Source: Actinomycetospora chibensis (GTDB taxonomy: Bacteria; Actinomycetota; Actinomycetes; Mycobacteriales; Pseudonocardiaceae). From it: 64,000 nucleotides of DNA. The DNA is taken from positions 372,001 through 436,000 of the forward strand of contig NZ_JAQZAM010000002.1 of assembly GCF_028737215.1 (NCBI RefSeq), written 5' to 3'. Both the position numbers and the translations under genes were made by a program. Under the pieces are notes generated by a model that was given only the letters and a program-made list of their open reading frames with translations, was not told the origin of the DNA and did not search any database. Below, piece by piece: positions 1 to 64,000 of the stretch; positions within the stretch are counted from its first letter, which is position 1, and each line of letters opens with the position of its first letter.

Positions 1-231
1 TGAGGCTGTCGAGCGCAGGCGGGTGTCGGCGTCAGACGCGGTCTGACGCAGCTCGACGCCGGTTACGGCGGCAACACCGAGCAGGGCTCCGGGGTCGACG
101 GCTAGGTCGATGGAGCGGCCCACGGAGCGTCGCACGGCGATGTTGCAGGGCAGCAGGAGCCCGACCTCCGGGTTGGCCGAGAGCCGCCGAGTGACTTGGA
201 CGTCCAGGATCTGGGCTGTTGGCGATCCTCA
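1..231 (-). pseudogene. DUF302 domain remnant, truncated, runs off the left edge
   Basis: Reading leftwards from about 210, one frame gives the C-terminal half of a DUF302 domain, including the hallmark segment PEVGLLLPCNIAVRR followed by a conserved VDPGALL stretch. The frame is closed by an in-frame stop at 229-231, and no start codon or N-terminal DUF302 half can be found upstream. It stays open to position 1. I read it as a fragment left by an insertion or deletion at the edge of the metal island. DUF302 proteins have no settled function and often sit near metal or redox genes. Confidence 0.6.
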
Positions 232-436
232 CCCAGAGTAGGAGTCGTCCGGACAGGGACCGTGGGCGGTGCGGAGGAGGGTCTTTCGACTCCCTCTGCC
301 GCGGACCGCGGGCTCTGCCCGGCTCCCCCGGGCCAACCGAACCTGGCCTCGTCCACCCGAGGCGCGCGTCGTACAACAGCTCCGGCTCTCGGCGGTCGGC
401 GGACCCGGAGTGGGCGCGAGAGGAAGGTCAAGGAAC

Positions 437-700
437 ATGATGTGGTGGTACGGCCCCGGCATGAACGGCTGGGGGTATGGGCTCATGACCATCAGCATGG
501 TGCTGTTCTGGGCGTTGATCATCTTCGGGATGGTCGCCCTGATCCGCTACCTCGGGCGAGCGGGCCAGGTCGCCGCCGCTCGACCGACGCCCCAGCAACT
601 CCTCGACGAGCGCTTCGCGCGCGGAGAGATCGACGAAGACGAGTACCGGCGTCGTCTGGACCTGATGGCCGTCGTGACGGGCCCGCGCGCCAAGCCTTAG
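437..700 (+). CDS. SHOCT domain membrane protein
   Basis: An 87-residue protein. A short Met/Trp/Gly-rich N-terminus leads into one membrane segment (about residues 16-37). The C-terminus holds a SHOCT (short C-terminal) domain at about 51-76, with the typical PQQLLDERFARGEIDEDEY pattern. The start at 437 is chosen because an AGGAAGG-type ribosome site lies just upstream and the protein then begins directly before the membrane segment; an in-frame start at 269 would add low-complexity sequence. SHOCT proteins are small envelope-associated proteins of unknown function, common in metal and copper clusters. The next gene is convergent and overlaps by 4 bp. Confidence 0.75.
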   Translation: MMWWYGPGMNGWGYGLMTISMVLFWALIIFGMVALIRYLGRAGQVAAARPTPQQLLDERFARGEIDEDEYRRRLDLMAVVTGPRAKP

Positions 701-2069
701 GGTCCTCGCACGATCAGGGGCGCTTTCCCCAGAGCGGTGTGCGGGATGGTTTCCACGGCTCGAATCGTCACGGAAGGTGCGACAACGCCCTGGGCCTCGA
801 GAGCCGAGCTCAGCGATGCTGCCAGGACCGAGGTATCGACTTCGCCGGGTCGGGCGAGCAGGACGTCGAGGCCGGCTGGCCGCTGGACGATCTGCCACCC
901 CGCGGCCGTCACGGTGTCCATCACCTGGTGGAACGTCACGGGCTGGACGTCACGGGTGCCGCCGTCGGGCCTCGCGAAGCGCAGCGTCTCCTGAACTCGG
1001 CCCTGGATGCCCTCGAGCAATGTGTAAGGCCGTCCGCACCCACAGTCGCCATCGACGGCCAGCTTCACGCTGTCGCTCATCTCGTACGGATTAAGGGCAT
1101 CGTGCGCGAGAACAGGACGCTGACCAGCACTTTCGTCCCGTACTGGCCGGCGGGAACGGGCCGGTTCTCGTGGTCGACGACCTCGAGCACGACGAGATCA
1201 TCGAACACGTGCATCCCCTGGTGCTCGCCGCACTCCGCGGCGAGGCCGGCGGTCTCGGTAGCTCCGTAGACATCGTGGGGCGCGTGACCCCAGGCGCGTT
1301 CGACCAGCGAGCGGGTCGACGCGGTGAGCACCTCGGACGCGGAGAACACGAACCTGGGGGCGAGGGAGAGACGACCAGCGAGCTGCTCCACGGCCAACGA
1401 GCGCAGCATCGAGGCGTAACCGATCAACAACTCCGGCTGCCAGCTGTTCAAACGCTCGACGAGGCTCGGCAGCGGGTCACCGGCGTCCAGGCGCAGGGTC
1501 GGCAACCAGGGGCTGTGCACCGAGGCGCCCACTCGCGCGGACTGGTGCGAGGGATTCGTCGAGCTCACCACCGCGGTCCTCAAGCGACGAGCCAGCCCGG
1601 CGGTGGAGCCGGCCCAGTCGAACGCCCGGTTGTAGGACGCGACGACGTCCACCCACTCCGCGGGGCTCCACACGAACACGCCCCGTCGACCGGTCGTACC
1701 GGCTGTGGCCGCGACGTAGTAACGGCCGCCCAGGAGCTCGTCGACCGATGCGGACCGGAGGTAGCGCTCCACGTCGGCGATGCGGACCTCCGGCCGCGTA
1801 CACACCTCGTCGAAGTGCTCCATGACGAGTGCCTTGGTCAACACCGGCAGTTCACTCAGCGGCGCATCGCCCATGCCTCGGTGGAACCGCCGGTAGAACG
1901 ATGACCGGTCATACGCGAAGGCTCGCAGCTCGGACAGTGCGCGAGCCTGATGGGCAAGCAACGCACCCCGGCTCCAGTGATCCCGACGCCGAAGCCGCTG
2001 CCGACGAGCCATGACCCGCAGCACCAGCGTGGAGTTGCGGACTCGGTGCAGTGTCGACTTGTCACCCAT
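697..2069 (-). pseudogene. Phenylacetate-CoA ligase-like adenylating enzyme, frameshifted
   Basis: Two adjacent frames together make one PaaK/coenzyme F390 synthetase-like adenylating enzyme. The first (ending at 1077) has the AMP-binding core: ATAGTTGRRG as the P-loop-like motif and DVYGATETAGLAAECG as the adenylate motif. It stops right after RTMPLIRTR. The second (1080-697) resumes in another frame with SDSVKLAVDGDCGCGRPY and the small C-terminal domain. The family normally reads PLIRYE-SD without a break, so one base has been lost near 1084-1090. It is a pseudogene or a sequencing error; the ATGA overlap could also permit re-initiation into two chains. Start 2069 is chosen for its GAGGGGAG ribosome site. 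The substrate is unknown. Confidence 0.7.
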
Positions 2070-2413
2070 CGACATCTCCCCTCGGCTGAACGACGGGGCC
2101 GAGCTTGGCCGTTCACACGACACGAAACAGGGCCGTCCGACCGACGTTTGGCGCTCAGCGGCCTCCTTTGCCTTGGCGAGGCGTGAGCGCCGGGAGTCCG
2201 CAGAGCCCGCGGGCCCGGTCGGCGATGCGCAGCCATGCGTCCCTGGCCCGCCGCTCGTCGCCGCGGACTCAGTGACGCCGGCCGGGTGCTGCTGACCTCG
2301 CGAAGCTTAGGGTTCCTCCGCAACCGCCATGCCGGTTCCTGATGGCCAAGACGTCGTCGCCGGCCTGGCCCTCTCTCGACGCCGCCTCGTGCCGCCGCCG
2401 TCGGCGATGTGGA
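2070..2413. other. Intergenic stretch between the ligase remnant and the ferredoxin gene
   Basis: About 340 bp without a gene I can support. The short frames that cross it have no recognisable domain. It holds the ribosome site for the ligase-like gene at its left end. I see no clear terminator or operator. Confidence 0.4.
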
Positions 2414-2734
2414 TCATCCGAGGCGGTGGGGCATCGACGCGACCTCGGGATGGTCATGGCCGACGACTCCGACCCGTGCGGCACCGCCAGGGGCACCCAG
2501 CCCGCCAAAGAACTCGACGTTGATCCTGGCGAAATGGGCCCACGCGTCGGGCACATCGTCCTCGAAGAAGATGGCTTCGACCGGGCAGACCGGCTCGCAG
2601 GCGCCGCAGTCCACGCACTCGTCGGGCTGGATGTAGAGCATGCGGGAGCCCTCGTAGATGCAGTCGACGGGGCACTCCTCGACACAGGAGCGGTCAGTGA
2701 TGTCGATACAGGGCTCGGCGATCACGTAGGTCAT
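2414..2734 (-). CDS. fdxA: 7Fe ferredoxin (FdxA type)
   Basis: A 106-residue bacterial ferredoxin. The N-terminus shows CIDITDRSCVEECPVDCIY and then CVDCGACEPVCPVEAIF, the Cys arrangement of a seven-iron [3Fe-4S][4Fe-4S] ferredoxin. The length and C-terminal tail fit actinobacterial FdxA. It would carry electrons in the cytosol; the partner is not identifiable here. Its ATG overlaps the stop of the TetR gene by 4 bases (ATGA at 2731-2734), so it is translationally coupled to the regulator and probably controlled by it. The neighbouring ligase-like gene is broken, so any pathway this pair served may be incomplete. Confidence 0.9.
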   Translation of the reverse strand: MTYVIAEPCIDITDRSCVEECPVDCIYEGSRMLYIQPDECVDCGACEPVCPVEAIFFEDDVPDAWAHFARINVEFFGGLGAPGGAARVGVVGHDHPEVASMPHRLG

Positions 2735-3333
2735 CGTGCCTCGCAGGGTTCCTGCCGGGAACTGTCTGGCCTCAACCCCGCCAGTGTGAGCTCAACGAGG
2801 CAATCAACGCCCTCCGTCGAGAGGAGCTCGACCGCTCCACCCAGCGCGTGCCGACAGTAGCTGACTAGGACGTTGACACCGACGTCCGCCCGGACCTGAC
2901 CTGAATCGACGGCCGATGTGAGCACTCGGCGCAGGAGCTCGTCGACCAGCTCCTCGCTGTTCCTGTGCTCGCCCGCACGATGGAGCAACGCGCCGAGCTC
3001 GGGACCGTGCTGGCCCCGTTGGGCGAGGATCTCAGCATAGGCGCCGAGAACAGATCGGAGGACGCGTCCCGGTTCGTCGGCTACTTCGCTCAGGGCCGTC
3101 AGCTGCGCAACGTGCACGTCGACTTGCCGCTGATGCCAGGCCGCGAGGATCGACTCGACGTCGGCAAAGTACTTGTAGATCGTCGCCCGAGAGAGGCCTG
3201 CGGCTGCCGCGACCTTGGCCATGGTCACGGCCCTCAGTCCGTGCTCGGTGACGAGCGACCACGCGGCGTCCTCCACCGTCTCGCGGACCACGCGGCGATG
3301 GGACTCGACGGTCTCGTCCCAGAGCTTCGGCAC
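2731..3333 (-). CDS. TetR family transcriptional regulator
   Basis: A 200-residue one-domain repressor type. The N-terminal helix-turn-helix (about residues 24-60) reads TMAKVAAAAGLSRATIYKYF, the TetR signature. The C-terminal part is a variable helical ligand-binding and dimerisation domain. Start is a GTG at 3333. It is co-transcribed with fdxA (4-base overlap) and divergent from the small membrane protein genes at 3426, so the 3334-3425 gap probably holds its operator. The ligand is unknown. Confidence 0.85.
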   Translation of the reverse strand: MPKLWDETVESHRRVVRETVEDAAWSLVTEHGLRAVTMAKVAAAAGLSRATIYKYFADVESILAAWHQRQVDVHVAQLTALSEVADEPGRVLRSVLGAYAEILAQRGQHGPELGALLHRAGEHRNSEELVDELLRRVLTSAVDSGQVRADVGVNVLVSYCRHALGGAVELLSTEGVDCLVELTLAGLRPDSSRQEPCEAR

Positions 3334-3425
3334 GCCGCGAACCTACCGCGGCACCACGCATGAGCGTCGACAAAGCGTCACGGTGTAGACAAGATGTATC
3401 GCAAAACGCATCACAGGAGGTGGGC

Positions 3426-3653
3426 GTGCCCGACGAAGCTCAAGAGCCGGACACGACTCAGGACCAGGTCGATCGAGGCGGGGTGCTGGTGCCGCGCTGG
3501 GTCAAGGTGTTCGCGCTGGTCGTGCTCGCCGTGGCGCTCCTCCTGCTTGCCCACACGGTTGTCCGTACAGGCTCTCACGGACCCTCGCTGCACGGTGCGT
3601 CCCTGGACGACATCCAGACGGCGACCGTCGACGCGGGGAGCGCAGGCGCGTGA
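3426..3653 (+). CDS. Small single-pass membrane protein
   Basis: A 75-residue protein with an acidic N-terminus and one strong membrane segment (about residues 25-43, KVFALVVLAVALLLLAHTVV). I chose the GTG at 3426 because a clean AGGAGG lies 4-5 bases upstream; the longer frame from 3360 has none. No family recognised. It overlaps the start of the next membrane protein, so the two form a pair that is probably controlled by the divergent TetR regulator. Confidence 0.65.
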   Translation: MPDEAQEPDTTQDQVDRGGVLVPRWVKVFALVVLAVALLLLAHTVVRTGSHGPSLHGASLDDIQTATVDAGSAGA

Positions 3654-4153
3654 TGCTCGATCGCAGAGTGCGACTGGGCTTGCTGACGGTGCATCTCGTG
3701 GCTTCGGTCGGGTGGGTGGGCGCTGCGGCCTCGTACCTTGCCGTCGGAATCGTCGCAGGTTCGAGTGGCGAACTCGCCACGATCCGCAGTGCGTGGTCGA
3801 TGCTGAACATTCTGGGGTGGACCGTCGTGGTGCCTCTGGCTGTGGCCGCACTACTCACGGGACTGGCGATCTCAGTGAGCACCGCATGGGGGCTCTTCCA
3901 GCACTGGTGGGTGGTGATCAGTCTTGTCTTGACGGGCTTCGCCACATTGATCACGGTGCTGCACATGTGGGACGTCAGCGAAGCCGCGCGCAGTGCGTCC
4001 GTCGCGGCACCGGAAGAGCTGCTCCACCTGGGTGGCGACGTCTTCCACCCCGGCGCCGGCCTCGTCGTCCTCGTCGTTGTCGCGGTGCTCAACATCTACA
4101 AGCCACGCGGCCGGGTCGTTGCGACCGTTGCGTGCTCTTCCCGACGGAGTTGA
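3650..4153 (+). CDS. DUF2269-like integral membrane protein
   Basis: A 167-residue protein with four predicted membrane helices. The segment LGLLTVHLVASVGWVGAAAS near the N-terminus resembles DUF2269 and related small membrane proteins; a conserved His and Trp lie within the first helix. It starts at GTG 3650 or ATG 3653, overlapping the stop of the upstream small membrane protein, which suggests coupled translation. Function unknown. Confidence 0.65.
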   Translation: MMLDRRVRLGLLTVHLVASVGWVGAAASYLAVGIVAGSSGELATIRSAWSMLNILGWTVVVPLAVAALLTGLAISVSTAWGLFQHWWVVISLVLTGFATLITVLHMWDVSEAARSASVAAPEELLHLGGDVFHPGAGLVVLVVVAVLNIYKPRGRVVATVACSSRRS

Positions 4154-4177
4154 GAAACGCACTCCGCGCGAGAACGC

Positions 4178-5119
4178 TCACGTCGTCGAGCGGGCTTCAG
4201 GTGATGCGCAGGTAGATTCGTGGGCCACGTGCTCGGCTGCTTCCACCTGGAGCGTGCTGTGGTGCAGCGCGAACCGCTCCTCCAGCATGGCCGTGGCCGC
4301 GTCGAGCACGCCGTGCTCCCCGCAGTCGGCGGTCGCGCAACCGTCCTGACCGATCACCAGGTGCGCCGAGACGGCCGGGTTGCGGTCGTTGATGGCCCAG
4401 ACATGCAGGTCGTGCACCTCTTCGACGCCGGGGAGGGCGAGCAGCGTCGAGCGCACCTCCTCGACGTCGATCCCGGCCGGCGCGCCCTCGAGGAGCAAGT
4501 GCGACGCCTCGCGCAGCAGCGCCACCGTCCGCGGAACGAGGATCGCGACGATGACAAGCGACGCCACCGTGTCGGCGTAGACCCATCCGGTCGTCAACGT
4601 CACCGCGGCTGCGATCAGAACAGCGACCGAACCCAGCGCGTCGCCGAGGACGTGCAGCGCCGCGCCGCGAACGTTCATGTTCTCTGCGGCGCCGCGACTG
4701 AGCACCACCAGCGACACCAGGTTGCCGGCGAGCCCGATCGCACCGAAGACCAGCAGGCCCAGCCCCGGCACCGGGGTCGGGTCCCCGAGGCGCTCGAAGG
4801 CTTCGATCGCCACCCACACCGTGACCGCGAGAAGCGCAAGGGCGTTGAGCGCCGCGCCGAGCACCTCGGCCCGTCCGAGGCCGAACGTGCGCCGGGTGCT
4901 CGGCGGACGTTGAGCGAGCCGGGCGGCGACGACGGCCGCGACCAGGGCCGCGACGTCGGTCACCTGGTGCCCCAGGTCGGCGAGCAGGGCCAAGGACCCG
5001 GTGAGTACAGCACCGACAGCTCCGCTCACGAGCACCGCGGCGGTGATCGCGAGCGCGATCGTCAGCTTGCGGCTATCCGAGTCTCCGTGGCCGTGCCCAT
5101 GACCGTGTCCGTGCCCCAT
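4178..5119 (-). CDS. Cation diffusion facilitator (CzcD/ZitB-like metal exporter)
   Basis: A 313-residue inner-membrane metal/proton antiporter of the CDF family. It begins with a His-rich run (GHGHGHGHGHG), a likely metal-binding tail, followed by six helices. The metal-site motifs are visible: LADLGHQVTD in helix 2 and ALHVLGDALG in helix 5. The soluble C-terminal domain has VHDLHVWAI and ends in a Cys/His-containing tail. Expected substrates are Zn, Cd or Co. I prefer ATG 5119 over 5149 because the upstream codons coincide with a palindrome that looks like an operator; there is no clear Shine-Dalgarno, so the message may be leaderless. It lies downstream of the VKOR-ZIP fusion gene on the same strand. 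Confidence 0.9.
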   Translation of the reverse strand: MGHGHGHGHGHGDSDSRKLTIALAITAAVLVSGAVGAVLTGSLALLADLGHQVTDVAALVAAVVAARLAQRPPSTRRTFGLGRAEVLGAALNALALLAVTVWVAIEAFERLGDPTPVPGLGLLVFGAIGLAGNLVSLVVLSRGAAENMNVRGAALHVLGDALGSVAVLIAAAVTLTTGWVYADTVASLVIVAILVPRTVALLREASHLLLEGAPAGIDVEEVRSTLLALPGVEEVHDLHVWAINDRNPAVSAHLVIGQDGCATADCGEHGVLDAATAMLEERFALHHSTLQVEAAEHVAHESTCASPEARSTT

Positions 5120-5131
5120 GGCCAGGACGTT

Positions 5132-5151
5132 ACATGCATATATGCGCATGT
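5132..5151. promoter_or_regulatory. Candidate metal-regulator operator upstream of the CDF gene
   Basis: The 20 bp ACATGCATATATGCGCATGT is an imperfect palindrome with perfect ACATGC/GCATGT arms and an AT-rich centre, unusual in this GC-rich sequence. It lies just upstream of the CDF start. A related palindrome occurs at 8461-8481 in front of the ICMT-like gene. The shape is typical of ArsR/SmtB-type operators, but no binding protein is proven. Confidence 0.5.
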
Positions 5152-5187
5152 CTCAACGGGTGGGTCCGGCTCTGACGACCCCCCACA

Positions 5188-6762
5188 TCAGTGGCCGACG
5201 ATCGTGATCGCTCCGAGCGCGATAGCGGCGGCAACGGCGGCCCCGATGTGCCAGTTCCGGAGCTCGCCGGACCGGCGCTTGTCCCGCGCCATGCCGATGC
5301 CGACCATCGCGGTACGGAGCAGAACCCCCGCCACCAGCGCCAGCAGTATGGGCACGATCGTCTCCGGCAGCGGGCTCACCGACGCCATGATCACGCCGGC
5401 AACGGGCCCGAGGACGGCGATCACGAGCCACGGGACCATGCTCTGGCGTGCCTGCTTGAAAAGGGCAGCGAGGGCGAGACCTTCGCTGGCCGAGTGCACG
5501 AGCAGCGCGGCGATGACCGGCACCGAGGGGGTCAGCGCGAGCGTCGCTCCCTCGATCACGCGGTGGACGGTGAGCGCGGCTGCCGCCCCGACGCCACCGA
5601 GAGCGGCCGACGTGTCGGCACCGACGGGACGGTGGCGGCCGGTCGGCGGCCCGTGGTCCCCGTGCTCCTGGCTCGCCGGCTCGTCGTCATGTCCGTGGCC
5701 GCAGCCTCCGCGGGTGAACCAGGCCACGACGACGAAGCCCGCCACGAGCGCGAGGGCCGGCATCCAGAGCGGCGTGCCCGCCTCCTCGGAGTCGTGCCAC
5801 ACGTCCGGGACGATGTCGGTCAGCGCACTGACCAGCATCATCGCCGAAGCCAGCGAGAGCCACAGCCCCATGCGGCCCGAGTAGCGGTTGGCGAGCCAAG
5901 CCCCGAACACGGTCGCTGCGGAGATCAACGCGACGGCGCCGAAAGCGCCGCCTTCCACAGGGTCGCTCTCGTACCAGTCGCTGGTCAGGAAGACGATCGT
6001 CAGGACCGCGAGTGACCAACAGCCGACGACCCATCGGTGGTGCTCGACGAGGCCGCGGGCAGCGGCCGGCAGGGGGAGCCATGCCTCGGTGGAGGCGGTG
6101 ACGAGCGTGGACCAGAACAAGGGGATCGCGACGAGGCAGGCGGCGACGCAGTAGGCACACAGGGCGTCGGCGAAGAACAGGCTCTGGACGAGCGACCAGT
6201 GGGCGATCACCGTGCCGGTCGAGACCGCCGCGAGCAGCCCGACCCCGACCTGGCGCGACAACGTGAGACCGGCGGCGGCGATGGCACCGATGGCCGTGAC
6301 GGCAGCGAAGCCGGCGATCCCGATCAGTGCGACCAGATGGCCCCACGGACTCGCGGCGGCCGGTTCGCATACCGGCCCGGCTCCTACTCCGCACGGTGGC
6401 ACGAGGTCGAACACCACAGCGTTCTCCGCGGCGCGCACCACCGACACCAGCAGCCCGATAGCGCCGCCGATCAGCAGCAGCCACGCGAACCCTCGGCGGT
6501 CCTGAGCGGGATCGGCGGGCGCCGGAGGAGGTTCGGGCGCGGTGAGACTGCAGAGGTGACCGCTGGGGAAGGGCGCGGTCGCGACACTCGCGACCGCGTC
6601 GAGGAAACCGTGACCACCGTTCCCCCGCTGCCGGGGCAGCGGAGAGGTGAGTGCCTCGTCGGGCCGGTGGTCGAGGGGCGTCGGGCGTCCGCGCGGCTGG
6701 AGTGTGACGACGCCCGCGGGATCGGGCGGCCGAGGGGGCCGTTGCTGTTCCTGCACGTTCAT
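5188..6762 (-). CDS. VKOR-ZIP fusion: disulfide-forming domain joined to zinc permease
   Basis: A 524-residue membrane protein that seems to join two families. After about 85 Pro-rich residues comes a vitamin K epoxide reductase-like domain (about 90-215) with the loop cysteines PPCGVGAGPVC and the active-site pair LCAYC near residue 202. The C-terminal part is a ZIP-type permease with a His-rich loop (GHGHDDEPASQEHGDHG) and the metal motifs HRVIEG and HSASEG near residues 400 and 423. VKOR would oxidise thioredoxin-like partners; ZIP would move Zn or similar ions into the cytosol. ATG 6762 has a GAGAGG site 5 bases upstream. One frame is open throughout, with no sign of a sequencing join. 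Confidence 0.8.
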   Translation of the reverse strand: MNVQEQQRPPRPPDPAGVVTLQPRGRPTPLDHRPDEALTSPLPRQRGNGGHGFLDAVASVATAPFPSGHLCSLTAPEPPPAPADPAQDRRGFAWLLLIGGAIGLLVSVVRAAENAVVFDLVPPCGVGAGPVCEPAAASPWGHLVALIGIAGFAAVTAIGAIAAAGLTLSRQVGVGLLAAVSTGTVIAHWSLVQSLFFADALCAYCVAACLVAIPLFWSTLVTASTEAWLPLPAAARGLVEHHRWVVGCWSLAVLTIVFLTSDWYESDPVEGGAFGAVALISAATVFGAWLANRYSGRMGLWLSLASAMMLVSALTDIVPDVWHDSEEAGTPLWMPALALVAGFVVVAWFTRGGCGHGHDDEPASQEHGDHGPPTGRHRPVGADTSAALGGVGAAAALTVHRVIEGATLALTPSVPVIAALLVHSASEGLALAALFKQARQSMVPWLVIAVLGPVAGVIMASVSPLPETIVPILLALVAGVLLRTAMVGIGMARDKRRSGELRNWHIGAAVAAAIALGAITIVGH

Positions 6763-6896
6763 CGGGGCCTCTCAAGCAGAGGTTGGGGAGCGTCGGGGCG
6801 GGCAGGTCGTCGCCGACGGCTCGACCGCATCAACGGTCCGCACGAAGCAGTTCTCGAGACGAGAGGCGCTTCGGGGTTCCGCGGGAGCGAGGTCGA

Positions 6897-7472
6897 CTAG
6901 CCAGCGACGGCGAGCCGCGGTGGGCCCCGCCGGACGGCGTAGGCGACCCAGATCCGGGAGAGCGTCGCTCGCGCCGGGCTCGTGACAGGCGGCACCTCGG
7001 CGGTCGGGTACTCAGGCGCCTCGGCGATCAGTGACCGCAAGCAGCATGCGAGCCGATGGACGGCCGCGGCGCACGCCAGAAGGACGACGTCCACGGCCGC
7101 CACGAGAAAAACCATCCCGACGGCGACCGAGATATAGGCGACGAGCAAGCCGAGGTGTGCCGCGCTATGCCCGGGCGTCAGGTTCGCCGTCGAGCGGTCC
7201 CACACCTCGCCAGCAGCGTGCAGAGTCGGCTGCGCCAGGACCGTGGCACTGGCCAGGAACGCGGCGACACGATGCTCCTGCCCGAAGCGGTGGAGTCGGA
7301 GAAGCCCGACCACGAGCGACACGCTTCCGAGAGCGACAACGTGCCCGAGGCTCGCACCCCCGAGGCGATCGAGGAGGACAGAGGCGACCAAGGTGGCGGC
7401 GGCTGCGGCGACCGCCGGCCAGCGCGGACTGGAACAGGTCGGTGGGCGAGTTGTCCGCATCGCTGCGTCCAC
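6897..7472 (-). CDS. Integral membrane protein, unknown
   Basis: A 191-residue protein with four predicted membrane helices (near residues 20-35, 42-58, 68-85 and 108-135) and a soluble C-terminal tail. GTG 7472 is preceded by AGGAGG at ideal spacing. No family recognised. It lies upstream of the VKOR-ZIP gene in the same direction, with a 134-bp gap. A near-perfect palindrome lies upstream of it (7562-7581). Confidence 0.6.
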   Translation of the reverse strand: MDAAMRTTRPPTCSSPRWPAVAAAAATLVASVLLDRLGGASLGHVVALGSVSLVVGLLRLHRFGQEHRVAAFLASATVLAQPTLHAAGEVWDRSTANLTPGHSAAHLGLLVAYISVAVGMVFLVAAVDVVLLACAAAVHRLACCLRSLIAEAPEYPTAEVPPVTSPARATLSRIWVAYAVRRGPPRLAVAG

Positions 7473-7561
7473 TCTCGCCTCCTGGCTGCAGGTGCCGTAG
7501 CTCTTCCACGTGCGGGCAGACGCTCGATCCCTCGAGCACCTCGGCCCGCTGTCGCGGTCCT

Positions 7562-7581
7562 ACTGACGGTCACCGTTCAGT
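7562..7581. promoter_or_regulatory. Palindrome upstream of membrane protein gene
   Basis: ACTGACGGTCACCGTTCAGT is a near-perfect inverted repeat with one unpaired base. It lies between the L,D-transpeptidase stop and the membrane protein start. It could be an operator (TetR or similar) for the downstream gene or a weak transcript hairpin; there is no T run to support a terminator. Confidence 0.35.
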
Positions 7582-7623
7582 GTCGGATAGTAACGATGCT
7601 GCCAGGTGGCTCATCGGTGGGCG

Positions 7624-8307
7624 CTATGCGCCCCGGGCTGCCGCTTCCTGCGACGCGTTCACGACCTGGACCTTGTCTCCGTTCTGGAGCTCGCCGAAGG
7701 TCGCCTGGGCGTCGGGGGTCTCCATGCGGATACACCCGGCCGAAGAGCGGGAGGGGTCCCCCGCGTGGAAGGCGATGCCGCCGTCGGCGAAGAACGTCGA
7801 GTACGGCATCGGCGCCGGCCGTCCGTCGCGGGTGGTCGACTCCCCGCTCACGTGGTGTTCCTCCTTGCGGTACACGCGGAACGAGTGACCGACCGGGGTC
7901 GCCCGTCCCTCACCGCCCGAGGAGATCGTCATCGGACCGCGGACCACCTGACCGTCGCGGATCAGCCAGGCACGTTGCGACTCGAGATCGACGCACGCCC
8001 GCGCGGACACCGAACACGGAGTTCCCGGCACCACGGCCTCGCCGTGCGCCGCTTGCGCCACCGGGCTCGACTCCGGGTTCGCAGGCGGGGCGCTGTCCGC
8101 CAGCGCCGGGACAGCCAGGCCGCCGACCGCTGACAAGACGCCGATCGAGACACCGGCTGCGGCCCACCACGGCCTTGGTCGTGCGCCGCGAGACCGAGGC
8201 GGTGTCGCCGCCCGGTGCTGGCCGGTCGTGAATGCCGTCTTCTCGCTGATGGGTTTGCTCCTCCTCGCGTGGAGGGCCAGGCCCTCCGCGTCCGTCGTCC
8301 CTCCCAT
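7624..8307 (-). CDS. L,D-transpeptidase (YkuD domain), secreted
   Basis: About 227 residues. A basic N-terminus and one hydrophobic segment (about 48-68, ending at an ALADS-type site) form an export signal. The C-terminal YkuD domain carries the catalytic motif FHAGDPSRSSAGCIRM with the active Cys near residue 191. Such enzymes make 3-3 peptide cross-links in peptidoglycan outside the membrane. The start is uncertain: ATG 8307 has no good ribosome site, while a strong GGAGGAG sits at the right distance from an ATC codon 19 codons inside, so the original start may have been mutated. It is divergent from the ICMT-like gene. Confidence 0.8.
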   Translation of the reverse strand: MGGTTDAEGLALHARRSKPISEKTAFTTGQHRAATPPRSRGARPRPWWAAAGVSIGVLSAVGGLAVPALADSAPPANPESSPVAQAAHGEAVVPGTPCSVSARACVDLESQRAWLIRDGQVVRGPMTISSGGEGRATPVGHSFRVYRKEEHHVSGESTTRDGRPAPMPYSTFFADGGIAFHAGDPSRSSAGCIRMETPDAQATFGELQNGDKVQVVNASQEAAARGA

Positions 8308-8460
8308 CGGCGGGACTCAGTTCGTGATCGAGCCGCCGACCGGGCGACGGTAACTCCGACGAGGACATCGGACGGTCACCGGTCGCGTCCGCTCGTGCGC
8401 GATGGCCCCTGGGGCCCCGCTGAGGAGCGCGAAGTCCGAACCTCTTGACGGTCGTGCTCT

Positions 8461-8481
8461 CATGCACATATCTGCATATGT
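8461..8481. promoter_or_regulatory. Candidate metal-regulator operator upstream of ICMT-like gene
   Basis: Positions 8466-8481 read ACATATCTGCATATGT, a perfect 6-bp inverted repeat around a 4-base centre; an overlapping ATGCA/TGCAT pair starts at 8462. It sits directly before the ribosome site of the 8494 gene. It resembles the palindrome before the CDF gene (ACAT...ATGT arms, AT-rich), suggesting one shared ArsR/SmtB-type regulator. Confidence 0.5.
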
Positions 8482-8493
8482 CAGGAGGAGGCC

Positions 8494-9126
8494 ATGGCGC
8501 TCACGGCACTGCTTCTTTACGTGGTCGGACTCGCCGTGTGCTTCGGGGTCCAGAGCTGGCTGCACCGAGCCCGGGCCGGTGGGGACGCGGGCTTCCGCCG
8601 ACCACCCCGCGAGCCCCGCTCCCCGGCGTGGTGGGGGGCGTTGTCGTTCGTGGCCGCGCTCGTCCTGGGACTCGCCGGCCTCCTGCTCGGCACCTTCGGA
8701 GTGGCGAAGCCCCTGCTGCCGCTCGACCGCGCGCCCGCTGTGCCCTGGCTCGGGCTCCTCCTGGCGCTCGTCGGCTTCGTCGGCACGGTCTGCTCACAGC
8801 AGGCCATGGGTCGCTCGTGGCGCATCGGGGTCGAGGAGTCCGAACGCACCGAGCTCGTCGAGTCTGGGGTGTTCGGCTGGTCCCGCAACCCCGTGTTCCT
8901 GGCGATGATCGTGACGCTCGCCGGACTGACCCTCGCGGTCCCGAACGTGGTGCAGCTCGCGGCGCTGGTCTGCCTCGTACTCGCGATCGAGGTGCAGGTC
9001 CGTGGGGTCGAGGAGCCCTACCTGCTCCGAGCGCACGGGGCCGACTACGCGGACTACGCGTCGCGGGTGGGCCGGTTCATCCCCGGTGTCGGACGGCTTC
9101 CACATCGAGGGGTCGCCGCTCCGTGA
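8494..9126 (+). CDS. Isoprenylcysteine methyltransferase-like membrane protein
   Basis: A 210-residue protein with about five membrane helices. The C-terminal half shows the ICMT/PEMT-like signature: SRNPVFLAMI followed by VEEPYLLRAHGADYADY. Bacterial members are membrane methyltransferases of unknown substrate that often sit in metal-resistance clusters. ATG 8494 follows an AGGAGGAGG ribosome site. A palindromic operator-like site ends 13 bp upstream, suggesting metal-responsive control together with the CDF exporter. The end of the gene overlaps the convergent small membrane protein by about 50 bp. Confidence 0.75.
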   Translation: MALTALLLYVVGLAVCFGVQSWLHRARAGGDAGFRRPPREPRSPAWWGALSFVAALVLGLAGLLLGTFGVAKPLLPLDRAPAVPWLGLLLALVGFVGTVCSQQAMGRSWRIGVEESERTELVESGVFGWSRNPVFLAMIVTLAGLTLAVPNVVQLAALVCLVLAIEVQVRGVEEPYLLRAHGADYADYASRVGRFIPGVGRLPHRGVAAP

Positions 9127-9478
9127 GCTCCTGAGTCGCGTACTCGATCAGGGCACGGCGCCGGGTCCAGGCGCAACGCCCCCCTCGACGACGCAGGACG
9201 ACCAGGCACCACGCGGCGACCGTGGCGAGGGCGGCAAAGCCGGCGGCCAGGGCCAGGAACAGCCACGAGCCACTCAGTACGGCGACGAGGACCCAGACGG
9301 CAGCGAACGCCGCGCACGTCCACACCTGGAACACGTACCGGCGCCTCTCGCTCGCCCGTATCCGGTCGCCCGGCTCGTCGTGAGGCCGGGCCGCTGCAGC
9401 GGACTGCTGCAACGCCCGGCGGCGCGCGTCGGAGGAAGGGATCCGCTTGCCCCGGTCCGACCCGCTTCGGTCGTGCAT
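9077..9478 (-). CDS. Small two-helix membrane protein
   Basis: A 133-residue protein if translation starts at ATG 9478, which follows GGGGAG. It has a charged N-terminus, two adjacent membrane helices (about residues 52-96) and a basic tail. No family recognised. Its 3' end overlaps the convergent ICMT-like gene by 50 bp, which lowers confidence; it may still be real because the hydrophobic pattern is clean and GC-rich codon use is normal. Confidence 0.5.
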   Translation of the reverse strand: MHDRSGSDRGKRIPSSDARRRALQQSAAAARPHDEPGDRIRASERRRYVFQVWTCAAFAAVWVLVAVLSGSWLFLALAAGFAALATVAAWCLVVLRRRGGRCAWTRRRALIEYATQELTERRPLDVEAVRHRG

Positions 9479-9570
9479 CCCCGCTCCCCTGTTCGACGCC
9501 GCCTCCTGCCCCCGAGGGTAGTGAGGAGCCGACGGCGATCTCACAGCAACATGCTTTAGCGTGTCGCTCC

Positions 9571-10290
9571 GTGGCGAACAGGACTTCTCGGACACAAGCG
9601 GCCTCGACGCGCGCGATCGTCATCACCACGACGCTCGTCGTGCTGGTCGTCGCGGTCATCGTGTCCCTGGTCCACGCGAACCGCAGCGAGGAGCCCTCGC
9701 CGACGGCCGTCGCCGAGGACGGCGGCGCGACGCTCGGGGCTCCGGTGCCGGCTGCGCTACTGATCCGTCCTGACAGCCACCGTCTCGGGCAGCCCGCCGG
9801 CGACCGCGTCCGCTTCGTCGAGTTCCTCGACTTCGAGTGCGAGGCGTGTCGCGCGGCGTACCCGAGCGTGGAGCGTCTCCGGGCCGAATACGCCGGGCAG
9901 GTCGACTTCGTCGCCCGGTACTTCCCGCTTCCTGGGCATCGCAACGCTGAGCCCGCTGCCCTCGCGGTCGAGGCCGCGGCACGCCAGGGGCGGTATGAGC
10001 AGATGTATCAGACGATGTACGAGACGCAGTTGTCCTGGGGCGAGCAGCAGGTGTCGCAGGCGCCGACGTTCCGTGGTTTCGCCGAGCGTCTCGGGCTGGA
10101 CATGGCGGCCTACGACCGTGACGTCGCCGACCCAGCGGTCCGCGACCGCGTGCTGGCCGACCGCGACGATGGCATCAGCGTCGGTGTGCAGGGCACTCCG
10201 ACGATCTTCGTCAACGATCGGCCGGTAGAGGGCGATCGCTCGTACCCCGCCCTGAAGGCGGCGCTCGACCAGGCCCTCGCGGCGCCGTGA
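9571..10290 (+). CDS. DsbA-like thioredoxin-fold protein, membrane anchored
   Basis: A 239-residue protein with an N-terminal membrane anchor (about 16-35) and a DsbA/DSBA-type domain outside the membrane. The active site is CEAC near residue 90 (FLDFECEACRAAYP); the cis-Pro loop is GVQGTPTIF. It would oxidise or exchange disulfides in exported proteins. The downstream VKOR gene overlaps by 4 bases (GTGA at 10287-10290), so the pair forms the usual actinobacterial DsbA-VKOR relay. The GTG start has no clear ribosome site. Confidence 0.9.
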   Translation: MANRTSRTQAASTRAIVITTTLVVLVVAVIVSLVHANRSEEPSPTAVAEDGGATLGAPVPAALLIRPDSHRLGQPAGDRVRFVEFLDFECEACRAAYPSVERLRAEYAGQVDFVARYFPLPGHRNAEPAALAVEAAARQGRYEQMYQTMYETQLSWGEQQVSQAPTFRGFAERLGLDMAAYDRDVADPAVRDRVLADRDDGISVGVQGTPTIFVNDRPVEGDRSYPALKAALDQALAAP

Positions 10291-10910
10291 TCGTCGCCGA
10301 GGACGCGGCGGTACCGGCGTCCGCTCCCGTCTCCTCGTCACGAGGCACTGGGCCGGTGCTGCTCGTCGCCGGTCTCGCCGGCGCCGCGGCCGCCCTGGTG
10401 CTGCTCGTCGAGAAGATCGCGTTGCTGGCCAAGCCGGACTACGTGCCGAGCTGCAGCTTCGACGCCGTCCTGTCGTGCGGATCGATCATGCGAACCGCGC
10501 AGTCAGAGGTCCTGAGCTTCCCCAACCCGATCATCGGGCTCGCCACCTTCCCGGTGGTAGCCGCGGTGGGAGCTCTGCTGCTGGGGCGGACACCGATGCC
10601 GGCCTGGTGCTGGCTGGCACTGCAGGGCGGCGCCACGGCCGCCGTCGCCTTCGTGGGCTGGCTGATCACGCAGAGCGTCGCGGTGATCGGCGCGCTCTGC
10701 CCGTACTGCATGGTCGTCTGGGCGGCGACGATCGCCGTGTTCTGGTTCGTCACCGCCGAGAACCTGGATCGCGGCCACCTCGTGGCAGGCCCGCCAGGAC
10801 GGCTCATCGCCCGCCATCCAGGGGCGGCGACCGTGGCGTCCTCCGTCCTGGTGCTTGCCATCGTGGTCGCCTCGTTCCCCGCCTGGTTCGCGGGCGTGAT
10901 CGGCCTCTGA
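10287..10910 (+). CDS. Vitamin K epoxide reductase family protein
   Basis: A 207-residue membrane protein with four to five helices. The loop cysteines CSFDAVLSCGSIM near residues 55-63 and the active-site pair LCPYC near 138 identify VKOR. The FPNPIIGL segment is also typical. It reoxidises the DsbA-like partner encoded directly upstream and passes electrons to quinone in the membrane. Translation is coupled to dsbA by a GTGA overlap. A second VKOR domain lies 4 kb away in the VKOR-ZIP fusion. Confidence 0.92.
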   Translation: MIVAEDAAVPASAPVSSSRGTGPVLLVAGLAGAAAALVLLVEKIALLAKPDYVPSCSFDAVLSCGSIMRTAQSEVLSFPNPIIGLATFPVVAAVGALLLGRTPMPAWCWLALQGGATAAVAFVGWLITQSVAVIGALCPYCMVVWAATIAVFWFVTAENLDRGHLVAGPPGRLIARHPGAATVASSVLVLAIVVASFPAWFAGVIGL

Positions 10911-10914
10911 CCGG

Positions 10915-11307
10915 TCAGGAGTCGACCGCGGCCCGGTCCGACGCCGGCACCTCGCCGAGCACAGCGCCGACGAGCGCGCGACCGACCGGCGTGAGCCGGT
11001 ACATGACGAGCTTGCCGTCGCGGCGCGACGTCACCAGCCCGGCGGCACGCAGCACGCGGAGATGGTGGGAGGCGAGGTTCTGCGCCTGCCCGACGACCCA
11101 CGCCATGTCGCAGACGCACAGTTCGTCTCCGGTCAGCAGCGCCGCGCCGACCGCCAGCCGGGTGGGGTCGGCGAGCGCCTTCCCAAGCGTCGCCGCCGAG
11201 GTCAAGGCGTAGAGGTCCGGGAGGGACGTGCGGATGTCCTCGGCGTGCGGCAGGTCCAGGCACAGCAGGTCGCACTGATCGTCCGCCGGAAGCGCGCTCT
11301 CGCCCAC
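10915..11307 (-). CDS. ArsR/SmtB metal sensor (CadC/CmtR type)
   Basis: A 130-residue winged-helix repressor. The metal-binding helix shows ELCVCD (a Cys-x-Cys pair) before the DNA-binding helix LASHHLRVLRAAGLV. Additional cysteines near the N-terminus (DQCDLLCLD) match the CadC/CmtR arrangement for Cd/Pb. It is divergent from the P-type ATPase gene and most likely represses it; metal binding would release the DNA. GTG 11307 follows a -10-like TAGAGT by only 6 bases, so the message is probably leaderless. Confidence 0.9.
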   Translation of the reverse strand: MGESALPADDQCDLLCLDLPHAEDIRTSLPDLYALTSAATLGKALADPTRLAVGAALLTGDELCVCDMAWVVGQAQNLASHHLRVLRAAGLVTSRRDGKLVMYRLTPVGRALVGAVLGEVPASDRAAVDS

Positions 11308-11316
11308 GAGGTCACT

Positions 11317-11376
11317 CTAACGTTCGTTGGCGCGACCGGGCGAACCGTATCGACCTCACACATCAACGAACGTTAG
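11317..11376. promoter_or_regulatory. Paired operator between arsR-type gene and cadA
   Basis: CTAACGTTCGTTG at 11317-11329 and its exact reverse complement CAACGAACGTTAG at 11364-11376 are separated by 34 bp. One copy lies next to each divergent start. Each box contains TTAG that may form part of a -10 element. This is the expected layout for a CmtR/CadC-type repressor controlling both promoters. Confidence 0.75.
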
Positions 11377-11422
11377 GGTGACGCTCAGCGAGGTCCACAT
11401 CGAGCGGACGGAAGGAGCAGCC

Positions 11423-13606
11423 GTGTCCGACGCCTGCTGCGGACCCGACGAGGCAGAGAGGGCCGGTGAGGACGAGGGTCCTGCGCGGCTGTGGCAGGTC
11501 CGCGAGCTGCAGCTCTCGCTCGCCGCCGCCGTGCTGCTCGGCGCCGCATGGCTCCTTCAGCGCAGTGGCGTCGCCGACCTCGTAGTGACCGGACTCGAGC
11601 TGGTCGCCGCCGTCGTCGCCGGCTCGACGTTCGTGCCCGGCGCGCTGCGGAGCCTGCAACACGGCCGGATCGGTGTCGGCACGTTGATGACGATCGCAGC
11701 GATCGGCGCGGTCGCCCTCGGCCAGGTCGCCGAGGCCGCCCTGCTGGGCATCCTGTTCTCGGTCGCCGAGGGGCTGGAGCACTACGCGGTCACCCGCACC
11801 CGCCGAAGTCTGCGGGCCCTCCTCGGGCTGGTCCCGCCGACCGCGTCGGTACTGCGCGAGGGGCGGGAGGTGACGATCGCGCCCGACGATCTGGTCGTCG
11901 GCGACCTGCTCGTACTGCGCCCCGGCGAACGAGCGGCCACTGACGGCCGCATCCGCGCCGGCCGCACCAGCCTCGACACCTCGGCGATCACCGGTGAGTC
12001 GGTGCCCGTCGAGGCCGCACCCGGAGACGACGTCTTCGCCGGCACCATCAACGGCGGCGGCGCGGTCGAGGTCGAGGTGACGGCTGCAGCGTCCGACAGC
12101 TCGCTGGCTCGGATCGTGCACATCGTTGAGGAGGCTCAGGACCGCAAGGGCGCGGGCCAACGCCTCGCGGACCGGGTCGCCCGCCCGCTGGTCCCCGCGA
12201 TCGTGGTCCTGGCGGTGCTCGTCGGCGCCGTCGGCTCGATCCTCGGCGATCCGTTGCTCTGGCTCGAGCGAGCACTGGTCGTGCTGGTCGCGGCGTCGCC
12301 CTGCGCGCTCGCGATCTCCGTCCCGCTCACGGTCGTCGCCGCGATCGGTGCGTCGAGCCGCCACGGCGCCCTGGTGAAGGGCGGAGCCGCCCTCGAGGAG
12401 CTCGGGCGCATTCGGGCCGTGGCGCTGGACAAGACCGGCACCCTCACCCGCAACGAGCCCGAGGTCATCGACGTCATCGCCATCCCCGGCCACCGTCCGA
12501 GCGAGGTCCTCGCCGTCGCGGCCGCGCTCGAGGCGCGCAGTGAGCACCCCCTCGCACAGGCCGTCCTGAACGCTGCGGCGGACCCGCAGTGGGCGATCGA
12601 GAGCTCCCCTGCCGACGATGTCGCGGCGGTCGCGGGACACGGGCTGACCGGGAGCCGGGACGGTGTCGACCTCCGTCTCGGCAAGCCCGGGTGGGTTCCG
12701 GCCGGTGCGCTGGCACCCGACGTCGAGCGGCTGCAGGGCGAGGGCGCGACCGTCGTGCTCGTCGAGAGCGCCGGAACGTTGCTCGGCGCGGTCGCGGTTC
12801 GCGACGAGTTGCGCCCGGAGGCGCCCGAGGCGGTCCGCCGGCTCCACGACCTCGGTATCGAGGTCGCGATGCTCACCGGGGACAACGAGCGCACCGCGAA
12901 CGCGCTGGCCGAGGAGGTCGGGATCACCGCGGTGCACGCCGAGCTGCGACCCAAGGACAAGGCGGAGCTGCTGCCGCGCATCGCTGCCGACCGCCGGATC
13001 GCCATGGTCGGTGACGGCGTCAACGACGCTCCGGCTCTGGCCACCGCGGACGTCGGCATCGCCATGGGCGCCATGGGCACCGACGTCGCCATCGAGACAG
13101 CGGACGTCGCCCTCATGGGCGAGGACCTGCGCCACCTCCCTCAGACGCTCGCCCACGCACGGCGCGCACGGTGGATCATGCTGCAGAACGTCGGGCTCTC
13201 GCTGCTGATCATCGGCGCGCTCATCCCGCTCGCGGCATTCGGCGTCCTCGGCCTGGCCACGGTGGTCGTGATCCACGAGGCCGCAGAGGTCCTGGTGATC
13301 CTCAACGCGGTCCGAGCCGCCCGGACCCGCCCCCTGCCGGGCCTCAGCGCCGCGCCGATCAGCGCCGAGCGCCACCACTTGACCGTGGCTCCTGCGCCAG
13401 AACCCGAGGACCCGTGCTGCGGGCCGTCGACGACCTCCTCGACCCGACCGATCGAGGGAAGCAGCGTCGCACTCCCGCTCCAGGACACGCCGTCAGTCAG
13501 CGGGACCGACGGCGGCTGCCGAGACGGCTGTTCTTGCTGCGCTCCGGCGTCGCCCGCCGCCCCGGCCCACGCCGAGGCCACCAAGGGCTCCGAACCGTCG
13601 GCGTAG
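11423..13606 (+). CDS. cadA: Cd/Zn/Pb-transporting P1B-type ATPase
   Basis: About 727 residues. All P-type ATPase motifs are present: TGES near residue 190, the intramembrane SPC site near 292, the phosphorylation site DKTGTLT near 336, SEHP near 373 and GDGVNDAP near 530. SPC predicts Zn/Cd/Pb export. There is no N-terminal HMA fold; instead both ends carry Cys clusters (CCGP near residue 5; CCGP and CRDGCSCC in the tail), likely metal-binding. GTG 11423 is chosen because GAAGGAG precedes it; the longer frame from 11327 would cover the operator. Control is by the divergent CadC/CmtR-type repressor. Confidence 0.93.
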   Translation: MSDACCGPDEAERAGEDEGPARLWQVRELQLSLAAAVLLGAAWLLQRSGVADLVVTGLELVAAVVAGSTFVPGALRSLQHGRIGVGTLMTIAAIGAVALGQVAEAALLGILFSVAEGLEHYAVTRTRRSLRALLGLVPPTASVLREGREVTIAPDDLVVGDLLVLRPGERAATDGRIRAGRTSLDTSAITGESVPVEAAPGDDVFAGTINGGGAVEVEVTAAASDSSLARIVHIVEEAQDRKGAGQRLADRVARPLVPAIVVLAVLVGAVGSILGDPLLWLERALVVLVAASPCALAISVPLTVVAAIGASSRHGALVKGGAALEELGRIRAVALDKTGTLTRNEPEVIDVIAIPGHRPSEVLAVAAALEARSEHPLAQAVLNAAADPQWAIESSPADDVAAVAGHGLTGSRDGVDLRLGKPGWVPAGALAPDVERLQGEGATVVLVESAGTLLGAVAVRDELRPEAPEAVRRLHDLGIEVAMLTGDNERTANALAEEVGITAVHAELRPKDKAELLPRIAADRRIAMVGDGVNDAPALATADVGIAMGAMGTDVAIETADVALMGEDLRHLPQTLAHARRARWIMLQNVGLSLLIIGALIPLAAFGVLGLATVVVIHEAAEVLVILNAVRAARTRPLPGLSAAPISAERHHLTVAPAPEPEDPCCGPSTTSSTRPIEGSSVALPLQDTPSVSGTDGGCRDGCSCCAPASPAAPAHAEATKGSEPSA

Positions 13607-13640
13607 GACCAGAGACTCGTCCTTCGGGCTGTCTCGCCGT

Positions 13641-14597
13641 TCAGCGCCTGCGGGCTCCGACGAGGTAGTCCGAGATGCCGGTGGAGATGGCATCGCCGAG
13701 CGCCGCCGTGCCCGTCGTCGAGGCGATCGCGTCCAAGTCACCGGGGTTCGTGAGGAAGAGCGGCTCGACCAGAGCCCCGGGCATGGCACTGGGCTCGTCG
13801 ATGTAGCCGGGGACGCGGGGACCCAGCAGAACCAGGTGCCCTCCTCCGGACTCCCCTCCCGACGAGTCGTCGACGACGCCGCGATCAGCCTGCGGCCGAC
13901 CCAGCTCCGACAGGCGCGCTCGCATCGACGTCTGCAGCGACTGGGCGAGCGCCCGACTGCGCGGCGCGAGCGGCCGGGTGGGTTCGTAGAGCGTCTCCGT
14001 GCCCCCGACGGTCGAGTCGTCGAAGGAGTTGAAGTGGACCGAGACGAGCGCGTCGGCCCGGGCGAGGTTGGCGCAGCGCACCCGCGCCTCGAGGTCCTCC
14101 TGGCTCGCGTCCGTCGTCAGCGCCCCGCGCTGCACGTCGCCGGCGCCCAACCCGGCCCCGAGAGCATCGGTGGACCGGGTGAGCACGACCGTCGTCCCGC
14201 GATCCCGGAGGTCGTCGGCCGCGGCCAGGGCGACCGCCAGCGTCAGGTCCTTCTCCAGCACGGTCGTTCCCGCCGGTGTGCTGCCGCCGCTTCCCGGGTC
14301 GGGGCCTCCGTGTCCGGCGTCGAGGACGACCGTGGGCGACGACCCGCCGGTACGCGCAGGCAGGACGACGCAGCCGCCGCCCGGAAATGCCTGCGGGTCC
14401 AGCCGGACCGGGGCCGGCTCGGCCGCGGCGGCTGTCCCGGTTCGGGGTCCTGCACCCGGTGGAGGCGCTTCCGCGGGCAGGAACACGCCGAGGAAGAGTG
14501 ACGCCGCTCCGAGAGCTCCGACGACGGCCGCCTCGAGGCCCCGGCGGAGACCCGCATCGCGCCGTGGGCGGGCGCTCAGAAATCGATGTCTGGCCAT
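13641..14597 (-). CDS. N-acetylmuramoyl-L-alanine amidase (Amidase_3), exported
   Basis: About 318 residues from ATG 14597. An N-terminal membrane or signal segment (about 24-40) is followed by an amidase_3 domain. Zinc ligands and catalytic residues are visible: DAGHGG (His near 95), VLEKDLTLAV (Glu), SVHFNSF (His) and EPLFLTN (Glu). It would cleave the bond between MurNAc and the stem peptide in the cell wall. It is convergent with cadA, 34 bp apart. A longer frame reaches 14864 but adds low-complexity sequence without a ribosome site. Confidence 0.88.
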   Translation of the reverse strand: MARHRFLSARPRRDAGLRRGLEAAVVGALGAASLFLGVFLPAEAPPPGAGPRTGTAAAAEPAPVRLDPQAFPGGGCVVLPARTGGSSPTVVLDAGHGGPDPGSGGSTPAGTTVLEKDLTLAVALAAADDLRDRGTTVVLTRSTDALGAGLGAGDVQRGALTTDASQEDLEARVRCANLARADALVSVHFNSFDDSTVGGTETLYEPTRPLAPRSRALAQSLQTSMRARLSELGRPQADRGVVDDSSGGESGGGHLVLLGPRVPGYIDEPSAMPGALVEPLFLTNPGDLDAIASTTGTAALGDAISTGISDYLVGARRR

Positions 14598-14940
14598 GCC
14601 GAGCTCGTCAGCCGTCGACGACCGGAGAACTGTCCGCCGCCACGTCGGTCGGGGCGGCTGGGCCGGTGTCGGTGGTTCCCGTGGAGGGGGCGCTCGCGGT
14701 CGGTGGTCCTGCCGTCTGCCGGGTGGATCGGACGAACAAGGAGACGCCTCCGATGTCAGCGGTGGGACGCCACCGCAGGTGTCAGAGCCCGTCGTCGAGC
14801 GCAGAAGGAAAGAAAGCTGCTTCCGGCCACGGACGAGCGAGGCGTGTGGGAGCAACGCCCACACGAAGAACCGCGATGCGATGGCGCATCAGCGGCGCGG
14901 ATCGGGCCCGAGCGGCCTCGGTCGAGGCACGGGCCCGACA
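14598..14940. other. Intergenic stretch upstream of the amidase gene
   Basis: About 340 bp between the amidase start and the stop of the next membrane protein, both on the minus strand. It presumably holds the amidase promoter. I see no further gene, strong hairpin or repeat. Confidence 0.4.
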
Positions 14941-15465
14941 TCAGACCGAGCGGGGCGGACCTCGGACCGGGCTGACGTCGATGCGGCGCAGTGTGCGGAA
15001 CGCCGTTGATCCTCCGGGCGCGCATGGGACGCGGGTCGGCGCGGCGGGCCCCGTCGGGCCCGCCCAACCGTGCAGCGGGAGCACGTCGAGTACGGCGGCC
15101 GTGTCGTCGACGATGCGGCGGCCACCAAGCATGAGGCCGCCGACCACCAGGCCCGCAGCGGCGTGCACGCCGGTCGCCGCGAGTGGTCGATCGAGCGGGC
15201 CGGCCTCACACACCAACAGTGTCTCGACGGCAAGCTGCCCGAGCCAGAGCACCGTCAGCGCTTCCCAGCACCACCGGCGGCGAGCTCCGCTCCACCGCGC
15301 AAGTCCTGCGGCGCCGGTCGCGATGGCGAGGACACCAAGGACGATCGGCGTCGCGGTGGGCAGCTCCCCCGCGCCAGCGACGTGGCCGGCGACGCCGAGG
15401 GTCGCGGCGAGCAGGGAGGCCGTCGGGAAGCGCCAGGACGACGCGCGGTTCGTCTCCGCCGTCAT
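14941..15465 (-). CDS. Integral membrane protein, unknown
   Basis: A 174-residue protein with four predicted helices (about residues 15-30, 38-55, 68-85 and 98-112) and a Pro-rich soluble tail. ATG 15465 is chosen because the hydrophobic part follows directly; an in-frame start at 15600 would add basic low-complexity residues. No family recognised. It is divergent from the small membrane protein at 15622. Confidence 0.5.
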   Translation of the reverse strand: MTAETNRASSWRFPTASLLAATLGVAGHVAGAGELPTATPIVLGVLAIATGAAGLARWSGARRRWCWEALTVLWLGQLAVETLLVCEAGPLDRPLAATGVHAAAGLVVGGLMLGGRRIVDDTAAVLDVLPLHGWAGPTGPAAPTRVPCAPGGSTAFRTLRRIDVSPVRGPPRSV

Positions 15466-15621
15466 CGCTCCGACCGCCACGGGGCCGAGAGTAACGGTTA
15501 GGTCACGGCGGGACGGGCGGGGTTTAGGAAGGCGGTGCGGCCGAAGCCTTGGACTCGTATCGACGCATGGTGTGATGTGCATGAACAAGCCGCGAGTCAT
15601 CCGGCGGAGAGTTGGTGTGAC

Positions 15622-15828
15622 GTGCCCGAGCAGCCCGAGCAGCCCGAGAGGCCAGAGCCTCGGAAGTGGCCGGCACGGGTGACGGTGCTTGCGATCGTGG
15701 CCATCCCGGTGGCGACGTACGTGACCGTGCTCCTCGCCGCCGGAGGGGCGGATGACGCCTTGCCTGGTCCGACTGCGCCTCCGACTCAGGCGACACCGGC
15801 TTCCGTTACGCCGACTCCGTCACGGTGA
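15622..15828 (+). CDS. Small single-pass membrane protein
   Basis: A 68-residue protein: a Pro/Glu-rich start (VPEQPEQPERPEP), one membrane helix (about 16-36) and a Pro/Thr-rich tail likely outside the membrane. The frame also extends to 15535, where AGGAAGG precedes a GTG at short spacing, so the start is uncertain. The layout resembles the protein at 3426-3653 (acidic VP start, then one helix). Function unknown. Confidence 0.45.
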   Translation: MPEQPEQPERPEPRKWPARVTVLAIVAIPVATYVTVLLAAGGADDALPGPTAPPTQATPASVTPTPSR

Positions 15829-15895
15829 TCACGGCGGACCACTCGCGGGGTTCGCCCTGAACGACTAGTGCCAGCTGTCGGGCCCTGGTGTCACC

Positions 15896-16333
15896 GTGTC
15901 GGCCATGGAGGTGACCGACGCGGACGTGGCTGCCATTCCGGCGCGCAACGTCCGTGTACCTCGTTGCGATTTCGTGGCGGTCTGGAGAGCGGCATCCGAC
16001 CGGGACCACCAGGACACGTCTCGCGGTGGTGAGGGCTGGTACGCAGCCGGCGTCGCGGCCACGTGTCGATGGCTCGCTACGGCACCGTCCCGGCTCGCGA
16101 ACGGCCTTGCCGACGCGACGCCGGCGCCTGCCACGCGACGGACGGCGATGGCGTACGAGGAGTTGATCGAGGCGGAGTGGCTTGCGGCCGCGCGGCTCGA
16201 GGAGACGCGCCCGCACCTCGCGGAGTCTCGACCCGGCTGGTGTGAGGGGGTGCGGGCGACGCTTCGGTGGGCCTGGCGTCGTCAGGGTCCCCCACCGCTC
16301 GAGGTCGAGGTCGAGGTCGAGGTCGAGAAGTAG
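15896..16333 (+). CDS. Hypothetical protein next to the relaxase gene
   Basis: About 145 residues (GTG 15896; ATG 15905 is an alternative), soluble, rich in Ala and Arg, with Cys and Trp residues spread through it. The C-terminus is an alternating Glu-Val run made by a hexanucleotide repeat. It is convergent with the relaxase gene, 9 bp apart. No family recognised. It may belong to the transfer module or be cargo. Confidence 0.5.
   Translation: MSAMEVTDADVAAIPARNVRVPRCDFVAVWRAASDRDHQDTSRGGEGWYAAGVAATCRWLATAPSRLANGLADATPAPATRRTAMAYEELIEAEWLAAARLEETRPHLAESRPGWCEGVRATLRWAWRRQGPPPLEVEVEVEVEK
16301..16327 (+). repeat. GAGGTC hexamer repeat, 4.5 copies
   Basis: Tandem GAGGTC units encode the (EV)n tail of the protein at 15896-16333. 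In-frame copy-number change would lengthen or shorten that tail without breaking it. Confidence 0.8.
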
Positions 16334-16342
16334 CGACGCGCT

Positions 16343-19300
16343 TCACGCTCCGACCTCGTCGAGGTCGTCGGCGCCCTCGGCGTCGGTGTCATCGACGGGC
16401 TCGTTCGAGTGGTCGGGCGTCTCGACCTCCTCGTCGCGGGCTCGCCAGTGCGTGAGCTGCTCCGCCCGGTGCTCGGCTTCCTCTCGTGCGTCGGCGTCCT
16501 CGCGAGCACGGATCTCGGCGAGAGCGCGGTTCGCCTTCTCGACGGCTGCTGATGTCTCGTCGGCGGTGGGAACGCGCACGTGGTCTTCGGCCACGGGGCT
16601 CGGCTCCGAGGCGACCACCTCACGGATGTCGGGCCCGCTCGACTCGACCTCGTGGCCCTCGTCGTCGTGGTTCTCAGTGGCGGGTTCCACTTCCACGTCT
16701 TCGTGCCGGTGAAGGTCGTTCGGGCGATCCGTGACGTCGTCCTCGGTGACCTCGCGGTGGGTCTCGTCGTCTGCGATCTCTGCTCGGTGCGCAGCGAGCC
16801 ACTCGGTCGCGGTGGTGCGTTGCTCCGGTTCGGCGTCATCGACGTGGCGGGCGGCAAGCTCGGCCTTGGCACGTTCGGCGGCGGCTCGGGTGCCGGCTGT
16901 GTGGGCCAGCCACCGGGATCGGGCCTCGTCGAGCTCGCTGAGCTCGGCGGCACGCGCTTCGAGAGCACCGGCGAGGGTCGCGGTCTGTTGGGCCTCGCCG
17001 TGGAGCCGGCTCCGGTGGTCGGGGGCTGTAGAGGCGTCGGCCTCAGCCCGCCGGAGCTGCGCGTCCTGCTGGGCGCGAGTGGCGGCTTGATGGGTGCCGG
17101 CGAGCTCATTGGCGACATAGCGGGGTGCCCAGGCGGCCTCGCGCTCGTGGGCCCGTACGCGCATTCGGAGCTGTCCGTCCGAGAGCTCGAGCTCTTCGCG
17201 GTCGATCTCCGGTCGGCCGAGGGCGCGCCAGGCCGCACGGTAGGAGGCGTAGGCCTCGACCTTGCCGGGGCCCGGCGCGGGACCGAGCGCGTCCTCGTCG
17301 GCGTCGTGGCCGCTGAGCTCGCGCCAGGCGGCGACGGACCTCGCTCGGTCCTGCCACTGGTCGCGCTCGGCGAGCGAGTCGGGAACGGGACCGAGAGCAT
17401 CGGTGAGCCACCGTGGCGGGGCCTCGGCGAGCTGTTCGCCCATCTCAGCGCTGCGTCGATCGGCAGCCTCGGCGAGCGAGGTGAGGTAGCGGTCCCAGTC
17501 GGCCCGGCCAGTGGCCGGGGTCCAGTCGGTCCAGGTGCGACCCTCGGGATCGAAGGTGTGGGCGTCGCGGATGCGGCCGTGAACGACGTTGGTGAGGTTG
17601 CGCGCGCCGGCGAGGGGTCGGTCGGCGACTGCTTCGCGCAGGATGCTCTCCGGGTCGTGGCCGGCGAGTTCGGCGCGACGCAGGATGCGTGTCAGTGAGG
17701 CGGCGCCGTCCTCGGCGGCGAGACGGGCGCGGTCGTGGCCGGTGATGGTGCCCTGGACGACCAGCTCGTCGAGCCAGCGCCCGGTGCGCTCGGTAGCGGC
17801 CAGGTGCGCGGCATCGCTGAAGAGCTCCCCAGCGGTGCGGGTGCTGCCGGAGTCCATGGCGGACTCGGTCGCCGTGGTGAGCGCAGACGCGGACTCCATG
17901 CCGTCGTCGCGGGTCACGATCCCGGCCATGACAGCGACCGGGTCGCGGTGCACGGAGTGGTCTGCGGGCGAGCCGTCGGCGGGATCGATGGGTCCGGAGA
18001 TGGTGGCGACGTGGGCGGTGTTGGACTGTCGACCACGAGTGAGCCCGACGTAGCTCGCGGCACGACTGGTTCCGGGTGCGGCGACGAGGTGGCTCGTGTC
18101 GACGGTGAGGCCCTGGGTCGCGTGGACGGTGCCGGCGTAGGCCAGCGTCACGTCGGCGGCGACGTAGTCGCGGGGCAGAACCATTGGGTCGCCGAGGACC
18201 TCAGCGCCCTCGGAGCCGCGTCCGTGGACGGAGGCGACGGTCAGCGAGCCGTCCTCGCCGACGGCGGTGACGCGGTAGGTCTCCCGGTTGATCGGCCCAC
18301 GTCGATTGCCCTCGTGCCCGGTGAGCTCCCAGCCGTTACGGCGAGTGGCGACGAGGTCGCCGACACCGGCGTGGTTGCCGTCCCGTCCGAGCGGGGTGCC
18401 GTGCTCCTCGACGTGTCCGAGGCGGACCAGTTCGGCGCGCAGCGCGCCGGCAAGCCGGTCGGCTTGCTCGTTGGTGTCGACCACGAGTACCGAGTGGCGC
18501 CCGGCCAGGGTGTCGGCGAGCCAGGCGCGGCTGGCGGAGGCCTCGGCGTCGTCGAGGGTGCCGGCGTCGACGAGTCGCCCATGGCGGTGATAGTCGCGCA
18601 GCACGGTGTCGTCGCCGTCGCGCAGGCGCAGAGACGCTGGCCCTTCCCAGTCCTCGCGGAAGCGGCGGGTCTCGGTGAGCTCATAGCGGGCCCCGGTGTG
18701 GGCGAGCAGGTCCATGGCGCCGCCGGCTCCGACGGCGGCGAGCTGGCGGTGGTCACCGACCAGGAGAAGCTTCGCGCCGGCGGCGTCCACGTGCCCGTAG
18801 ATCGCGGCCAGGGCCGTGGTGTCGGTCATCGCGGACTCGTCGACCACGACGAGGTCGCCCGCCTGCAGACGCCATGTCGAGGTGTCGTCGACCTGCGCGC
18901 CTTGCGCGAGACGGTCTTGGGTGTCGAGCCAGCGTTTGACATTGCGGGCATCGAGGCCTTCGTCGGCGAGGACTCCGGTGGCGATCTGGCTGGTGGCGAG
19001 CCCGAACACGCGGCCCGCGGCGGCGCCGCGGAGTTCAGGATCGGACCAGGCTCTGGCGAGGGTGCCGACGACGAAGCTCTTGCCGGTCCCGGCGGGTCCG
19101 ACGAGGGTCTCGATTCGCGCGCCTGAGGTGAGGACGCCACGGACAGCGGCGGCCTGATCCACGCCGAGCTCGCGACCGGACTCCCGGAGCCCACCGAGGA
19201 ACCGGTCCGCGATCGCAGCCGGCGTCGCGGCGGCGTCCCCGCGGCGGGCGGCGGCGGTCATCGCGCGTTCGGTGTGGACGTGATCGGGGGTGGCATAGAG

Positions 19301-20773
19301 CTTCGCGCCGGGAGCGTCGTAGGCCGAGCGGCCGTTCGCCAGACGGAGCTCATCGGGCAGGGCATCGTCACCGGGGCGCGCGGCATCGAGCGGGGTCGAG
19401 AGCGCGAGCCCCTCGTCGGTGAGCCAGTCCAGCAGGCCGGCGACGTCGCCGCCGTCGGTCAGTCCGAGGGTGTCGGGCAGAGCGTCGTTGATCGCGCGGG
19501 TGAGGTCGGCGCGCGTCCAGGCGGCTTTGCGGGTCTGGACATCGGCCAGCGCGGTCTCGAGGACCTCCTTCGGTGACCACTCGCCTGCCGCAGGAGGGTC
19601 CTGGTCGCGGGCGTTCAGGGCGTCAGCGGCGACGGCGCCCAGCCCCCCGGCGACCTCGCCGCGCAGCTGGGCGTCGACACGGTCGAGGAACTGGCTGCGT
19701 GTCTCTCCGTCGTGGGACTTCGCCTGGCGGGTCGCCATGGTGGCCTGCCGCGAGAGTCGGTCGCGCTCGAGGCCGTTGGCTTCCCGATCATGGTGCGCTT
19801 CGAAGTCGCCGATCAGCTCCGCGGCCTTCTCGGTGACCGCGCGGCGCCGCGAGGAGAACAGGTCGGTGACCGTGTCGTCGATACCCACGACCTCGCGGGC
19901 CTTGCCGTCCGGGCGCATCGCCAGCCGCAGCCCGAGCGCTCGGGCGAGGTGCTCCTCGGTGGTGCGCTCGCCCACCGCGGCCGCGGCGGGCCGGAACTTG
20001 TGGATCGCCCGCGAGTCGAGGGTGCGCCACTCGTCGTCCTCGTCACCGGGGGCGCGGTTGAGGATCGGATTGTGGATGTGCAGCTGCGGGTCGTGGTCGC
20101 GGGAGTCGTGCTGGAAGAACGACGCCACGACCCAGCCGTGCGCGTCGACCCACCGTCCGGCGGCGCCGCCGTGGTGCCCGACGCGGGCGTAGCCGGCCTT
20201 GTCCTGCAGGTACGTGAGAGCAGCGTTGTTGCCCGCCCAGATGGCGTCCTCGACGGCTTGGCGGTACTCGCCCCACGCCGCGGCGGCCTCGTCGTCGCCG
20301 GCGGCGTGGGCCTTGACCTCCTCGGCCTCGAACGCGGTGTGCAGCACGGTGACGCTCTTCTGAACGCTGAACGTGGCGTCGAGGAAGGCAACGTTGTGGC
20401 GGGCCTGCTTGCCCGCCTCGACCTGTAGTTCAGCGCGGCGTTCAGCGCTGGCGTCGGGCTCTCGTTCAAGCGCGGCGGCGTACAACTCATCCTCGCCGGC
20501 GTAGCGCCGTCCGGTATGACCGAGGGTCGGGACCTCGTCCCACCGCTCCGGGGCAGAGAAGCCGTCGTGCCGTGGGTCGAGGAAGCGTTCGTAGATCCCG
20601 CGCATGTCCTGGGCATCGACGAGCCCGCTCAGACCGAGCTTCTCCGCGCCGGCGCCCCACCAGCGTCCGGGCGGCTCGCCGTCGGTGACCGCGCCGGTGT
20701 AGTAGGACTCGCGGCCGGTCGCGACTTCGTTGAGCAGGTAGTCCGGGGAGTAGCCGGACGAGACGCTCAGCAT
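16343..20773 (-). CDS. traA: MobF relaxase-helicase (TraA/TrwC type)
   Basis: About 1476 residues. The N-terminal TrwC relaxase domain starts MLSVSSGYSPDYLLNEVATG; Tyr24/25 (ESYYTGA) are the candidate nicking tyrosines, and the HUH metal site is DPQLHIHN near residue 234. A RecD-like helicase follows with Walker A GPAGTGKS near 560 and Walker B VVVDESAM near 643. A long helical C-terminus ends in an acidic tail containing EQLTHW. It would nick oriT, stay bound to the 5' end and unwind the transferred strand. ATG 20773 is chosen by family N-terminus; the upstream ribosome site is weak. It is the last gene of the transfer operon. Confidence 0.93.
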   Translation of the reverse strand: MLSVSSGYSPDYLLNEVATGRESYYTGAVTDGEPPGRWWGAGAEKLGLSGLVDAQDMRGIYERFLDPRHDGFSAPERWDEVPTLGHTGRRYAGEDELYAAALEREPDASAERRAELQVEAGKQARHNVAFLDATFSVQKSVTVLHTAFEAEEVKAHAAGDDEAAAAWGEYRQAVEDAIWAGNNAALTYLQDKAGYARVGHHGGAAGRWVDAHGWVVASFFQHDSRDHDPQLHIHNPILNRAPGDEDDEWRTLDSRAIHKFRPAAAAVGERTTEEHLARALGLRLAMRPDGKAREVVGIDDTVTDLFSSRRRAVTEKAAELIGDFEAHHDREANGLERDRLSRQATMATRQAKSHDGETRSQFLDRVDAQLRGEVAGGLGAVAADALNARDQDPPAAGEWSPKEVLETALADVQTRKAAWTRADLTRAINDALPDTLGLTDGGDVAGLLDWLTDEGLALSTPLDAARPGDDALPDELRLANGRSAYDAPGAKLYATPDHVHTERAMTAAARRGDAAATPAAIADRFLGGLRESGRELGVDQAAAVRGVLTSGARIETLVGPAGTGKSFVVGTLARAWSDPELRGAAAGRVFGLATSQIATGVLADEGLDARNVKRWLDTQDRLAQGAQVDDTSTWRLQAGDLVVVDESAMTDTTALAAIYGHVDAAGAKLLLVGDHRQLAAVGAGGAMDLLAHTGARYELTETRRFREDWEGPASLRLRDGDDTVLRDYHRHGRLVDAGTLDDAEASASRAWLADTLAGRHSVLVVDTNEQADRLAGALRAELVRLGHVEEHGTPLGRDGNHAGVGDLVATRRNGWELTGHEGNRRGPINRETYRVTAVGEDGSLTVASVHGRGSEGAEVLGDPMVLPRDYVAADVTLAYAGTVHATQGLTVDTSHLVAAPGTSRAASYVGLTRGRQSNTAHVATISGPIDPADGSPADHSVHRDPVAVMAGIVTRDDGMESASALTTATESAMDSGSTRTAGELFSDAAHLAATERTGRWLDELVVQGTITGHDRARLAAEDGAASLTRILRRAELAGHDPESILREAVADRPLAGARNLTNVVHGRIRDAHTFDPEGRTWTDWTPATGRADWDRYLTSLAEAADRRSAEMGEQLAEAPPRWLTDALGPVPDSLAERDQWQDRARSVAAWRELSGHDADEDALGPAPGPGKVEAYASYRAAWRALGRPEIDREELELSDGQLRMRVRAHEREAAWAPRYVANELAGTHQAATRAQQDAQLRRAEADASTAPDHRSRLHGEAQQTATLAGALEARAAELSELDEARSRWLAHTAGTRAAAERAKAELAARHVDDAEPEQRTTATEWLAAHRAEIADDETHREVTEDDVTDRPNDLHRHEDVEVEPATENHDDEGHEVESSGPDIREVVASEPSPVAEDHVRVPTADETSAAVEKANRALAEIRAREDADAREEAEHRAEQLTHWRARDEEVETPDHSNEPVDDTDAEGADDLDEVGA

Positions 20774-21066
20774 TCGGACGACCCATTGAAGATCGACAGT
20801 CGCCTTGCAGCGCGCCGCATGACGGCTTGCGTCGATGTCGGCCGGCCGAAGGCCGGCCACCACCCTCGGATCGTGATGCCTAGGTGTGCGTCTTCTGATC
20901 TTTCCCTTGATCTTTTCGTCCCGGTGTCTTGTTGGTCGTGTCTGGTCGTCTGTTCGGCGTAGTGATCGGTGTCGGGAAGTGGTCGTGCTCTTGGTTCTTG
21001 CTCTTGTCCTTGTCGTTGGTCGTGGTCGGTGCTGCTGGTTGTGGTGATCGGCGCTTCGATGGTCAC
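20767..21066 (-). CDS. Possible small coupled gene upstream of the relaxase
   Basis: A 99-residue frame starts at GTG 21066, overlapping the stop of the DUF2637 gene (GTGA), and ends inside the relaxase start (ATGCTGA). Both ends therefore look translationally coupled. The predicted protein is hydrophilic and rich in Gln, Asp, Arg and Thr. Its codon use is unlike its neighbours (many A-ending codons), and the stretch also looks like an oriT. It may be a coupled leader, a real small protein or a non-coding transfer origin. Confidence 0.35.
   Translation of the reverse strand: MTIEAPITTTSSTDHDQRQGQEQEPRARPLPDTDHYAEQTTRHDQQDTGTKRSRERSEDAHLGITIRGWWPAFGRPTSTQAVMRRAARRLSIFNGSSEC
20774..21062. other. 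Candidate oriT region with inverted repeat
   Basis: Directly upstream of the relaxase gene. It contains a perfect hairpin, GGCCGGCC-GAA-GGCCGGCC (20840-20858). From about 20880 to 21055 follows a stretch that is poor in A and rich in T and G on the plus strand, with short GGTCGT/GTTGGTCGTG-type repeats, clearly different from the surrounding base composition. Transfer origins often lie beside their relaxase gene and combine a hairpin with a skewed, lower-GC stretch. The nic site cannot be placed by eye. Confidence 0.4.
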
Positions 21067-21938
21067 GGCTGGGCCTCGTCGGTGGTGTCCGGGTCGGTGA
21101 TGTTGATCAGGTGGAGGGGCAGCGGTCGGTCTCGGAGCGCTTTCAGCGCGGCGGCGGCGGTGCCTCGGGACACACCGGCGGCGGTCTCGAGCTCGGTGAC
21201 GGTGGGCCAGGCGCCGTGGCGCTGGGCGTGCCGCGACGCGGCGGCCTCAGCCCGGTCGCGAGCGGGCGAGGACGCAGGCCTCGACCGCGGCGGATCGCCA
21301 GAGGCGTCTCCTGCATCGCGGTGGTCGGCTGATTCTGTTGCGCCGCTCGGCGCCGCCTGTACGGGCGGCGGGAGGACCTCGGGCTGAACGGCGGGAGCGG
21401 TGAACGGCCCGGTCTGAACGCTGCTGCGCTGAACGACCACCTCGTCGAGCGCCTCGTTGCGGTCCCGACGCGGCTGAACGGCGCGCTTCGTCGATGGGTC
21501 GGCGGTGGCGAGGAGGTAGAGCAGGTGGGCGACCACGGCTGCGGCGACGGCCGGCCAGGCGCCGAGCCCGAAGCGCAGTGCGGGCGCGACCTCGACGGTG
21601 GGTCCGCCGGCGAGGTACGTGGCCTGGGCGAGCCCGGAGAGCCCGGCGGCGGTGACGACGACAGCCCACGCATAGCGAGCTGCGCCGTCGCGGAGCCGGG
21701 CGGTGGCGCTGTAAGCGACCAGCGCGAGCCCGTCGGTGATCAGCGGGTAGAGCCAGGCGATCCCGGTCGGTACCCGGGCGGCGACGGCGACCTCGAACAG
21801 GCCGTGGGCGGTGGCGATGGCTGCGCCGAGCGCGACGGCCAGTCCCGGGAGCCACAGCAGCGCGCCCTGCGCGCCCGATGGGGACACCCGTTCCACCGGG
21901 GCGTCGAGGTCCACCTGGTTCTCGGTCACCGGCCTCAC
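21063..21938 (-). CDS. DUF2637 membrane protein with C-terminal winged helix
   Basis: About 291 residues. The N-terminal half has four membrane helices of the DUF2637 type (LPGLAVALGAAIATAHGLFE and following), common on actinobacterial conjugative elements. A long Pro/Ala-rich linker leads to a C-terminal helix-turn-helix-like part (WPTVTELETAAGVSRGTAAA). It may link membrane transfer functions and DNA binding. GTG 21938 overlaps the stop of the upstream gene. Confidence 0.75.
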   Translation of the reverse strand: MRPVTENQVDLDAPVERVSPSGAQGALLWLPGLAVALGAAIATAHGLFEVAVAARVPTGIAWLYPLITDGLALVAYSATARLRDGAARYAWAVVVTAAGLSGLAQATYLAGGPTVEVAPALRFGLGAWPAVAAAVVAHLLYLLATADPSTKRAVQPRRDRNEALDEVVVQRSSVQTGPFTAPAVQPEVLPPPVQAAPSGATESADHRDAGDASGDPPRSRPASSPARDRAEAAASRHAQRHGAWPTVTELETAAGVSRGTAAAALKALRDRPLPLHLINITDPDTTDEAQP

Positions 21939-22291
21939 CCCGCGTCCGCGTCGGCGGCGGCGTGCTCACCGGCGCGGTCTTCGCCATGCCAGCGGGCAAG
22001 CTGCTCGCGGCGGCTCTGCTGGGTCTGTTCGTTGTCCCGGTCCGCGGCACGGGGGTCGGCGGCCTGGGCCGCGATGGGTCGCCTCGCCGGGTCGCGAGCT
22101 GCTTGCCGGTCGAGGTCGGCGACCGCTTGGCGGAGGTCGTCGAGGGAGCCGCAGAAGCAGTGGAACTGGTCGGGCGCGATCGCATTCATGTGTGCGAAGT
22201 AGATGTCGCTGAGCCGGTCCCATTCGGCGCGTTCGACCTTTTCGCGGGCTCGCTGCTCGGCGCGGGTCTCGGCCTCCCCGGCGGCGGTCAT
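21935..22291 (-). CDS. Small transfer-operon protein with EQLARW tail motif
   Basis: A 118-residue soluble protein, helical and charged. It contains CFCGSLDDLRQAV, with a Cys-x-Cys pair, and ends with RREQLARWHGED. The last motif is nearly identical to the tail of the protein at 23013-23732 and related to the relaxase tail. ATG 22291 overlaps the stop of the DUF4913 gene by four bases. No function assigned. Confidence 0.6.
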   Translation of the reverse strand: MTAAGEAETRAEQRAREKVERAEWDRLSDIYFAHMNAIAPDQFHCFCGSLDDLRQAVADLDRQAARDPARRPIAAQAADPRAADRDNEQTQQSRREQLARWHGEDRAGEHAAADADAG

Positions 22292-23016
22292 CGAGACCAC
22301 CCGCTGCGCGCGGAGGTGCCGTTGACGGCTGCGCTGATACCGGAACCGGTGCGTTCCGCCGGATCGTTGGAGCCCGGCTCCGGGGGCGCGTCGTCGCGGG
22401 CGGCGGCCCACCACCAAGCGATCGACGTCGTGGCCTCCACACCGGGCACCGGGGCGGCGCCAAGCGGTGCGCTGTTCCAGCCGGGTCGGGTCTGGTGGCG
22501 TTCTCGGGAGCACGAGCCGACCGCGGTACGCAGTCGACGGACGACCCCGGGGCGTTGACGGTCGTGCCAGTCCCCGGCCAGCTGCACCGAGGCCCCACGG
22601 CCCTCATAGGCAGCGCGCCAGGCGTACATGAGCCAGAGCAGCTCCTCGACCACATCGGCATGCCAGAGCCAGCATTCGGGCAACACCGCCGCACCGTCGG
22701 GGTAGCGCAGGAAGATCGCGTGCAGCCACCGGCACAGCTCGTCGAGCAGCCCTGCGAGTGCTTCGGAGTCGGTGGGTGCGGCCAGCCAGGTCGGCGCGAT
22801 GGTCGGGCCAGGTCGCGCCGGCGCGGCTGCAACGGCGTCGGCGAGCTGGGCGACGGTACGGGCCAGGTCGTCGACCCGGGTCGGTGTCCCGACGAGCTCC
22901 TCAAGGCTGCGGCGCAGCCCGTCGACCTCGCGGGCGAGGCCGGCGAGGGCCTCCACCCGGGCGAACTCGTCTCCGTCGCTCCCGCCGCCGGGTTGTCCTG
23001 GTGGGCGGCGGCTCAT
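22288..23016 (-). CDS. DUF4913-like protein
   Basis: A 242-residue protein. The N-terminal third is helical, with a possible coiled coil (VEALAGLAREVDGLRRSLEE). The middle shows the Trp/His-rich pattern of DUF4913: CRWLHAIFLRY, then ECWLWHADVVEELLWLMYAW, then DWHDRQRPGVVRRL. DUF4913 proteins occur on actinobacterial plasmids and conjugative elements; their role is unknown. ATG 23016 overlaps the stop of the upstream gene by four bases. Confidence 0.7.
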   Translation of the reverse strand: MSRRPPGQPGGGSDGDEFARVEALAGLAREVDGLRRSLEELVGTPTRVDDLARTVAQLADAVAAAPARPGPTIAPTWLAAPTDSEALAGLLDELCRWLHAIFLRYPDGAAVLPECWLWHADVVEELLWLMYAWRAAYEGRGASVQLAGDWHDRQRPGVVRRLRTAVGSCSRERHQTRPGWNSAPLGAAPVPGVEATTSIAWWWAAARDDAPPEPGSNDPAERTGSGISAAVNGTSARSGWSR

Positions 23017-23732
23017 CGATCCCACCCCGGCTCGCCGTCGCCCTGCGTCTCTTGCTGCATGTTCGAGGCGGCACCCGTGGCGCTGTGGTCGTCGTCGTTC
23101 CAGCGGGCCAGCTGCTCGCGCCGTTGCTCGCTGTCGATCTCGCCCTCGGCGCTCGCCTCGCGGACGGCGATCGCGAGGCGCAGGTCCTCGATGCGCTGAC
23201 GCAGTCGGTCGGGGCCATTCGGGTGCGCGGTGTCGTGCGTCTTGGCCGGGTCGCACGTCCCGGCCGCCCAGGTACCGGTCGAGGACCACCGACGTCCCTG
23301 GGTGTCGGTGAACGGCCCGCGATCATCGCCCTCAGGGGAATCGAGGGCGGCCTCGTCGGCGAGGTCGTCGAGGGCGTCCTGCTCAGGCGGCGGGGCGAGC
23401 TCGGCGAGGGCCTCGAGCCGCCGGTACTCCGCCCACGCGTGCGGGTCGTGGTCGTGGGCCCAATCGGAATGGACGGCCCGCTCGCGGGCTGCGTCGAGGG
23501 CATCGTCGACCTCGGTGGTCGGCGGCCGCGACCAGCCCGGGGCGGGCAAGGTGTTCTCCTCGAGCCATGCGGTACGCGCCGTGGCTTCCGCGTCCGAGGC
23601 CGGCTCGCGCCAGTCCGGGTCGCCGTACTCCGCGGCCGGGTTGAATCGCGAGGTCTCGTCAGGACGGCTGTTCAGGTAGGCCACGTGCTCCGTACCGGTC
23701 CATAGGCCCTTCGTCGGGTCCGGCGTGGTCAT
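23013..23732 (-). CDS. Hypothetical transfer-operon protein with EQLARW tail motif
   Basis: A 239-residue acidic soluble protein. It begins with a conserved-looking segment (TEHVAYLNSRPDETSRFNPA) and ends with EQRREQLARWNDDD, a motif shared with the protein at 21935-22291 and echoed in the relaxase. ATG 23732 makes a 4-base overlap with the traD stop, so I prefer it over the ATG at 23741. No family recognised. Confidence 0.6.
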   Translation of the reverse strand: MTTPDPTKGLWTGTEHVAYLNSRPDETSRFNPAAEYGDPDWREPASDAEATARTAWLEENTLPAPGWSRPPTTEVDDALDAARERAVHSDWAHDHDPHAWAEYRRLEALAELAPPPEQDALDDLADEAALDSPEGDDRGPFTDTQGRRWSSTGTWAAGTCDPAKTHDTAHPNGPDRLRQRIEDLRLAIAVREASAEGEIDSEQRREQLARWNDDDHSATGAASNMQQETQGDGEPGWDR

Positions 23733-25633
23733 CGCAACCATGTCCCTTCACCGTGGTGATTGCGGTCCTGCTCGCCGAGCACGGGTGGGGCGACCGGGTC
23801 GACGTCGATCACCAGTGGCCGCGCGTCCTCCGAGCGCGGTGTGGGACCCGGAGTAGTGCGTCGGCGGGCGGTGACCAGTCGGTGCCACCAGGCGCCGATC
23901 GCGGAGGCTCGGTGGCGTGGAGCGGAGACCCGGCGCCGCAGCGCTCCGACGCCGACGTCAGCCCATGCACGCGCCCGCTGCCAGCGGCCTCGCCATCCGG
24001 TAGCGACAAGCTGCCGCTGGGCACGCACGTCGCAGCGGGTCCAGGCCATGCGGGCTCGTCCGATCACCGGTGCGATCCCTCGCCGGTACACGACGACCTT
24101 CCCGGCCGGCAGGTTCGCGAGCTGGGCAGGAGCGAGCACGGGAACCTTGCGCACCGTCTTGCTTGCGACCCGGCCGCGCATGTCGGTGGTGGTGATCCGC
24201 TCATCGCGTTCGCCGGCAAGGGTCGACCAGAACTGCAGGTCGGCCTGGTCGCGGGTGCCGCCGAACAGCAGGACCGAGCCGGTGTTGTTCAGGATGGTGG
24301 CGGTCTTGTGTTCCCCGTAGCGGGCCAGCAGCTGGGCGCGGGACTGGAACGGCGCGATGATCGTGACCCCGCGCCCTCCCATGTCTGCGGTCCAGTTCTC
24401 CAACGGGACAGGGCTGATCAGCGCCGCCTCGTCGAGCGCCAGCAGCAGCGGGGGATCGAGCCGCCCCGACGGCTTGGCGACCGCGAGCCGACGGGCCTCG
24501 CGGGCGATGTGCCCGGTCAGGGCGCAGACCAACGACCCGGTGTCGGCTTCCTCGGCGCCGAGCAGGAACACCGTGGCCCGCGAAGAGAGCAGCTCCTCCA
24601 CGTCGAAGAGCTGGTCGGTCGGCGCTGCGGCGGCTGCGGCGTCGGGATGGTTGAGCCACCCCAGCGCCGGCATGATCGAGTTGGTGATGGAGGTGCGGGT
24701 GCGGTCGTTGGTCTCGACGAACTGCTCCGCGGCCTTCTCGAAGGACTCCACCTGGCTGCGCCGCAGTAGCGCCGGCACCTCGCGGGCGGCGCGGGCGTTG
24801 TCGGCAACCCAACCGAGGACATCGCGCATCGACCCGCCGCCGAGCGCGGCCGCGTGCAACAGGGCCGCGAGCACCCGGCGGGCCTGGGCGTCCCATCGCT
24901 CCGCGTCTCCGCTGCCCGCCCTCGAGGTCGCGGAGACCATGTCGGTGGCCCGCTCCATCGCGGTCACCGGGTCGGTGCAGCCGATCAGCGGGTCGAAGCT
25001 GATCGTCGAGCGCAGACCGCCGAGCCCGACCGGGTTGAACACGAACACCGGCCCGCGGGTCTTCTGCCGGATCGGGGCGCACAGCTCGAGCAGGTCGGTG
25101 CGGGTGGAGGTGACGACCGCGGCGCCGGGGGCGTCGAGGACCCGACCTGCGAGCCAGCCTGTCTTCCCGGTGCGTGGCCCGCCGAAGACCAGGGTCACGT
25201 CCTCGATCGAGGACCACACTCGCTGCACCCCGACTCGGCACAGCTCGACACCGACTGCGCTGGTCGGCACACCCAGTCGCTCCCGCCGCGACAATGACGC
25301 CAGCGAGGGGCGGACCGTGCACGCCCGTCGGCGGGTCGCGACCGTTCCTGCGTGACGGGCCACGTCCAAGCTTGAGGCGACCCCGGCGCGGCGCCGGGAC
25401 CGCGCCGACCACCGGAGCACGGTGGCGCGCGAGCGTGACCAGCGGTGCCAGCCCAGCAGCAGCAACACCGCGCCGGCGATGACCCACACGGGCCAGGGCA
25501 GAGCCTGGACCAGCGTCGTCGCCGGCAAGCTCGTGAACGCCCCGCACACCAACGCCTGGCGGATCGCGCCGCGGATGACCAGCAGCGCGGTCAACCCGAC
25601 CATCAGCACCAGGATCAGTAGCGTCGAGATCAT
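23729..25633 (-). CDS. VirD4/TraD-like coupling protein
   Basis: About 634 residues. Two N-terminal membrane helices (about 1-60) are followed by an ATPase domain with Walker A FGGPRTGKTGW near residue 155 and Walker B PLLLALDEAALI near 398. The TraG/VirD4 C-terminal part includes ILNNTGSVLLFGGTRDQADL. Such proteins bring the relaxase-DNA complex to the membrane transfer channel. ATG 25633 overlaps the upstream stop by four bases; a longer frame to 25852 lies within the upstream gene. No VirB4-like partner is visible in the window. Confidence 0.9.
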   Translation of the reverse strand: MISTLLILVLMVGLTALLVIRGAIRQALVCGAFTSLPATTLVQALPWPVWVIAGAVLLLLGWHRWSRSRATVLRWSARSRRRAGVASSLDVARHAGTVATRRRACTVRPSLASLSRRERLGVPTSAVGVELCRVGVQRVWSSIEDVTLVFGGPRTGKTGWLAGRVLDAPGAAVVTSTRTDLLELCAPIRQKTRGPVFVFNPVGLGGLRSTISFDPLIGCTDPVTAMERATDMVSATSRAGSGDAERWDAQARRVLAALLHAAALGGGSMRDVLGWVADNARAAREVPALLRRSQVESFEKAAEQFVETNDRTRTSITNSIMPALGWLNHPDAAAAAAPTDQLFDVEELLSSRATVFLLGAEEADTGSLVCALTGHIAREARRLAVAKPSGRLDPPLLLALDEAALISPVPLENWTADMGGRGVTIIAPFQSRAQLLARYGEHKTATILNNTGSVLLFGGTRDQADLQFWSTLAGERDERITTTDMRGRVASKTVRKVPVLAPAQLANLPAGKVVVYRRGIAPVIGRARMAWTRCDVRAQRQLVATGWRGRWQRARAWADVGVGALRRRVSAPRHRASAIGAWWHRLVTARRRTTPGPTPRSEDARPLVIDVDPVAPPVLGEQDRNHHGEGTWLR

Positions 25634-25989
25634 GACGGCCCCCCGCTCTCGCCGGGCTGTGGGTCCACAGGCACGCCTGAGCCGGCGTGTGCGAGCCAAT
25701 AGCCGCCGCCAGAGCGGGCGAGCTGGAACTGCGTTCCCTCCCCCGTCATGCGCTTCGCCCACACCTGGGCGGCCTCGTCGGTCATCGCCTCGTCGGTGCG
25801 TCCGACCAGCGCCGCGTCGACGAACAGGGCCCACGTGATCGGCCCACCGCACGGCGCATCCCCCAACACGAGACCGAGGACCGGGGCCGCGACATCCGCG
25901 CGGACCAGCTCGACCCCCAGCAGCAGCGGCCGCGTCGTCTGTGCCGGCTCACCGACTCGTGCACTCGGCGCCGGCCTGCGACTAGGCAT
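25630..25989 (-). CDS. Hypothetical transfer-operon protein
   Basis: A 119-residue protein with no clear membrane segment; the middle is moderately hydrophobic (VLGLVLGDAPCGGPITWALF). It starts at ATG 25989, overlapping the end of the upstream gene by 8 bp, and ends in the traD start. No family recognised. The tight overlaps on both sides support a real gene. Confidence 0.6.
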   Translation of the reverse strand: MPSRRPAPSARVGEPAQTTRPLLLGVELVRADVAAPVLGLVLGDAPCGGPITWALFVDAALVGRTDEAMTDEAAQVWAKRMTGEGTQFQLARSGGGYWLAHAGSGVPVDPQPGESGGPS

Positions 25990-26518
25990 CGGTGTCTCCT
26001 TCCACGTCGTGGCGCCACACCTCGAGTGCCGCCGCGCGGCGTGCGCAGTCGTCGTGATGGCCGGTCTCCCGGTCGTCGGGGTGTGCAGCGAACGGCCCGG
26101 TGTCGCGGACCCGACCGCGGCACGTCGTGCAGGTCCACACCGCTGAAGTCAGCTGAACGCCGGCCGCGGGTGGTGGAGGTCGGTGCTCGATGAGCCACTC
26201 CCACGCCGCCTCATCGCGGGTGCTCCCGCCGGCGTCGGCGGGGAGCCCGAGGGCATGGCCGATGGCGTCCCAGCTGTGGCCGGCGCTCCGAGCGCGCAGC
26301 GCTGAGTTCCGCAGCGCCCCGATCGCGACGTCGGCAACGAGTCGTCCCGCCCGCACTCCGGTGAGCGGGTCGTCCAGCACGGGACGGGAGAGCCCGTGGA
26401 AGCCCTCGATCGGCTCTTGGTGTTCGGCTGCGTCGAACGCGGTGACCGCCACCTCGCGCACGAGCTCGCGGGTCCTCCACGCCGCCTGTTCGCGTCGACT
26501 CACCTCGAGCGCGCTCAT
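25982..26518 (-). CDS. Hypothetical protein with Cys/His motif
   Basis: A 178-residue protein. The C-terminal third has CTTCRGRV followed by a His-rich stretch and HHDDC, an arrangement that could bind zinc. The middle part (SAGHSWDAIGHALGLPADAG) looks like a helix-turn-helix of the type found in small actinobacterial DNA-binding proteins. ATG 26518 overlaps the whiB stop (ATGA). It may be an element-specific regulator; no family name is certain. Confidence 0.55.
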   Translation of the reverse strand: MSALEVSRREQAAWRTRELVREVAVTAFDAAEHQEPIEGFHGLSRPVLDDPLTGVRAGRLVADVAIGALRNSALRARSAGHSWDAIGHALGLPADAGGSTRDEAAWEWLIEHRPPPPAAGVQLTSAVWTCTTCRGRVRDTGPFAAHPDDRETGHHDDCARRAAALEVWRHDVEGDTDA

Positions 26519-26916
26519 CGGGGATCAGCCCCTTGAGTGGGCGCCGACTGCTCGGAGGGCAGGCGGGAGGCCCAACGCGCGATGGTGCGGACGCTCACCC
26601 CGTACTCGGCCGCGACCTCCGAGTAGGAGGACCCGGCGTCGAGGAGAAGCAGCCACCGCGGCTGTCGCGCCCCGGGGCGTTCGCGCTGCGCCCGAGCTCG
26701 TCGACGCTCGTGCTCGGTCAACCCACCGGCGACTCCGTGTGGAAGACGCTCGAGCGCCTCGGCCAGGCACTGCTCCCGCACGGGGCAGCGCCGGCACACC
26801 GCCTTCGCCGCCGCGACCTGCGTGCGTACCAGGGGCTCGTCCGACGGCTCCGGGAAGAACAGCTCCGGATCCACGCCCCGGCACGCCGCGCGAACCTGCC
26901 AGTTCGTGTCAGCCAT
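26515..26916 (-). CDS. WhiB-family Fe-S regulator with added C-terminal HTH
   Basis: A 133-residue Wbl protein. The four cluster cysteines are at about 12, 41, 44 and 50 (RAACRG; KAVCRRCPVREQC), followed by the Wbl turn GVAGGLTEHERR. Unlike standard Wbl proteins it continues with a second helix-turn-helix-like unit (SYSEVAAEYGVSVRTIARWA). Wbl proteins usually bind RNA polymerase sigma factor; here the extra part could give direct DNA binding. It overlaps ssb by 8 bp upstream and the next gene by 4 bp. Confidence 0.88.
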   Translation of the reverse strand: MADTNWQVRAACRGVDPELFFPEPSDEPLVRTQVAAAKAVCRRCPVREQCLAEALERLPHGVAGGLTEHERRRARAQRERPGARQPRWLLLLDAGSSYSEVAAEYGVSVRTIARWASRLPSEQSAPTQGADPR

Positions 26917-27343
26917 GGCCGCCCACCAGCTCTTCCGTCGAGGCCTCAGCGCTCTCCGGGTCGCCGACGCGGCCGGCAGGCGCGGTCATGCGCTGAGGGC
27001 GTGCCGTGGCATAGCGCAGCGACACCCCGAGGTCGTCGACCTCGAGCTCGATCAGCTGGCGGCGCTGGCCCTCGGCGGTCTCGAAGGACCGCTGCCGCAG
27101 CCGACCGGTCACTACGACTCGGTCGCCCTTGCCCAGCGACTCTGCGGCGTGCTCCGCGAGGTGGCTCCACGCGACACAGCGCAGGAACAGGGCATCGCCA
27201 TCGGTCCACGTGCCCTGCTGGCGGTCGAAGCGCCGGGGTGTGGAAGCGACCGTGAACCCTGCTCGCCCTGCCCCGCTCGGCAGGTACCGCAGCTCCGGCG
27301 CATCGGTCAGGTTGCCGACGATTGTCAGCGTCGTCTCGTTCAT
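26909..27343 (-). CDS. ssb: Single-stranded DNA-binding protein
   Basis: A 144-residue SSB with one OB fold: VGNLTDAPELRYLPSG, FLRCVAWSHLAEHAAESLGKGDRVVVTGRL. The start at ATG 27343 has GAGGAG 6 bases upstream. The acidic tail differs from chromosomal SSB and lacks the DDDIPF tip, as in many plasmid-borne copies. It would coat the single strand during transfer or establishment. It is the first gene of the overlapping transfer operon. Confidence 0.9.
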   Translation of the reverse strand: MNETTLTIVGNLTDAPELRYLPSGAGRAGFTVASTPRRFDRQQGTWTDGDALFLRCVAWSHLAEHAAESLGKGDRVVVTGRLRQRSFETAEGQRRQLIELEVDDLGVSLRYATARPQRMTAPAGRVGDPESAEASTEELVGGHG

Positions 27344-27644
27344 GTCGTTCTCCTCAGAAGTGATCAGCTGCGTCAGTCGCACAGGTGGGTGCGGTGGGGT
27401 CCCGCCGGTTGCGGGTGGAGGCGTCCTGGCTGCCTCCACCCCGCGTGCGGGCGCCGCGGGGCGTCGAGGTCTCCGGGGTCAAGGGCCGGACTCGTCCGGC
27501 CGCGCAGCGGCGCCGCAGGCGCCCTTGAGGCGGGAGGAACGGCTCGCTCACGCTCGGCGGGACCCAACGATTCGGCGTCGCCGGCGGCGCTCCGCCTTGG
27601 CTCCGTGGCCGCGCGGCCTTGAGCGCCTCAGGTCGCGGCAGCCT
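27344..27644. other. Non-coding stretch with several hairpins upstream of ssb
   Basis: About 300 bp with no supportable gene. It holds a 10-bp stem (GGGTGGAGGC at 27413-27422 with GCCTCCACCC at 27432-27441) and a perfect palindrome, GGCCGGACTCGTCCGGCC (27484-27501), then GC-rich inverted repeats up to about 27600. It must contain the promoter for the ssb-traA operon. The hairpin density also suits a terminator for the upstream genes or a single-strand replication or transfer signal. Confidence 0.45.
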
Positions 27645-27872
27645 TCAGCCGTCGGTGGTCGTCTCCGAAGCGCCCGTCAAGGCCGGCGTCGTGGCCTGAT
27701 CCACAGCCGACATCACCCCGCCGATCACTCCCGGCAGGCCCTGACCGGCCGGTGTGCCGATGAACAGCACCAGAGCAACGAGCGAGAACACCACGGCACC
27801 AGCCGCGGACCGAGTCTTCGCACAGATGAACGCGCCCAGTATCGCGAAGAGAATCAGCAGCCCGACACTCAT
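27645..27872 (-). CDS. Small membrane protein
   Basis: A 75-residue protein with two hydrophobic stretches (about residues 3-18 and 24-42). ATG 27872 overlaps the stop of the BldC-like gene by four bases. Similar small membrane proteins are common near the excisionase gene of actinobacterial elements; the function is unknown. Confidence 0.6.
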   Translation of the reverse strand: MSVGLLILFAILGAFICAKTRSAAGAVVFSLVALVLFIGTPAGQGLPGVIGGVMSAVDQATTPALTGASETTTDG

Positions 27873-28117
27873 GACCGCTCTCCACGGAACATGCCCAGCA
27901 GCGGGGAATCTCCGTCCGATCGCTCGGCCGTCGCTTCCGCGACGAGTCCTTCGATCACTGCTGCAGGGATCAGCACTCGACCGCGGATACGGATCGCCCG
28001 CAGCTCCCCGGAGTTGATCGCGCGATAGACCGTCATGCGCGACATCTTGAACATTGCGGCGACCTCGGCCACGTCGTAGAACGTCGGCGCTGTCGCAGTC
28101 CTTTCATTGAGTGTCAC
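27869..28117 (-). CDS. BldC/excisionase-like helix-turn-helix protein
   Basis: An 82-residue protein. Residues about 13-45 form a MerR-like winged helix (YDVAEVAAMFKMSRMTVYRA, then INSGELRAIRIRGRVLI), typical of BldC, AlpA and Xis-type proteins. On an integrative element this is the best candidate for excisionase or master regulator, although it lies far (about 14 kb) from the integrase gene. GTG 28117 is the start. It is divergent from the XRE regulator at 28271. Confidence 0.8.
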   Translation of the reverse strand: MTLNERTATAPTFYDVAEVAAMFKMSRMTVYRAINSGELRAIRIRGRVLIPAAVIEGLVAEATAERSDGDSPLLGMFRGERS

Positions 28118-28207
28118 GGTGTCCTCCGAAGCTCCTCCGTGCTCACCGAGTGGCGGCGAGGCAACGCAAGAGTGCGAGAAAAGCAGGGGACGCCTACACC
28201 ATCAGGC

Positions 28208-28250
28208 GGGACAACTAGGGACGTCTTCGCTAGAATAGAGTCGTCCCTAG
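28208..28250 (+). promoter_or_regulatory. Promoter with flanking inverted repeat for the XRE gene
   Basis: CTAGGGACG (28215-28223) and CGTCCCTAG (28242-28250) form a perfect 9-bp inverted repeat. Between them lies TAGAAT (28231-28236), a good -10 element, with GGGACA 17 bp upstream as -35. A protein bound to both arms would cover the promoter, so autoregulation by the XRE protein is likely. Confidence 0.65.
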
Positions 28251-28270
28251 GCAAGGCGCGGAGGTTCGAG

Positions 28271-29014
28271 ATGGCCAACGAGCGTCTCCGTGACGCCCTG
28301 ATGCACGCCGGGCACTCGACCTCCACCGCAGCCGATCAGGTCGGGGTCGACGCGAAGACCGTCGAACGGTGGCTCACGCAGGATCGCGTTCCGTACCCCC
28401 GCCATCGAGGTGTCCTGGCTGCCCTGGTCGGGCGGAGCGAGTCCTACCTGTGGCCCGCCGCCGTGCCAGCTCAGCGACAGAAGAAGGCCGCGACCTCGGA
28501 GATCGTCGAGACGTTCCCGCACCGCAGCGACGTGCCTGCGCGCCTGTGGGATGACCTGCTGCAGCGGGCGTCAGCACGAATCGACGTGCTGGTGCACGCT
28601 GGGCAGTTCCTCCATGAGCGTCCGAGCTTCATCGCGACGTTGAAGGCCAAGGCGGAGGCCGGCGTCGCGGTGCGGATCGCCTTCGGCGCGCCCGAGAGCG
28701 AGGCCACCGAGCGCCGGAGCGCGGAGGAGAAGCTCGGCCTCGGGGTGCTGGGAGCGCGCATCCGGTACGGCCTCGTCAGCTATCGACCGCTCCTCCGCAC
28801 CGAGGGCGTCGAGTTTCGCTTCCACGAGACCACGCTCTACAACTCGATCTTCCGGTTCGACGATGAGATGATCGTGAACATGCACGTCTTCGGTGTCCCC
28901 GGTCCGCACGCGCCCGCAATGCATCTCCGGAAATTGGCTGCCGGCGACGTGTTCGACACCTACGAGGGCAGCTTCGTGGATGTCTGGGAACAGTCGAAGC
29001 CGGCCGAGTGGTAG
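28271..29014 (+). CDS. XRE-type regulator with DUF5919 domain
   Basis: A 247-residue protein. The N-terminal helix-turn-helix (about 1-60) has STAADQVGVDAKTVERWL. The C-terminal part (about 85-245) fits DUF5919, a domain of unknown function with phospholipase D-like overall pattern (VLVHAGQFLHERPSF; YNSIFRFDDEMIVNMHVFG). ATG 28271 follows GGAGG. Two further genes, a Nudix hydrolase and a convergent HD protein, come directly after. This trio looks like a nucleotide-metabolism or stress unit carried as cargo. Confidence 0.8.
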   Translation: MANERLRDALMHAGHSTSTAADQVGVDAKTVERWLTQDRVPYPRHRGVLAALVGRSESYLWPAAVPAQRQKKAATSEIVETFPHRSDVPARLWDDLLQRASARIDVLVHAGQFLHERPSFIATLKAKAEAGVAVRIAFGAPESEATERRSAEEKLGLGVLGARIRYGLVSYRPLLRTEGVEFRFHETTLYNSIFRFDDEMIVNMHVFGVPGPHAPAMHLRKLAAGDVFDTYEGSFVDVWEQSKPAEW

Positions 29015-29018
29015 CGGC

Positions 29019-29489
29019 GTGGCCAGAACCGATCACTTCAACGACCCGGACGCTCCTCGAGCGAACAGCATCGTCATCGCGGTCAGCGCTTTCGTGCTCG
29101 ACAAGGATGCTCAGTTGCTGATGATCCGTCGCACCGACAACGGCTACTACGCCCTTCCGGGCGGCCGCCACGAACTCGGTGAGACGATGACTCAAACGGT
29201 CGTCCGCGAAACCCAAGAAGAGACTGGGATGACTGTCGAGGTGACGAGCCTCGTCGGCATCTACTCCAATCCCGACCATGTCATGGCCTACGACGACGGC
29301 GAGGTCCGTCAGGAGTTCTCCATCTGCTTCCGAGCTCGGCCCGTCGCCGGCGCACCACGGACGAGCGACGAGTCGAGCGAGGTGGTGTGGGTGCCCCGCG
29401 CGGAGCTCGCCGGCATCGAGGTCCACCCGTCGATCCGCCTCCGGATCGACCATGGCTTCCGGACCGACGCCCCGCCGTACTACACCTGA
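29019..29489 (+). CDS. Nudix hydrolase
   Basis: A 156-residue protein with a full Nudix box: GGRHELGETMTQTVVRETQ followed by EETG. It would cleave a nucleoside diphosphate-linked substrate in the cytosol. GTG 29019 lies 5 bp after the XRE-DUF5919 stop, so the two genes are one operon. DUF5919 regulators and Nudix enzymes often sit together in actinobacteria. The substrate is not predictable. Confidence 0.88.
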   Translation: MARTDHFNDPDAPRANSIVIAVSAFVLDKDAQLLMIRRTDNGYYALPGGRHELGETMTQTVVRETQEETGMTVEVTSLVGIYSNPDHVMAYDDGEVRQEFSICFRARPVAGAPRTSDESSEVVWVPRAELAGIEVHPSIRLRIDHGFRTDAPPYYT

Positions 29490-30043
29490 TCCGCGAGCCC
29501 GACCGCCGTCAGCCACACACGCGATCGACTGATCGCAGCCCGGCGCTCGTCCATGCCGGCATCGAGTGCGCGCGTGACGTAGTGATCGGGGCCGTAGCGC
29601 TCCCGCACCTCAGCCATGCGGTCCTCGAAGCCGAGGTTCGTGCCGTCCGGGCCGGTGGTCATGTCGCAGTACCAGAGCAGGTCGCGGAGCAGTGTCTGCT
29701 CGTCGTCGAACTCGGCGAGCTCGTCGGCAACGCCGAACTCCTCGGCCTCCGCCCATGCCGACGAGTGAAAGGCGACGAGGTCGACGACGCGCTGCGGAGC
29801 GCCGTGGTCGCGGAGATAGCGCGCTCCGTCGAGAGGATGGAAGCCGGTGATCGCGAGGTCGGGCGCGTACCCGACGTCGTGCACCCAAGCCGTCGCCTCG
29901 AGGAGCTCACCGTCCTCACTGAGTTCGCGCGCTATGAGCCGCGCCTTCCCAGCAACGGCAACCACATGGGACCAGCGCCTGGGTAGTGACTCTGCGAGGA
30001 GTTGCCGCGCCTGCTGTTCGGCATCCGACGGCTCGAGAGACAT
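29480..30043 (-). CDS. HD domain phosphohydrolase
   Basis: A 187-residue HD-type protein. Metal-binding residues are visible as RRWSHVVAVAGKA (His), WVHDVGYAP (His-Asp) and GFHPLDGARYL. HD proteins of this size hydrolyse phosphate esters, often of nucleotides. ATG 30043 is chosen because the conserved domain follows directly. It is convergent with the Nudix gene and overlaps it by 10 bp, so the two transcripts run into each other. Confidence 0.8.
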   Translation of the reverse strand: MSLEPSDAEQQARQLLAESLPRRWSHVVAVAGKARLIARELSEDGELLEATAWVHDVGYAPDLAITGFHPLDGARYLRDHGAPQRVVDLVAFHSSAWAEAEEFGVADELAEFDDEQTLLRDLLWYCDMTTGPDGTNLGFEDRMAEVRERYGPDHYVTRALDAGMDERRAAISRSRVWLTAVGLADQV

Positions 30044-30202
30044 CTGAAGCAGCCTAGAGGCGGCCGGCTCGCGTGCGTCGTCTCGACGGAGACGTCGGTA
30101 TCCGTCCCACCTCGACGGACCCGTTGAGCTGGTGCCGAGCTCTCCGCTCCACCCGCACGAGCACTCGCCTCCCTGTTCGTACACCGAGTCGGGGCGCTCC
30201 CG

Positions 30203-30529
30203 TCACCGCGGGGCGTACATGATGACCCCGACTCCGACCAAGCACACCGCTGCGCCGATGACGTCGAACCGGTCAGGTCGGTAGCCGTCGAGCGCCATGC
30301 CCCAGCCCAGCGAACCGGCGACGAAGATGCCGCCGTAGGCGGCGAGGATGCGGCCGAACTGGGCGTCGGGTTGGAACGAGGCGGCGAAGCCGTAGAGGCC
30401 GAGTGCGAGCACCCCGAGAGCGGCGAACCACCAGGCCCGTCCTTCCCGCACGGCCTGCCAGACCAGCCAGGCGCCGCCGATCTCGAACAGCGCTGCGACG
30501 ACGAAGAGAGCGATCGATCGCAGCGTCAC
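30203..30529 (-). CDS. YnfA/UPF0060 small membrane protein
   Basis: A 108-residue protein with four membrane helices; [12 protein letters not shown], then [21 protein letters not shown] are family signatures of YnfA/UPF0060. Members resemble small multidrug resistance-type transporters. GTG 30529 overlaps the MerR stop (GTGA), so it is translated together with the regulator and is probably its target. Confidence 0.9.
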
Positions 30530-31272
30530 GCGTCGGGCTCGCCGAACAGCTCGTGGACGAGGACCAGGGCGTCTGCCGGTGCCCGCACTTCCATGGTGGG
30601 TGGGTCGGCGAAGTGCAGGCTGAGGTCGAAGAAGCTGCAGCAACCGGACTCGGCCGCGGCGAGCTCGGCGAGTTCGCCGACGTGGGCCCTCGCCGGGTCG
30701 AAGGTCAACCTGACCCCGTCCGGGATGGCGACCCGACCTGTCACCGCGGTGAGAGCCGCTCGCCACCGGTCGGCACGCTCGGTGCGCTCGGAGCCGTCGA
30801 GGGTGCAGACGATGGCGGGACCGTCGTTCGTAGACGCGAGGGGCAGCGCCATGAGGTTGGGCGCTGTCGGATGGTCCTGACCGAGGAAGGCGCAGGAGGG
30901 GTCGCACGGACCGTCCCGATCGATGGCCGCGAGTTGCTGCTGGGCGCGCTGGAGCCGGCGGCCCGCGAAGTCGCGGAGCTGGGCGATGCGTTCCTCAGTG
31001 TCGGCGAGGTGGCGCTCCAGCAGTGGCGCGAGCTCCCCTTGGACGTCCGAGCACAGGCCGTGCTCCCACGGGTCGAGCAGACGACGTATCTCGGGCAGCG
31101 GCAGACCGAGGCTCTTCGCCGTGCCGATGAAGTTCAGCCGGTCCACCGCGTCGTCGTCGAAGAGGCGGTAGCCCGAGGACGATCGCCGCGCGGGAAGGAG
31201 ACCTTCCGAGTCGTAGAAGCGCACCGTGCTCGCCGGGACCCCGCTGCGACTCGCCAACTCAGACACCTTCAA
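30526..31272 (-). CDS. MerR-family regulator with Cys-rich C-terminal part
   Basis: About 248 residues. The N-terminal winged helix reads [20 protein letters not shown], and [14 protein letters not shown] is the MerR wing. After the dimer helix come [12 protein letters not shown] and [14 protein letters not shown], Cys clusters that may bind a soft metal or thiol. TTG 31272 gives the usual MKVSELA start, with GAGG upstream; GTG 31281 is an alternative. A MerR-type promoter lies just upstream (31290-31320). The ynfA gene follows by overlap. Confidence 0.85.
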
Positions 31273-31289
31273 CCCGTTCACCTCATCGA

Positions 31290-31320
31290 CGCTAAACCTC
31301 GAAGTCGACTCGAAGGTCAA
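31290..31320 (-). promoter_or_regulatory. MerR-type promoter with 19-bp spacer
   Basis: On the minus strand TTGACC (-35) and TTAGCG (-10) are separated by 19 bp containing a dyad centred on GTCGAC with ACCT/AGGT ends. This is the distorted promoter shape that MerR-type activators need, and it resembles SoxR-like operators. It drives the MerR-YnfA pair and overlaps the end of the MFS gene. Confidence 0.75.
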
Positions 31321-32477
31321 GCTCGAGACCGGGTCAGGCGGGTGAACGCGAGCACGCATGCCCAGGCCCCGGTCGCGACGACGAGGAAGGCGACGAAGAC
31401 GCCGTCGTAGCCGAGCTGCGGGGCGAGCGTGGCCGCGCCGACGGGTGCGACGAGGCCTGCGATGCCCCAGCTGGTGAACACGAGGCCGTAGGTGGTGCCG
31501 AAGCGTTCGCCCGGGACCACGTCTGAGGTGGCCGCCGGCGTCAGCGTCGACAGCGCGCCGTACTGGGTGCCGAGCAGGAGCAGGGCAGCCAGAGCGAGGG
31601 CTCCGCTCGCGCCGAGAGCCAGGGGGATGCACGCGAGCACCAGCAGCGCCGAGTTGGCGTGGAGCGCGGCCCGCCGGCCGATGCGGTCGGAGAGGGGGCC
31701 GGCGATGAGCCGGCCCGCGAAGTAGCCGAGGTTGAGCAGTACCACCGCGAGCGTCACGACGGCCACGTCTCCGGCGAGACTTCCAGCCTGGGCGAAGGCC
31801 GCGAGAGCGGGCGCGCTGCCGAGGCCGAACGCCAGCCACAGTGCGACGACGGGTCCGCTCGGGCGGGTCGGGCGGTTGCTGCGGTCGCGCTGCCGCCGGG
31901 AGGTGGGCGCGGCGCCGGGCACGAGGATCGCCGCGACGGCGAGCAGGACACCGAGCGCGCCGGCCAGGATGACGAAGGTCCAGCTGCGACCCACCGCGGC
32001 CAGTAGCGCTGAAGCAAGCGGGGCGAGGACGGCGGTCCCGGCGGCGTAGGCGCTGACGACCAGGCCGAGGGCGAGACCGCGTCCGGAGGCGACGGTCCCG
32101 GCGACGCGGACGGCGGTGGCGTAGCCGAGTCCGGTGGAGCAGCCGACCAGGACGCCGAAGGTCAGGAACAGGACGACCGCCGACGAGGCGGCGGCGCTGC
32201 CCAGCAGGCCGAGCACCGTGCCGCCGAGGGCGATCAGCGCGAGCCGGCGCGGTGGGAACGCATCCGCTGCCCGGCCGCCCGCCAGGACGCCGAGCATGAA
32301 GGCGGCCAGGCCGACGGAGAAGACGCCGGCCAGCAGGGCGTGGCTGACGCCGAGGTCCCGGCCGAGGGAGTCGGTGAAGACGTCCCAGGCGAACAGCGGG
32401 CTGACGGCGAGGTCGAGCAGGACGGCGCCTGTGAGTGCGCGTCGCTTGCTGGCGGTTGCGGCGCCGGTTTCGGCCAC
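31317..32477 (-). CDS. MFS transporter
   Basis: A 386-residue major facilitator with 12 helices. The loop 2-3 motif appears as GGRAADAFPPRR and the loop 8-9 repeat as GPLSDRIGRRA. It resembles oxalate/formate-type (OFA) transporters. The substrate is unknown; the arsenic setting makes an organoarsenical or metal-conjugate exporter possible, but nothing in the sequence proves it. It is divergent from the ECF sigma gene and lies upstream of MerR on the same strand. Confidence 0.8.
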   Translation of the reverse strand: MAETGAATASKRRALTGAVLLDLAVSPLFAWDVFTDSLGRDLGVSHALLAGVFSVGLAAFMLGVLAGGRAADAFPPRRLALIALGGTVLGLLGSAAASSAVVLFLTFGVLVGCSTGLGYATAVRVAGTVASGRGLALGLVVSAYAAGTAVLAPLASALLAAVGRSWTFVILAGALGVLLAVAAILVPGAAPTSRRQRDRSNRPTRPSGPVVALWLAFGLGSAPALAAFAQAGSLAGDVAVVTLAVVLLNLGYFAGRLIAGPLSDRIGRRAALHANSALLVLACIPLALGASGALALAALLLLGTQYGALSTLTPAATSDVVPGERFGTTYGLVFTSWGIAGLVAPVGAATLAPQLGYDGVFVAFLVVATGAWACVLAFTRLTRSRA

Positions 32478-32715
32478 GGATCACATGGTGACGGCTGAGT
32501 TGCTGCACCGTCCCCCAGACGCGGAACTCGAGTGGCGCCACAGCCGACCCTCCGTAGCAGCGGCGCCGGGTTCCCCCGTGGCAGTAGCGGCGTGTTCGCC
32601 CCAACTGCCACGCGCGCCAGGCCGCGAGATCGCTGCGGCGGTGCTGCGTCCTTTCGACCGGTCTGCCGTCTGTGGGACTGTCCATCTCTATCCCGCACCC
32701 ATGACGGGGGTCGGC

Positions 32716-33321
32716 GTGACAACATCAACTCATAAGCTTGTGGTCGACCCGGGCAGCCGGACGGAGGACGTCTGGCGGGAGTTCGGGGCGCAGCTGCGCG
32801 CGTTCGTGCAGCGGCGGGTCGCCGATCCGCAGCGCGCGGAGGACGTCCTCGGTGAGATCGTGCTGCGTATCCACCGCAATCTCGGACGGGTCGAGGACCA
32901 CGAGCACCTGACGCGGTGGGTCTATCGGATCACCCGCAACGCGATCGTCGACGAGTACCGGCGGGCCGAGCGGGAGCATGCCCGGGAGCGCGCTCTGCCC
33001 GACGACGCTGCCGAGCTCGCCGGCGAGGTCGACGACGAGGATGACCCGACGGTGCTCCGGGAGCTGGCGGCGTGCATGCGGCCGCTGCTCGAGGGGTTGC
33101 CACCCGAGCAGCGCCGGGCGTTGGAGCTGACCGATCTGGAGGGGCTGACCCAGGTCGACGCGGCCGGGCGCGAGGGTGTGTCGGTCTCGGGGATGAAGTC
33201 GAGGGTGCAACGTGGCCGGCGTCGACTGGCGGAGTTGCTCGGTCGGTGCTGCGAGCTGACCCTCGACGCGCAGGGCACGCCGATGGACTACACCCGGCCG
33301 CCCGGCTGTCGGTGTGGCTGA
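32716..33321 (+). CDS. ECF-type sigma factor, SigZ-like
   Basis: About 201 residues. Region 2 (EFGAQLRAFVQRRVADPQRA, then RWVYRITRNAIVDEYRR) and region 4 (LPPEQRRALELTDLEGLTQV, then GVSVSGMKSRVQRGRRRL) are clear. The C-terminus ends in PPGCRCG, a Cys-containing tail that might sense metal. GTG 32716 is preferred for its GGGGG site; ATG 32701 is also in frame. No anti-sigma gene is next to it. It sits between an MFS gene and an ArsI-type gene. Confidence 0.82.
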   Translation: MTTSTHKLVVDPGSRTEDVWREFGAQLRAFVQRRVADPQRAEDVLGEIVLRIHRNLGRVEDHEHLTRWVYRITRNAIVDEYRRAEREHARERALPDDAAELAGEVDDEDDPTVLRELAACMRPLLEGLPPEQRRALELTDLEGLTQVDAAGREGVSVSGMKSRVQRGRRRLAELLGRCCELTLDAQGTPMDYTRPPGCRCG

Positions 33322-33369
33322 GTTCCCGGGTCGGGGTCCCGCTGACGGCGGGACCCCGACCCGGCGCCG

Positions 33370-33834
33370 TCAGCTGCAGCACGTCCCGCCGTCGGCGGCG
33401 GCCTTCGCCTCGCACGAGGCGGCACACACCGATGTCGATTCCCCGTCGGGGTTGGTGGCCGAGTCGTCGGTGACGGCGTAGTACTCCCACCAGCCTGTCG
33501 GGGTGTCCGGGGCGGTGACGAACACCTTGTCCTGTGCGGCGTGGCAGCACACGTCGTGCTCGGCCAGCGTCGCTTCGAGACCGGCCCCTCGGAAGCGGGT
33601 CAGGGCGGCGGTCACCTCCTCGGAGGTCTCGGCCTCGACCCCGAGGTGATTCAGCCGGTCTCCGTCTCCCGGCTTCTCGATCAGGACCAGCTTCAGGGGT
33701 GGGTCCTCGACGGCGAAGTTGGCGTAGCCCTTGCGCTGCTTGTGCGGCGGCACGCCGAACATCGCGGTGTAGAAGGCCGTCGCGGCCGCGAGGTCGGTGA
33801 CGTTGAGCGCGAGCTGGACGCGGGTGGTGGGCAT
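33370..33834 (-). CDS. arsI: ArsI/CadI-family dioxygenase (VOC fold)
   Basis: A 154-residue member of the ArsI/CadI family: RVQLALNVTDLAAATAFY, KGYANFAVEDPPLKLVLIE, and the vicinal cysteines of HDVCCHAAQDKVFV that bind trivalent arsenicals. ArsI uses Fe(II) and oxygen to split the C-As bond of methylarsenite and aromatic arsenicals; CadI members are Cd-induced. The tail has extra cysteines. A second copy lies at 39139-39687. ATG 33834 is the natural family start. Confidence 0.88.
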   Translation of the reverse strand: MPTTRVQLALNVTDLAAATAFYTAMFGVPPHKQRKGYANFAVEDPPLKLVLIEKPGDGDRLNHLGVEAETSEEVTAALTRFRGAGLEATLAEHDVCCHAAQDKVFVTAPDTPTGWWEYYAVTDDSATNPDGESTSVCAASCEAKAAADGGTCCS

Positions 33835-34001
33835 GGCGGGCCTCCCTGATCTGCGGCAACCGGCCGAGTCGTCCCCGTCGGGCGCCGCTTGTCGTGGTGT
33901 CACCGCTACTGACGGCAGCAGAGGGCGAGGGACGCAGCCTGCGTCTTTCTTCGGGGGTCGTCGTCAGTACCGGCGTCACAGGACGTCTCGGAGGTGCCGC
34001 C

Positions 34002-34745
34002 ATGAACGGGCAGCTGCAGGCCGTGCCGGAGGACTGGAGTCGGGCGATGGCCATCGTCGCCCACCCCGACGATCTGGAGTACGGCGCGGCCAGCGCGATC
34101 GCGCGCTGGACCCGGGCCGGCCGGTCGGTCGCCTACGTCATGGTCACCGACGGCGAGTCCGGGATCGACGGTCTCCACCCGCTCGAGGCGGGGCCGGTGC
34201 GGCAGAAGGAGCAGGTCGCGAGCGCCGCACTCGTCGGAGTGGGCGACGTGGCCTTCCTCGGACACCACGACGGCGTCGTCGAGGGTGGCCTGGACCTGCG
34301 CCGCGACATCACCCGCGAGGTTCGCCGGTTCCGCCCCGAGGTGCTGGTCACCGCGACCTTCGAGCTGACCTACGGCATGGGCCCCGGGCAGCACATCCTG
34401 AACCAGGCCGACCATCGGGCCGTCGGCGTCGCGGTCCTCGACGCCGCGCGCGACGTCGGTAACCGGTGGATCTTCCCGGAGCTGCTCGACGAGGGCTACG
34501 CGCCGTGGGACGGGGTGCGCCACGTCTACGTGATGGGCGCGAACGAGCCCACCCACGCGGTCGACGTCACCGACGCCCTCGAGCCGGGGGTCGCTTCGCT
34601 CCGTGCCCACGAGGCGTACCTGCGTGGGCTGGGCCGCGACTTCGACCCCGAGACGTTCGTGCGTGGCATGACGGCGATGGCCGGGCCGGCCCTCGGCGTT
34701 CCGCACGCCGTCGCGTTCGGACAGATACAGCTCCAAGGCGTGTGA
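34002..34745 (+). CDS. PIG-L/LmbE family deacetylase
   Basis: A 247-residue zinc-dependent deacetylase type. AHPDDLEYG near residue 18 and QADHRAVG near 135 supply the metal ligands. The family includes mycothiol enzymes (MshB, Mca), so a role in thiol conjugate turnover is possible in this metal block, but the specific substrate is unknown. ATG 34002 follows GGAGG. The methyltransferase gene follows 72 bp later. Confidence 0.85.
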   Translation: MNGQLQAVPEDWSRAMAIVAHPDDLEYGAASAIARWTRAGRSVAYVMVTDGESGIDGLHPLEAGPVRQKEQVASAALVGVGDVAFLGHHDGVVEGGLDLRRDITREVRRFRPEVLVTATFELTYGMGPGQHILNQADHRAVGVAVLDAARDVGNRWIFPELLDEGYAPWDGVRHVYVMGANEPTHAVDVTDALEPGVASLRAHEAYLRGLGRDFDPETFVRGMTAMAGPALGVPHAVAFGQIQLQGV

Positions 34746-34817
34746 CCACGGCCCAGGCCCGTCCATTTCCACCCACCGAAGCACAGTCCATCCAGGACGC
34801 CGAGAAGGGGAAAGACC

Positions 34818-35675
34818 ATGAGCACCACCGCCGACCAGACCACCGACCAGACCGCCGACCAGCAGTTGAAGGCCAAGCACCGGGCTCTCTGGGCCGCGGG
34901 CGACTACCCGGCCGTGGCCACCGATCTCATCCCGACACTCGGGCTGACGCTCGTCGAAGCGTCCGGCGTTCGCGCCGGCCAGCGGGTGCTCGACGTCGCC
35001 GCCGGGTCGGGCAATGCCGCGATCCCGTCGGCCGCCACCGGCGCCTCGGTCGTCGCCTCCGACCTCACCCCCGAGCTGTTCGAGGCCGGCCGGCGGATCG
35101 CAGCGCAGCGGGGTGTCGCCCCGGAATGGGTCGAAGCCGATGTCGAGGCCCTGCCGTTCGCCGACGCGAGCTTCGACGTCGTGCTGTCCTGCGTCGGGGC
35201 GATGTTCGCGCCCCACCACCAGGCCGCCGCCGACGAGCTGACCCGTGTCACCCGCCCGGGTGGCACCATCGGAATGATCAACTGGACACCGCCCGGCTTC
35301 ATCGGGCAGCTGTTCACGACGATGAAGCCCTACGCGCCACCGCCGCCGCCCGGCGCGAGTCCCGCCCCGCTGTGGGGCGACGAGGAGCACGTGCGCGCCC
35401 TGTTCGGCGACCGCATCACCGACATCGACGTGCAGCGGCGCACCGTCGTCATGGAGCACGACGGCGACGCCGCCGGGTTCCGGGAGTACTGGAAGCGCAA
35501 CTACGGCCCGACGATCGCGGTGTACAAGCACAACGCCACCGACCCCGAGCGGGTCGCGGCGCTCGATCGCGACTTCCTCGAGCTGCTGACCACCTGGAAC
35601 GAGGCGGACACGCCGGGACGCACCAGGTACCAGGCGGAATACCTCCTGGTGACCGCGCGGCGCAGCCTCACCTAG
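34818..35675 (+). CDS. SAM-dependent methyltransferase
   Basis: A 285-residue class I methyltransferase. Motif I is VLDVAAGSGNAA, the acidic loop VASDLTPELFEAG, and post-motif segment ADVEALPFADASFDVVLS. It starts with a Thr/Gln/Asp-rich repeat (TTADQTTDQTADQQ). The C-terminal part differs from ArsM and lacks its cysteines, so it is probably not an arsenite methyltransferase. The substrate is unknown. ATG 34818 follows GGGG/AAAG sequence. Confidence 0.85.
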   Translation: MSTTADQTTDQTADQQLKAKHRALWAAGDYPAVATDLIPTLGLTLVEASGVRAGQRVLDVAAGSGNAAIPSAATGASVVASDLTPELFEAGRRIAAQRGVAPEWVEADVEALPFADASFDVVLSCVGAMFAPHHQAAADELTRVTRPGGTIGMINWTPPGFIGQLFTTMKPYAPPPPPGASPAPLWGDEEHVRALFGDRITDIDVQRRTVVMEHDGDAAGFREYWKRNYGPTIAVYKHNATDPERVAALDRDFLELLTTWNEADTPGRTRYQAEYLLVTARRSLT

Positions 35676-35752
35676 CGGGAGAGGTTCGGGCGACCGTTCA
35701 CCACCCGCCGCACCTGACCGTTCGGATGCCGTACGGGTCGGCCGGGGGAGGG

Positions 35753-36403
35753 TCAGCAGCTCTCACCGCGCCACGTGCGGGTGCCGGTGTGGACCGCGAC
35801 CGCGGCCAGGATCAACGCCGCCATCGGGTCGGCCCACCAGACGCCGAAGGCGACGTTGAGGAACAACCCGGAGAGGATGGTGGCCGACAGGCCCGCACAG
35901 ATCAGGTGCTGTGCTCCTTCCCCGGCCGTCGCCGCCGACTCGGCCAGCACTCCGAGGCGCCGCTTGGCCCGCCCGAACAGCGGCATCAGCACGATCCCGA
36001 CCGCCGCCAGCGCCACGCCGACCCAACTCCCCTCAGAAGGTGTGCCGGCGAGCAGCTGGGAGAGCGCCGCCACGATGAGGTAGGGCGCGAGCAGGAAGAA
36101 GCTCGTCGCCACGATCTTCTGGGCCTGCTGCTCGGCCGCGGCCGAGCCGATGCGCCGCCCGGTGAAGCGCCAGACGATCACGCCGCTGCCCAGACTCTGC
36201 ACGGCGCTGTCCAGCCCGTAGCCCAACAGAGCGATCGAGCCGGTCGAGAGGCCCGCGATGATCGCGACGACACCCTCGACCGCCAGCCACACCAAGCTCG
36301 CCCACGACACCCGCCGGATGCGTGACGCGAGCGCCGTCAGGCGCGCTTCCGACACTGGAGGAACAGCCACGCTCCCGACGGTAGCGGGTTCTTCCGCTGG
36401 CAT
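35753..36403 (-). CDS. Short CDF-like cation transporter
   Basis: A 216-residue membrane protein with five to six helices. It resembles the membrane part of cation diffusion facilitators (GYGLDSAVQSLGSG with the metal Asp; EGAQHLICAGLSAT) but lacks the soluble C-terminal domain and has Gln/His changes in the second metal motif. It may carry Co, Zn or Cd, or have changed function. It is divergent from the ArsR gene at 36436, its likely regulator. Confidence 0.75.
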   Translation of the reverse strand: MPAEEPATVGSVAVPPVSEARLTALASRIRRVSWASLVWLAVEGVVAIIAGLSTGSIALLGYGLDSAVQSLGSGVIVWRFTGRRIGSAAAEQQAQKIVATSFFLLAPYLIVAALSQLLAGTPSEGSWVGVALAAVGIVLMPLFGRAKRRLGVLAESAATAGEGAQHLICAGLSATILSGLFLNVAFGVWWADPMAALILAAVAVHTGTRTWRGESC

Positions 36404-36435
36404 CCAGAAATCCCGATGCCACTAGGCTGGGGGGC

Positions 36436-36762
36436 ATGGCAGAGCCGGACCTCGCCGAAGTCGAGCGGTGCCGCGCGCTGGCGGTGCAGTGGGCGCCGGT
36501 GCTGCAGGCGCTGGGCAATCCGGACCGCCTGTTGATCGTGCTGTGGCTGACCGACGGGGCTCAGTCGGTGCGGGAGCTACAGGCGGTGACCGGCCTGCCG
36601 CAGTCGACCGTCTCCTACCACCTGGGGCACCTGCGCGACGCGGGCCTGGTGACCGCGGAGGCCGAGGGCCGCAGCAATCGCTACCGGCTACGCAGTCCCG
36701 ACCTCGACCGCGTGGCGACCATGCTCGGCGCACTCGCACCGGCGACGCCCGGCGAGGACTGA
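36436..36762 (+). CDS. ArsR-family regulator
   Basis: A 108-residue winged-helix protein: LQALGNPDRLLIVLWL, ELQAVTGLPQSTVSYHLGHL. It lacks the ELCVCD metal helix, so the inducer is not one of the classical thiol-bound metals, or the metal site lies elsewhere. ATG 36436 lies 32 bp from the divergent cation transporter, which it most likely controls. Confidence 0.85.
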   Translation: MAEPDLAEVERCRALAVQWAPVLQALGNPDRLLIVLWLTDGAQSVRELQAVTGLPQSTVSYHLGHLRDAGLVTAEAEGRSNRYRLRSPDLDRVATMLGALAPATPGED

Positions 36763-36796
36763 CCTCGACCGCCGCGCCGGGCGCGCGAGCCCCGAC

Positions 36797-37507
36797 TCAG
36801 CGGGCAGCGGGGACGAGCTCCGCAAGCAAGGCACGGACGCGCTGGTCGATGTCGTCGCGGATGGGACGGACGTTGTCGGCGCCCTTCCCGGCGGGGTCGG
36901 TGAGTTCCCAGTCGAGGTAGCGCTTGCCGGGGAAGATCGGGCAGGCGTCGCCGCAGCCCATGGTGATGACGACGTCGGCGGCTTCGACGACGTCGGTGGT
37001 CAACGGCTTGGGGAACTCGCGGGAGAGGTCGAGGCCGAGCTCGGCCATGACCTCGCGGACCGCGGGGTTGATCTCGTTGGCCGGGGTGGAGCCGGCGGAG
37101 CGGACGTGGACCGTGCCCTGGGCGTGGTGGTCGAGCAGGGCGGCGGCCATCTGGGATCGGCCGGCGTTGTGCACGCAGACGAACAGGACCTCGGGGACGT
37201 CGGACACCAGTGCTCCCTGGGCTTGGGCGGCGGCGGTCAGGCGCTCGCGGGCGAACCGTTCGGAGAGGACGGTCAGGTGGGTCGTGATCTTCGCGGTGGT
37301 GGAGAGCAGCTCGTGGGATTCCACGAGGCAGGCCGCGACGGTCTCGGGGGAGAACACCCCGGCGAAGCGCTCGGCTAGCGCCTCGGCGGTGTGGGCGAGG
37401 TGGTGGTCGGTGGAGAGCAGGCTCAGCGCCTCGAGATTTCGCCGAGGCGGGACGACAGGACTTGCCGGGCCGGTGGTGGGGTCGGGGTGGACGGCGTCGT
37501 TGCTCAT
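36797..37507 (-). CDS. arsC: Arsenate reductase with N-terminal helical domain
   Basis: A 236-residue protein. The N-terminal half (about 25-100) is a three-helix bundle; the C-terminal half is a low-molecular-weight phosphatase-fold ArsC. The catalytic loop is VCVHNAGRSQ (Cys near 112), and the later cysteines are in MGCGDACPIFPG. It reduces arsenate to arsenite, with thioredoxin or mycothiol as electron donor. ATG 37507 overlaps the acr3 stop (ATGA), so its product is made together with the exporter. It is the last gene of the arsR-acr3-arsC operon. Confidence 0.92.
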   Translation of the reverse strand: MSNDAVHPDPTTGPASPVVPPRRNLEALSLLSTDHHLAHTAEALAERFAGVFSPETVAACLVESHELLSTTAKITTHLTVLSERFARERLTAAAQAQGALVSDVPEVLFVCVHNAGRSQMAAALLDHHAQGTVHVRSAGSTPANEINPAVREVMAELGLDLSREFPKPLTTDVVEAADVVITMGCGDACPIFPGKRYLDWELTDPAGKGADNVRPIRDDIDQRVRALLAELVPAAR

Positions 37508-38625
37508 CCGCGTACTCCTGATCCGGTGGGCTCCACGTCCCCGGTGCGGGGCGGGAAGAGTCGGCGTCGCAGCCACAGCGAGACGTAGACCAGGGCGACC
37601 AGGACCGGGACCTCGATGAGCGGGCCGACGACCCCGGCGAGGGCTTGCCCGCTGGTGGCGCCCCAGGTGGCGATGGCGACGGCGATGGCGAGTTCGAAGT
37701 TGTTGCCCGCGGCGGTGAAGGCGAGCGTGGTGGTGCGCTCGTAGCCGAGCCCGACCGCGCGTCCGAGGGCGTAGGAGCCGGCCCACATGAGCGCGAAGTA
37801 GATCAGCAGCGGCAGCGCGATCCGGACGACGTCGAGGGGCCGGCTGGTGATGGCATCGCCCTGGAGGGCGAACAACACGACGATGGTGAACAGCAGCCCG
37901 AAGAGCGCGAACGGACCGATGCGCGGCAGGAACTTCGCCTCGTACCACTCGCGACCCTTCGCCCGCTCCCCCAGACGTCGGGTCAGATAGCCGGCGAGCA
38001 GCGGGATGCCGAGGAAGATCAGCACCGAGCGGACGATGGCCCAGGCCGACACGTCGAGACCCGCCGTCGGGAGCCCGAGCCAGCCGGGCAGGACCGCGAG
38101 GTAGAACCAGCCCAGGGCCCCGAACGCGATCACCTGGAACACCGAGTTGAGCGCGACGAGGACGGCGGCGGCTTCGCGGTCGCCGCAGGCGAGGTCGTTC
38201 CAGATGATGACCATCGCGATGCAGCGGGCGAGCCCGACGACGATCAGCCCGGTGCGGTACTCGGGCAGGTCGGGCAACAGCAGCCACGCCAGCGCGAACA
38301 TCAGCGCCGGCCCGATCAGCCAGTTCAGCACCAGCGACGACACCAGCAGCCGGCGATCGCCGGTCACGGTGTCGAGGCGGTCGTAGCGGACCTTCGCCAG
38401 CACCGGATACATCATGATCAGCAGCCCGAGCGCGATCGGGAGCGAGACCCCGTCGATCGCGACCGCGCCCAGGGCCTCACCGAGCCCCGGGACGAGCCGG
38501 CCCGCGAGCAGCCCCACGACCATCGCGGCGAGAATCCAGATCGGCAGGAACCGGTCGAGGGTAGAAAGCTTCGCGACGACCCCGGCCTCGCCCGGGTCGT
38601 TGGAGGTCAGGTTCTCGGTGCTCAC
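37504..38625 (-). CDS. acr3: ACR3-type arsenite efflux permease
   Basis: A 373-residue membrane protein with ten helices of the ACR3/BASS fold. Family marks include GLIVVGLARCIAMVIIWNDL with the essential Cys, and FTAAGNNFELAIAVAI. It pumps arsenite out of the cell by proton motive force. GTG 38625 overlaps the arsR stop (GTGA), and the gene end overlaps arsC, so three genes are translationally coupled. Confidence 0.95.
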   Translation of the reverse strand: MSTENLTSNDPGEAGVVAKLSTLDRFLPIWILAAMVVGLLAGRLVPGLGEALGAVAIDGVSLPIALGLLIMMYPVLAKVRYDRLDTVTGDRRLLVSSLVLNWLIGPALMFALAWLLLPDLPEYRTGLIVVGLARCIAMVIIWNDLACGDREAAAVLVALNSVFQVIAFGALGWFYLAVLPGWLGLPTAGLDVSAWAIVRSVLIFLGIPLLAGYLTRRLGERAKGREWYEAKFLPRIGPFALFGLLFTIVVLFALQGDAITSRPLDVVRIALPLLIYFALMWAGSYALGRAVGLGYERTTTLAFTAAGNNFELAIAVAIATWGATSGQALAGVVGPLIEVPVLVALVYVSLWLRRRLFPPRTGDVEPTGSGVRG

Positions 38626-39050
38626 GCCTCGACCACCGGAAGGGCCTCGCGGTCGGCGGGCACCGCAGCGGGCGAATCCTCCGCCGAGCCGGGCACGAGC
38701 ACCGCGGACACCGTGGCGAGCAGCTCGGGGCGCACCCGGTAGTAGACCCAGGTACCGCGCCGCTCACCGGTGATCAGCCCGGCCTCGCGCAGCACCTTGA
38801 GGTGGTGCGAGATCGTCGGGCCGGACAGGTCGAACACGTCGGTCAGGTCGCAGACACACGCCTCGCCGCCCACATGAGAGGCGATCAGCGAGAGCAGCCG
38901 CAGCCGCACCGGGTCGCCCATCGCCTTGAACACCCGCGCCAGCTCGATCGACTGCTCCGCCGAGAGCGGCTCGCGGGCCAGCGGCTCGCAGCACCCCACG
39001 ACCTCGGCGAGCTGGGCCAGCACCCGCTCCTCGTCACCCTGCTTTGACAT
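38622..39050 (-). CDS. arsR: ArsR arsenite-responsive repressor
   Basis: A 142-residue repressor: ACVCDLTDVFDLSGPTISHH shows the Cys-x-Cys metal pair in the DNA-recognition region, as in classical ArsR. An extra CC pair near residue 20 (VVGCCEPLA) may complete the arsenite site. It is the first gene of the arsR-acr3-arsC operon and divergent from arsI-arsM. ATG 39050 follows AAGGTAG. Confidence 0.92.
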   Translation of the reverse strand: MSKQGDEERVLAQLAEVVGCCEPLAREPLSAEQSIELARVFKAMGDPVRLRLLSLIASHVGGEACVCDLTDVFDLSGPTISHHLKVLREAGLITGERRGTWVYYRVRPELLATVSAVLVPGSAEDSPAAVPADREALPVVEA

Positions 39051-39061
39051 ACGTCTACCTT

Positions 39062-39116
39062 GACACCCGTCGAAACGAGGCGCAAGGTTGGCTGCCTCGA
39101 CAGACGTCGAAACAAG
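39062..39116. promoter_or_regulatory. Repeated ArsR box in the arsR/arsI divergent region
   Basis: GACACCCGTCGAAACGAG (39062-39079) and GACAGACGTCGAAACAAG (39099-39116) are near-identical direct repeats, 37 bp apart, one close to each divergent start. They are likely ArsR sites controlling both transcripts. The shared core is CGTCGAAAC. Confidence 0.6.
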
Positions 39117-39138
39117 AGATGACACTAGGAGGCACCTC

Positions 39139-39687
39139 ATGTCCCGTGTGCAGCTCGCCCTGCGGGTCTCCGACCTGGAGGGCTCGATCCGCTTCTACAG
39201 CTCGCTGTTCGGTGTGGAGCCGGCCAAGCGCCGGCCCGGCTACGCGAACTTCGCGGTGGCCGAGCCGCCGCTGAAGCTCGTGCTCCTCGAAGGCGAGGCG
39301 GACCGTTCGACGGTCATGGACCACCTCGGGGTCGAGGTCGGGTCCACCGACGAGGTCCACGACGCCACCGCGCGGTTGTCGGAGCTGGGCCTGTTCACGC
39401 AGGTCGAGGACGACACCACCTGTTGCTACGCCCGCCAGGACAAGGTGTGGGTCCAGGGCCCCGGCCACGAACCGTGGGAGGTCTACACCGTCAAGGAGGA
39501 CTCCCAGGACTTCGGCACCCACGGCATCGTCAGCACGATGCCCGACGACGCCGCCGGCGAGGCCGGGAGCGAGGCCTCGGCGTGCTGCGGGGTGACCGGG
39601 TGCTGCTCGCACGGGGAGGCGGCGACCGAGCCCGGGGTGACCGTCACCGAGGCCAAGACAGCGGCCGGCTGCGGGTGCGTCGCGTGA
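39139..39687 (+). CDS. arsI: ArsI C-As lyase (VOC dioxygenase), second copy
   Basis: A 182-residue ArsI: RVQLALRVSDLEGSIRFYSS, PGYANFAVAEPPLKLVLLE, and DDTTCCYARQDKVWV with the vicinal Cys pair for trivalent arsenicals. The tail is Cys-rich (ACCGVTGCCSHGE; GCGC). It would demethylate methylarsenite using Fe(II) and oxygen. ATG 39139 has AGGAGG 6 bases upstream. It overlaps arsM by four bases, pairing a methylating with a demethylating enzyme in one operon. Confidence 0.92.
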   Translation: MSRVQLALRVSDLEGSIRFYSSLFGVEPAKRRPGYANFAVAEPPLKLVLLEGEADRSTVMDHLGVEVGSTDEVHDATARLSELGLFTQVEDDTTCCYARQDKVWVQGPGHEPWEVYTVKEDSQDFGTHGIVSTMPDDAAGEAGSEASACCGVTGCCSHGEAATEPGVTVTEAKTAAGCGCVA

Positions 39688-40430
39688 CCACCGATCACGC
39701 GGACCGGTCGGCCGTGGCGCGCGAGCGGGTCCGTGCCCGCTACGCCACCGCGGCCGGCCAGGTCCGCGCCGGCCAGACCCCGAGCTGCTCCGAGGCCGAC
39801 CCCACCGGCATGTGCGGCGATGCCTACGACCCCGCGCAGCTCGCGGACGCCGGAGGCGCAGGGGCCGCCAGCCTGGGCTGCGGCAACCCGCTCGCGGTCG
39901 CCGAGCTCGTCGCCGGGGAGACCGTGCTCGACCTCGGGTCCGGCGCCGGCCTCGATGTGCTGCTCTCGGCCCGCCGCGTGGGGCCCGACGGGTTCGCCTA
40001 CGGCCTGGACATGACCGACGAGATGCTCGACCTCGCCCGCCAGCACGCCCGGGAGGCCGGCGCCACCAACGTCGAGTTCCTGCGCGGGCACATCGAGGCC
40101 ATCCCGCTCCCCGACGCCTCGGTCGACGTCGTCATCTCCAACTGCGTGATCAACCTGTCGGCGGACAAGCCAGCCGTGTTCGCCGAAATCGCCCGCGTCC
40201 TGCGACCCGGCGGGCGGGTCGGGGTGTCCGACCTCGTCGCCGACGACCACGCCGACCCGGCCACCCTCGCCGACGCGGCCGCGTCGGTCGGGGCCATCAC
40301 CGGCGTCCTGGGTCGGAGCGCCTACCGCGCCGAGCTGGAGGAGGCCGGGCTCACCGAGGTCGCCGTCACCGCCACCGGTGAGGTCGCCGCCGGCGTCTTC
40401 TCAGCCATCGTTCAGGCCTCGCGCCCCTGA
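39684..40430 (+). CDS. arsM: Arsenite methyltransferase
   Basis: A 248-residue ArsM. SAM motif I is [20 protein letters not shown], followed by [10 protein letters not shown], and the family segment [18 protein letters not shown]. Cysteines that bind arsenite lie in [19 protein letters not shown] and SNC. It makes methylated arsenicals from arsenite and SAM. GTG 39684 overlaps the arsI stop (GTGA). Control is by the divergent ArsR. Confidence 0.93.
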
Positions 40431-40454
40431 ACCAGCCAGGCGCACACTCCCTGG

Positions 40455-40982
40455 ATGGACCGGCAGGCGGTTCACCAGGAGCTCGAGCGCGCGCGGTCGG
40501 CCTTCCACGACCTGCACGCGCAGGCGACACCTGCCGACTTGAAGCGCCGTTCGCACGGCACCCGGTGGACCAACCAGCAACTGCTGTTCCACATGCTGCT
40601 CGGTTACCTGATCATCCGGGCTCTCGGGAACCTCGTCAGGCTGTTCGGGCGGCTACCGCCGGGCGTGAGCCGCGCCTACGCCGCCGTCCTCGACGCCGGC
40701 ACCCGCCCGTTCGACGTCGCCAACTTCCTCGGCTCCTGGGCCGGCGGCACCGCATTGGGCCGTCGCGGGCAGACCGCGCTGTTCGACCGGGTCATCGACG
40801 CCCTCCACCACCGCCTCGACGCCGAGACCGACGCCGACCTCGCCCGTGGAATGCACTACCCGGCACGCTGGGACCCGTTCTTCACGCCGTACATGACCCT
40901 CGCCGACGTCTACCGCTTCCCCACCCAGCACTTCGACTTCCACCGCCGACAGCTCACCCTCGAGCCGAACGAGCAGCGGTGA
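40455..40982 (+). CDS. DinB-superfamily protein
   Basis: A 175-residue helical protein. RWTNQQLLFHMLLGYLIIRA and the C-terminal FPTQHFDFHRRQL supply His residues of a DinB four-helix metal site. DinB proteins include thiol transferases that use mycothiol or bacillithiol. Here it follows arsM by 25 bp, so it may act on thiol conjugates of arsenicals, but that is inference. ATG 40455 has a weak ribosome site. Confidence 0.75.
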   Translation: MDRQAVHQELERARSAFHDLHAQATPADLKRRSHGTRWTNQQLLFHMLLGYLIIRALGNLVRLFGRLPPGVSRAYAAVLDAGTRPFDVANFLGSWAGGTALGRRGQTALFDRVIDALHHRLDAETDADLARGMHYPARWDPFFTPYMTLADVYRFPTQHFDFHRRQLTLEPNEQR

Positions 40983-41030
40983 ACGACTACGCGCTCCAGG
41001 ACCCGGTGGCCTCCAGGGACACTGAGCGCC

Positions 41031-41384
41031 ATGTCCCAACGCCTGGTGGCCATCCCGATCCTCCCGGTCAGGGACATGGACGAAGCGTTGGAGTTCTGGT
41101 CGCGGCTTCCCCACCTGACGGTCGAGCAGTACGAGGGCGGCGGTTACGCCTTCGTGCGCCATCTCGGCGGCGAGGTGATCCACCTGGACCATCGCCCTGA
41201 AATGGACACGTCAGCCAACATGGCGGGCTGCTACCTGCACGTGCCAGGCATCGACGCGTTGCACGAGGCGCTCGCCACAGCTGAGATGCCAGTATCGGAC
41301 GTTCGGGACGAGCCGTGGGGCATGCGCGAGTTCACGCTGACCGACCCGAGCGGCAACGTAGTCCGACTGGGGTGCGGCGACTGA
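41031..41384 (+). CDS. VOC-fold (glyoxalase/bleomycin resistance) protein
   Basis: A 117-residue small VOC protein: IPILPVRDMDEALEFW at the start, GGYAFVRHLGGEVIHLDHRP, and the end GMREFTLTDPSGNVVRLG. The length and the metal-free binding groove resemble bleomycin-resistance-type binding proteins. It probably binds a small molecule. It comes 48 bp after the DinB gene on the same strand. Confidence 0.82.
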   Translation: MSQRLVAIPILPVRDMDEALEFWSRLPHLTVEQYEGGGYAFVRHLGGEVIHLDHRPEMDTSANMAGCYLHVPGIDALHEALATAEMPVSDVRDEPWGMREFTLTDPSGNVVRLGCGD

Positions 41385-41398
41385 GCGCACGGGCCGGC

Positions 41399-41707
41399 TC
41401 AGCCCTCGGGCTCATCCAGAGCACGCCACACCCACTCGTCGGGCGGAGTGCCACGCGACCCGTCAGCGGTGAGATAGATCCGGCAGGACATGCCGAAGTC
41501 GGCCCGTTCGACAGCTCCGGGCTCCACGTCGCGGCCGTCGACACGGACGGTCGGAGAACCCAAGAAGGACTGTGCGACGGCCTGCTCCTCGTCGATGATC
41601 TCGAGTTCGACGAGCTGGTGGCTCGTCGTCGCGACGATCTGCCGCAGGTGGGGGAGGTACCTCTCCGCGTTGGGGCAGCCGCCGAAGTAGAGAAGCTCGA
41701 CCTTCAC
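41399..41707 (-). CDS. DF-family small thioredoxin-like protein
   Basis: A 102-residue protein. It starts VKVELLYFGGCPNAERYLP, the mark of the DF family (seleno)protein group with one active Cys, and continues FLGSPTVRVDGRDVEPGA, a cis-Pro loop of a thioredoxin fold. The role is probably redox or metal binding; such genes are frequent in mercury and arsenic clusters. It is convergent with the VOC gene. GTG 41707 is the start. Confidence 0.78.
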   Translation of the reverse strand: MKVELLYFGGCPNAERYLPHLRQIVATTSHQLVELEIIDEEQAVAQSFLGSPTVRVDGRDVEPGAVERADFGMSCRIYLTADGSRGTPPDEWVWRALDEPEG

Positions 41708-41973
41708 GCCCCCAGTATCAACGTGGCGAGCGCGTGCATCGAATGGTTGTTGGCACCGCCTGCTGGCCGACCTCCCGGCGTCGTACGCCCGTTCGATGGA
41801 CTTGAACCCGTCCGACGTGCAGTCGTCTGCGCACCCATGCGGACGATCAGGACGTGGCGCGCGCTCCGCCGACAGGGTCGTGGCCTCAGCCTCTGGGCCG
41901 TCGCACGTGGGTGGAGCTGAGCCACTACGCCAGGAGCCATCGACAGGGTCGTGCGCAACAGGACCACGTCGAG

Positions 41974-43485
41974 TCACGCCTGCGGAGGGAGCACACTGGG
42001 TCGCCGGCCACGACTCACCTCGACGAGACCCCAAACCTGCAACAGAGTCACGGCTCGCTGAGCAGTCGCAGTCGAGACGCCGAAGTCGATGCCGAGCTGC
42101 TTCCCTGTCGGTAGCTGAGCGCCGACTGGCCACTCGCCGGAACCGATGCGGTCGCGCAGAGTCACGGCTATGCGCTCGAACGGGTACCGCGGATCCGTCT
42201 TCGCGCGCTCGACGTCGTCGATCTCTGGGGGCGCCGGGCGCTCGGGCAGACGGTCGGCCAGTCCCTGCGCTGCCCGTTGGTCAGCCTCCGCCACCCATGC
42301 CGCGTAGACGCGAAGTGTCGTCGTGCCTCCGCCGCCGTGGCCGAGCCGGCCGGCGACCGTGCGGACGTCGACACCACCCGCGATGAGCTCGGTCGCCGAG
42401 TAGTGCCGGAGGTTGTGGAGGTGGGTGTCGATGCCAAGCCGGTCGGCCATCTTGCTGTACCGCTGGGTCACCGAGGACGGCGTCAGGTGCGTCGCTCCAG
42501 TCGGCGACGCCGAGAAGACGAACGCATCCGGTGACAGCTCGACCTCGAGAGCCGCGCAGCGCTCCTCCCACCGGCGGCGATGTTCGGCGAGGGCTTCGAC
42601 GGTGCCGGGGTCGATGGTGACGTGGCGGCGCTGATGGGTCTTGGTGTCCTTCTCCTCGGTCTCGCTCCGGATCTCAGCGATCGCGCGCCGAATCGTGATC
42701 ACGCCTCGCTCGAGGTCGACGTACCGCCAACGCAGCCCGCAAACTTCTCCTCGGCGAACGCCGGTGACCATCAGAAGCCAGACGACCATCCCCCAGTCGG
42801 GGTCGCGGCGCCCCGCCTCGGCGACGAGCCGCGCGGCTTCCTCGGGTGTCGGCGGCTGCGGGTCGGGTGCGGGCACCGGCGGGGGCTCGGCCTGGTCCAT
42901 CGGGCTCGAGCCCACCCACCGCCACCGCACCGCGCGCTTGTAGGCGCCGCTCAGGATGTAGTGAATCTTGCGGATCGTCGCGGCCCCGAGCGACCGGCAC
43001 CGATGCGGTCGACACCGAACATCGCACTCGTGAGGGTGGGTCGTGCGGTGATCGACTCCTCGACGGTCGCGGCAGTGCTCCCGGCACCGCCGCATCTCGG
43101 CGTAGAGCGAGTCCAGGATCTCGGCGTCGATCGCGCCAACCTTCGATGTACCGATGAACGGGCGGACATGCTTGTCGACGTACTCCCGGTAGCCCTCCAC
43201 CGTGCGCCGACCGCCGGTGTGCTGGTCGAGGTAGCGGTCGAGCAGCTGGTTGACGGTGGCGGTCGTCCGCGGGTTGCGCCTCTTGCGGATGTCGGCGAGG
43301 AAGCCGATACGGACCTCTTCGGCACGCTCCCATGCCTTGGGTCCGGCCGGAACCGTCTCGACGAGGCTGTGCCGTCGCTTCGTGACGGGGTCCTGGCCGG
43401 CGTAGACGCGCACCCGCAGCGCTCCACTCGGGAGCAGCTCGATGTTGCCCTTATCGCGCGAGGGAGGGCGCACGGCCTTCGCCAT
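41974..43485 (-). CDS. Tyrosine integrase fused to a GntR-type winged helix
   Basis: About 503 residues. An N-terminal AP2-like/SAM-like arm-binding part is followed by a catalytic domain with Arg in VTGVRRGEVCGLRW (near 244), HNLRHYSA (His-x-x-Arg near 357), GRLGHGG (His near 380) and RVYA (Tyr near 394). An insertion near 130-165 is rich in Cys/His (CREHCRDRRGVDHRTTHPHE). After the catalytic end a GntR-like winged helix (about 435-500) appears: GEWPVGAQLPTGKQLGIDFG. It integrates the element at the neighbouring tRNA-Ala. ATG 43485 has no strong ribosome site. Confidence 0.92.
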   Translation of the reverse strand: MAKAVRPPSRDKGNIELLPSGALRVRVYAGQDPVTKRRHSLVETVPAGPKAWERAEEVRIGFLADIRKRRNPRTTATVNQLLDRYLDQHTGGRRTVEGYREYVDKHVRPFIGTSKVGAIDAEILDSLYAEMRRCREHCRDRRGVDHRTTHPHECDVRCRPHRCRSLGAATIRKIHYILSGAYKRAVRWRWVGSSPMDQAEPPPVPAPDPQPPTPEEAARLVAEAGRRDPDWGMVVWLLMVTGVRRGEVCGLRWRYVDLERGVITIRRAIAEIRSETEEKDTKTHQRRHVTIDPGTVEALAEHRRRWEERCAALEVELSPDAFVFSASPTGATHLTPSSVTQRYSKMADRLGIDTHLHNLRHYSATELIAGGVDVRTVAGRLGHGGGGTTTLRVYAAWVAEADQRAAQGLADRLPERPAPPEIDDVERAKTDPRYPFERIAVTLRDRIGSGEWPVGAQLPTGKQLGIDFGVSTATAQRAVTLLQVWGLVEVSRGRRPSVLPPQA

Positions 43486-43578
43486 GAGCAGAGAAGGTAG
43501 GCCAGCTCGTGCCACGAACCGTGCCACGAGCGAGGAAGTTACCCGGTTCGGACCAACGTCTGTGCTGGTCACGGTGGG

Positions 43579-43651
43579 TGGAGACGAAGGGAATCGAACC
43601 CTCAACCCCCGCCTTGCAAAGGCGGTGCTCTGCCAATTGAGCTACGTCCCC
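43579..43651 (-). tRNA. tRNA-Ala (TGC)
   Basis: A 73-nt cloverleaf with acceptor GGGGACG/CGTCTCC, D-loop AGCTCAATTGGCAGAGC, anticodon TGC and T-arm GGTTCGATTCC. The G3-U70 pair that marks alanine tRNA is present. CCA is not encoded. The 3' end faces the integrase gene and is the likely attachment site. Confidence 0.97.
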
Positions 43652-43660
43652 CGAGGGGGT

Positions 43661-43783
43661 CTACGACGACGTCGACGGCCTCGTCGCGTCGCGCCAGACC
43701 TCCTTGGCGGGGTTCTGGTCCCGCTGTCGTCGGACCAGCAGGGCCGCCCCGGCGGCCAGGGCGAGCGCAACGACGGTCTTCAC
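43661..43783 (-). CDS. DLW-39 family small protein
   Basis: A 40-residue peptide: [19 protein letters not shown], a membrane helix with a basic end, then [11 protein letters not shown]. This fits the DLW-39 family found next to the tRNA-Ile/tRNA-Ala pair in actinobacteria. GTG 43783 follows GGGAGGGG. It marks the native chromosome side of the tRNA-Ala gene, supporting the element border at the tRNA. Confidence 0.8.
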
Positions 43784-43911
43784 CGCACCCCTCCCGTCGA
43801 CGACCCGCTCACGGTACCTCAGGGCCCGGCGTCGCCTGCCGGTCGCGCGGGAGCGGGCGCGGGCGGTAGGAACCGTCCCGTCGGACGACGGCGTCGTGGA
43901 CGGGAGCGCGG

Positions 43912-45105
43912 ATGGCTGGGACGGGTCATGCCTACGTGGTGGGCACCTTCGACACGAAGGGCGAGGAGCTTCGCTACGTCGCCGGACTCCTGGGGGAGGC
44001 GGGGCACGACGTGACGACGGTCGACGTCGGAACCTCCGACCCCGACGCCACGAGCGCCGACGTCGGGCCGCGGGAGGTCGCCGGCGCCGAGGCGTTCACC
44101 GGCGACCGTGGGAGCTCGGTGTCGGCGATGAGCGAGGCGCTGGAGCGGTGGCTGCCGACCCGGGACGATCTCGCGGGCGTGCTCGCGCTCGGCGGATCCG
44201 GAGGCACGGCCCTCGTGACGCCCGCGCTGCAGCGTCTCCCGGTCGGCGTCCCGAAGATCGTGGTGTCCACGGTGGCCTCGGGCAACGTCGCGCCGTACGT
44301 CGGCTCGGTGGACCTCACGCTCATGTACTCCGTCACCGACGTCGCCGGGCTCAACCGCATCAGCCGACGGGTGCTGTCCAACGCCGCGCACGCCCTGGGC
44401 GGGGCGATCGCGGCGCCCGTGCCGCAGGCCCAGGACAAGCCGGCGCTCGGGCTGACGATGTTCGGGGTCACGACGCCCTGCGTCACGGCCGTGACCGAGG
44501 CGGTCGCCGACCACTGGGACTGCCTCGTCTTCCACGCCACGGGCACCGGCGGACGCGCGATGGAGAAGCTCGTCGACGACCGTCTGGTCGAGGCCGTCGT
44601 CGACGTCAGCACCACCGAGATCGCCGACCTCGTCGTCGGCGGCATCATGGCCGCCACGGAGGACCGTCTCGGTGCGATCGCCCGCACGGGGATCCCCTGG
44701 GTGGGGTCGGTCGGGGCGCTGGACATGGTCAACTTCGGCGCGCCCGACACCGTGCCCGAGCGGTTCCGCGGCCGGACGCTCTACGAGCACAACGCCCAGG
44801 TGACCCTGATGCGCACGACCCCCGAGGAGTGCCGGGCCGCCGCGGAGTTCCTGGCCGACAAGCTCAACGCCTGCCCCGGCCCGGTGCGCCTCGTCCTGCC
44901 GACGGGCGGCGTCTCGGCTCTCGACGCGCCCGGCATGCCGTTCGCCGACGCCGAGGCGGACGCCGCGCTGTTCGACACCCTGCGCGAGCGCTTCCGCGTC
45001 GACGACGGCCACCGGATCGTCGAGAGCCCGCACCACGTCAACGACCCCGAGTTCGCCGCGACCCTCGTCGCCGCCCTCGAGGAGATCACCGGAGGACGCC
45101 CGTGA
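43912..45105 (+). CDS. Tm-1-like ATP-binding protein (UPF0261)
   Basis: A 397-residue protein of the Tm-1/UPF0261 family. It begins [20 protein letters not shown] and has [18 protein letters not shown] and [11 protein letters not shown], typical segments of the N-terminal nucleotide-binding half. The plant homologue Tm-1 inhibits tobamovirus replication; bacterial functions are unclear. The following gene overlaps (GTGA). In plants Tm-1 contains both this domain and the TIM-barrel domain encoded next, so the two bacterial proteins probably act as one complex. Confidence 0.9.
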
Positions 45106-45950
45106 CCCGCGCCGAGATCATCGAGCGCCTCCGCGCCAAGGTCGGTCGCGGCGAGCCGATCGTCGGCGGCGGCGCCGGCACCGGCCTGTCCGCCCGCTGC
45201 GAGGAGGAGGGCGGGATCGACCTCATCGTCATCTACAATTCCGGCCGGTATCGCATGGCCGGGCGGGGTTCGCTCGCCGGATTGCTCGCCTACGGCAACG
45301 CCAACGACATCGTCGTCGAGATGGCGCGCGAGGTCATCCCCGTCGTGCGGCACACCCCGGTGCTCGCCGGCGTGAACGGCACCGACCCGTTCCTGCTGCG
45401 CACACGGTTCCTGCGGGAGCTGCGCGAACTCGGCTTCGCGGGCATCCAGAACTTTCCGACGGTCGGGCTCATCGACGGCACCTTCCGGGTGAATCTCGAG
45501 GAGACCGGGATGGGGTTCGACCGCGAGGTCGAGCTGGTCGCCGCCGCACACGACGAGGATCTGCTCACCACGCCCTACGTGTTCTCCGTCGACGACGCCC
45601 GCGCGATGACCGCCGCCGGTGCGGACATCGTCGTGTGCCACATGGGTCTCACCACCGGCGGATCGATCGGCGCGCAGACCGCGAAGTCGCTGGACGACTG
45701 CGTCGCACTCGTCGACGAGTGGGCGGCCGCCGCCCGCGAGGTCCGTGACGACGTGCTGGTGCTCGTGCACGGCGGGCCGGTCTCGTCGCCCGAGGACGCG
45801 GCGTACGTCCTGTCCCGGACGCGCACCTGCCACGGCTTCTACGGCGCCAGCAGCATGGAACGCCTGCCGACCGAGCAGGCCCTCACCGCCACGACCCGGG
45901 CGTTCGTCGCCCTGCGGCCCGACCGACCGAACGACGAGGAGCACGCCTGA
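45102..45950 (+). CDS. TIM-barrel protein (phosphoenolpyruvate hydrolase-like)
   Basis: A 282-residue protein of the PEP hydrolase-like TIM-barrel family: [70 protein letters not shown] 45102 overlaps the Tm-1-like stop by four bases. Its family is regularly paired with UPF0261 proteins. The reaction in vivo is not known. Confidence 0.88.
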
Positions 45951-46393
45951 TGCCCGAGGTGACCAGCAGCGCCGTCATCCCCGCCGACGTCGACACCGTG
46001 TGGCGGGTGATCCGCGATTTCGACGGGCTCACCTCGTGGGTGCCGGCGATCGAGGCCAGCGAACTCGAGGGCGACCTGCGCGGCGACCAGGTGGGCGCCG
46101 TGCGCCGTCTGACCCTCGGCGACGGCGGAACGGTGCGCGAACGGCTCGTCGCCCTCGACGACCGCGAACGACGCCTGACCTACGCGATCCTCGATTCGCC
46201 GTTCCCGGTCGAGGACTACCGATCCACGGTCCGGGTCTTCCCCGTCACCACGACCGGGGATTCCTTCGTCGTGTGGGGCGTCGTGTTCGACTGCCATCTC
46301 GCCGACTCCGAGCGGCTCTGTACTCTGTTCGGCCGCGATGTGTTCGGCGCCGGGCTGAACGGTCTGGTCTCGTATTTGTCGCCCGAGGAGTGA
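45950..46393 (+). CDS. SRPBCC-family protein
   Basis: A 147-residue START-like/SRPBCC protein: PADVDTVWRVIRDFDGLTSW, ERRLTYAILDSPFPVEDY. Such folds bind hydrophobic ligands or help polyketide cyclisation. ATG 45950 overlaps the TIM-barrel stop (TGATG), making a three-gene operon of Tm-1-like, TIM-barrel and SRPBCC. The ligand is unknown. Confidence 0.85.
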   Translation: MPEVTSSAVIPADVDTVWRVIRDFDGLTSWVPAIEASELEGDLRGDQVGAVRRLTLGDGGTVRERLVALDDRERRLTYAILDSPFPVEDYRSTVRVFPVTTTGDSFVVWGVVFDCHLADSERLCTLFGRDVFGAGLNGLVSYLSPEE

Positions 46394-46508
46394 CGTCCAC
46401 GGCACGAAAGGAGTGCGGTGCGAACATGTGCCCTTTCCTTTGCTAATGTCGAGTGACATCGAACGACACCGCGTCGATTCCATGGACAAGTGAGGAGTCA
46501 CGCCCGCC

Positions 46509-46922
46509 ATGGCCCAGAAGACCATCGTCACCCTGGTCGACGACCTGACCGGCGAAGAGGCCGAGGACATCACCACGGTCGAGTTCGCGCTCGACGGGGT
46601 CACGTACGAGATCGATCTCGACGACAAGAACAGCGCCCGGCTCCGGGACGCGCTCGCGGAGTACGTCGCCGCCGCGCGTCGCACCGGCGGTCGGCGGTCC
46701 TCCGCCGGCGGCAACGGCCGTCGTCGTTCGGGTGCCGGCACCGGCACCCCGCGGGCGACGTCCCCCGGCGGTTACGACCGCGAGACCTCCAAGCAGATCC
46801 GCGAGTGGGCCAAGGGCCAGGGCTTCGAGGTCTCCGACCGCGGCCGCGTGCCGAACAACGTGGTCGAGGCCTGGGAGGCCCAGCGCAAGGGTTCCGACCA
46901 CGCCGCGTCGTTCTCGGGCTGA
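46509..46922 (+). CDS. lsr2: Lsr2 nucleoid-associated protein
   Basis: A 137-residue Lsr2. The N-terminal dimerisation part (about 1-60) is TIVTLVDDLTGEEAEDITTV followed by ALDGVTYEIDL. A flexible Gly/Arg-rich linker leads to the DNA-binding domain with WAKGQGFEVSDRGRVPNNVV, containing the RGR hook that inserts in the minor groove of AT-rich DNA. It acts like H-NS to silence foreign AT-rich genes. It lies 3 kb from the element border. A strong terminator follows. Confidence 0.95.
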   Translation: MAQKTIVTLVDDLTGEEAEDITTVEFALDGVTYEIDLDDKNSARLRDALAEYVAAARRTGGRRSSAGGNGRRRSGAGTGTPRATSPGGYDRETSKQIREWAKGQGFEVSDRGRVPNNVVEAWEAQRKGSDHAASFSG

Positions 46923-46932
46923 GACCCGCATC

Positions 46933-46979
46933 CACGAAGAACGGCCCCGGAGCGCGATGCTCCGGGGCCGTTCTTCGTG
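46933..46979 (+). terminator. Strong terminator hairpin after lsr2
   Basis: A perfect 21-bp stem (46933-46953 with 46959-46979) around the 5-base loop GCGAT begins 11 bp after the lsr2 stop. There is no long T run, as is usual in actinobacteria. It may work in both directions. Confidence 0.88.
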
Positions 46980-47003
46980 TCCGGTGAGGTGGCACCGAGT
47001 GGG

Positions 47004-47077
47004 TGGGCCCAGCTGGATTTGAACCAGCGACCTCGTCGTTATCAGCGACGCGCTCTAACCAACTGAGCTATGGGCCC
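47004..47077 (-). tRNA. tRNA-Ile (GAT)
   Basis: A 74-nt cloverleaf: acceptor GGGCCCA/TGGGCCC, D-arm AGCTCAGTTGGTTAGAGC, anticodon GAT, T-arm GGTTCAAATCC. It is in the conserved position downstream of gyrA and the DUF3566 gene. Confidence 0.97.
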
Positions 47078-47152
47078 TCGCAGCAACCCAACCAGGTGCG
47101 GACGCCACGGTACCCGACGGGCACCGGGCGCCGAGCACCCGCCCCGAGGCCG

Positions 47153-48271
47153 TCAGTCGCGCTCCGAGAGCGTGACCTCGATGCCTCCCGCGACGTCGGC
47201 CGAGATGTTGTAGATGAACGCCGACACGCTCGCGAGCGCGGTGAACAGGATGATGTTCACGACGCCGATGACCGCCGCGACGCCGAAGACACCGCCCGCG
47301 GTGATGAGCTCGCCGCCGCCGCCCGAGTCCGAGGTGAGGTCCTGGTAGGTGCCGTTGAGCTGCGCCCACACGCCCATGCCGTCGAGCACCGCGTAGAGCA
47401 CGCCCACCGCGAACATCCACACGAAGAACAGCGCGACACCCAGCACGAGGGCGAGCTTCAGCACCGACCACGGGTCGAAGCGCCGGACCTGCAGGCTCGC
47501 CCGCCGGGGCGCCTTGCTGCTGCGGGGACGTCCCGCCGCCAGCTCGGCGACGTCGTCGGGCTCGCGCCGTGGCTCGTCGGACTCGCGGCCGCGCAGCCCC
47601 AGCTGCTCCGGCGAGAGCTGATTGGTGGGCGCGTCGATGCCCGAGGAGGCCGGCTGCCCGGCGCCACCGCCGTCGCCCGTCCCGCCGGGTCGGCCGGTCC
47701 CGGTGGGCGCCGACGTCCGCACGGCGGCGGTGATGCCGCCGGCCGGTGTGCCCATGCCCTCCTGCGGAGGACGGCCGTTGCCCGGACCACCCGGCCCGCC
47801 CTGCGGTCCCGGGCCGCCGGGTCGTGGGAACGGACCCGACGGCGGGTGCGCGCCACCGGGGGGACCTCCGGCGCGCGGCTGGCCACCGGCCGGGGTGGGC
47901 GGGCCGGCCGGACGCGGTCCGGGCCGCCCCGTGCTCGGCATGGGACCCGACGGCGGACCGGTGGCCGCGCCGCCCCGCTGCCACGGCGGGGGCGGCCCGG
48001 CCGAGCCGCCCGAGGAGGACGTCGACTCACCGGCGGTGTCCGGAGTCGGCGACGACTCACCGGGCGTCGGCTCGGTGCCCGCCGCCTCGGCCTGGTCGCG
48101 GTCCGCGGAGCCCCTGTCCTCGTCGACGGCCTGTACCCGGGTCGTCGACTCCGCGTTCGGGCTCTCCGTCTCCGGAGCCGGCTCCTCCGTGCTCGTCCGC
48201 ACCCCACCCTTGCCCGACGTCTCCGACGACGGGGCGTGGTCCGGGTCGTCCGGCTTGCTCGGTGTGCTCAC
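47153..48271 (-). CDS. DUF3566 membrane protein
   Basis: A 372-residue protein. The first 260 residues are low complexity, rich in Pro, Gly, Ser and Thr. The C-terminal part is DUF3566: two membrane helices (VLKLALVLGVALFFVWMFAV; GVFGVAAVIGVVNIILFTAL) and a conserved end (YNISADVAGGIEVTL). In actinobacteria the gene is always next to gyrA and may function in the envelope or in division. It is 37 bp from the gyrA stop, same strand. Confidence 0.9.
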   Translation of the reverse strand: MSTPSKPDDPDHAPSSETSGKGGVRTSTEEPAPETESPNAESTTRVQAVDEDRGSADRDQAEAAGTEPTPGESSPTPDTAGESTSSSGGSAGPPPPWQRGGAATGPPSGPMPSTGRPGPRPAGPPTPAGGQPRAGGPPGGAHPPSGPFPRPGGPGPQGGPGGPGNGRPPQEGMGTPAGGITAAVRTSAPTGTGRPGGTGDGGGAGQPASSGIDAPTNQLSPEQLGLRGRESDEPRREPDDVAELAAGRPRSSKAPRRASLQVRRFDPWSVLKLALVLGVALFFVWMFAVGVLYAVLDGMGVWAQLNGTYQDLTSDSGGGGELITAGGVFGVAAVIGVVNIILFTALASVSAFIYNISADVAGGIEVTLSERD

Positions 48272-48308
48272 GAGGACTCGTCTCGTCGGTCGGTGACGGG
48301 ATCAGGGA

Positions 48309-50816
<2,508 letters not shown>

Positions 50817-50995
50817 GCGGTCGGTCTCCCCTTCTGGCGCCCCGGGCGCGGCGGACACCGCGTCGTCTCGAGGGGGGCGGCCCGTTCACCGGGCCCGCGA
50901 CCAGCACGGCCGTGGACCCAACCACCCGATTCTACCGACGACGCCGACGCGCTCCCGGTTCCCCCGGCGGCGCGTCCTCCGACCGCGTCCGGGGA

Positions 50996-52363
50996 TCAGC
51001 CGGCGGAGCGTCCCGCGGTGGCGTCCTGGGGCGCCCGCGGGTCGTCGAGCAGGCCACGGGAGAGGGTCTCGGTCATGGCGTACGAGCACGCGAGGGAGAT
51101 CAGCGCCATTCCCACGACGTAGATGGCGACGGACATCAGGCTGCCCGTCCAGGCCACCAGGACCGCGCAGATCGTCGGCGCGATCCCGCCGAGGATCGAG
51201 GCGAGCTGGTAGGCCAGCGAGGCGCCGCTGTAGCGCAGGCGGGTGGGGAACTGTTCGGCGAAGTAGGCCGACTGCGGCCCGTAGACCGCGCTCCGGCACG
51301 CCTGCACGACGAGGCCGCCGAGGATGAACAGCGCCAGGTTCCCCGTGCCCACGAGCAGGAAGTACGGGATGCCGAACACCGCGAGCAGCCCCATGCCGGC
51401 GAGGAACATCCGCCGTCGGCCCACGTAGTCCGAGAGCAGGCCGAGCAGCAGGATCATCGGGATGTCCGACGCGGACAGCGCGGTGTTCGCCGCGAGGATC
51501 TCCGTGCGGTCGTAGCCCAGGGTCGTCGTGGCGTAGGAGACCAGCCAGACCGAGCCGACGTAGAACGTCGCGTTGGTGGCGAGGAACGACCCGGCGGCGA
51601 GCAGGATCTCCTTCGGGTAGGTGCGGAACGCCTCGACCACCGGCATCCGCGCCGCGGACTTCGTCTCCATGGACTCACGGAAGACCGGGCTCTCGGCCAC
51701 GGTCAGGCGGATCCACATCCCGACGGCGATGAGCGCGGCACTGGCCAGGAACGGGACGCGCCATCCCCACGAGAGGAACTGCGCCTCGGTCAACGTGAGG
51801 TCGAGGACGAGGAACGCCCCCGTGCCGCACACGAGGCCGAGCGGCACCCCGACCTGGGGCCAGCTCCCGTAGAAACCTCGACGGTTCGGGGGCGCGTTCT
51901 CGACGGCCATGAGCGCGGCGCCGCCCCACTCCCCGCCGACGCCGAAGCCCTGCCCGATGCGCAGCACCACGAGCAGGATCGGGGCCGCGACGCCGATGGC
52001 GCCGTAGCTGGGCAACAGGCCGATCGCGACCGTGCACGCGCCCATGAGCAGCAGCGACCACACGAGCATGGGCTTGCGGCCCACCCGGTCGCCGAAGTGC
52101 GCGAACACCGCACCACCGAAGGGCCGGGCGAGGAAGCCGGCCGCGAACGTGCCGAAGGCGGCGATGGTGCCGGCGGTGGGCGAGGCGGACGGGAAGAACA
52201 GCTTCCCGAACACCAGCGCGGCCGCGGTGCCGTAGATGAAGAAGTCGAACCACTCGATGGTCGTGCCGACCAGGCTGGCCAGGGCGACCTTGCGGGGAAC
52301 GCGCAGCGAGGGGCCGGGGCGGTCGCCGCCGACGGTGTCGGACCCGGAGGCGTCGGTGACCAT
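50996..52363 (-). CDS. MFS transporter, metabolite:H+ symporter (MHS) type
   Basis: About 455 residues, 12 helices. VGTTIEWFDFFIYGTAAALV is the MHS signature, and FGDRVGRKPMLVW the loop 2-3 motif. MHS proteins take up organic acids, betaines or similar compounds with protons. ATG 52363 follows AGGAG; ATG 52396 is also in frame but weaker. It is inserted between gyrB and gyrA. The gyrB terminator lies upstream, so it is expressed separately from gyrB. Confidence 0.88.
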   Translation of the reverse strand: MVTDASGSDTVGGDRPGPSLRVPRKVALASLVGTTIEWFDFFIYGTAAALVFGKLFFPSASPTAGTIAAFGTFAAGFLARPFGGAVFAHFGDRVGRKPMLVWSLLLMGACTVAIGLLPSYGAIGVAAPILLVVLRIGQGFGVGGEWGGAALMAVENAPPNRRGFYGSWPQVGVPLGLVCGTGAFLVLDLTLTEAQFLSWGWRVPFLASAALIAVGMWIRLTVAESPVFRESMETKSAARMPVVEAFRTYPKEILLAAGSFLATNATFYVGSVWLVSYATTTLGYDRTEILAANTALSASDIPMILLLGLLSDYVGRRRMFLAGMGLLAVFGIPYFLLVGTGNLALFILGGLVVQACRSAVYGPQSAYFAEQFPTRLRYSGASLAYQLASILGGIAPTICAVLVAWTGSLMSVAIYVVGMALISLACSYAMTETLSRGLLDDPRAPQDATAGRSAG

Positions 52364-52511
52364 GGCGTGCTCCTCGTCGTCGGGGTGCTGGGACATGGAA
52401 CGACCCGCTCACGACAAGGTCAAGGACCGGCAAAGAACCCGTCCCAGAACTGGGCCGTCTGCACGACGGCGGGCATCGGGGACGGGGCCGTCCGCACACC
52501 GGAGCACGGAC

Positions 52512-52557
52512 GAGGGCCCGGGTTCCACGGGAAACATCCCGCGGCACCCGGGCCCTC
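52512..52557 (-). terminator. Terminator hairpin after gyrB
   Basis: GAGGGCCCGGGT (52512-52523) pairs with ACCCGGGCCCTC (52546-52557). A second small stem (CGGGA/TCCCG) lies inside, giving a cruciform-like structure 15 bp after the gyrB stop. It separates gyrB from the MFS gene. Confidence 0.75.
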
Positions 52558-52572
52558 GAGCCTCGACCTCGA

Positions 52573-54705
<2,133 letters not shown>

Positions 54706-54810
54706 TCAGCGCGTCACACGGCGCACGAATCGGCATCGGGAGGGTCCGACCGGCCGCGAGGCATCCCGCGCGCCTCTGACGGCCCGTCGTCGGACCGGTC
54801 GCGCGGACCG

Positions 54811-55545
54811 TCAGCCGTACGTGTCGCGGGGTCCGCGGCCCGAGACGTGGCGGGGCCCGCGACGCCAGCTCGGCGCGGTCGGACCGTGGATGCGCATCGT
54901 CTTCACGACCCCGTCACCGAGCCCGGCCGCCAGCTTCCCGATCAGCTGGCGCTGCAGCAGGCGCAGCTGGGTGGCCCAGGCCGTCGAGTCGGCCGCGACG
55001 GTGAGGACGCCGTCGCGCAGGGAGACGGGACGGGCGTGCTCGGCGACCTCCTCGCCCACCAGCTCGGCCCACCGCCCGAAGACCGACCCGTTCGCGAGGC
55101 GCGGCGCCCACCCGCGGTCTCCGGACAGCCGCGACGCCAACCGTCCGAGCATCTGCGGGTCGCGCTCATCGGCACCCGAGCCCGACCAGCCACGACGGCG
55201 CGGGCGTCCCATGCCCGTCCCGGTGCGCCGCACCGGCTTGCGGATCCCCGCCGCGCCCCCGTCGACGGCCCGACGCGCGGCGCTCGCGGCCCGGGCGGCG
55301 GCGAGGGCGTCCCGGGCGAGGTCCGCGCCACGCTTCTCCTCGCCCGTCGCCGGGGTGCTCCGGTCGTCCGGAGTACTCCCATCGGATCGTTCGGGTGTGT
55401 GGACAGCGTCCCCGGGGCGACGTCCCTGCTCCCGCCCCGGATCCGGGCCCGGGCGGGAGGCTCCCGCGGATCTGTTCAGGGAGTTGTCCACAGCATCCAC
55501 AGGTCTGTCCCCAGGACCTCCACCGTTGTCACGCGTCCGGCTCAC
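54811..55545 (-). CDS. dciA: DciA (DUF721) helicase-loading protein
   Basis: About 244 residues. The N-terminal half is disordered and charged; the C-terminal DUF721 domain reads [20 protein letters not shown] and [20 protein letters not shown]. DciA interacts with the replicative helicase DnaB in bacteria lacking DnaC. GTG 55545 overlaps the recF stop. Several DnaA-box-like sequences fall within its first 30 codons. Confidence 0.88.
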
Positions 55546-56704
55546 CAGGAGCACCCCCTGTCGTCCGTGCCGCCGCACTCATCTCACGCACCGTGCCCGA
55601 ATCGACCACGAAGCGTGCCCCCTGCAGGTCGTTCGGGACATCGTCGTCCACCGCGGCGGTGACGAGCACCTGCTCTGCGTTCACCGCGGTCCGCGCCAGC
55701 GCCCGGCGTCGCCGGGCGTCCAGCTCGGCGAAGACGTCGTCGAGGATCAGGACGGGCTCGGAGCCCTCTCCGCGGAGCAGCTCGAACGCCCCCAGGCGCA
55801 GCGCGAGCGCCAGCGACCACGACTCCCCGTGGCTGGCGTACCCCTTCGCCTGGCCCGTCCCGAGCGTGAGCTCGAGGTCATCGCGGTGCGGGCCGACGAG
55901 GCACACCCCGCGCTCGATCTCCTGGTTGCGGCGACGGCGCATCTCGTCGAGCAGCAGCGCCTCGATCTCCTCGGGCGTGGACGGTGCTGCCTCGCCCCCC
56001 AGGGCGTCCACCGTCTCGGCGCGCGAGCGGTAGCGCGCCCCCACCGGCTCGGACTCCGGCGCCACCGCGGCGTAGGCGTCCCGCACGTGCGGGGCCAGCG
56101 CGGCGGTGAGCTCCAGGCGCCCGGCGACGAGCACCGCCCCGGCACGGGCGAGGTGGGCGTCCCACACGTCCAGGGTGCTCGTGTCGCCGCGCGCGTGGCG
56201 GGCGGTCTTGAGCAGGGCCGAGCGCTGGCGCAGCACCTTGTCGTAGTCCGCCCGCGCCCCGGCCCATCGTGGCGCGCGGGCGACCAGTAGGTCGTCGAGG
56301 AAACGGCGGCGCTCGCCGGGGTCGCCCCGGACCAGGGCGAGGTCCTCGGGGGCGAACACGACCGTGCGCACGATGCCGAGCACCTCGCGGGGGCTGCGCA
56401 CCGGCGAACGGTTGACGCGGGCGCGGTTGGCCCTCCCGCTCGCGATCTCGACCTGCACGGTGAGCTCGCGACCCTCGTTGACGGCCACCGCCCGGATGCT
56501 CGCCGAGCTCGCGTCCCGCCGGATCAGCGGGGCGTCACCGGCCACCCGGTGCGACGCGAGGGTGGCGAGGTAGCCCACCGCCTCGACGAGGTTCGTCTTG
56601 CCCTGGCCGTTGGCGCCCACCAGCACCGAGACCCCCGGCGAGAAGTCCAGGTCGGCCTGCTCCCAGGAGCGGAAATCGGTGACCGAGAGGTGTCTGACGT
56701 ACAC
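55529..56704 (-). CDS. recF: DNA replication/repair protein RecF
   Basis: A 391-residue SMC-like ATPase. Walker A is [18 protein letters not shown] near residue 33; the ABC signature appears as [17 protein letters not shown] and Walker B as [14 protein letters not shown]. It binds gapped DNA and helps load RecA. GTG 56704 ([11 protein letters not shown]) is the family start. It is in the conserved position between gnd and dciA. Confidence 0.95.
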
Positions 56705-56714
56705 GGCCCGGCCG

Positions 56715-57626
56715 TCAGCCGCCCGTCGGCGGCTCGTTGGCGGCATCGCCCGCCTTGTGGGTGGCGTGGCCGCCGAACTGGGCGCGCAGGGCCGCGACCG
56801 CCTTCATGGCCGGCGAGTCGACCTGGCGGGAGGCGAAGCGCGCGAACAGCGCCGCCGAGATCACGGGCGCGGGCACGGCGTGCACGATCGCCTCGTCGAC
56901 CGTCCAGCGGCCCTCGCCGGAGTCCTCGGCGTAGCCGGTGATCTGGTCGAGGTGCGGGTCGGCCTCGAGCGCCCGGACCATGAGGTCGAGCAGCCAGCTG
57001 CGCACCACCGTGCCGCGGCTCCACGCCTTCATCACCGCGCCGACGTTGTCCACCGGGCCGCCGGCGCTGAGCAGCTCGTAGCCCTCGGCGTAGGCCTGCA
57101 TGAGGCCGTACTCCACGCCGTTGTGGACCATCTTCGCGTAGTGACCCGCCCCGACCGGCCCGGCGTGGACGAAGCCCTCCTCGCGCGGCCCCTCCGGGCG
57201 CAGGGCGTCGAACACCGGCAGCAGCCGCTCGATGTCGGCGGCGTCGCCCCCGGCCATGAGCCCGTAGCCCTCGGTGCGACCCCAGACGCCGCCCGACACG
57301 CCGCAGTCGACGTAGCGGATGCCGTGGCCGTCGAGCAGCTCGGCGTGGACGGTGTCGTCGGTGTACCTGCTGTTGCCGCCGTCGATCACGAGGTCGCCGG
57401 CCTCGAGCAGCTCGGCGAGGCTCTGCACCGTCGAGTGGGTGGCCGCGCCCGCGGGGACCATCAGCCACACCGTGCGCGGCGCCGAGAGCGCCTTGACCAG
57501 CTCGTCCAGCGACTGCACGTCACCGGATCCGTCGTTGGCGTACCCCACGACCTCGTGCCCGGCGGACCGGAGCCGTTCGGCCATGTTGCCGCCCATGCGT
57601 CCGAGCCCGACCATCCCCAGCTGCAC
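56715..57626 (-). CDS. gnd: 6-phosphogluconate dehydrogenase, short (NAD-type) form
   Basis: A 303-residue protein. The dinucleotide fold is [17 protein letters not shown]; the substrate segment is [20 protein letters not shown], and the catalytic Lys lies in [18 protein letters not shown]. The length marks the short YqeC/GndA-like decarboxylating class. It converts 6-phosphogluconate to ribulose 5-phosphate. It sits between dnaN and recF, as in many actinobacteria, and may be co-transcribed with recF (10-bp gap). Confidence 0.95.
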
Positions 57627-57704
57627 GTCGCGTTCCTCTCGGTCGGCCGCCCGGCGGGGGACGGCTCCTGCGCTCGGGTGGGTGTGCGCCCGGGCGGCCC
57701 GGGC

Positions 57705-58943
57705 TCAGCCCGGCAGCCGCACCGGCATCAGGAGGTAGAGGTACCCGGGACGGGGCTCGGGGAGATCGTCCACGGCGTCACCCGGCCCGGGCTCGACGGC
57801 GGTGGCACCGCCGCCCGCGGGCTCGGCACCGTCGCCGGACGCGGCGGCCGCGTCCTCGCCGGGCGGCATCGCGGGGCGCAGCAGCGCCGGGCGGCTCGGC
57901 GTGGTGAACGAGAGGTGGGCGTGCTCGGCGCCGAGCGCGGAGAGCCCGTCGAGCAGGTAGCCGGGGTTGAACGCGATCGTCAGCGGCTCGCCGACGAAAC
58001 GGCAGGAGATCTCCTCCTCCGCGCTGCCCTCGTCGTCGCCGCCGGCCGTGAGCCGCAGGGTGTCGTCGGCGAACTCCAGGCGGACCTGGGTGCCGCGCTC
58101 GGCCACGAGCGAGACGCGCTTGATGGCCTCGACGAGCGGGGCGATCTCGAGCACCGCCGCGGACGTGTGCTCCTTGGGCAGCAGCTGCCGGTAGCGCGGG
58201 AACTCGGCGTCCAGCAGACGCGTCGTCGAGCGGCGCCCGCCGCCGGCGAGGCCGAGCAGCCCGTCGCCGCGTGCCAGCGCCAGCTCGATGCGCGAGCCCG
58301 ACGACGTGAGCGTCTTCGCCGCCTCCGCGAGGGTCTTGGCCGGGGCGAGCAGCGCGACCTCGCCGGACTCGCCGCCGCCCGCGCTCTCGCCCGGCTCCCA
58401 GGTGAACTCCCGGACGGCGAGGCGGAAGCGGTCGGTGGCCGCGAGGGTGAGCGTCGAGCCGTCGATCTCGATGCGGATGCCGGTGAGCATCGGCAGCGTG
58501 TCGTCCCGGCCGGCGGCCACGGCCACCTGCGAGACGGCCTGGGCGAACACCTCGGGCGCGAGGGCTCCGGCGACAGGCGGCATGTCGGGCAGCTGCGGGT
58601 AGTCCTCGGCCGACATCGTCGGGAGGCTGAACCGGGCGTTGCCGCAGGCGATGGTGGCGCGCGGCCCGTCGACGGTGACGTCGACCGGGTGCGGCGGCAG
58701 CGCCCGCGTGATGTCGGCGAGCAGGCGGCCCGAGACCAGTGCGCGACCGGCGTCGCCGATCATCGCCGGCACCTCGACCCGCGCGGAGACCTCGTAGTCG
58801 AAGCCGGAGACCGTCAGCGTGCCGTCGCCCTCGGTGTCGAGCAGGACGCCGCCGAGCACCGGGACCGGCGCGCGGCTCGGGAGGCTGCGGGCGACGAAGG
58901 CCACGGCGTCGGCGAGGGCGTCTCGTTCGACGCGGAACTTCAT
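57705..58943 (-). CDS. dnaN: DNA polymerase III sliding clamp (beta)
   Basis: A 412-residue clamp with three repeated domains: [65 protein letters not shown]. Near the C-terminus an Ala/Gly/Glu-rich insert of about 35 residues precedes the final [12 protein letters not shown]; normal clamps lack it. It keeps the polymerase on DNA. ATG 58943 is the family start. Confidence 0.96.
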
Positions 58944-59680
58944 CGCGGGTCCTCCCCCTGTGGGCCGGTCTGTCTTGTGAGCCGGTCTGGGCCAGGTGGT
59001 GCTGGCGTCCTGAACTGCCGGCTGGGACGCACCCCGGCGCGGGTGCATCACGGTAGAGCGTGCACGAGGGGTCCGACACTCCGGGCCCGCTCCCGATCCG
59101 AGCCGATCGGGTACTCCGGCCCCGATCGTCCGGCGAGCCGATCGACCCGTCCACACCACCTGTTCTTCTGTAGTTCTCCTAGAAGGGAAAGGCAGTAGGA
59201 GTAGTAGGTCCTGTGCACGGTGTGGACGGCGGACGTCGCCGCAGGTGGGGCGGCGCGGCGGCGTGGGGATCACTCGGCGCGGCGGATGCCCGGATCCGGG
59301 GACGGATCGGCGTGTCCGGTGGACAGAGCCCGGCGGCGTCCTGTTTTCTCATCTCCCTCCACCGTGTCCGGACAGATGTCCACAGACTTGTCCCCAGCTG
59401 TGGGTCGATCGGGAGTCGACCGATCGCGTTGTGCTACCGACTTCGGTGTTCGTCGATGACCGGCGACGTCTCGGCGCGCGGCGGATGCTTCCTGTGGTCA
59501 CACAGCGTCGCCCGAGGAGGGGTAGTTCTCGACGTAGCGTGACGAACGGGCCCGTGCGGGCGGCGCGGGAGCGAGCACGTCGCAGCGAGGGACGCCCCGG
59601 CTGCGTCGGAGGCAGCGAGGGACGCCCTCGCTGCCCCGGCACCGCACAAGGCGGGACGAGGCGGCCTGCGGGACGCGGCC
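58944..59680. other. oriC: Chromosomal replication origin region (oriC)
   Basis: A 737-bp non-coding stretch between dnaN and dnaA, the standard actinobacterial origin position. DnaA-box-like sequences include TGTCCACAG (59377-59385) and TTGTCCCCA (59388-59396), with weaker copies near 59151, 59218 (reverse), 59312 and 59494. A lower-GC stretch rich in A and G lies at about 59160-59215 and a T-rich stretch at 59341-59350, candidate unwinding parts. No gene is supported inside. Confidence 0.85.
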
Positions 59681-61330
59681 TCAGCCGCGGGCGCGCTGCT
59701 TGATGCGCGCGGTGAGCTCCTGGACCTGCTCGTAGGTCCGGCGACGCTCGGCCATCTCCTTGCGGATCTTCTTGTCCGCGTGCATGACCGTGGTGTGGTC
59801 GCGGTTGCCGAACATCTGGCCGATGCGTGGCAGGGAGAGGTCGGTGAGCTCGCGGCACAGGTACATCGCGATCTGCCGGCTCAGCGCGAGGGCCTTGGTC
59901 TTGCCCGGCCCACAGAGGTCGTCGATGGACACCGAGTAGAACTCGGCGGTCACGGCCATGATCGTCGGAGCGGTGATCTCCGACTGGCGGGAGTCGGGGA
60001 TGAGGTCGCGCAGGACGATCTCGGCGAGCTGGAGGTCGATCGGCTGCCGGTTGAGCGACGCGAACGCCGTCACGCGGATCAGGGCGCCCTCGAGCTCGCG
60101 GATGTTGCGCTCGATGCGGTCGGCGATGAACTCGAGCACCTCGGGCGGCGCGGCCATCCGCTCGCCGGCGGCCTTCTTGCGAAGGATCGCGATGCGCGTC
60201 TCGAGCTCGGGCGGCTGGATGTCGGTGATCAGGCCCCACTCGAAGCGGGTGCGCAGGCGGTCCTCCAGCGTCTCCAGCCGCTTGGGCGGCCGGTCGGAGG
60301 ACACGACGATCTGCTTGTTCGCGTTGTGCAGGGTGTTGAAGGTGTGGAAGAACTCCTCCTGGGTGCCTTCCTTGCCCTCCAGGAACTGGATGTCGTCCAC
60401 CAGCAGCACGTCGACGTCGCGGTAGCGGCGCTGGAACGCCACCTTGCGGTCGTCGCGCAGCGAGTTGATGAAGTCGTTCGTGAACTCCTCGGTGGACACG
60501 TAGCGCACGCGCATGCCGGCGAAGAGGCGCTGCGCGTAGTGCCCGACGGCGTGCAGCAGGTGTGTCTTGCCGAGTCCGGAGTCGCCCCAGACGAAGAGCG
60601 GGTTGTAGGCGCGCGCCGGGGCCTCGGACACCGCGACGGCGGCGGCGTGGGCGAAGCGGTTCGAGGCGCCGATGACGAACGTGTCGAACGTGTACTTCTC
60701 GTTGAGCCGCGTCTGGGAGCGCGGCGCGCCCCGGGCCGGGTCCGGGCCGGTGTCGCGCATCCCGCCCATCGGCTCGCCGGGCCCGCGCGGAGGCCAGATC
60801 TCCTGCACCGCCGCGAGCCCGTCGCGGACCTCGTCGACCTCTTCCTCGGGGTGCGACCGGTCCGGGTTGTGCGTCACGCGCCCGACCCCGGCGGCCGCGG
60901 CGATCGCCTCGGCGCGGTGGGACGAGGTGGTGGCCGACAGGTACCCGGTGTCGGGCCCGTGGTGGCCGTTGCCGGCGTGGTCGCCGTCGGACGACGGCAT
61001 CGAGAGCCGCGGCAGCGGGGACGTGCTCGGCCCGACCTCGGGCGCGGGGCGGGCGCTGTGGTCCACCCGCACGGCGAGCGAGACCGGCCGGCCGATGTGG
61101 CGGGAGAGCGCGGCGACGATCGGGTCGCGCAGCGCGCGCTCGATGGCCTCCTTGGCGAACTCGCTCGGGGCGGCCAGCAGGGCCGTGTCGTCGAGGAGCC
61201 CGAGGGGGCGCGTCACGCGGACCCACGCGCGCTGCTGGGGGGAGAGCGCGGCACCCTCGACGGAGCCCGCGGTGAGTTCGGCGACGACCTGGCCCCAGGT
61301 CTCGTCGAGGTCGAAGAGCTGGTCCGACAC
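59681..61330 (-). CDS. dnaA: Chromosomal replication initiator DnaA
   Basis: A 549-residue DnaA. The N-terminal DnaB-contact domain is followed by a long flexible linker (about 100-205). The AAA+ core has Walker [16 protein letters not shown] near 255 and Walker [10 protein letters not shown] near 311. Domain IV ends with [15 protein letters not shown], the DnaA-box recognition helix-turn-helix. It opens oriC in the ATP form. GTG 61330 ([12 protein letters not shown]) is the start. Confidence 0.96.
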
Positions 61331-61726
61331 CGGGCACCCCCTCCGTCCCCTGCCCGCCGTGTGCGCTCGCCCGACCGGCCGAGGGCGCGCGTATCCACAG
61401 TTCTGTCCACAACTGTGCACGACGTCGTACGGACGGTGACGCGCGGGTGCGGGGCGGCCCCCCGGCGCCCGGGCTCGGTTCCGGTCGACGGCACGGTGAG
61501 CGCGGGGCGAAGGCCGCGTCCTCGACGGGTGAAGGACGCTAACAAGCGTTCGGCGGGGCCCACAACCTCCCCCCGGACGGCGGTGTGGGTCGTGCGGCGA
61601 CCGGGGTGCGCTCCTCGGTGCGCCACCGGCTACCCTGGTTGCGACCGGAGTCGGCCCCCGACGGGGTGGTCGGCACTGACCGTGGCGCCGCAATCACGTG
61701 GCGCGTGGGAGCAGGAGAACCCGAAA
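61331..61726. promoter_or_regulatory. dnaA-rpmH divergent intergenic region with DnaA boxes
   Basis: About 400 bp without a gene. GTATCCACA (61391-61399) and CTGTCCACA (61403-61411) are DnaA-box-like and lie 60-80 bp upstream of dnaA, so DnaA probably controls its own gene. The right part holds the rpmH promoter; a TACCCT near 61630 could be its -10 element. GCAGGAG before rpmH is the ribosome site. Confidence 0.7.
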
Positions 61727-61870
61727 GTGGCCAAGGGCAAGCGCACGTTCCAGCCGAACAACCGTCGGCGTTCCAAGACGCACGGCTTCCGGCTGCGCAT
61801 GCGCACGCGCGCCGGCCGTGCGGTCCTCGCCGCCCGTCGCCGCAAGGGCCGCGACCAGCTCAGCGCCTGA
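61727..61870 (+). CDS. rpmH: 50S ribosomal protein L34
   Basis: A 47-residue basic protein: [20 protein letters not shown] and [19 protein letters not shown]. Every L34 mark is present. GTG 61727 follows a GCAGGAG site. It is the first gene of the rpmH-rnpA-yidD-yidC block. Confidence 0.97.
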
Positions 61871-61908
61871 CCGGCGTCACCGGCCCGACCGGCCGGCACG
61901 ATCTCCTC

Positions 61909-61941
61909 GACGGGACCGCTCCCTCCGGACGCGGTCCCGTC
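61909..61941 (+). terminator. Hairpin between rpmH and rnpA
   Basis: GACGGGACCG (61909-61918) pairs with CGGTCCCGTC (61932-61941) around a 13-base loop, 38 bp after the rpmH stop. It may attenuate read-through so that L34 is made in excess over RnpA. Confidence 0.65.
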
Positions 61942-62010
61942 GTCGTGTGTCGGGCCCCGCGTCGGCCCGGTGGTGCCGCGTCGGTGCCGTGTCCGCGCCC
62001 TCACGCCGCC

Positions 62011-62388
62011 GTGCTCCCCCGCCCCCGCCGCATCACGCGGCCCCAGGACTTCCGCCTCGTGCTGCGCCGGGGCCGGCGGGCCGGGCGCCGCCGCCTCGTG
62101 GTGCACGCGCTGGTCGCACCGACGGCGTCCACGGCCTCCGCACCGGGGCACCCCGCCCGGGCCGGCCTCGTCGTGGGACGTGGCGTCGGCCCCGCGGTCA
62201 CGCGTCATCGCGTGAGCAGGCGGCTGCGCCACCTGCTGCGCCCGCGCCTCGAGGGCCTGCCGCCCGGCACCGACCTGGTGATCCGCGCGCAGCCAGCGGC
62301 GGCGGACGCGACCTCGTCCGAGCTCGGTGACGACCTCGACGCCGCCCTCGCGCGGCTGGGTCTCACCGGGCCGCGGCTCACGGAGTGA
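62011..62388 (+). CDS. rnpA: Ribonuclease P protein component
   Basis: About 125 residues: RRITRPQDFRLVLRRGRRAG at the start and GPAVTRHRVSRRLRHLLRPR as the RNR-type motif (here RHR, as in other actinobacteria). It binds RNase P RNA for tRNA 5' processing. GTG 62011 (VLPRPRRI) is the family start; GTG 61984 would add 9 residues. The end overlaps the convergent FkbM gene by 11 bp. Confidence 0.92.
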   Translation: MLPRPRRITRPQDFRLVLRRGRRAGRRRLVVHALVAPTASTASAPGHPARAGLVVGRGVGPAVTRHRVSRRLRHLLRPRLEGLPPGTDLVIRAQPAAADATSSELGDDLDAALARLGLTGPRLTE

Positions 62389-63166
62389 AGAGGTAGTTGC
62401 GCTCGGTGTCGACGATCCCCGCGACGGGCCGCCAGGCCCCTGACATCCTCCTGCCGGCGGACCAGGTGTACGCCCGGTACCCGAGCGCACCCGTGAGGCG
62501 GGCGAAGAGCTCGTCGGCGCCCACGCCGTACTTGCGGGTGTGGCGATCCTCGATCTCGAGCAGCAGGTGCGGGCGATGAGCGGCGAGCAGGCCGGCTGCG
62601 CCGTCCAGCAGCGCCCCCTCGGCACCCTCGACGTCGGCCTTCACCAGGGTGACGCGCTCGATACCGAGGTCGGCGACGATCGAGTCGAGGGTCTCGACGG
62701 CCACGGACTCCAGCCGGTGCCCGGCGAACTCGCGGTTCGGGCCGGCGTCCTGCGCGCCCGCGGTGAGGTAGGCACGGCCGTGCACGGGCAGCCCGCGTCG
62801 TCGGGGCACCGAGAGGTGCGCCGTCCCGGGCGTCGCGCCGAGGGCGATGCGGTGCAGCGACACCCAGGACAGGCCGGCGGCGCGCACCCCGAGCTCCAGC
62901 GCCCGGTGGGCTCCGTGCTGGGGCTCGAAGGCGTGCACGGCGCCGTCGGGTCCGACGAGGTCGGCGAGCACGTGGGTGTAGAGGCCGAACTCGGCGCCGA
63001 CGTCGAGGCAGACGTCGCCCGGCCCGACGACGTCGGCCAGGCCGAGGATCTCCTTCTCGACGACCGAGCCCCGGCTTGCGGCGGCCGAGAGGGCGATGCG
63101 GACGACGCGCGAACGGCGGGTGCCGCGGGCGGTCCGTTCGGTGGGAGGGCCTCCGGCGATCGACAC
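62378..63166 (-). CDS. FkbM family methyltransferase
   Basis: A 262-residue SAM-dependent methyltransferase. Motif I is [20 protein letters not shown], followed by VHAFEPQ; the FkbM part ends with [15 protein letters not shown] and LLLEIEDRH. FkbM enzymes methylate hydroxyls on natural products or sugars. GTG 63166 follows GGGAG. It lies between rnpA and yidD on the opposite strand, a place where most bacteria have no gene, so it was inserted into the conserved block. The substrate is unknown. Confidence 0.87.
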
Positions 63167-63301
63167 GGCGCGGATGCTCCCACGGTGCTCCGGACCCGTT
63201 CGGGCGGCGGTCGCTTCCCGGCCCGTGGACAGGCACCATGGAGGCGACGGCCGCCGTCCGCCCAGCGGACGGCCCGGTCGGAGACGAGGAGGACGGCATC
63301 G

Positions 63302-63697
63302 GTGGAGGACCGAGCACCGGTGCGCAGAGCGTCGGCGACGGAATCCCCGGCGCCCGCCGACGCCCCCGATGACGGCCCCGCCGGCCGGCCGTCGATCGCG
63401 GTCCGGGTGCTCGTCGCCGTGCTCGGCTTCTACCGGCGCTGGATCTCGCCGATGTTCCCGCCCTCGTGCCGATTCCACCCCACCTGCAGCGCCTACGGCA
63501 TCGAGGCGCTGCGCACCCACGGGGTCGTGATCGGCACGGGGTTGACCCTGGTCAGGGTGGCCAAGTGCGCCCCCTGGCACCCTGGAGGCCTGGACCCGGT
63601 GCCACCCCGCGGGCACCGGACGTGGTGCGGGTGGCCCCGCCGCGCCGCCGACACGGGGGCCGACACCCCCCACACCGAGGAGCGAGAGTCGTGCTGA
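63302..63697 (+). CDS. yidD: Membrane protein insertion efficiency factor YidD
   Basis: About 131 residues. Core: [20 protein letters not shown], then [13 protein letters not shown] and [14 protein letters not shown], the YidD Cys/Pro pattern. An N-terminal extension of about 35 residues and a C-terminal one of about 30 are longer than usual. It helps YidC insert membrane proteins. GTG 63302 follows GAGGAGG. The stop overlaps the yidC start. Confidence 0.9.
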
Positions 63698-64000
63698 ACT
63701 TCATCTACTACCCCGTGTCGGGAATCATGTGGTTCTGGCACGAGGTGTTCGGCTTCCTCCTCGGTCCCGCCAGCGGCCTCGGCTGGGCGCTGTCGGTGAT
63801 CTTCCTCGTCTTCACGCTCCGGGCGCTGCTGATCAAGCCCTTCATCAGCCAGGTGCGCTCGATGCGCAAGATGCAGGAGTTCCAGCCGCAGATCAAGAAG
63901 CTGCAGGAGAAGTACAAGAACGACCGCACCAAGCTCGCCGAGGAGATGCAGAAGCTCCAGAAGGAGCACGGGGTCAACCCCCTCGGCGGCTGTCTCCCCC
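63691..64000 (+). CDS. yidC: Membrane protein insertase YidC, 5' part
   Basis: The first 103 residues of YidC/Oxa1; the gene runs off the right edge. One helix ([14 protein letters not shown]) is followed by [19 protein letters not shown] and the coiled cytosolic hairpin [20 protein letters not shown]. The conserved Arg of the hydrophilic groove is in FTLRALLI. It inserts proteins into the membrane together with Sec. GTG 63691 overlaps yidD and follows GAGGAG. Confidence 0.95.

Follow-up and report, generated by a model that had tools for sequence, protein, structure and literature searches.

A single uninterrupted reading frame of Actinomycetospora chibensis encodes one chain in which a five-helix VKOR-type domain is followed by an eight-helix ZIP domain, and the fusion is real. 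The gene lies in a stretch of 64,000 nucleotides (contig NZ_JAQZAM010000002.1, positions 372,001 to 436,000), which we call the window and whose features are listed in Table 1. The account that we favour, with considerable reservation, is that of a fusion of single origin carried on a metal-resistance element, in which a VKOR-derived thiol module would sit at the outer mouth of a single-site ZIP importer and play an accessory role. VKOR domains are known as fusions to thioredoxin-like partners; a VKOR joined to a metal permease would put the fold to another use, tying envelope thiol chemistry to metal uptake. The component families are known, the combination and its residue pattern are new to us, and a search of the open-access literature, outside which most subscription journals fall, found no paper on a VKOR-ZIP fusion.

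Table 1. Features of the fusion gene, its neighbours and the mobile element (window coordinates)
Feature	Position	Strand	Basis or remark
VKOR-ZIP fusion gene, 524 aa, 13 predicted TM helices	5188..6762	-	Frame reading, Pfam, structure model, topology count
N-terminal tail, residues 1-84, predicted cytoplasmic, low model confidence	6511..6762	-	Partial conservation in A. soli (ATAPFPSGHLC)
VKOR-type domain, residues 85-262, TM1-TM5	5977..6510	-	Pfam PF07884 at residues 94-219; top Foldseek matches are solved VKORs, with weak E-values
Loop cysteines C124-x7-C132	6367..6393	-	Alignment
C202-A-Y-C205-V-A-A-C209, CXXC with Cys at +4	6136..6159	-	Trp at +4 in stand-alone VKORs
ZIP domain, residues 263-524, TM1-TM8	5191..5976	-	Pfam Zip, hhalign, Foldseek
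His-rich loop, about residues 355-388, link between ZIP TM3 and TM4, predicted cytoplasmic	5599..5700	-	Topology count
ZIP TM4 motif HRVIEG, residues 400-405; M1 ligands H400 and E404; Arg401 at M2 position N178	5548..5565	-	Alignment
ZIP TM5 motif HSASEG, residues 423-428; M1 ligands H423 and E427; Ser424 at M2 position D208	5479..5496	-	Alignment
CDF cation exporter, 38 bases downstream of the fusion, same strand	4178..5149	-	Pfam Cation_efflux (2.6e-38), ZT_dimer; TIGR01297
DsbA-like thioredoxin-fold protein	9571..10290	+	Pfam Thioredoxin_4, DSBA
Separate canonical VKOR (CPYC...W, FPN), 4-base overlap with the DsbA-like gene	10287..10910	+	Pfam, alignment
ArsR/SmtB-type metalloregulator	10915..11307	-	NF033788, 83.5 bits (cut-off 55); Pfam HTH_5
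P-type ATPase	11327..13606	+	Pfam E1-E2_ATPase, Hydrolase
TrwC relaxase	16343-20863
T4SS coupling protein	23729-25852
Tyrosine integrase beside tRNA-Ala	41974..43605	-	Pfam Phage_integrase (1.1e-19)
Right attachment repeat, 45-base perfect copy of the 3' part of tRNA-Ala	43577..43621	.	Partner about 86 kb away to the left, near 329622 of the same contig (C22)
tRNA-Ala	43577-43651

One chain with two membrane domains

The frame runs from ATG to TGA without interruption, and, as an earlier note on this DNA had claimed, it holds two domains together with their named motifs, namely the VKOR cysteines (PPCGVGAGPVC at residues 122-132 and LCAYC at residues 201-205), the two ZIP metal motifs and a His-rich loop. 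The VKOR match reached an E-value of 1.5e-13 and 51.5 bits (cut-off 27.5). The Zip match to the whole protein, in two stretches, had an E-value of 8.2e-8 and 32.3 bits, slightly below the curated cut-off of 35.1; in a scan of the organism's own genome, with neighbours in frame, it scored 40.4 bits, above the cut-off, and was the sole Zip match at an E-value of 0.001 or better. Of eight members scanned from the group of ZIPs to which this half belongs, two pass the cut-off, the proteins of Streptomyces sp. CG 926 (L034, 43.7 bits) and Actinacidiphila soli (L035, 37.5 bits), and six, both other fusions (22.5 and 34.3 bits) among them, fall under it with scores between 20.7 and 34.3 bits and E-values no worse than 2.8e-4. 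The fusion of Actinomycetospora soli (A. soli) covers positions 7-290 of the 323 in the Zip profile and scores 39.1 bits against the VKOR profile, while that of Pseudonocardia eucalypti (P. eucalypti) scores 52.7 bits on the VKOR profile, of whose 134 positions it covers only 58-132. When a profile built from 14 rows of the ZIP group was aligned by hhalign with 11 ordinary ZIPs of actinobacteria, the probability was 99.5% (E 1.6e-22, 202 columns). NCBIfam gave no match to the fusion at an E-value of 1 or better.

The full-length structure model contains 13 long helices, five in the VKOR half and eight in the ZIP half, plus short ones (mean pLDDT 47.0), and a model of the ZIP half alone contains eight (mean pLDDT 46.1). 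Foldseek placed solved VKORs at ranks 1-10 for the full-length model (best E 0.05), with no ZIP among the 50 rows listed, and BbZIP at ranks 1-7 for the ZIP half (best E 0.015), all best matches having E-values above 0.001. Structure prediction, which the earlier note had named as a check, thus ranks the expected folds first, but at low confidence and with weak E-values. Ordinary ZIPs match BbZIP in a sequence search of solved structures; the same search returned only presumed chance matches (urease gamma, a polyprotein chain) for the close ZIP profiles and none for the VKOR half alone.

With the N-terminus set inside and the tails excluded, Lys and Arg were distributed 15:1 between inner and outer loops in the window's protein, 18:2 in A. 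soli and 21:4 in P. eucalypti, and acidic residues did not discriminate (10:12, 10:12 and 10:10, respectively). By this positive-inside count, VKOR TM5 would end outside, where a ZIP begins. Both termini of a ZIP are outside, and the eight helices and outside termini typical of the family are found here in models of low confidence with which the positive-inside count agrees; the predicted 13-helix topology fits these data. Like the fusions of VKOR to thioredoxin in Synechococcus and plants, in which the attached domain is on the outer side, the protein carries its second domain C-terminal to the VKOR helices; unlike in those fusions, that domain is an eight-helix metal permease and no redox partner.

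The VKOR half

In actinobacteria, VKORs possess a fifth helix and lack a thioredoxin domain (PMC4555120). Like MtVKOR, the enzyme of M. tuberculosis, the fused half has five helices, the CXXC motif, a PF07884 match over the cut-off and, in Actinomycetospora, the C-x7-C loop cysteines, whereas it differs from MtVKOR by the ZIP after TM5, by Cys in place of Trp at the fourth position after CXXC (CXXC+4), by the absence of FPN and, in P. eucalypti, by that of both loop cysteines. The residue at CXXC+4 is Trp in all 45 stand-alone actinobacterial VKORs checked and Cys in all four fusions (CAYCVAAC, CAYCVAAC, CAYCVLAC and CTYCLIAC), so that a fusion-specific C-x2-C-x3-C is kept throughout. Fifteen stand-alone VKORs aligned with the fusions all have C-x7-C, FPN and the Trp. 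Among 200 genomes searched from the order, 91 had a match, and the best-scoring 30 that were read, a sample hence biased to the canonical type, have C-x7-C and Trp in 30/30 and FPN in 29/30. FPN occurs in none of the four fusions; where it would stand, the P. eucalypti protein has Asn-Pro.

De novo disulfide formation requires the residue at CXXC+4, which stabilises a quinone intermediate, and the MtVKOR changes W146Y, W146R and W146F did not complement, W146R also being less expressed, while changes of N81, the Asn of FPN, left the enzyme functional (PMC11208910). We therefore regard the change at +4 as the stronger evidence and the loss of the FPN Asn as the weaker. Across VKORs this position is less conserved and is often taken by Ala, Trp or Tyr, and in human VKOR hydrophobic replacements are tolerated at it; Cys is not among the tested changes in the part of that paper available to us (PMC11208910). 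The Trp on which MtVKOR relies is present in no fusion, and judged by these residues the passing of electrons to quinone by the VKOR half no longer looks possible.

The label of disulfide oxidase given in the earlier note accordingly finds no support in the form given, and we consider it doubtful. If it held, both halves would be active, a disulfide-generating VKOR and a zinc permease in one chain, the former perhaps oxidising the neighbouring DsbA-like protein. The four canonical cysteines, with the spacings C-x7-C and CXXC, in all three Actinomycetospora fusions, the co-occurrence of a DsbA-like gene and the activity of the N81 variants (PMC11208910) would suit such an enzyme. We nevertheless find it improbable, given Cys at the position where MtVKOR requires Trp (PMC11208910), the P. 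eucalypti protein without loop cysteines and the canonical VKOR that the window's island already has, overlapping the DsbA-like gene.

The ZIP half

In BbZIP, site M1 is formed by M99, H177, E181, Q207 and E211 and site M2 by N178, D208 and E240, M1 being the primary transport site (PMC9873690). Mapping through an alignment with ordinary ZIPs shows M1 to be kept in the fusion (M309, H400, E404, H423 and E427, in the same order) and the three M2 ligands to be replaced by R401, S424 and G488, the last lying just beyond the end of the hhalign alignment and placed by gapless extension. The fusion thus shares with BbZIP and ordinary ZIPs eight helices, the M1 ligands M/H/E/H(Q)/E and a best structural match, with weak E-values, to BbZIP itself, and departs from BbZIP in having Arg, Ser and Gly at M2 and an N-terminal VKOR domain. 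Among 14 rows of the ZIP group, H400, R401 and E404 are invariant, H423 and E427 are found in 12 and Met309 in 6. We read the ZIP half best as a metal permease with a single transport site, M1 without M2; the import direction would be that expected from the family, and the metal, too, is presumed.

With all three M2 ligands replaced, an Arg at N178 in 14/14 rows, the TM5 residues of M1 also changed in two of those rows (L037 and L056) and the gene placed among exporters, the ZIP half might instead be no importer at all, serving as a metal sensor or as an export-direction partner of the CDF protein. M1, the primary transport site in BbZIP (PMC9873690), is fully kept in the fusions, and we think such a role quite unlikely.

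The fusion also draws attention to a small ZIP group in actinobacterial metal islands. A divergent set with HRxxEG in TM4 and without M2 ligands occurs in Streptomyces (L037 5926-6732, L036, L052, L056 and L057), several members lying on large plasmids. The stand-alone HRxxEG ZIPs of Streptomycetaceae fall in the same ZIP clade as the fusion, share its TM4 motif and have an adjacent CDF gene in the three closest cases (L034, L035 and L037); unlike the fusion, they have no VKOR domain, and L037 and L056 have lost the TM5 His and Glu.

Distribution and origin

The earlier note proposed a search for the same fusion in other genomes, and it does recur, in the same domain order, in A. soli (L032), in A. 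lemnae (L033, with a broken frame) and in P. eucalypti (L031, genome G333). What did not follow is a wide spread: with the window the total is four, all in Pseudonocardiaceae, one of them with a broken frame. Fifty-eight of 100 relatives searched had a match, of which only A. soli (G016, 73% identity) was full length and A. lemnae (G008, 91-92%, in two pieces) was split; the remaining listed matches were nearly all to the VKOR part, and one (G083) was to the ZIP part. A search of genome contigs gave five loci, those of A. soli, A. lemnae, P. eucalypti, Streptomyces sp. CG 926 and Actinacidiphila soli.

The ZIP half alone matched 11 of 390 genomes of the family, namely the four fusions and seven weak matches (E 4.6e-7 to 9.6e-4). 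It matched eight of 396 genomes of the phylum, the seven others at 1.8e-12 or weaker, 61 of 246 of the class, the others at 3.7e-22 or weaker (match scores only), and at least 188 of 297 Streptomycetaceae. From the last, 30 loci were fetched, and no VKOR profile match was seen in their frames of at least 100 amino acids (E limit 1e-6). A wider occurrence of the fusion was thus not found in the family, phylum, class or Streptomycetaceae searches, and a viral collection held no match to the ZIP half.

Stand-alone ZIPs of 280 and 281 amino acids are encoded in Streptomyces sp. CG 926, where a separate VKOR gene is present in the locus, and in Actinacidiphila soli, and six more relatives with 35-43% identity were found on Streptomyces plasmids. 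The one in Streptomyces sp. CdTB01 (WP_058928774.1) is stand-alone, annotated as a hypothetical protein and flanked by a CDF gene and a DivIVA-domain gene, 3.4 kb from an ArsR-type regulator; the group is called hypothetical protein in all three plasmid records that are annotated there.

All four fused VKORs form one clade with support of 100/99 in a tree of 19 rows, in which the fragmentary P. eucalypti row (L012) was exchanged for the full stretch from L031 and identical rows were kept once, and the three complete ZIPs of the fusions likewise make up a single clade (support 97/100, tree of 21 rows). As the fused domains are one clade in each tree, a single fusion event is the simplest reading.

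Ratios of dN to dS were calculated by the Nei-Gojobori method with our own script, using the window sequence as reference and treating tail, VKOR and ZIP parts separately. Against A. lemnae they were 0.165 for the tail, 0.166 for the VKOR part and 0.089 and 0.122 for the ZIP part before (65 codons) and after (196 codons) the break. Synonymous change was high in the other two comparisons and the values are rough: against A. soli 0.20 overall (tail 0.213, VKOR 0.298, ZIP 0.127), and against P. eucalypti 0.708 for the tail (43 codons), 0.674 for VKOR and 0.234 for ZIP. Both halves are under purifying selection, the VKOR half being less constrained.

The A. lemnae gene is 88% identical in DNA to that of the window over its whole length, and a deletion of net 5 bases between ZIP TM2 and TM3 disrupts its frame (L033, near 6200-6290); either the fusion is dispensable in that species or the assembly is wrong. 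That copy could be taken as a sign that two genes were joined by sequencing or assembly error. The break lies inside the ZIP half, away from the domain junction, however, and the frame is unbroken in three separate assemblies, those of the window genome, A. soli and P. eucalypti. We give an artefact practically no weight, since recurrence at 73% identity in A. soli and the dN/dS values speak against an artefact or a chance frame.

The same data bear on what the VKOR half contributes. It may be a decaying structural passenger that anchors the ZIP or helps to insert it, with cysteines that have no part in transport. ZIPs closely related to the fused one are encoded by separate genes in Streptomycetaceae, the catalytic features of the VKOR have eroded differently from species to species, and its dN/dS exceeds that of the ZIP part in the pairs compared, all of which favour such a passenger. 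Against it, the VKOR part still shows ratios of 0.17 and 0.30 toward the two congeners, and C-x2-C-x3-C is kept in all four fusions. Possible but doubtful in itself, this explanation is almost as likely as a thiol module, and a fully active oxidase is less so.

A possible role

We tentatively prefer the thiol module. The cysteines of the VKOR half, including C-x2-C-x3-C, would lie at the predicted outer face near the mouth of the ZIP, where they could bind metal as it enters or alternate between the thiol and disulfide states; metal import might thereby be fed or throttled and balanced against the exporters encoded alongside. An importer within a metal-export island could serve to refill zinc lost via the exporters. 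Redox gating and delivery of metal to thiols, the two roles that the earlier note had suggested, are both possible. A more specific proposal, that a VKOR oxidase was turned into a thiol sensor or a metal relay at the outer face, directly controlling a single-site ZIP and giving a redox- or metal-gated importer spread by a mobile element, we consider rather unlikely.

Several findings speak against a thiol module. Of the two parts, VKOR is the faster evolving, and its ratio of 0.67 toward P. eucalypti would equally fit a decaying passenger; the broken A. lemnae copy, if correctly assembled, indicates dispensability there. The position taken by the new Cys is variable across VKORs, and a Cys is absent from the tested changes in the portion of the MtVKOR study that we could consult (PMC11208910). 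The residue pattern, Cys at CXXC+4 and Arg at M2, makes the idea testable by a few point changes.

The metal island and its mobile element

The earlier note placed the fusion beside a CDF zinc exporter and near a DsbA/VKOR pair, and the neighbourhood is as described: the CDF gene follows directly, and the DsbA-like/VKOR pair, the ArsR-type regulator and the P-type ATPase lie 3 to 7 kb away. We take the ATPase to be of the heavy-metal type from its position and its SPC motif. A CDF gene adjoins the ZIP or the fusion in all seven of the closest loci read (the window, L031, L032, L033, L034, L035 and L037), being divergent in L031 and separated by a possible ORF of 76 amino acids in L035, and is absent next to the ZIP in two more distant, annotated plasmid loci (L050 and L051), three further ones carrying no annotation. 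The A. soli fusion has an ATPase gene and an ArsR-type gene nearby.

Of 18 Actinomycetospora genomes, 17 have a core CDF at 71-74% identity, and G013, which is 59% complete, has weak matches only. A second CDF (85 and 93%) and the island DsbA-like protein (64 and 94%) are found only in the three fusion holders (G000, G008 and G016); three of the 15 genomes without them are less than 90% complete, and the absence is less sure there.

In Streptomyces sp. CG 926, the gene order is DsbA-like, VKOR, AhpC/TSA-redoxin type (thioredoxin fold), DsbD-type (membrane protein), ArsR-type, SCO1/SenC, DivIVA, ZIP, CDF, ArsR-type and P-type ATPase; in this metal island (L034 1148-10673), envelope thiol chemistry and metal resistance are paired for a second time. 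A membrane-like protein of 191 amino acids without a Pfam match at E 0.01 is encoded at window positions 6897-7472 on the minus strand and adjoins the A. lemnae fusion as well (L004 2621-3196).

The 45-base repeats of tRNA-Ala, the integrase and, between the repeats, the TrwC relaxase and the T4SS coupling protein together show that the fusion is cargo of an integrative element of about 86 kb, which is probably conjugative. The element carries a second metal or metalloid cluster at window positions 35753-39140, with a CDF-family gene, two ArsR-type regulators and an SBF-family permease (PF01758) that is presumably an arsenite exporter. It adjoins a region of chromosomal replication genes, window positions 48309-56746 encoding DNA gyrase A and B, a RecF/SMC-type gene and a tRNA-Ile.
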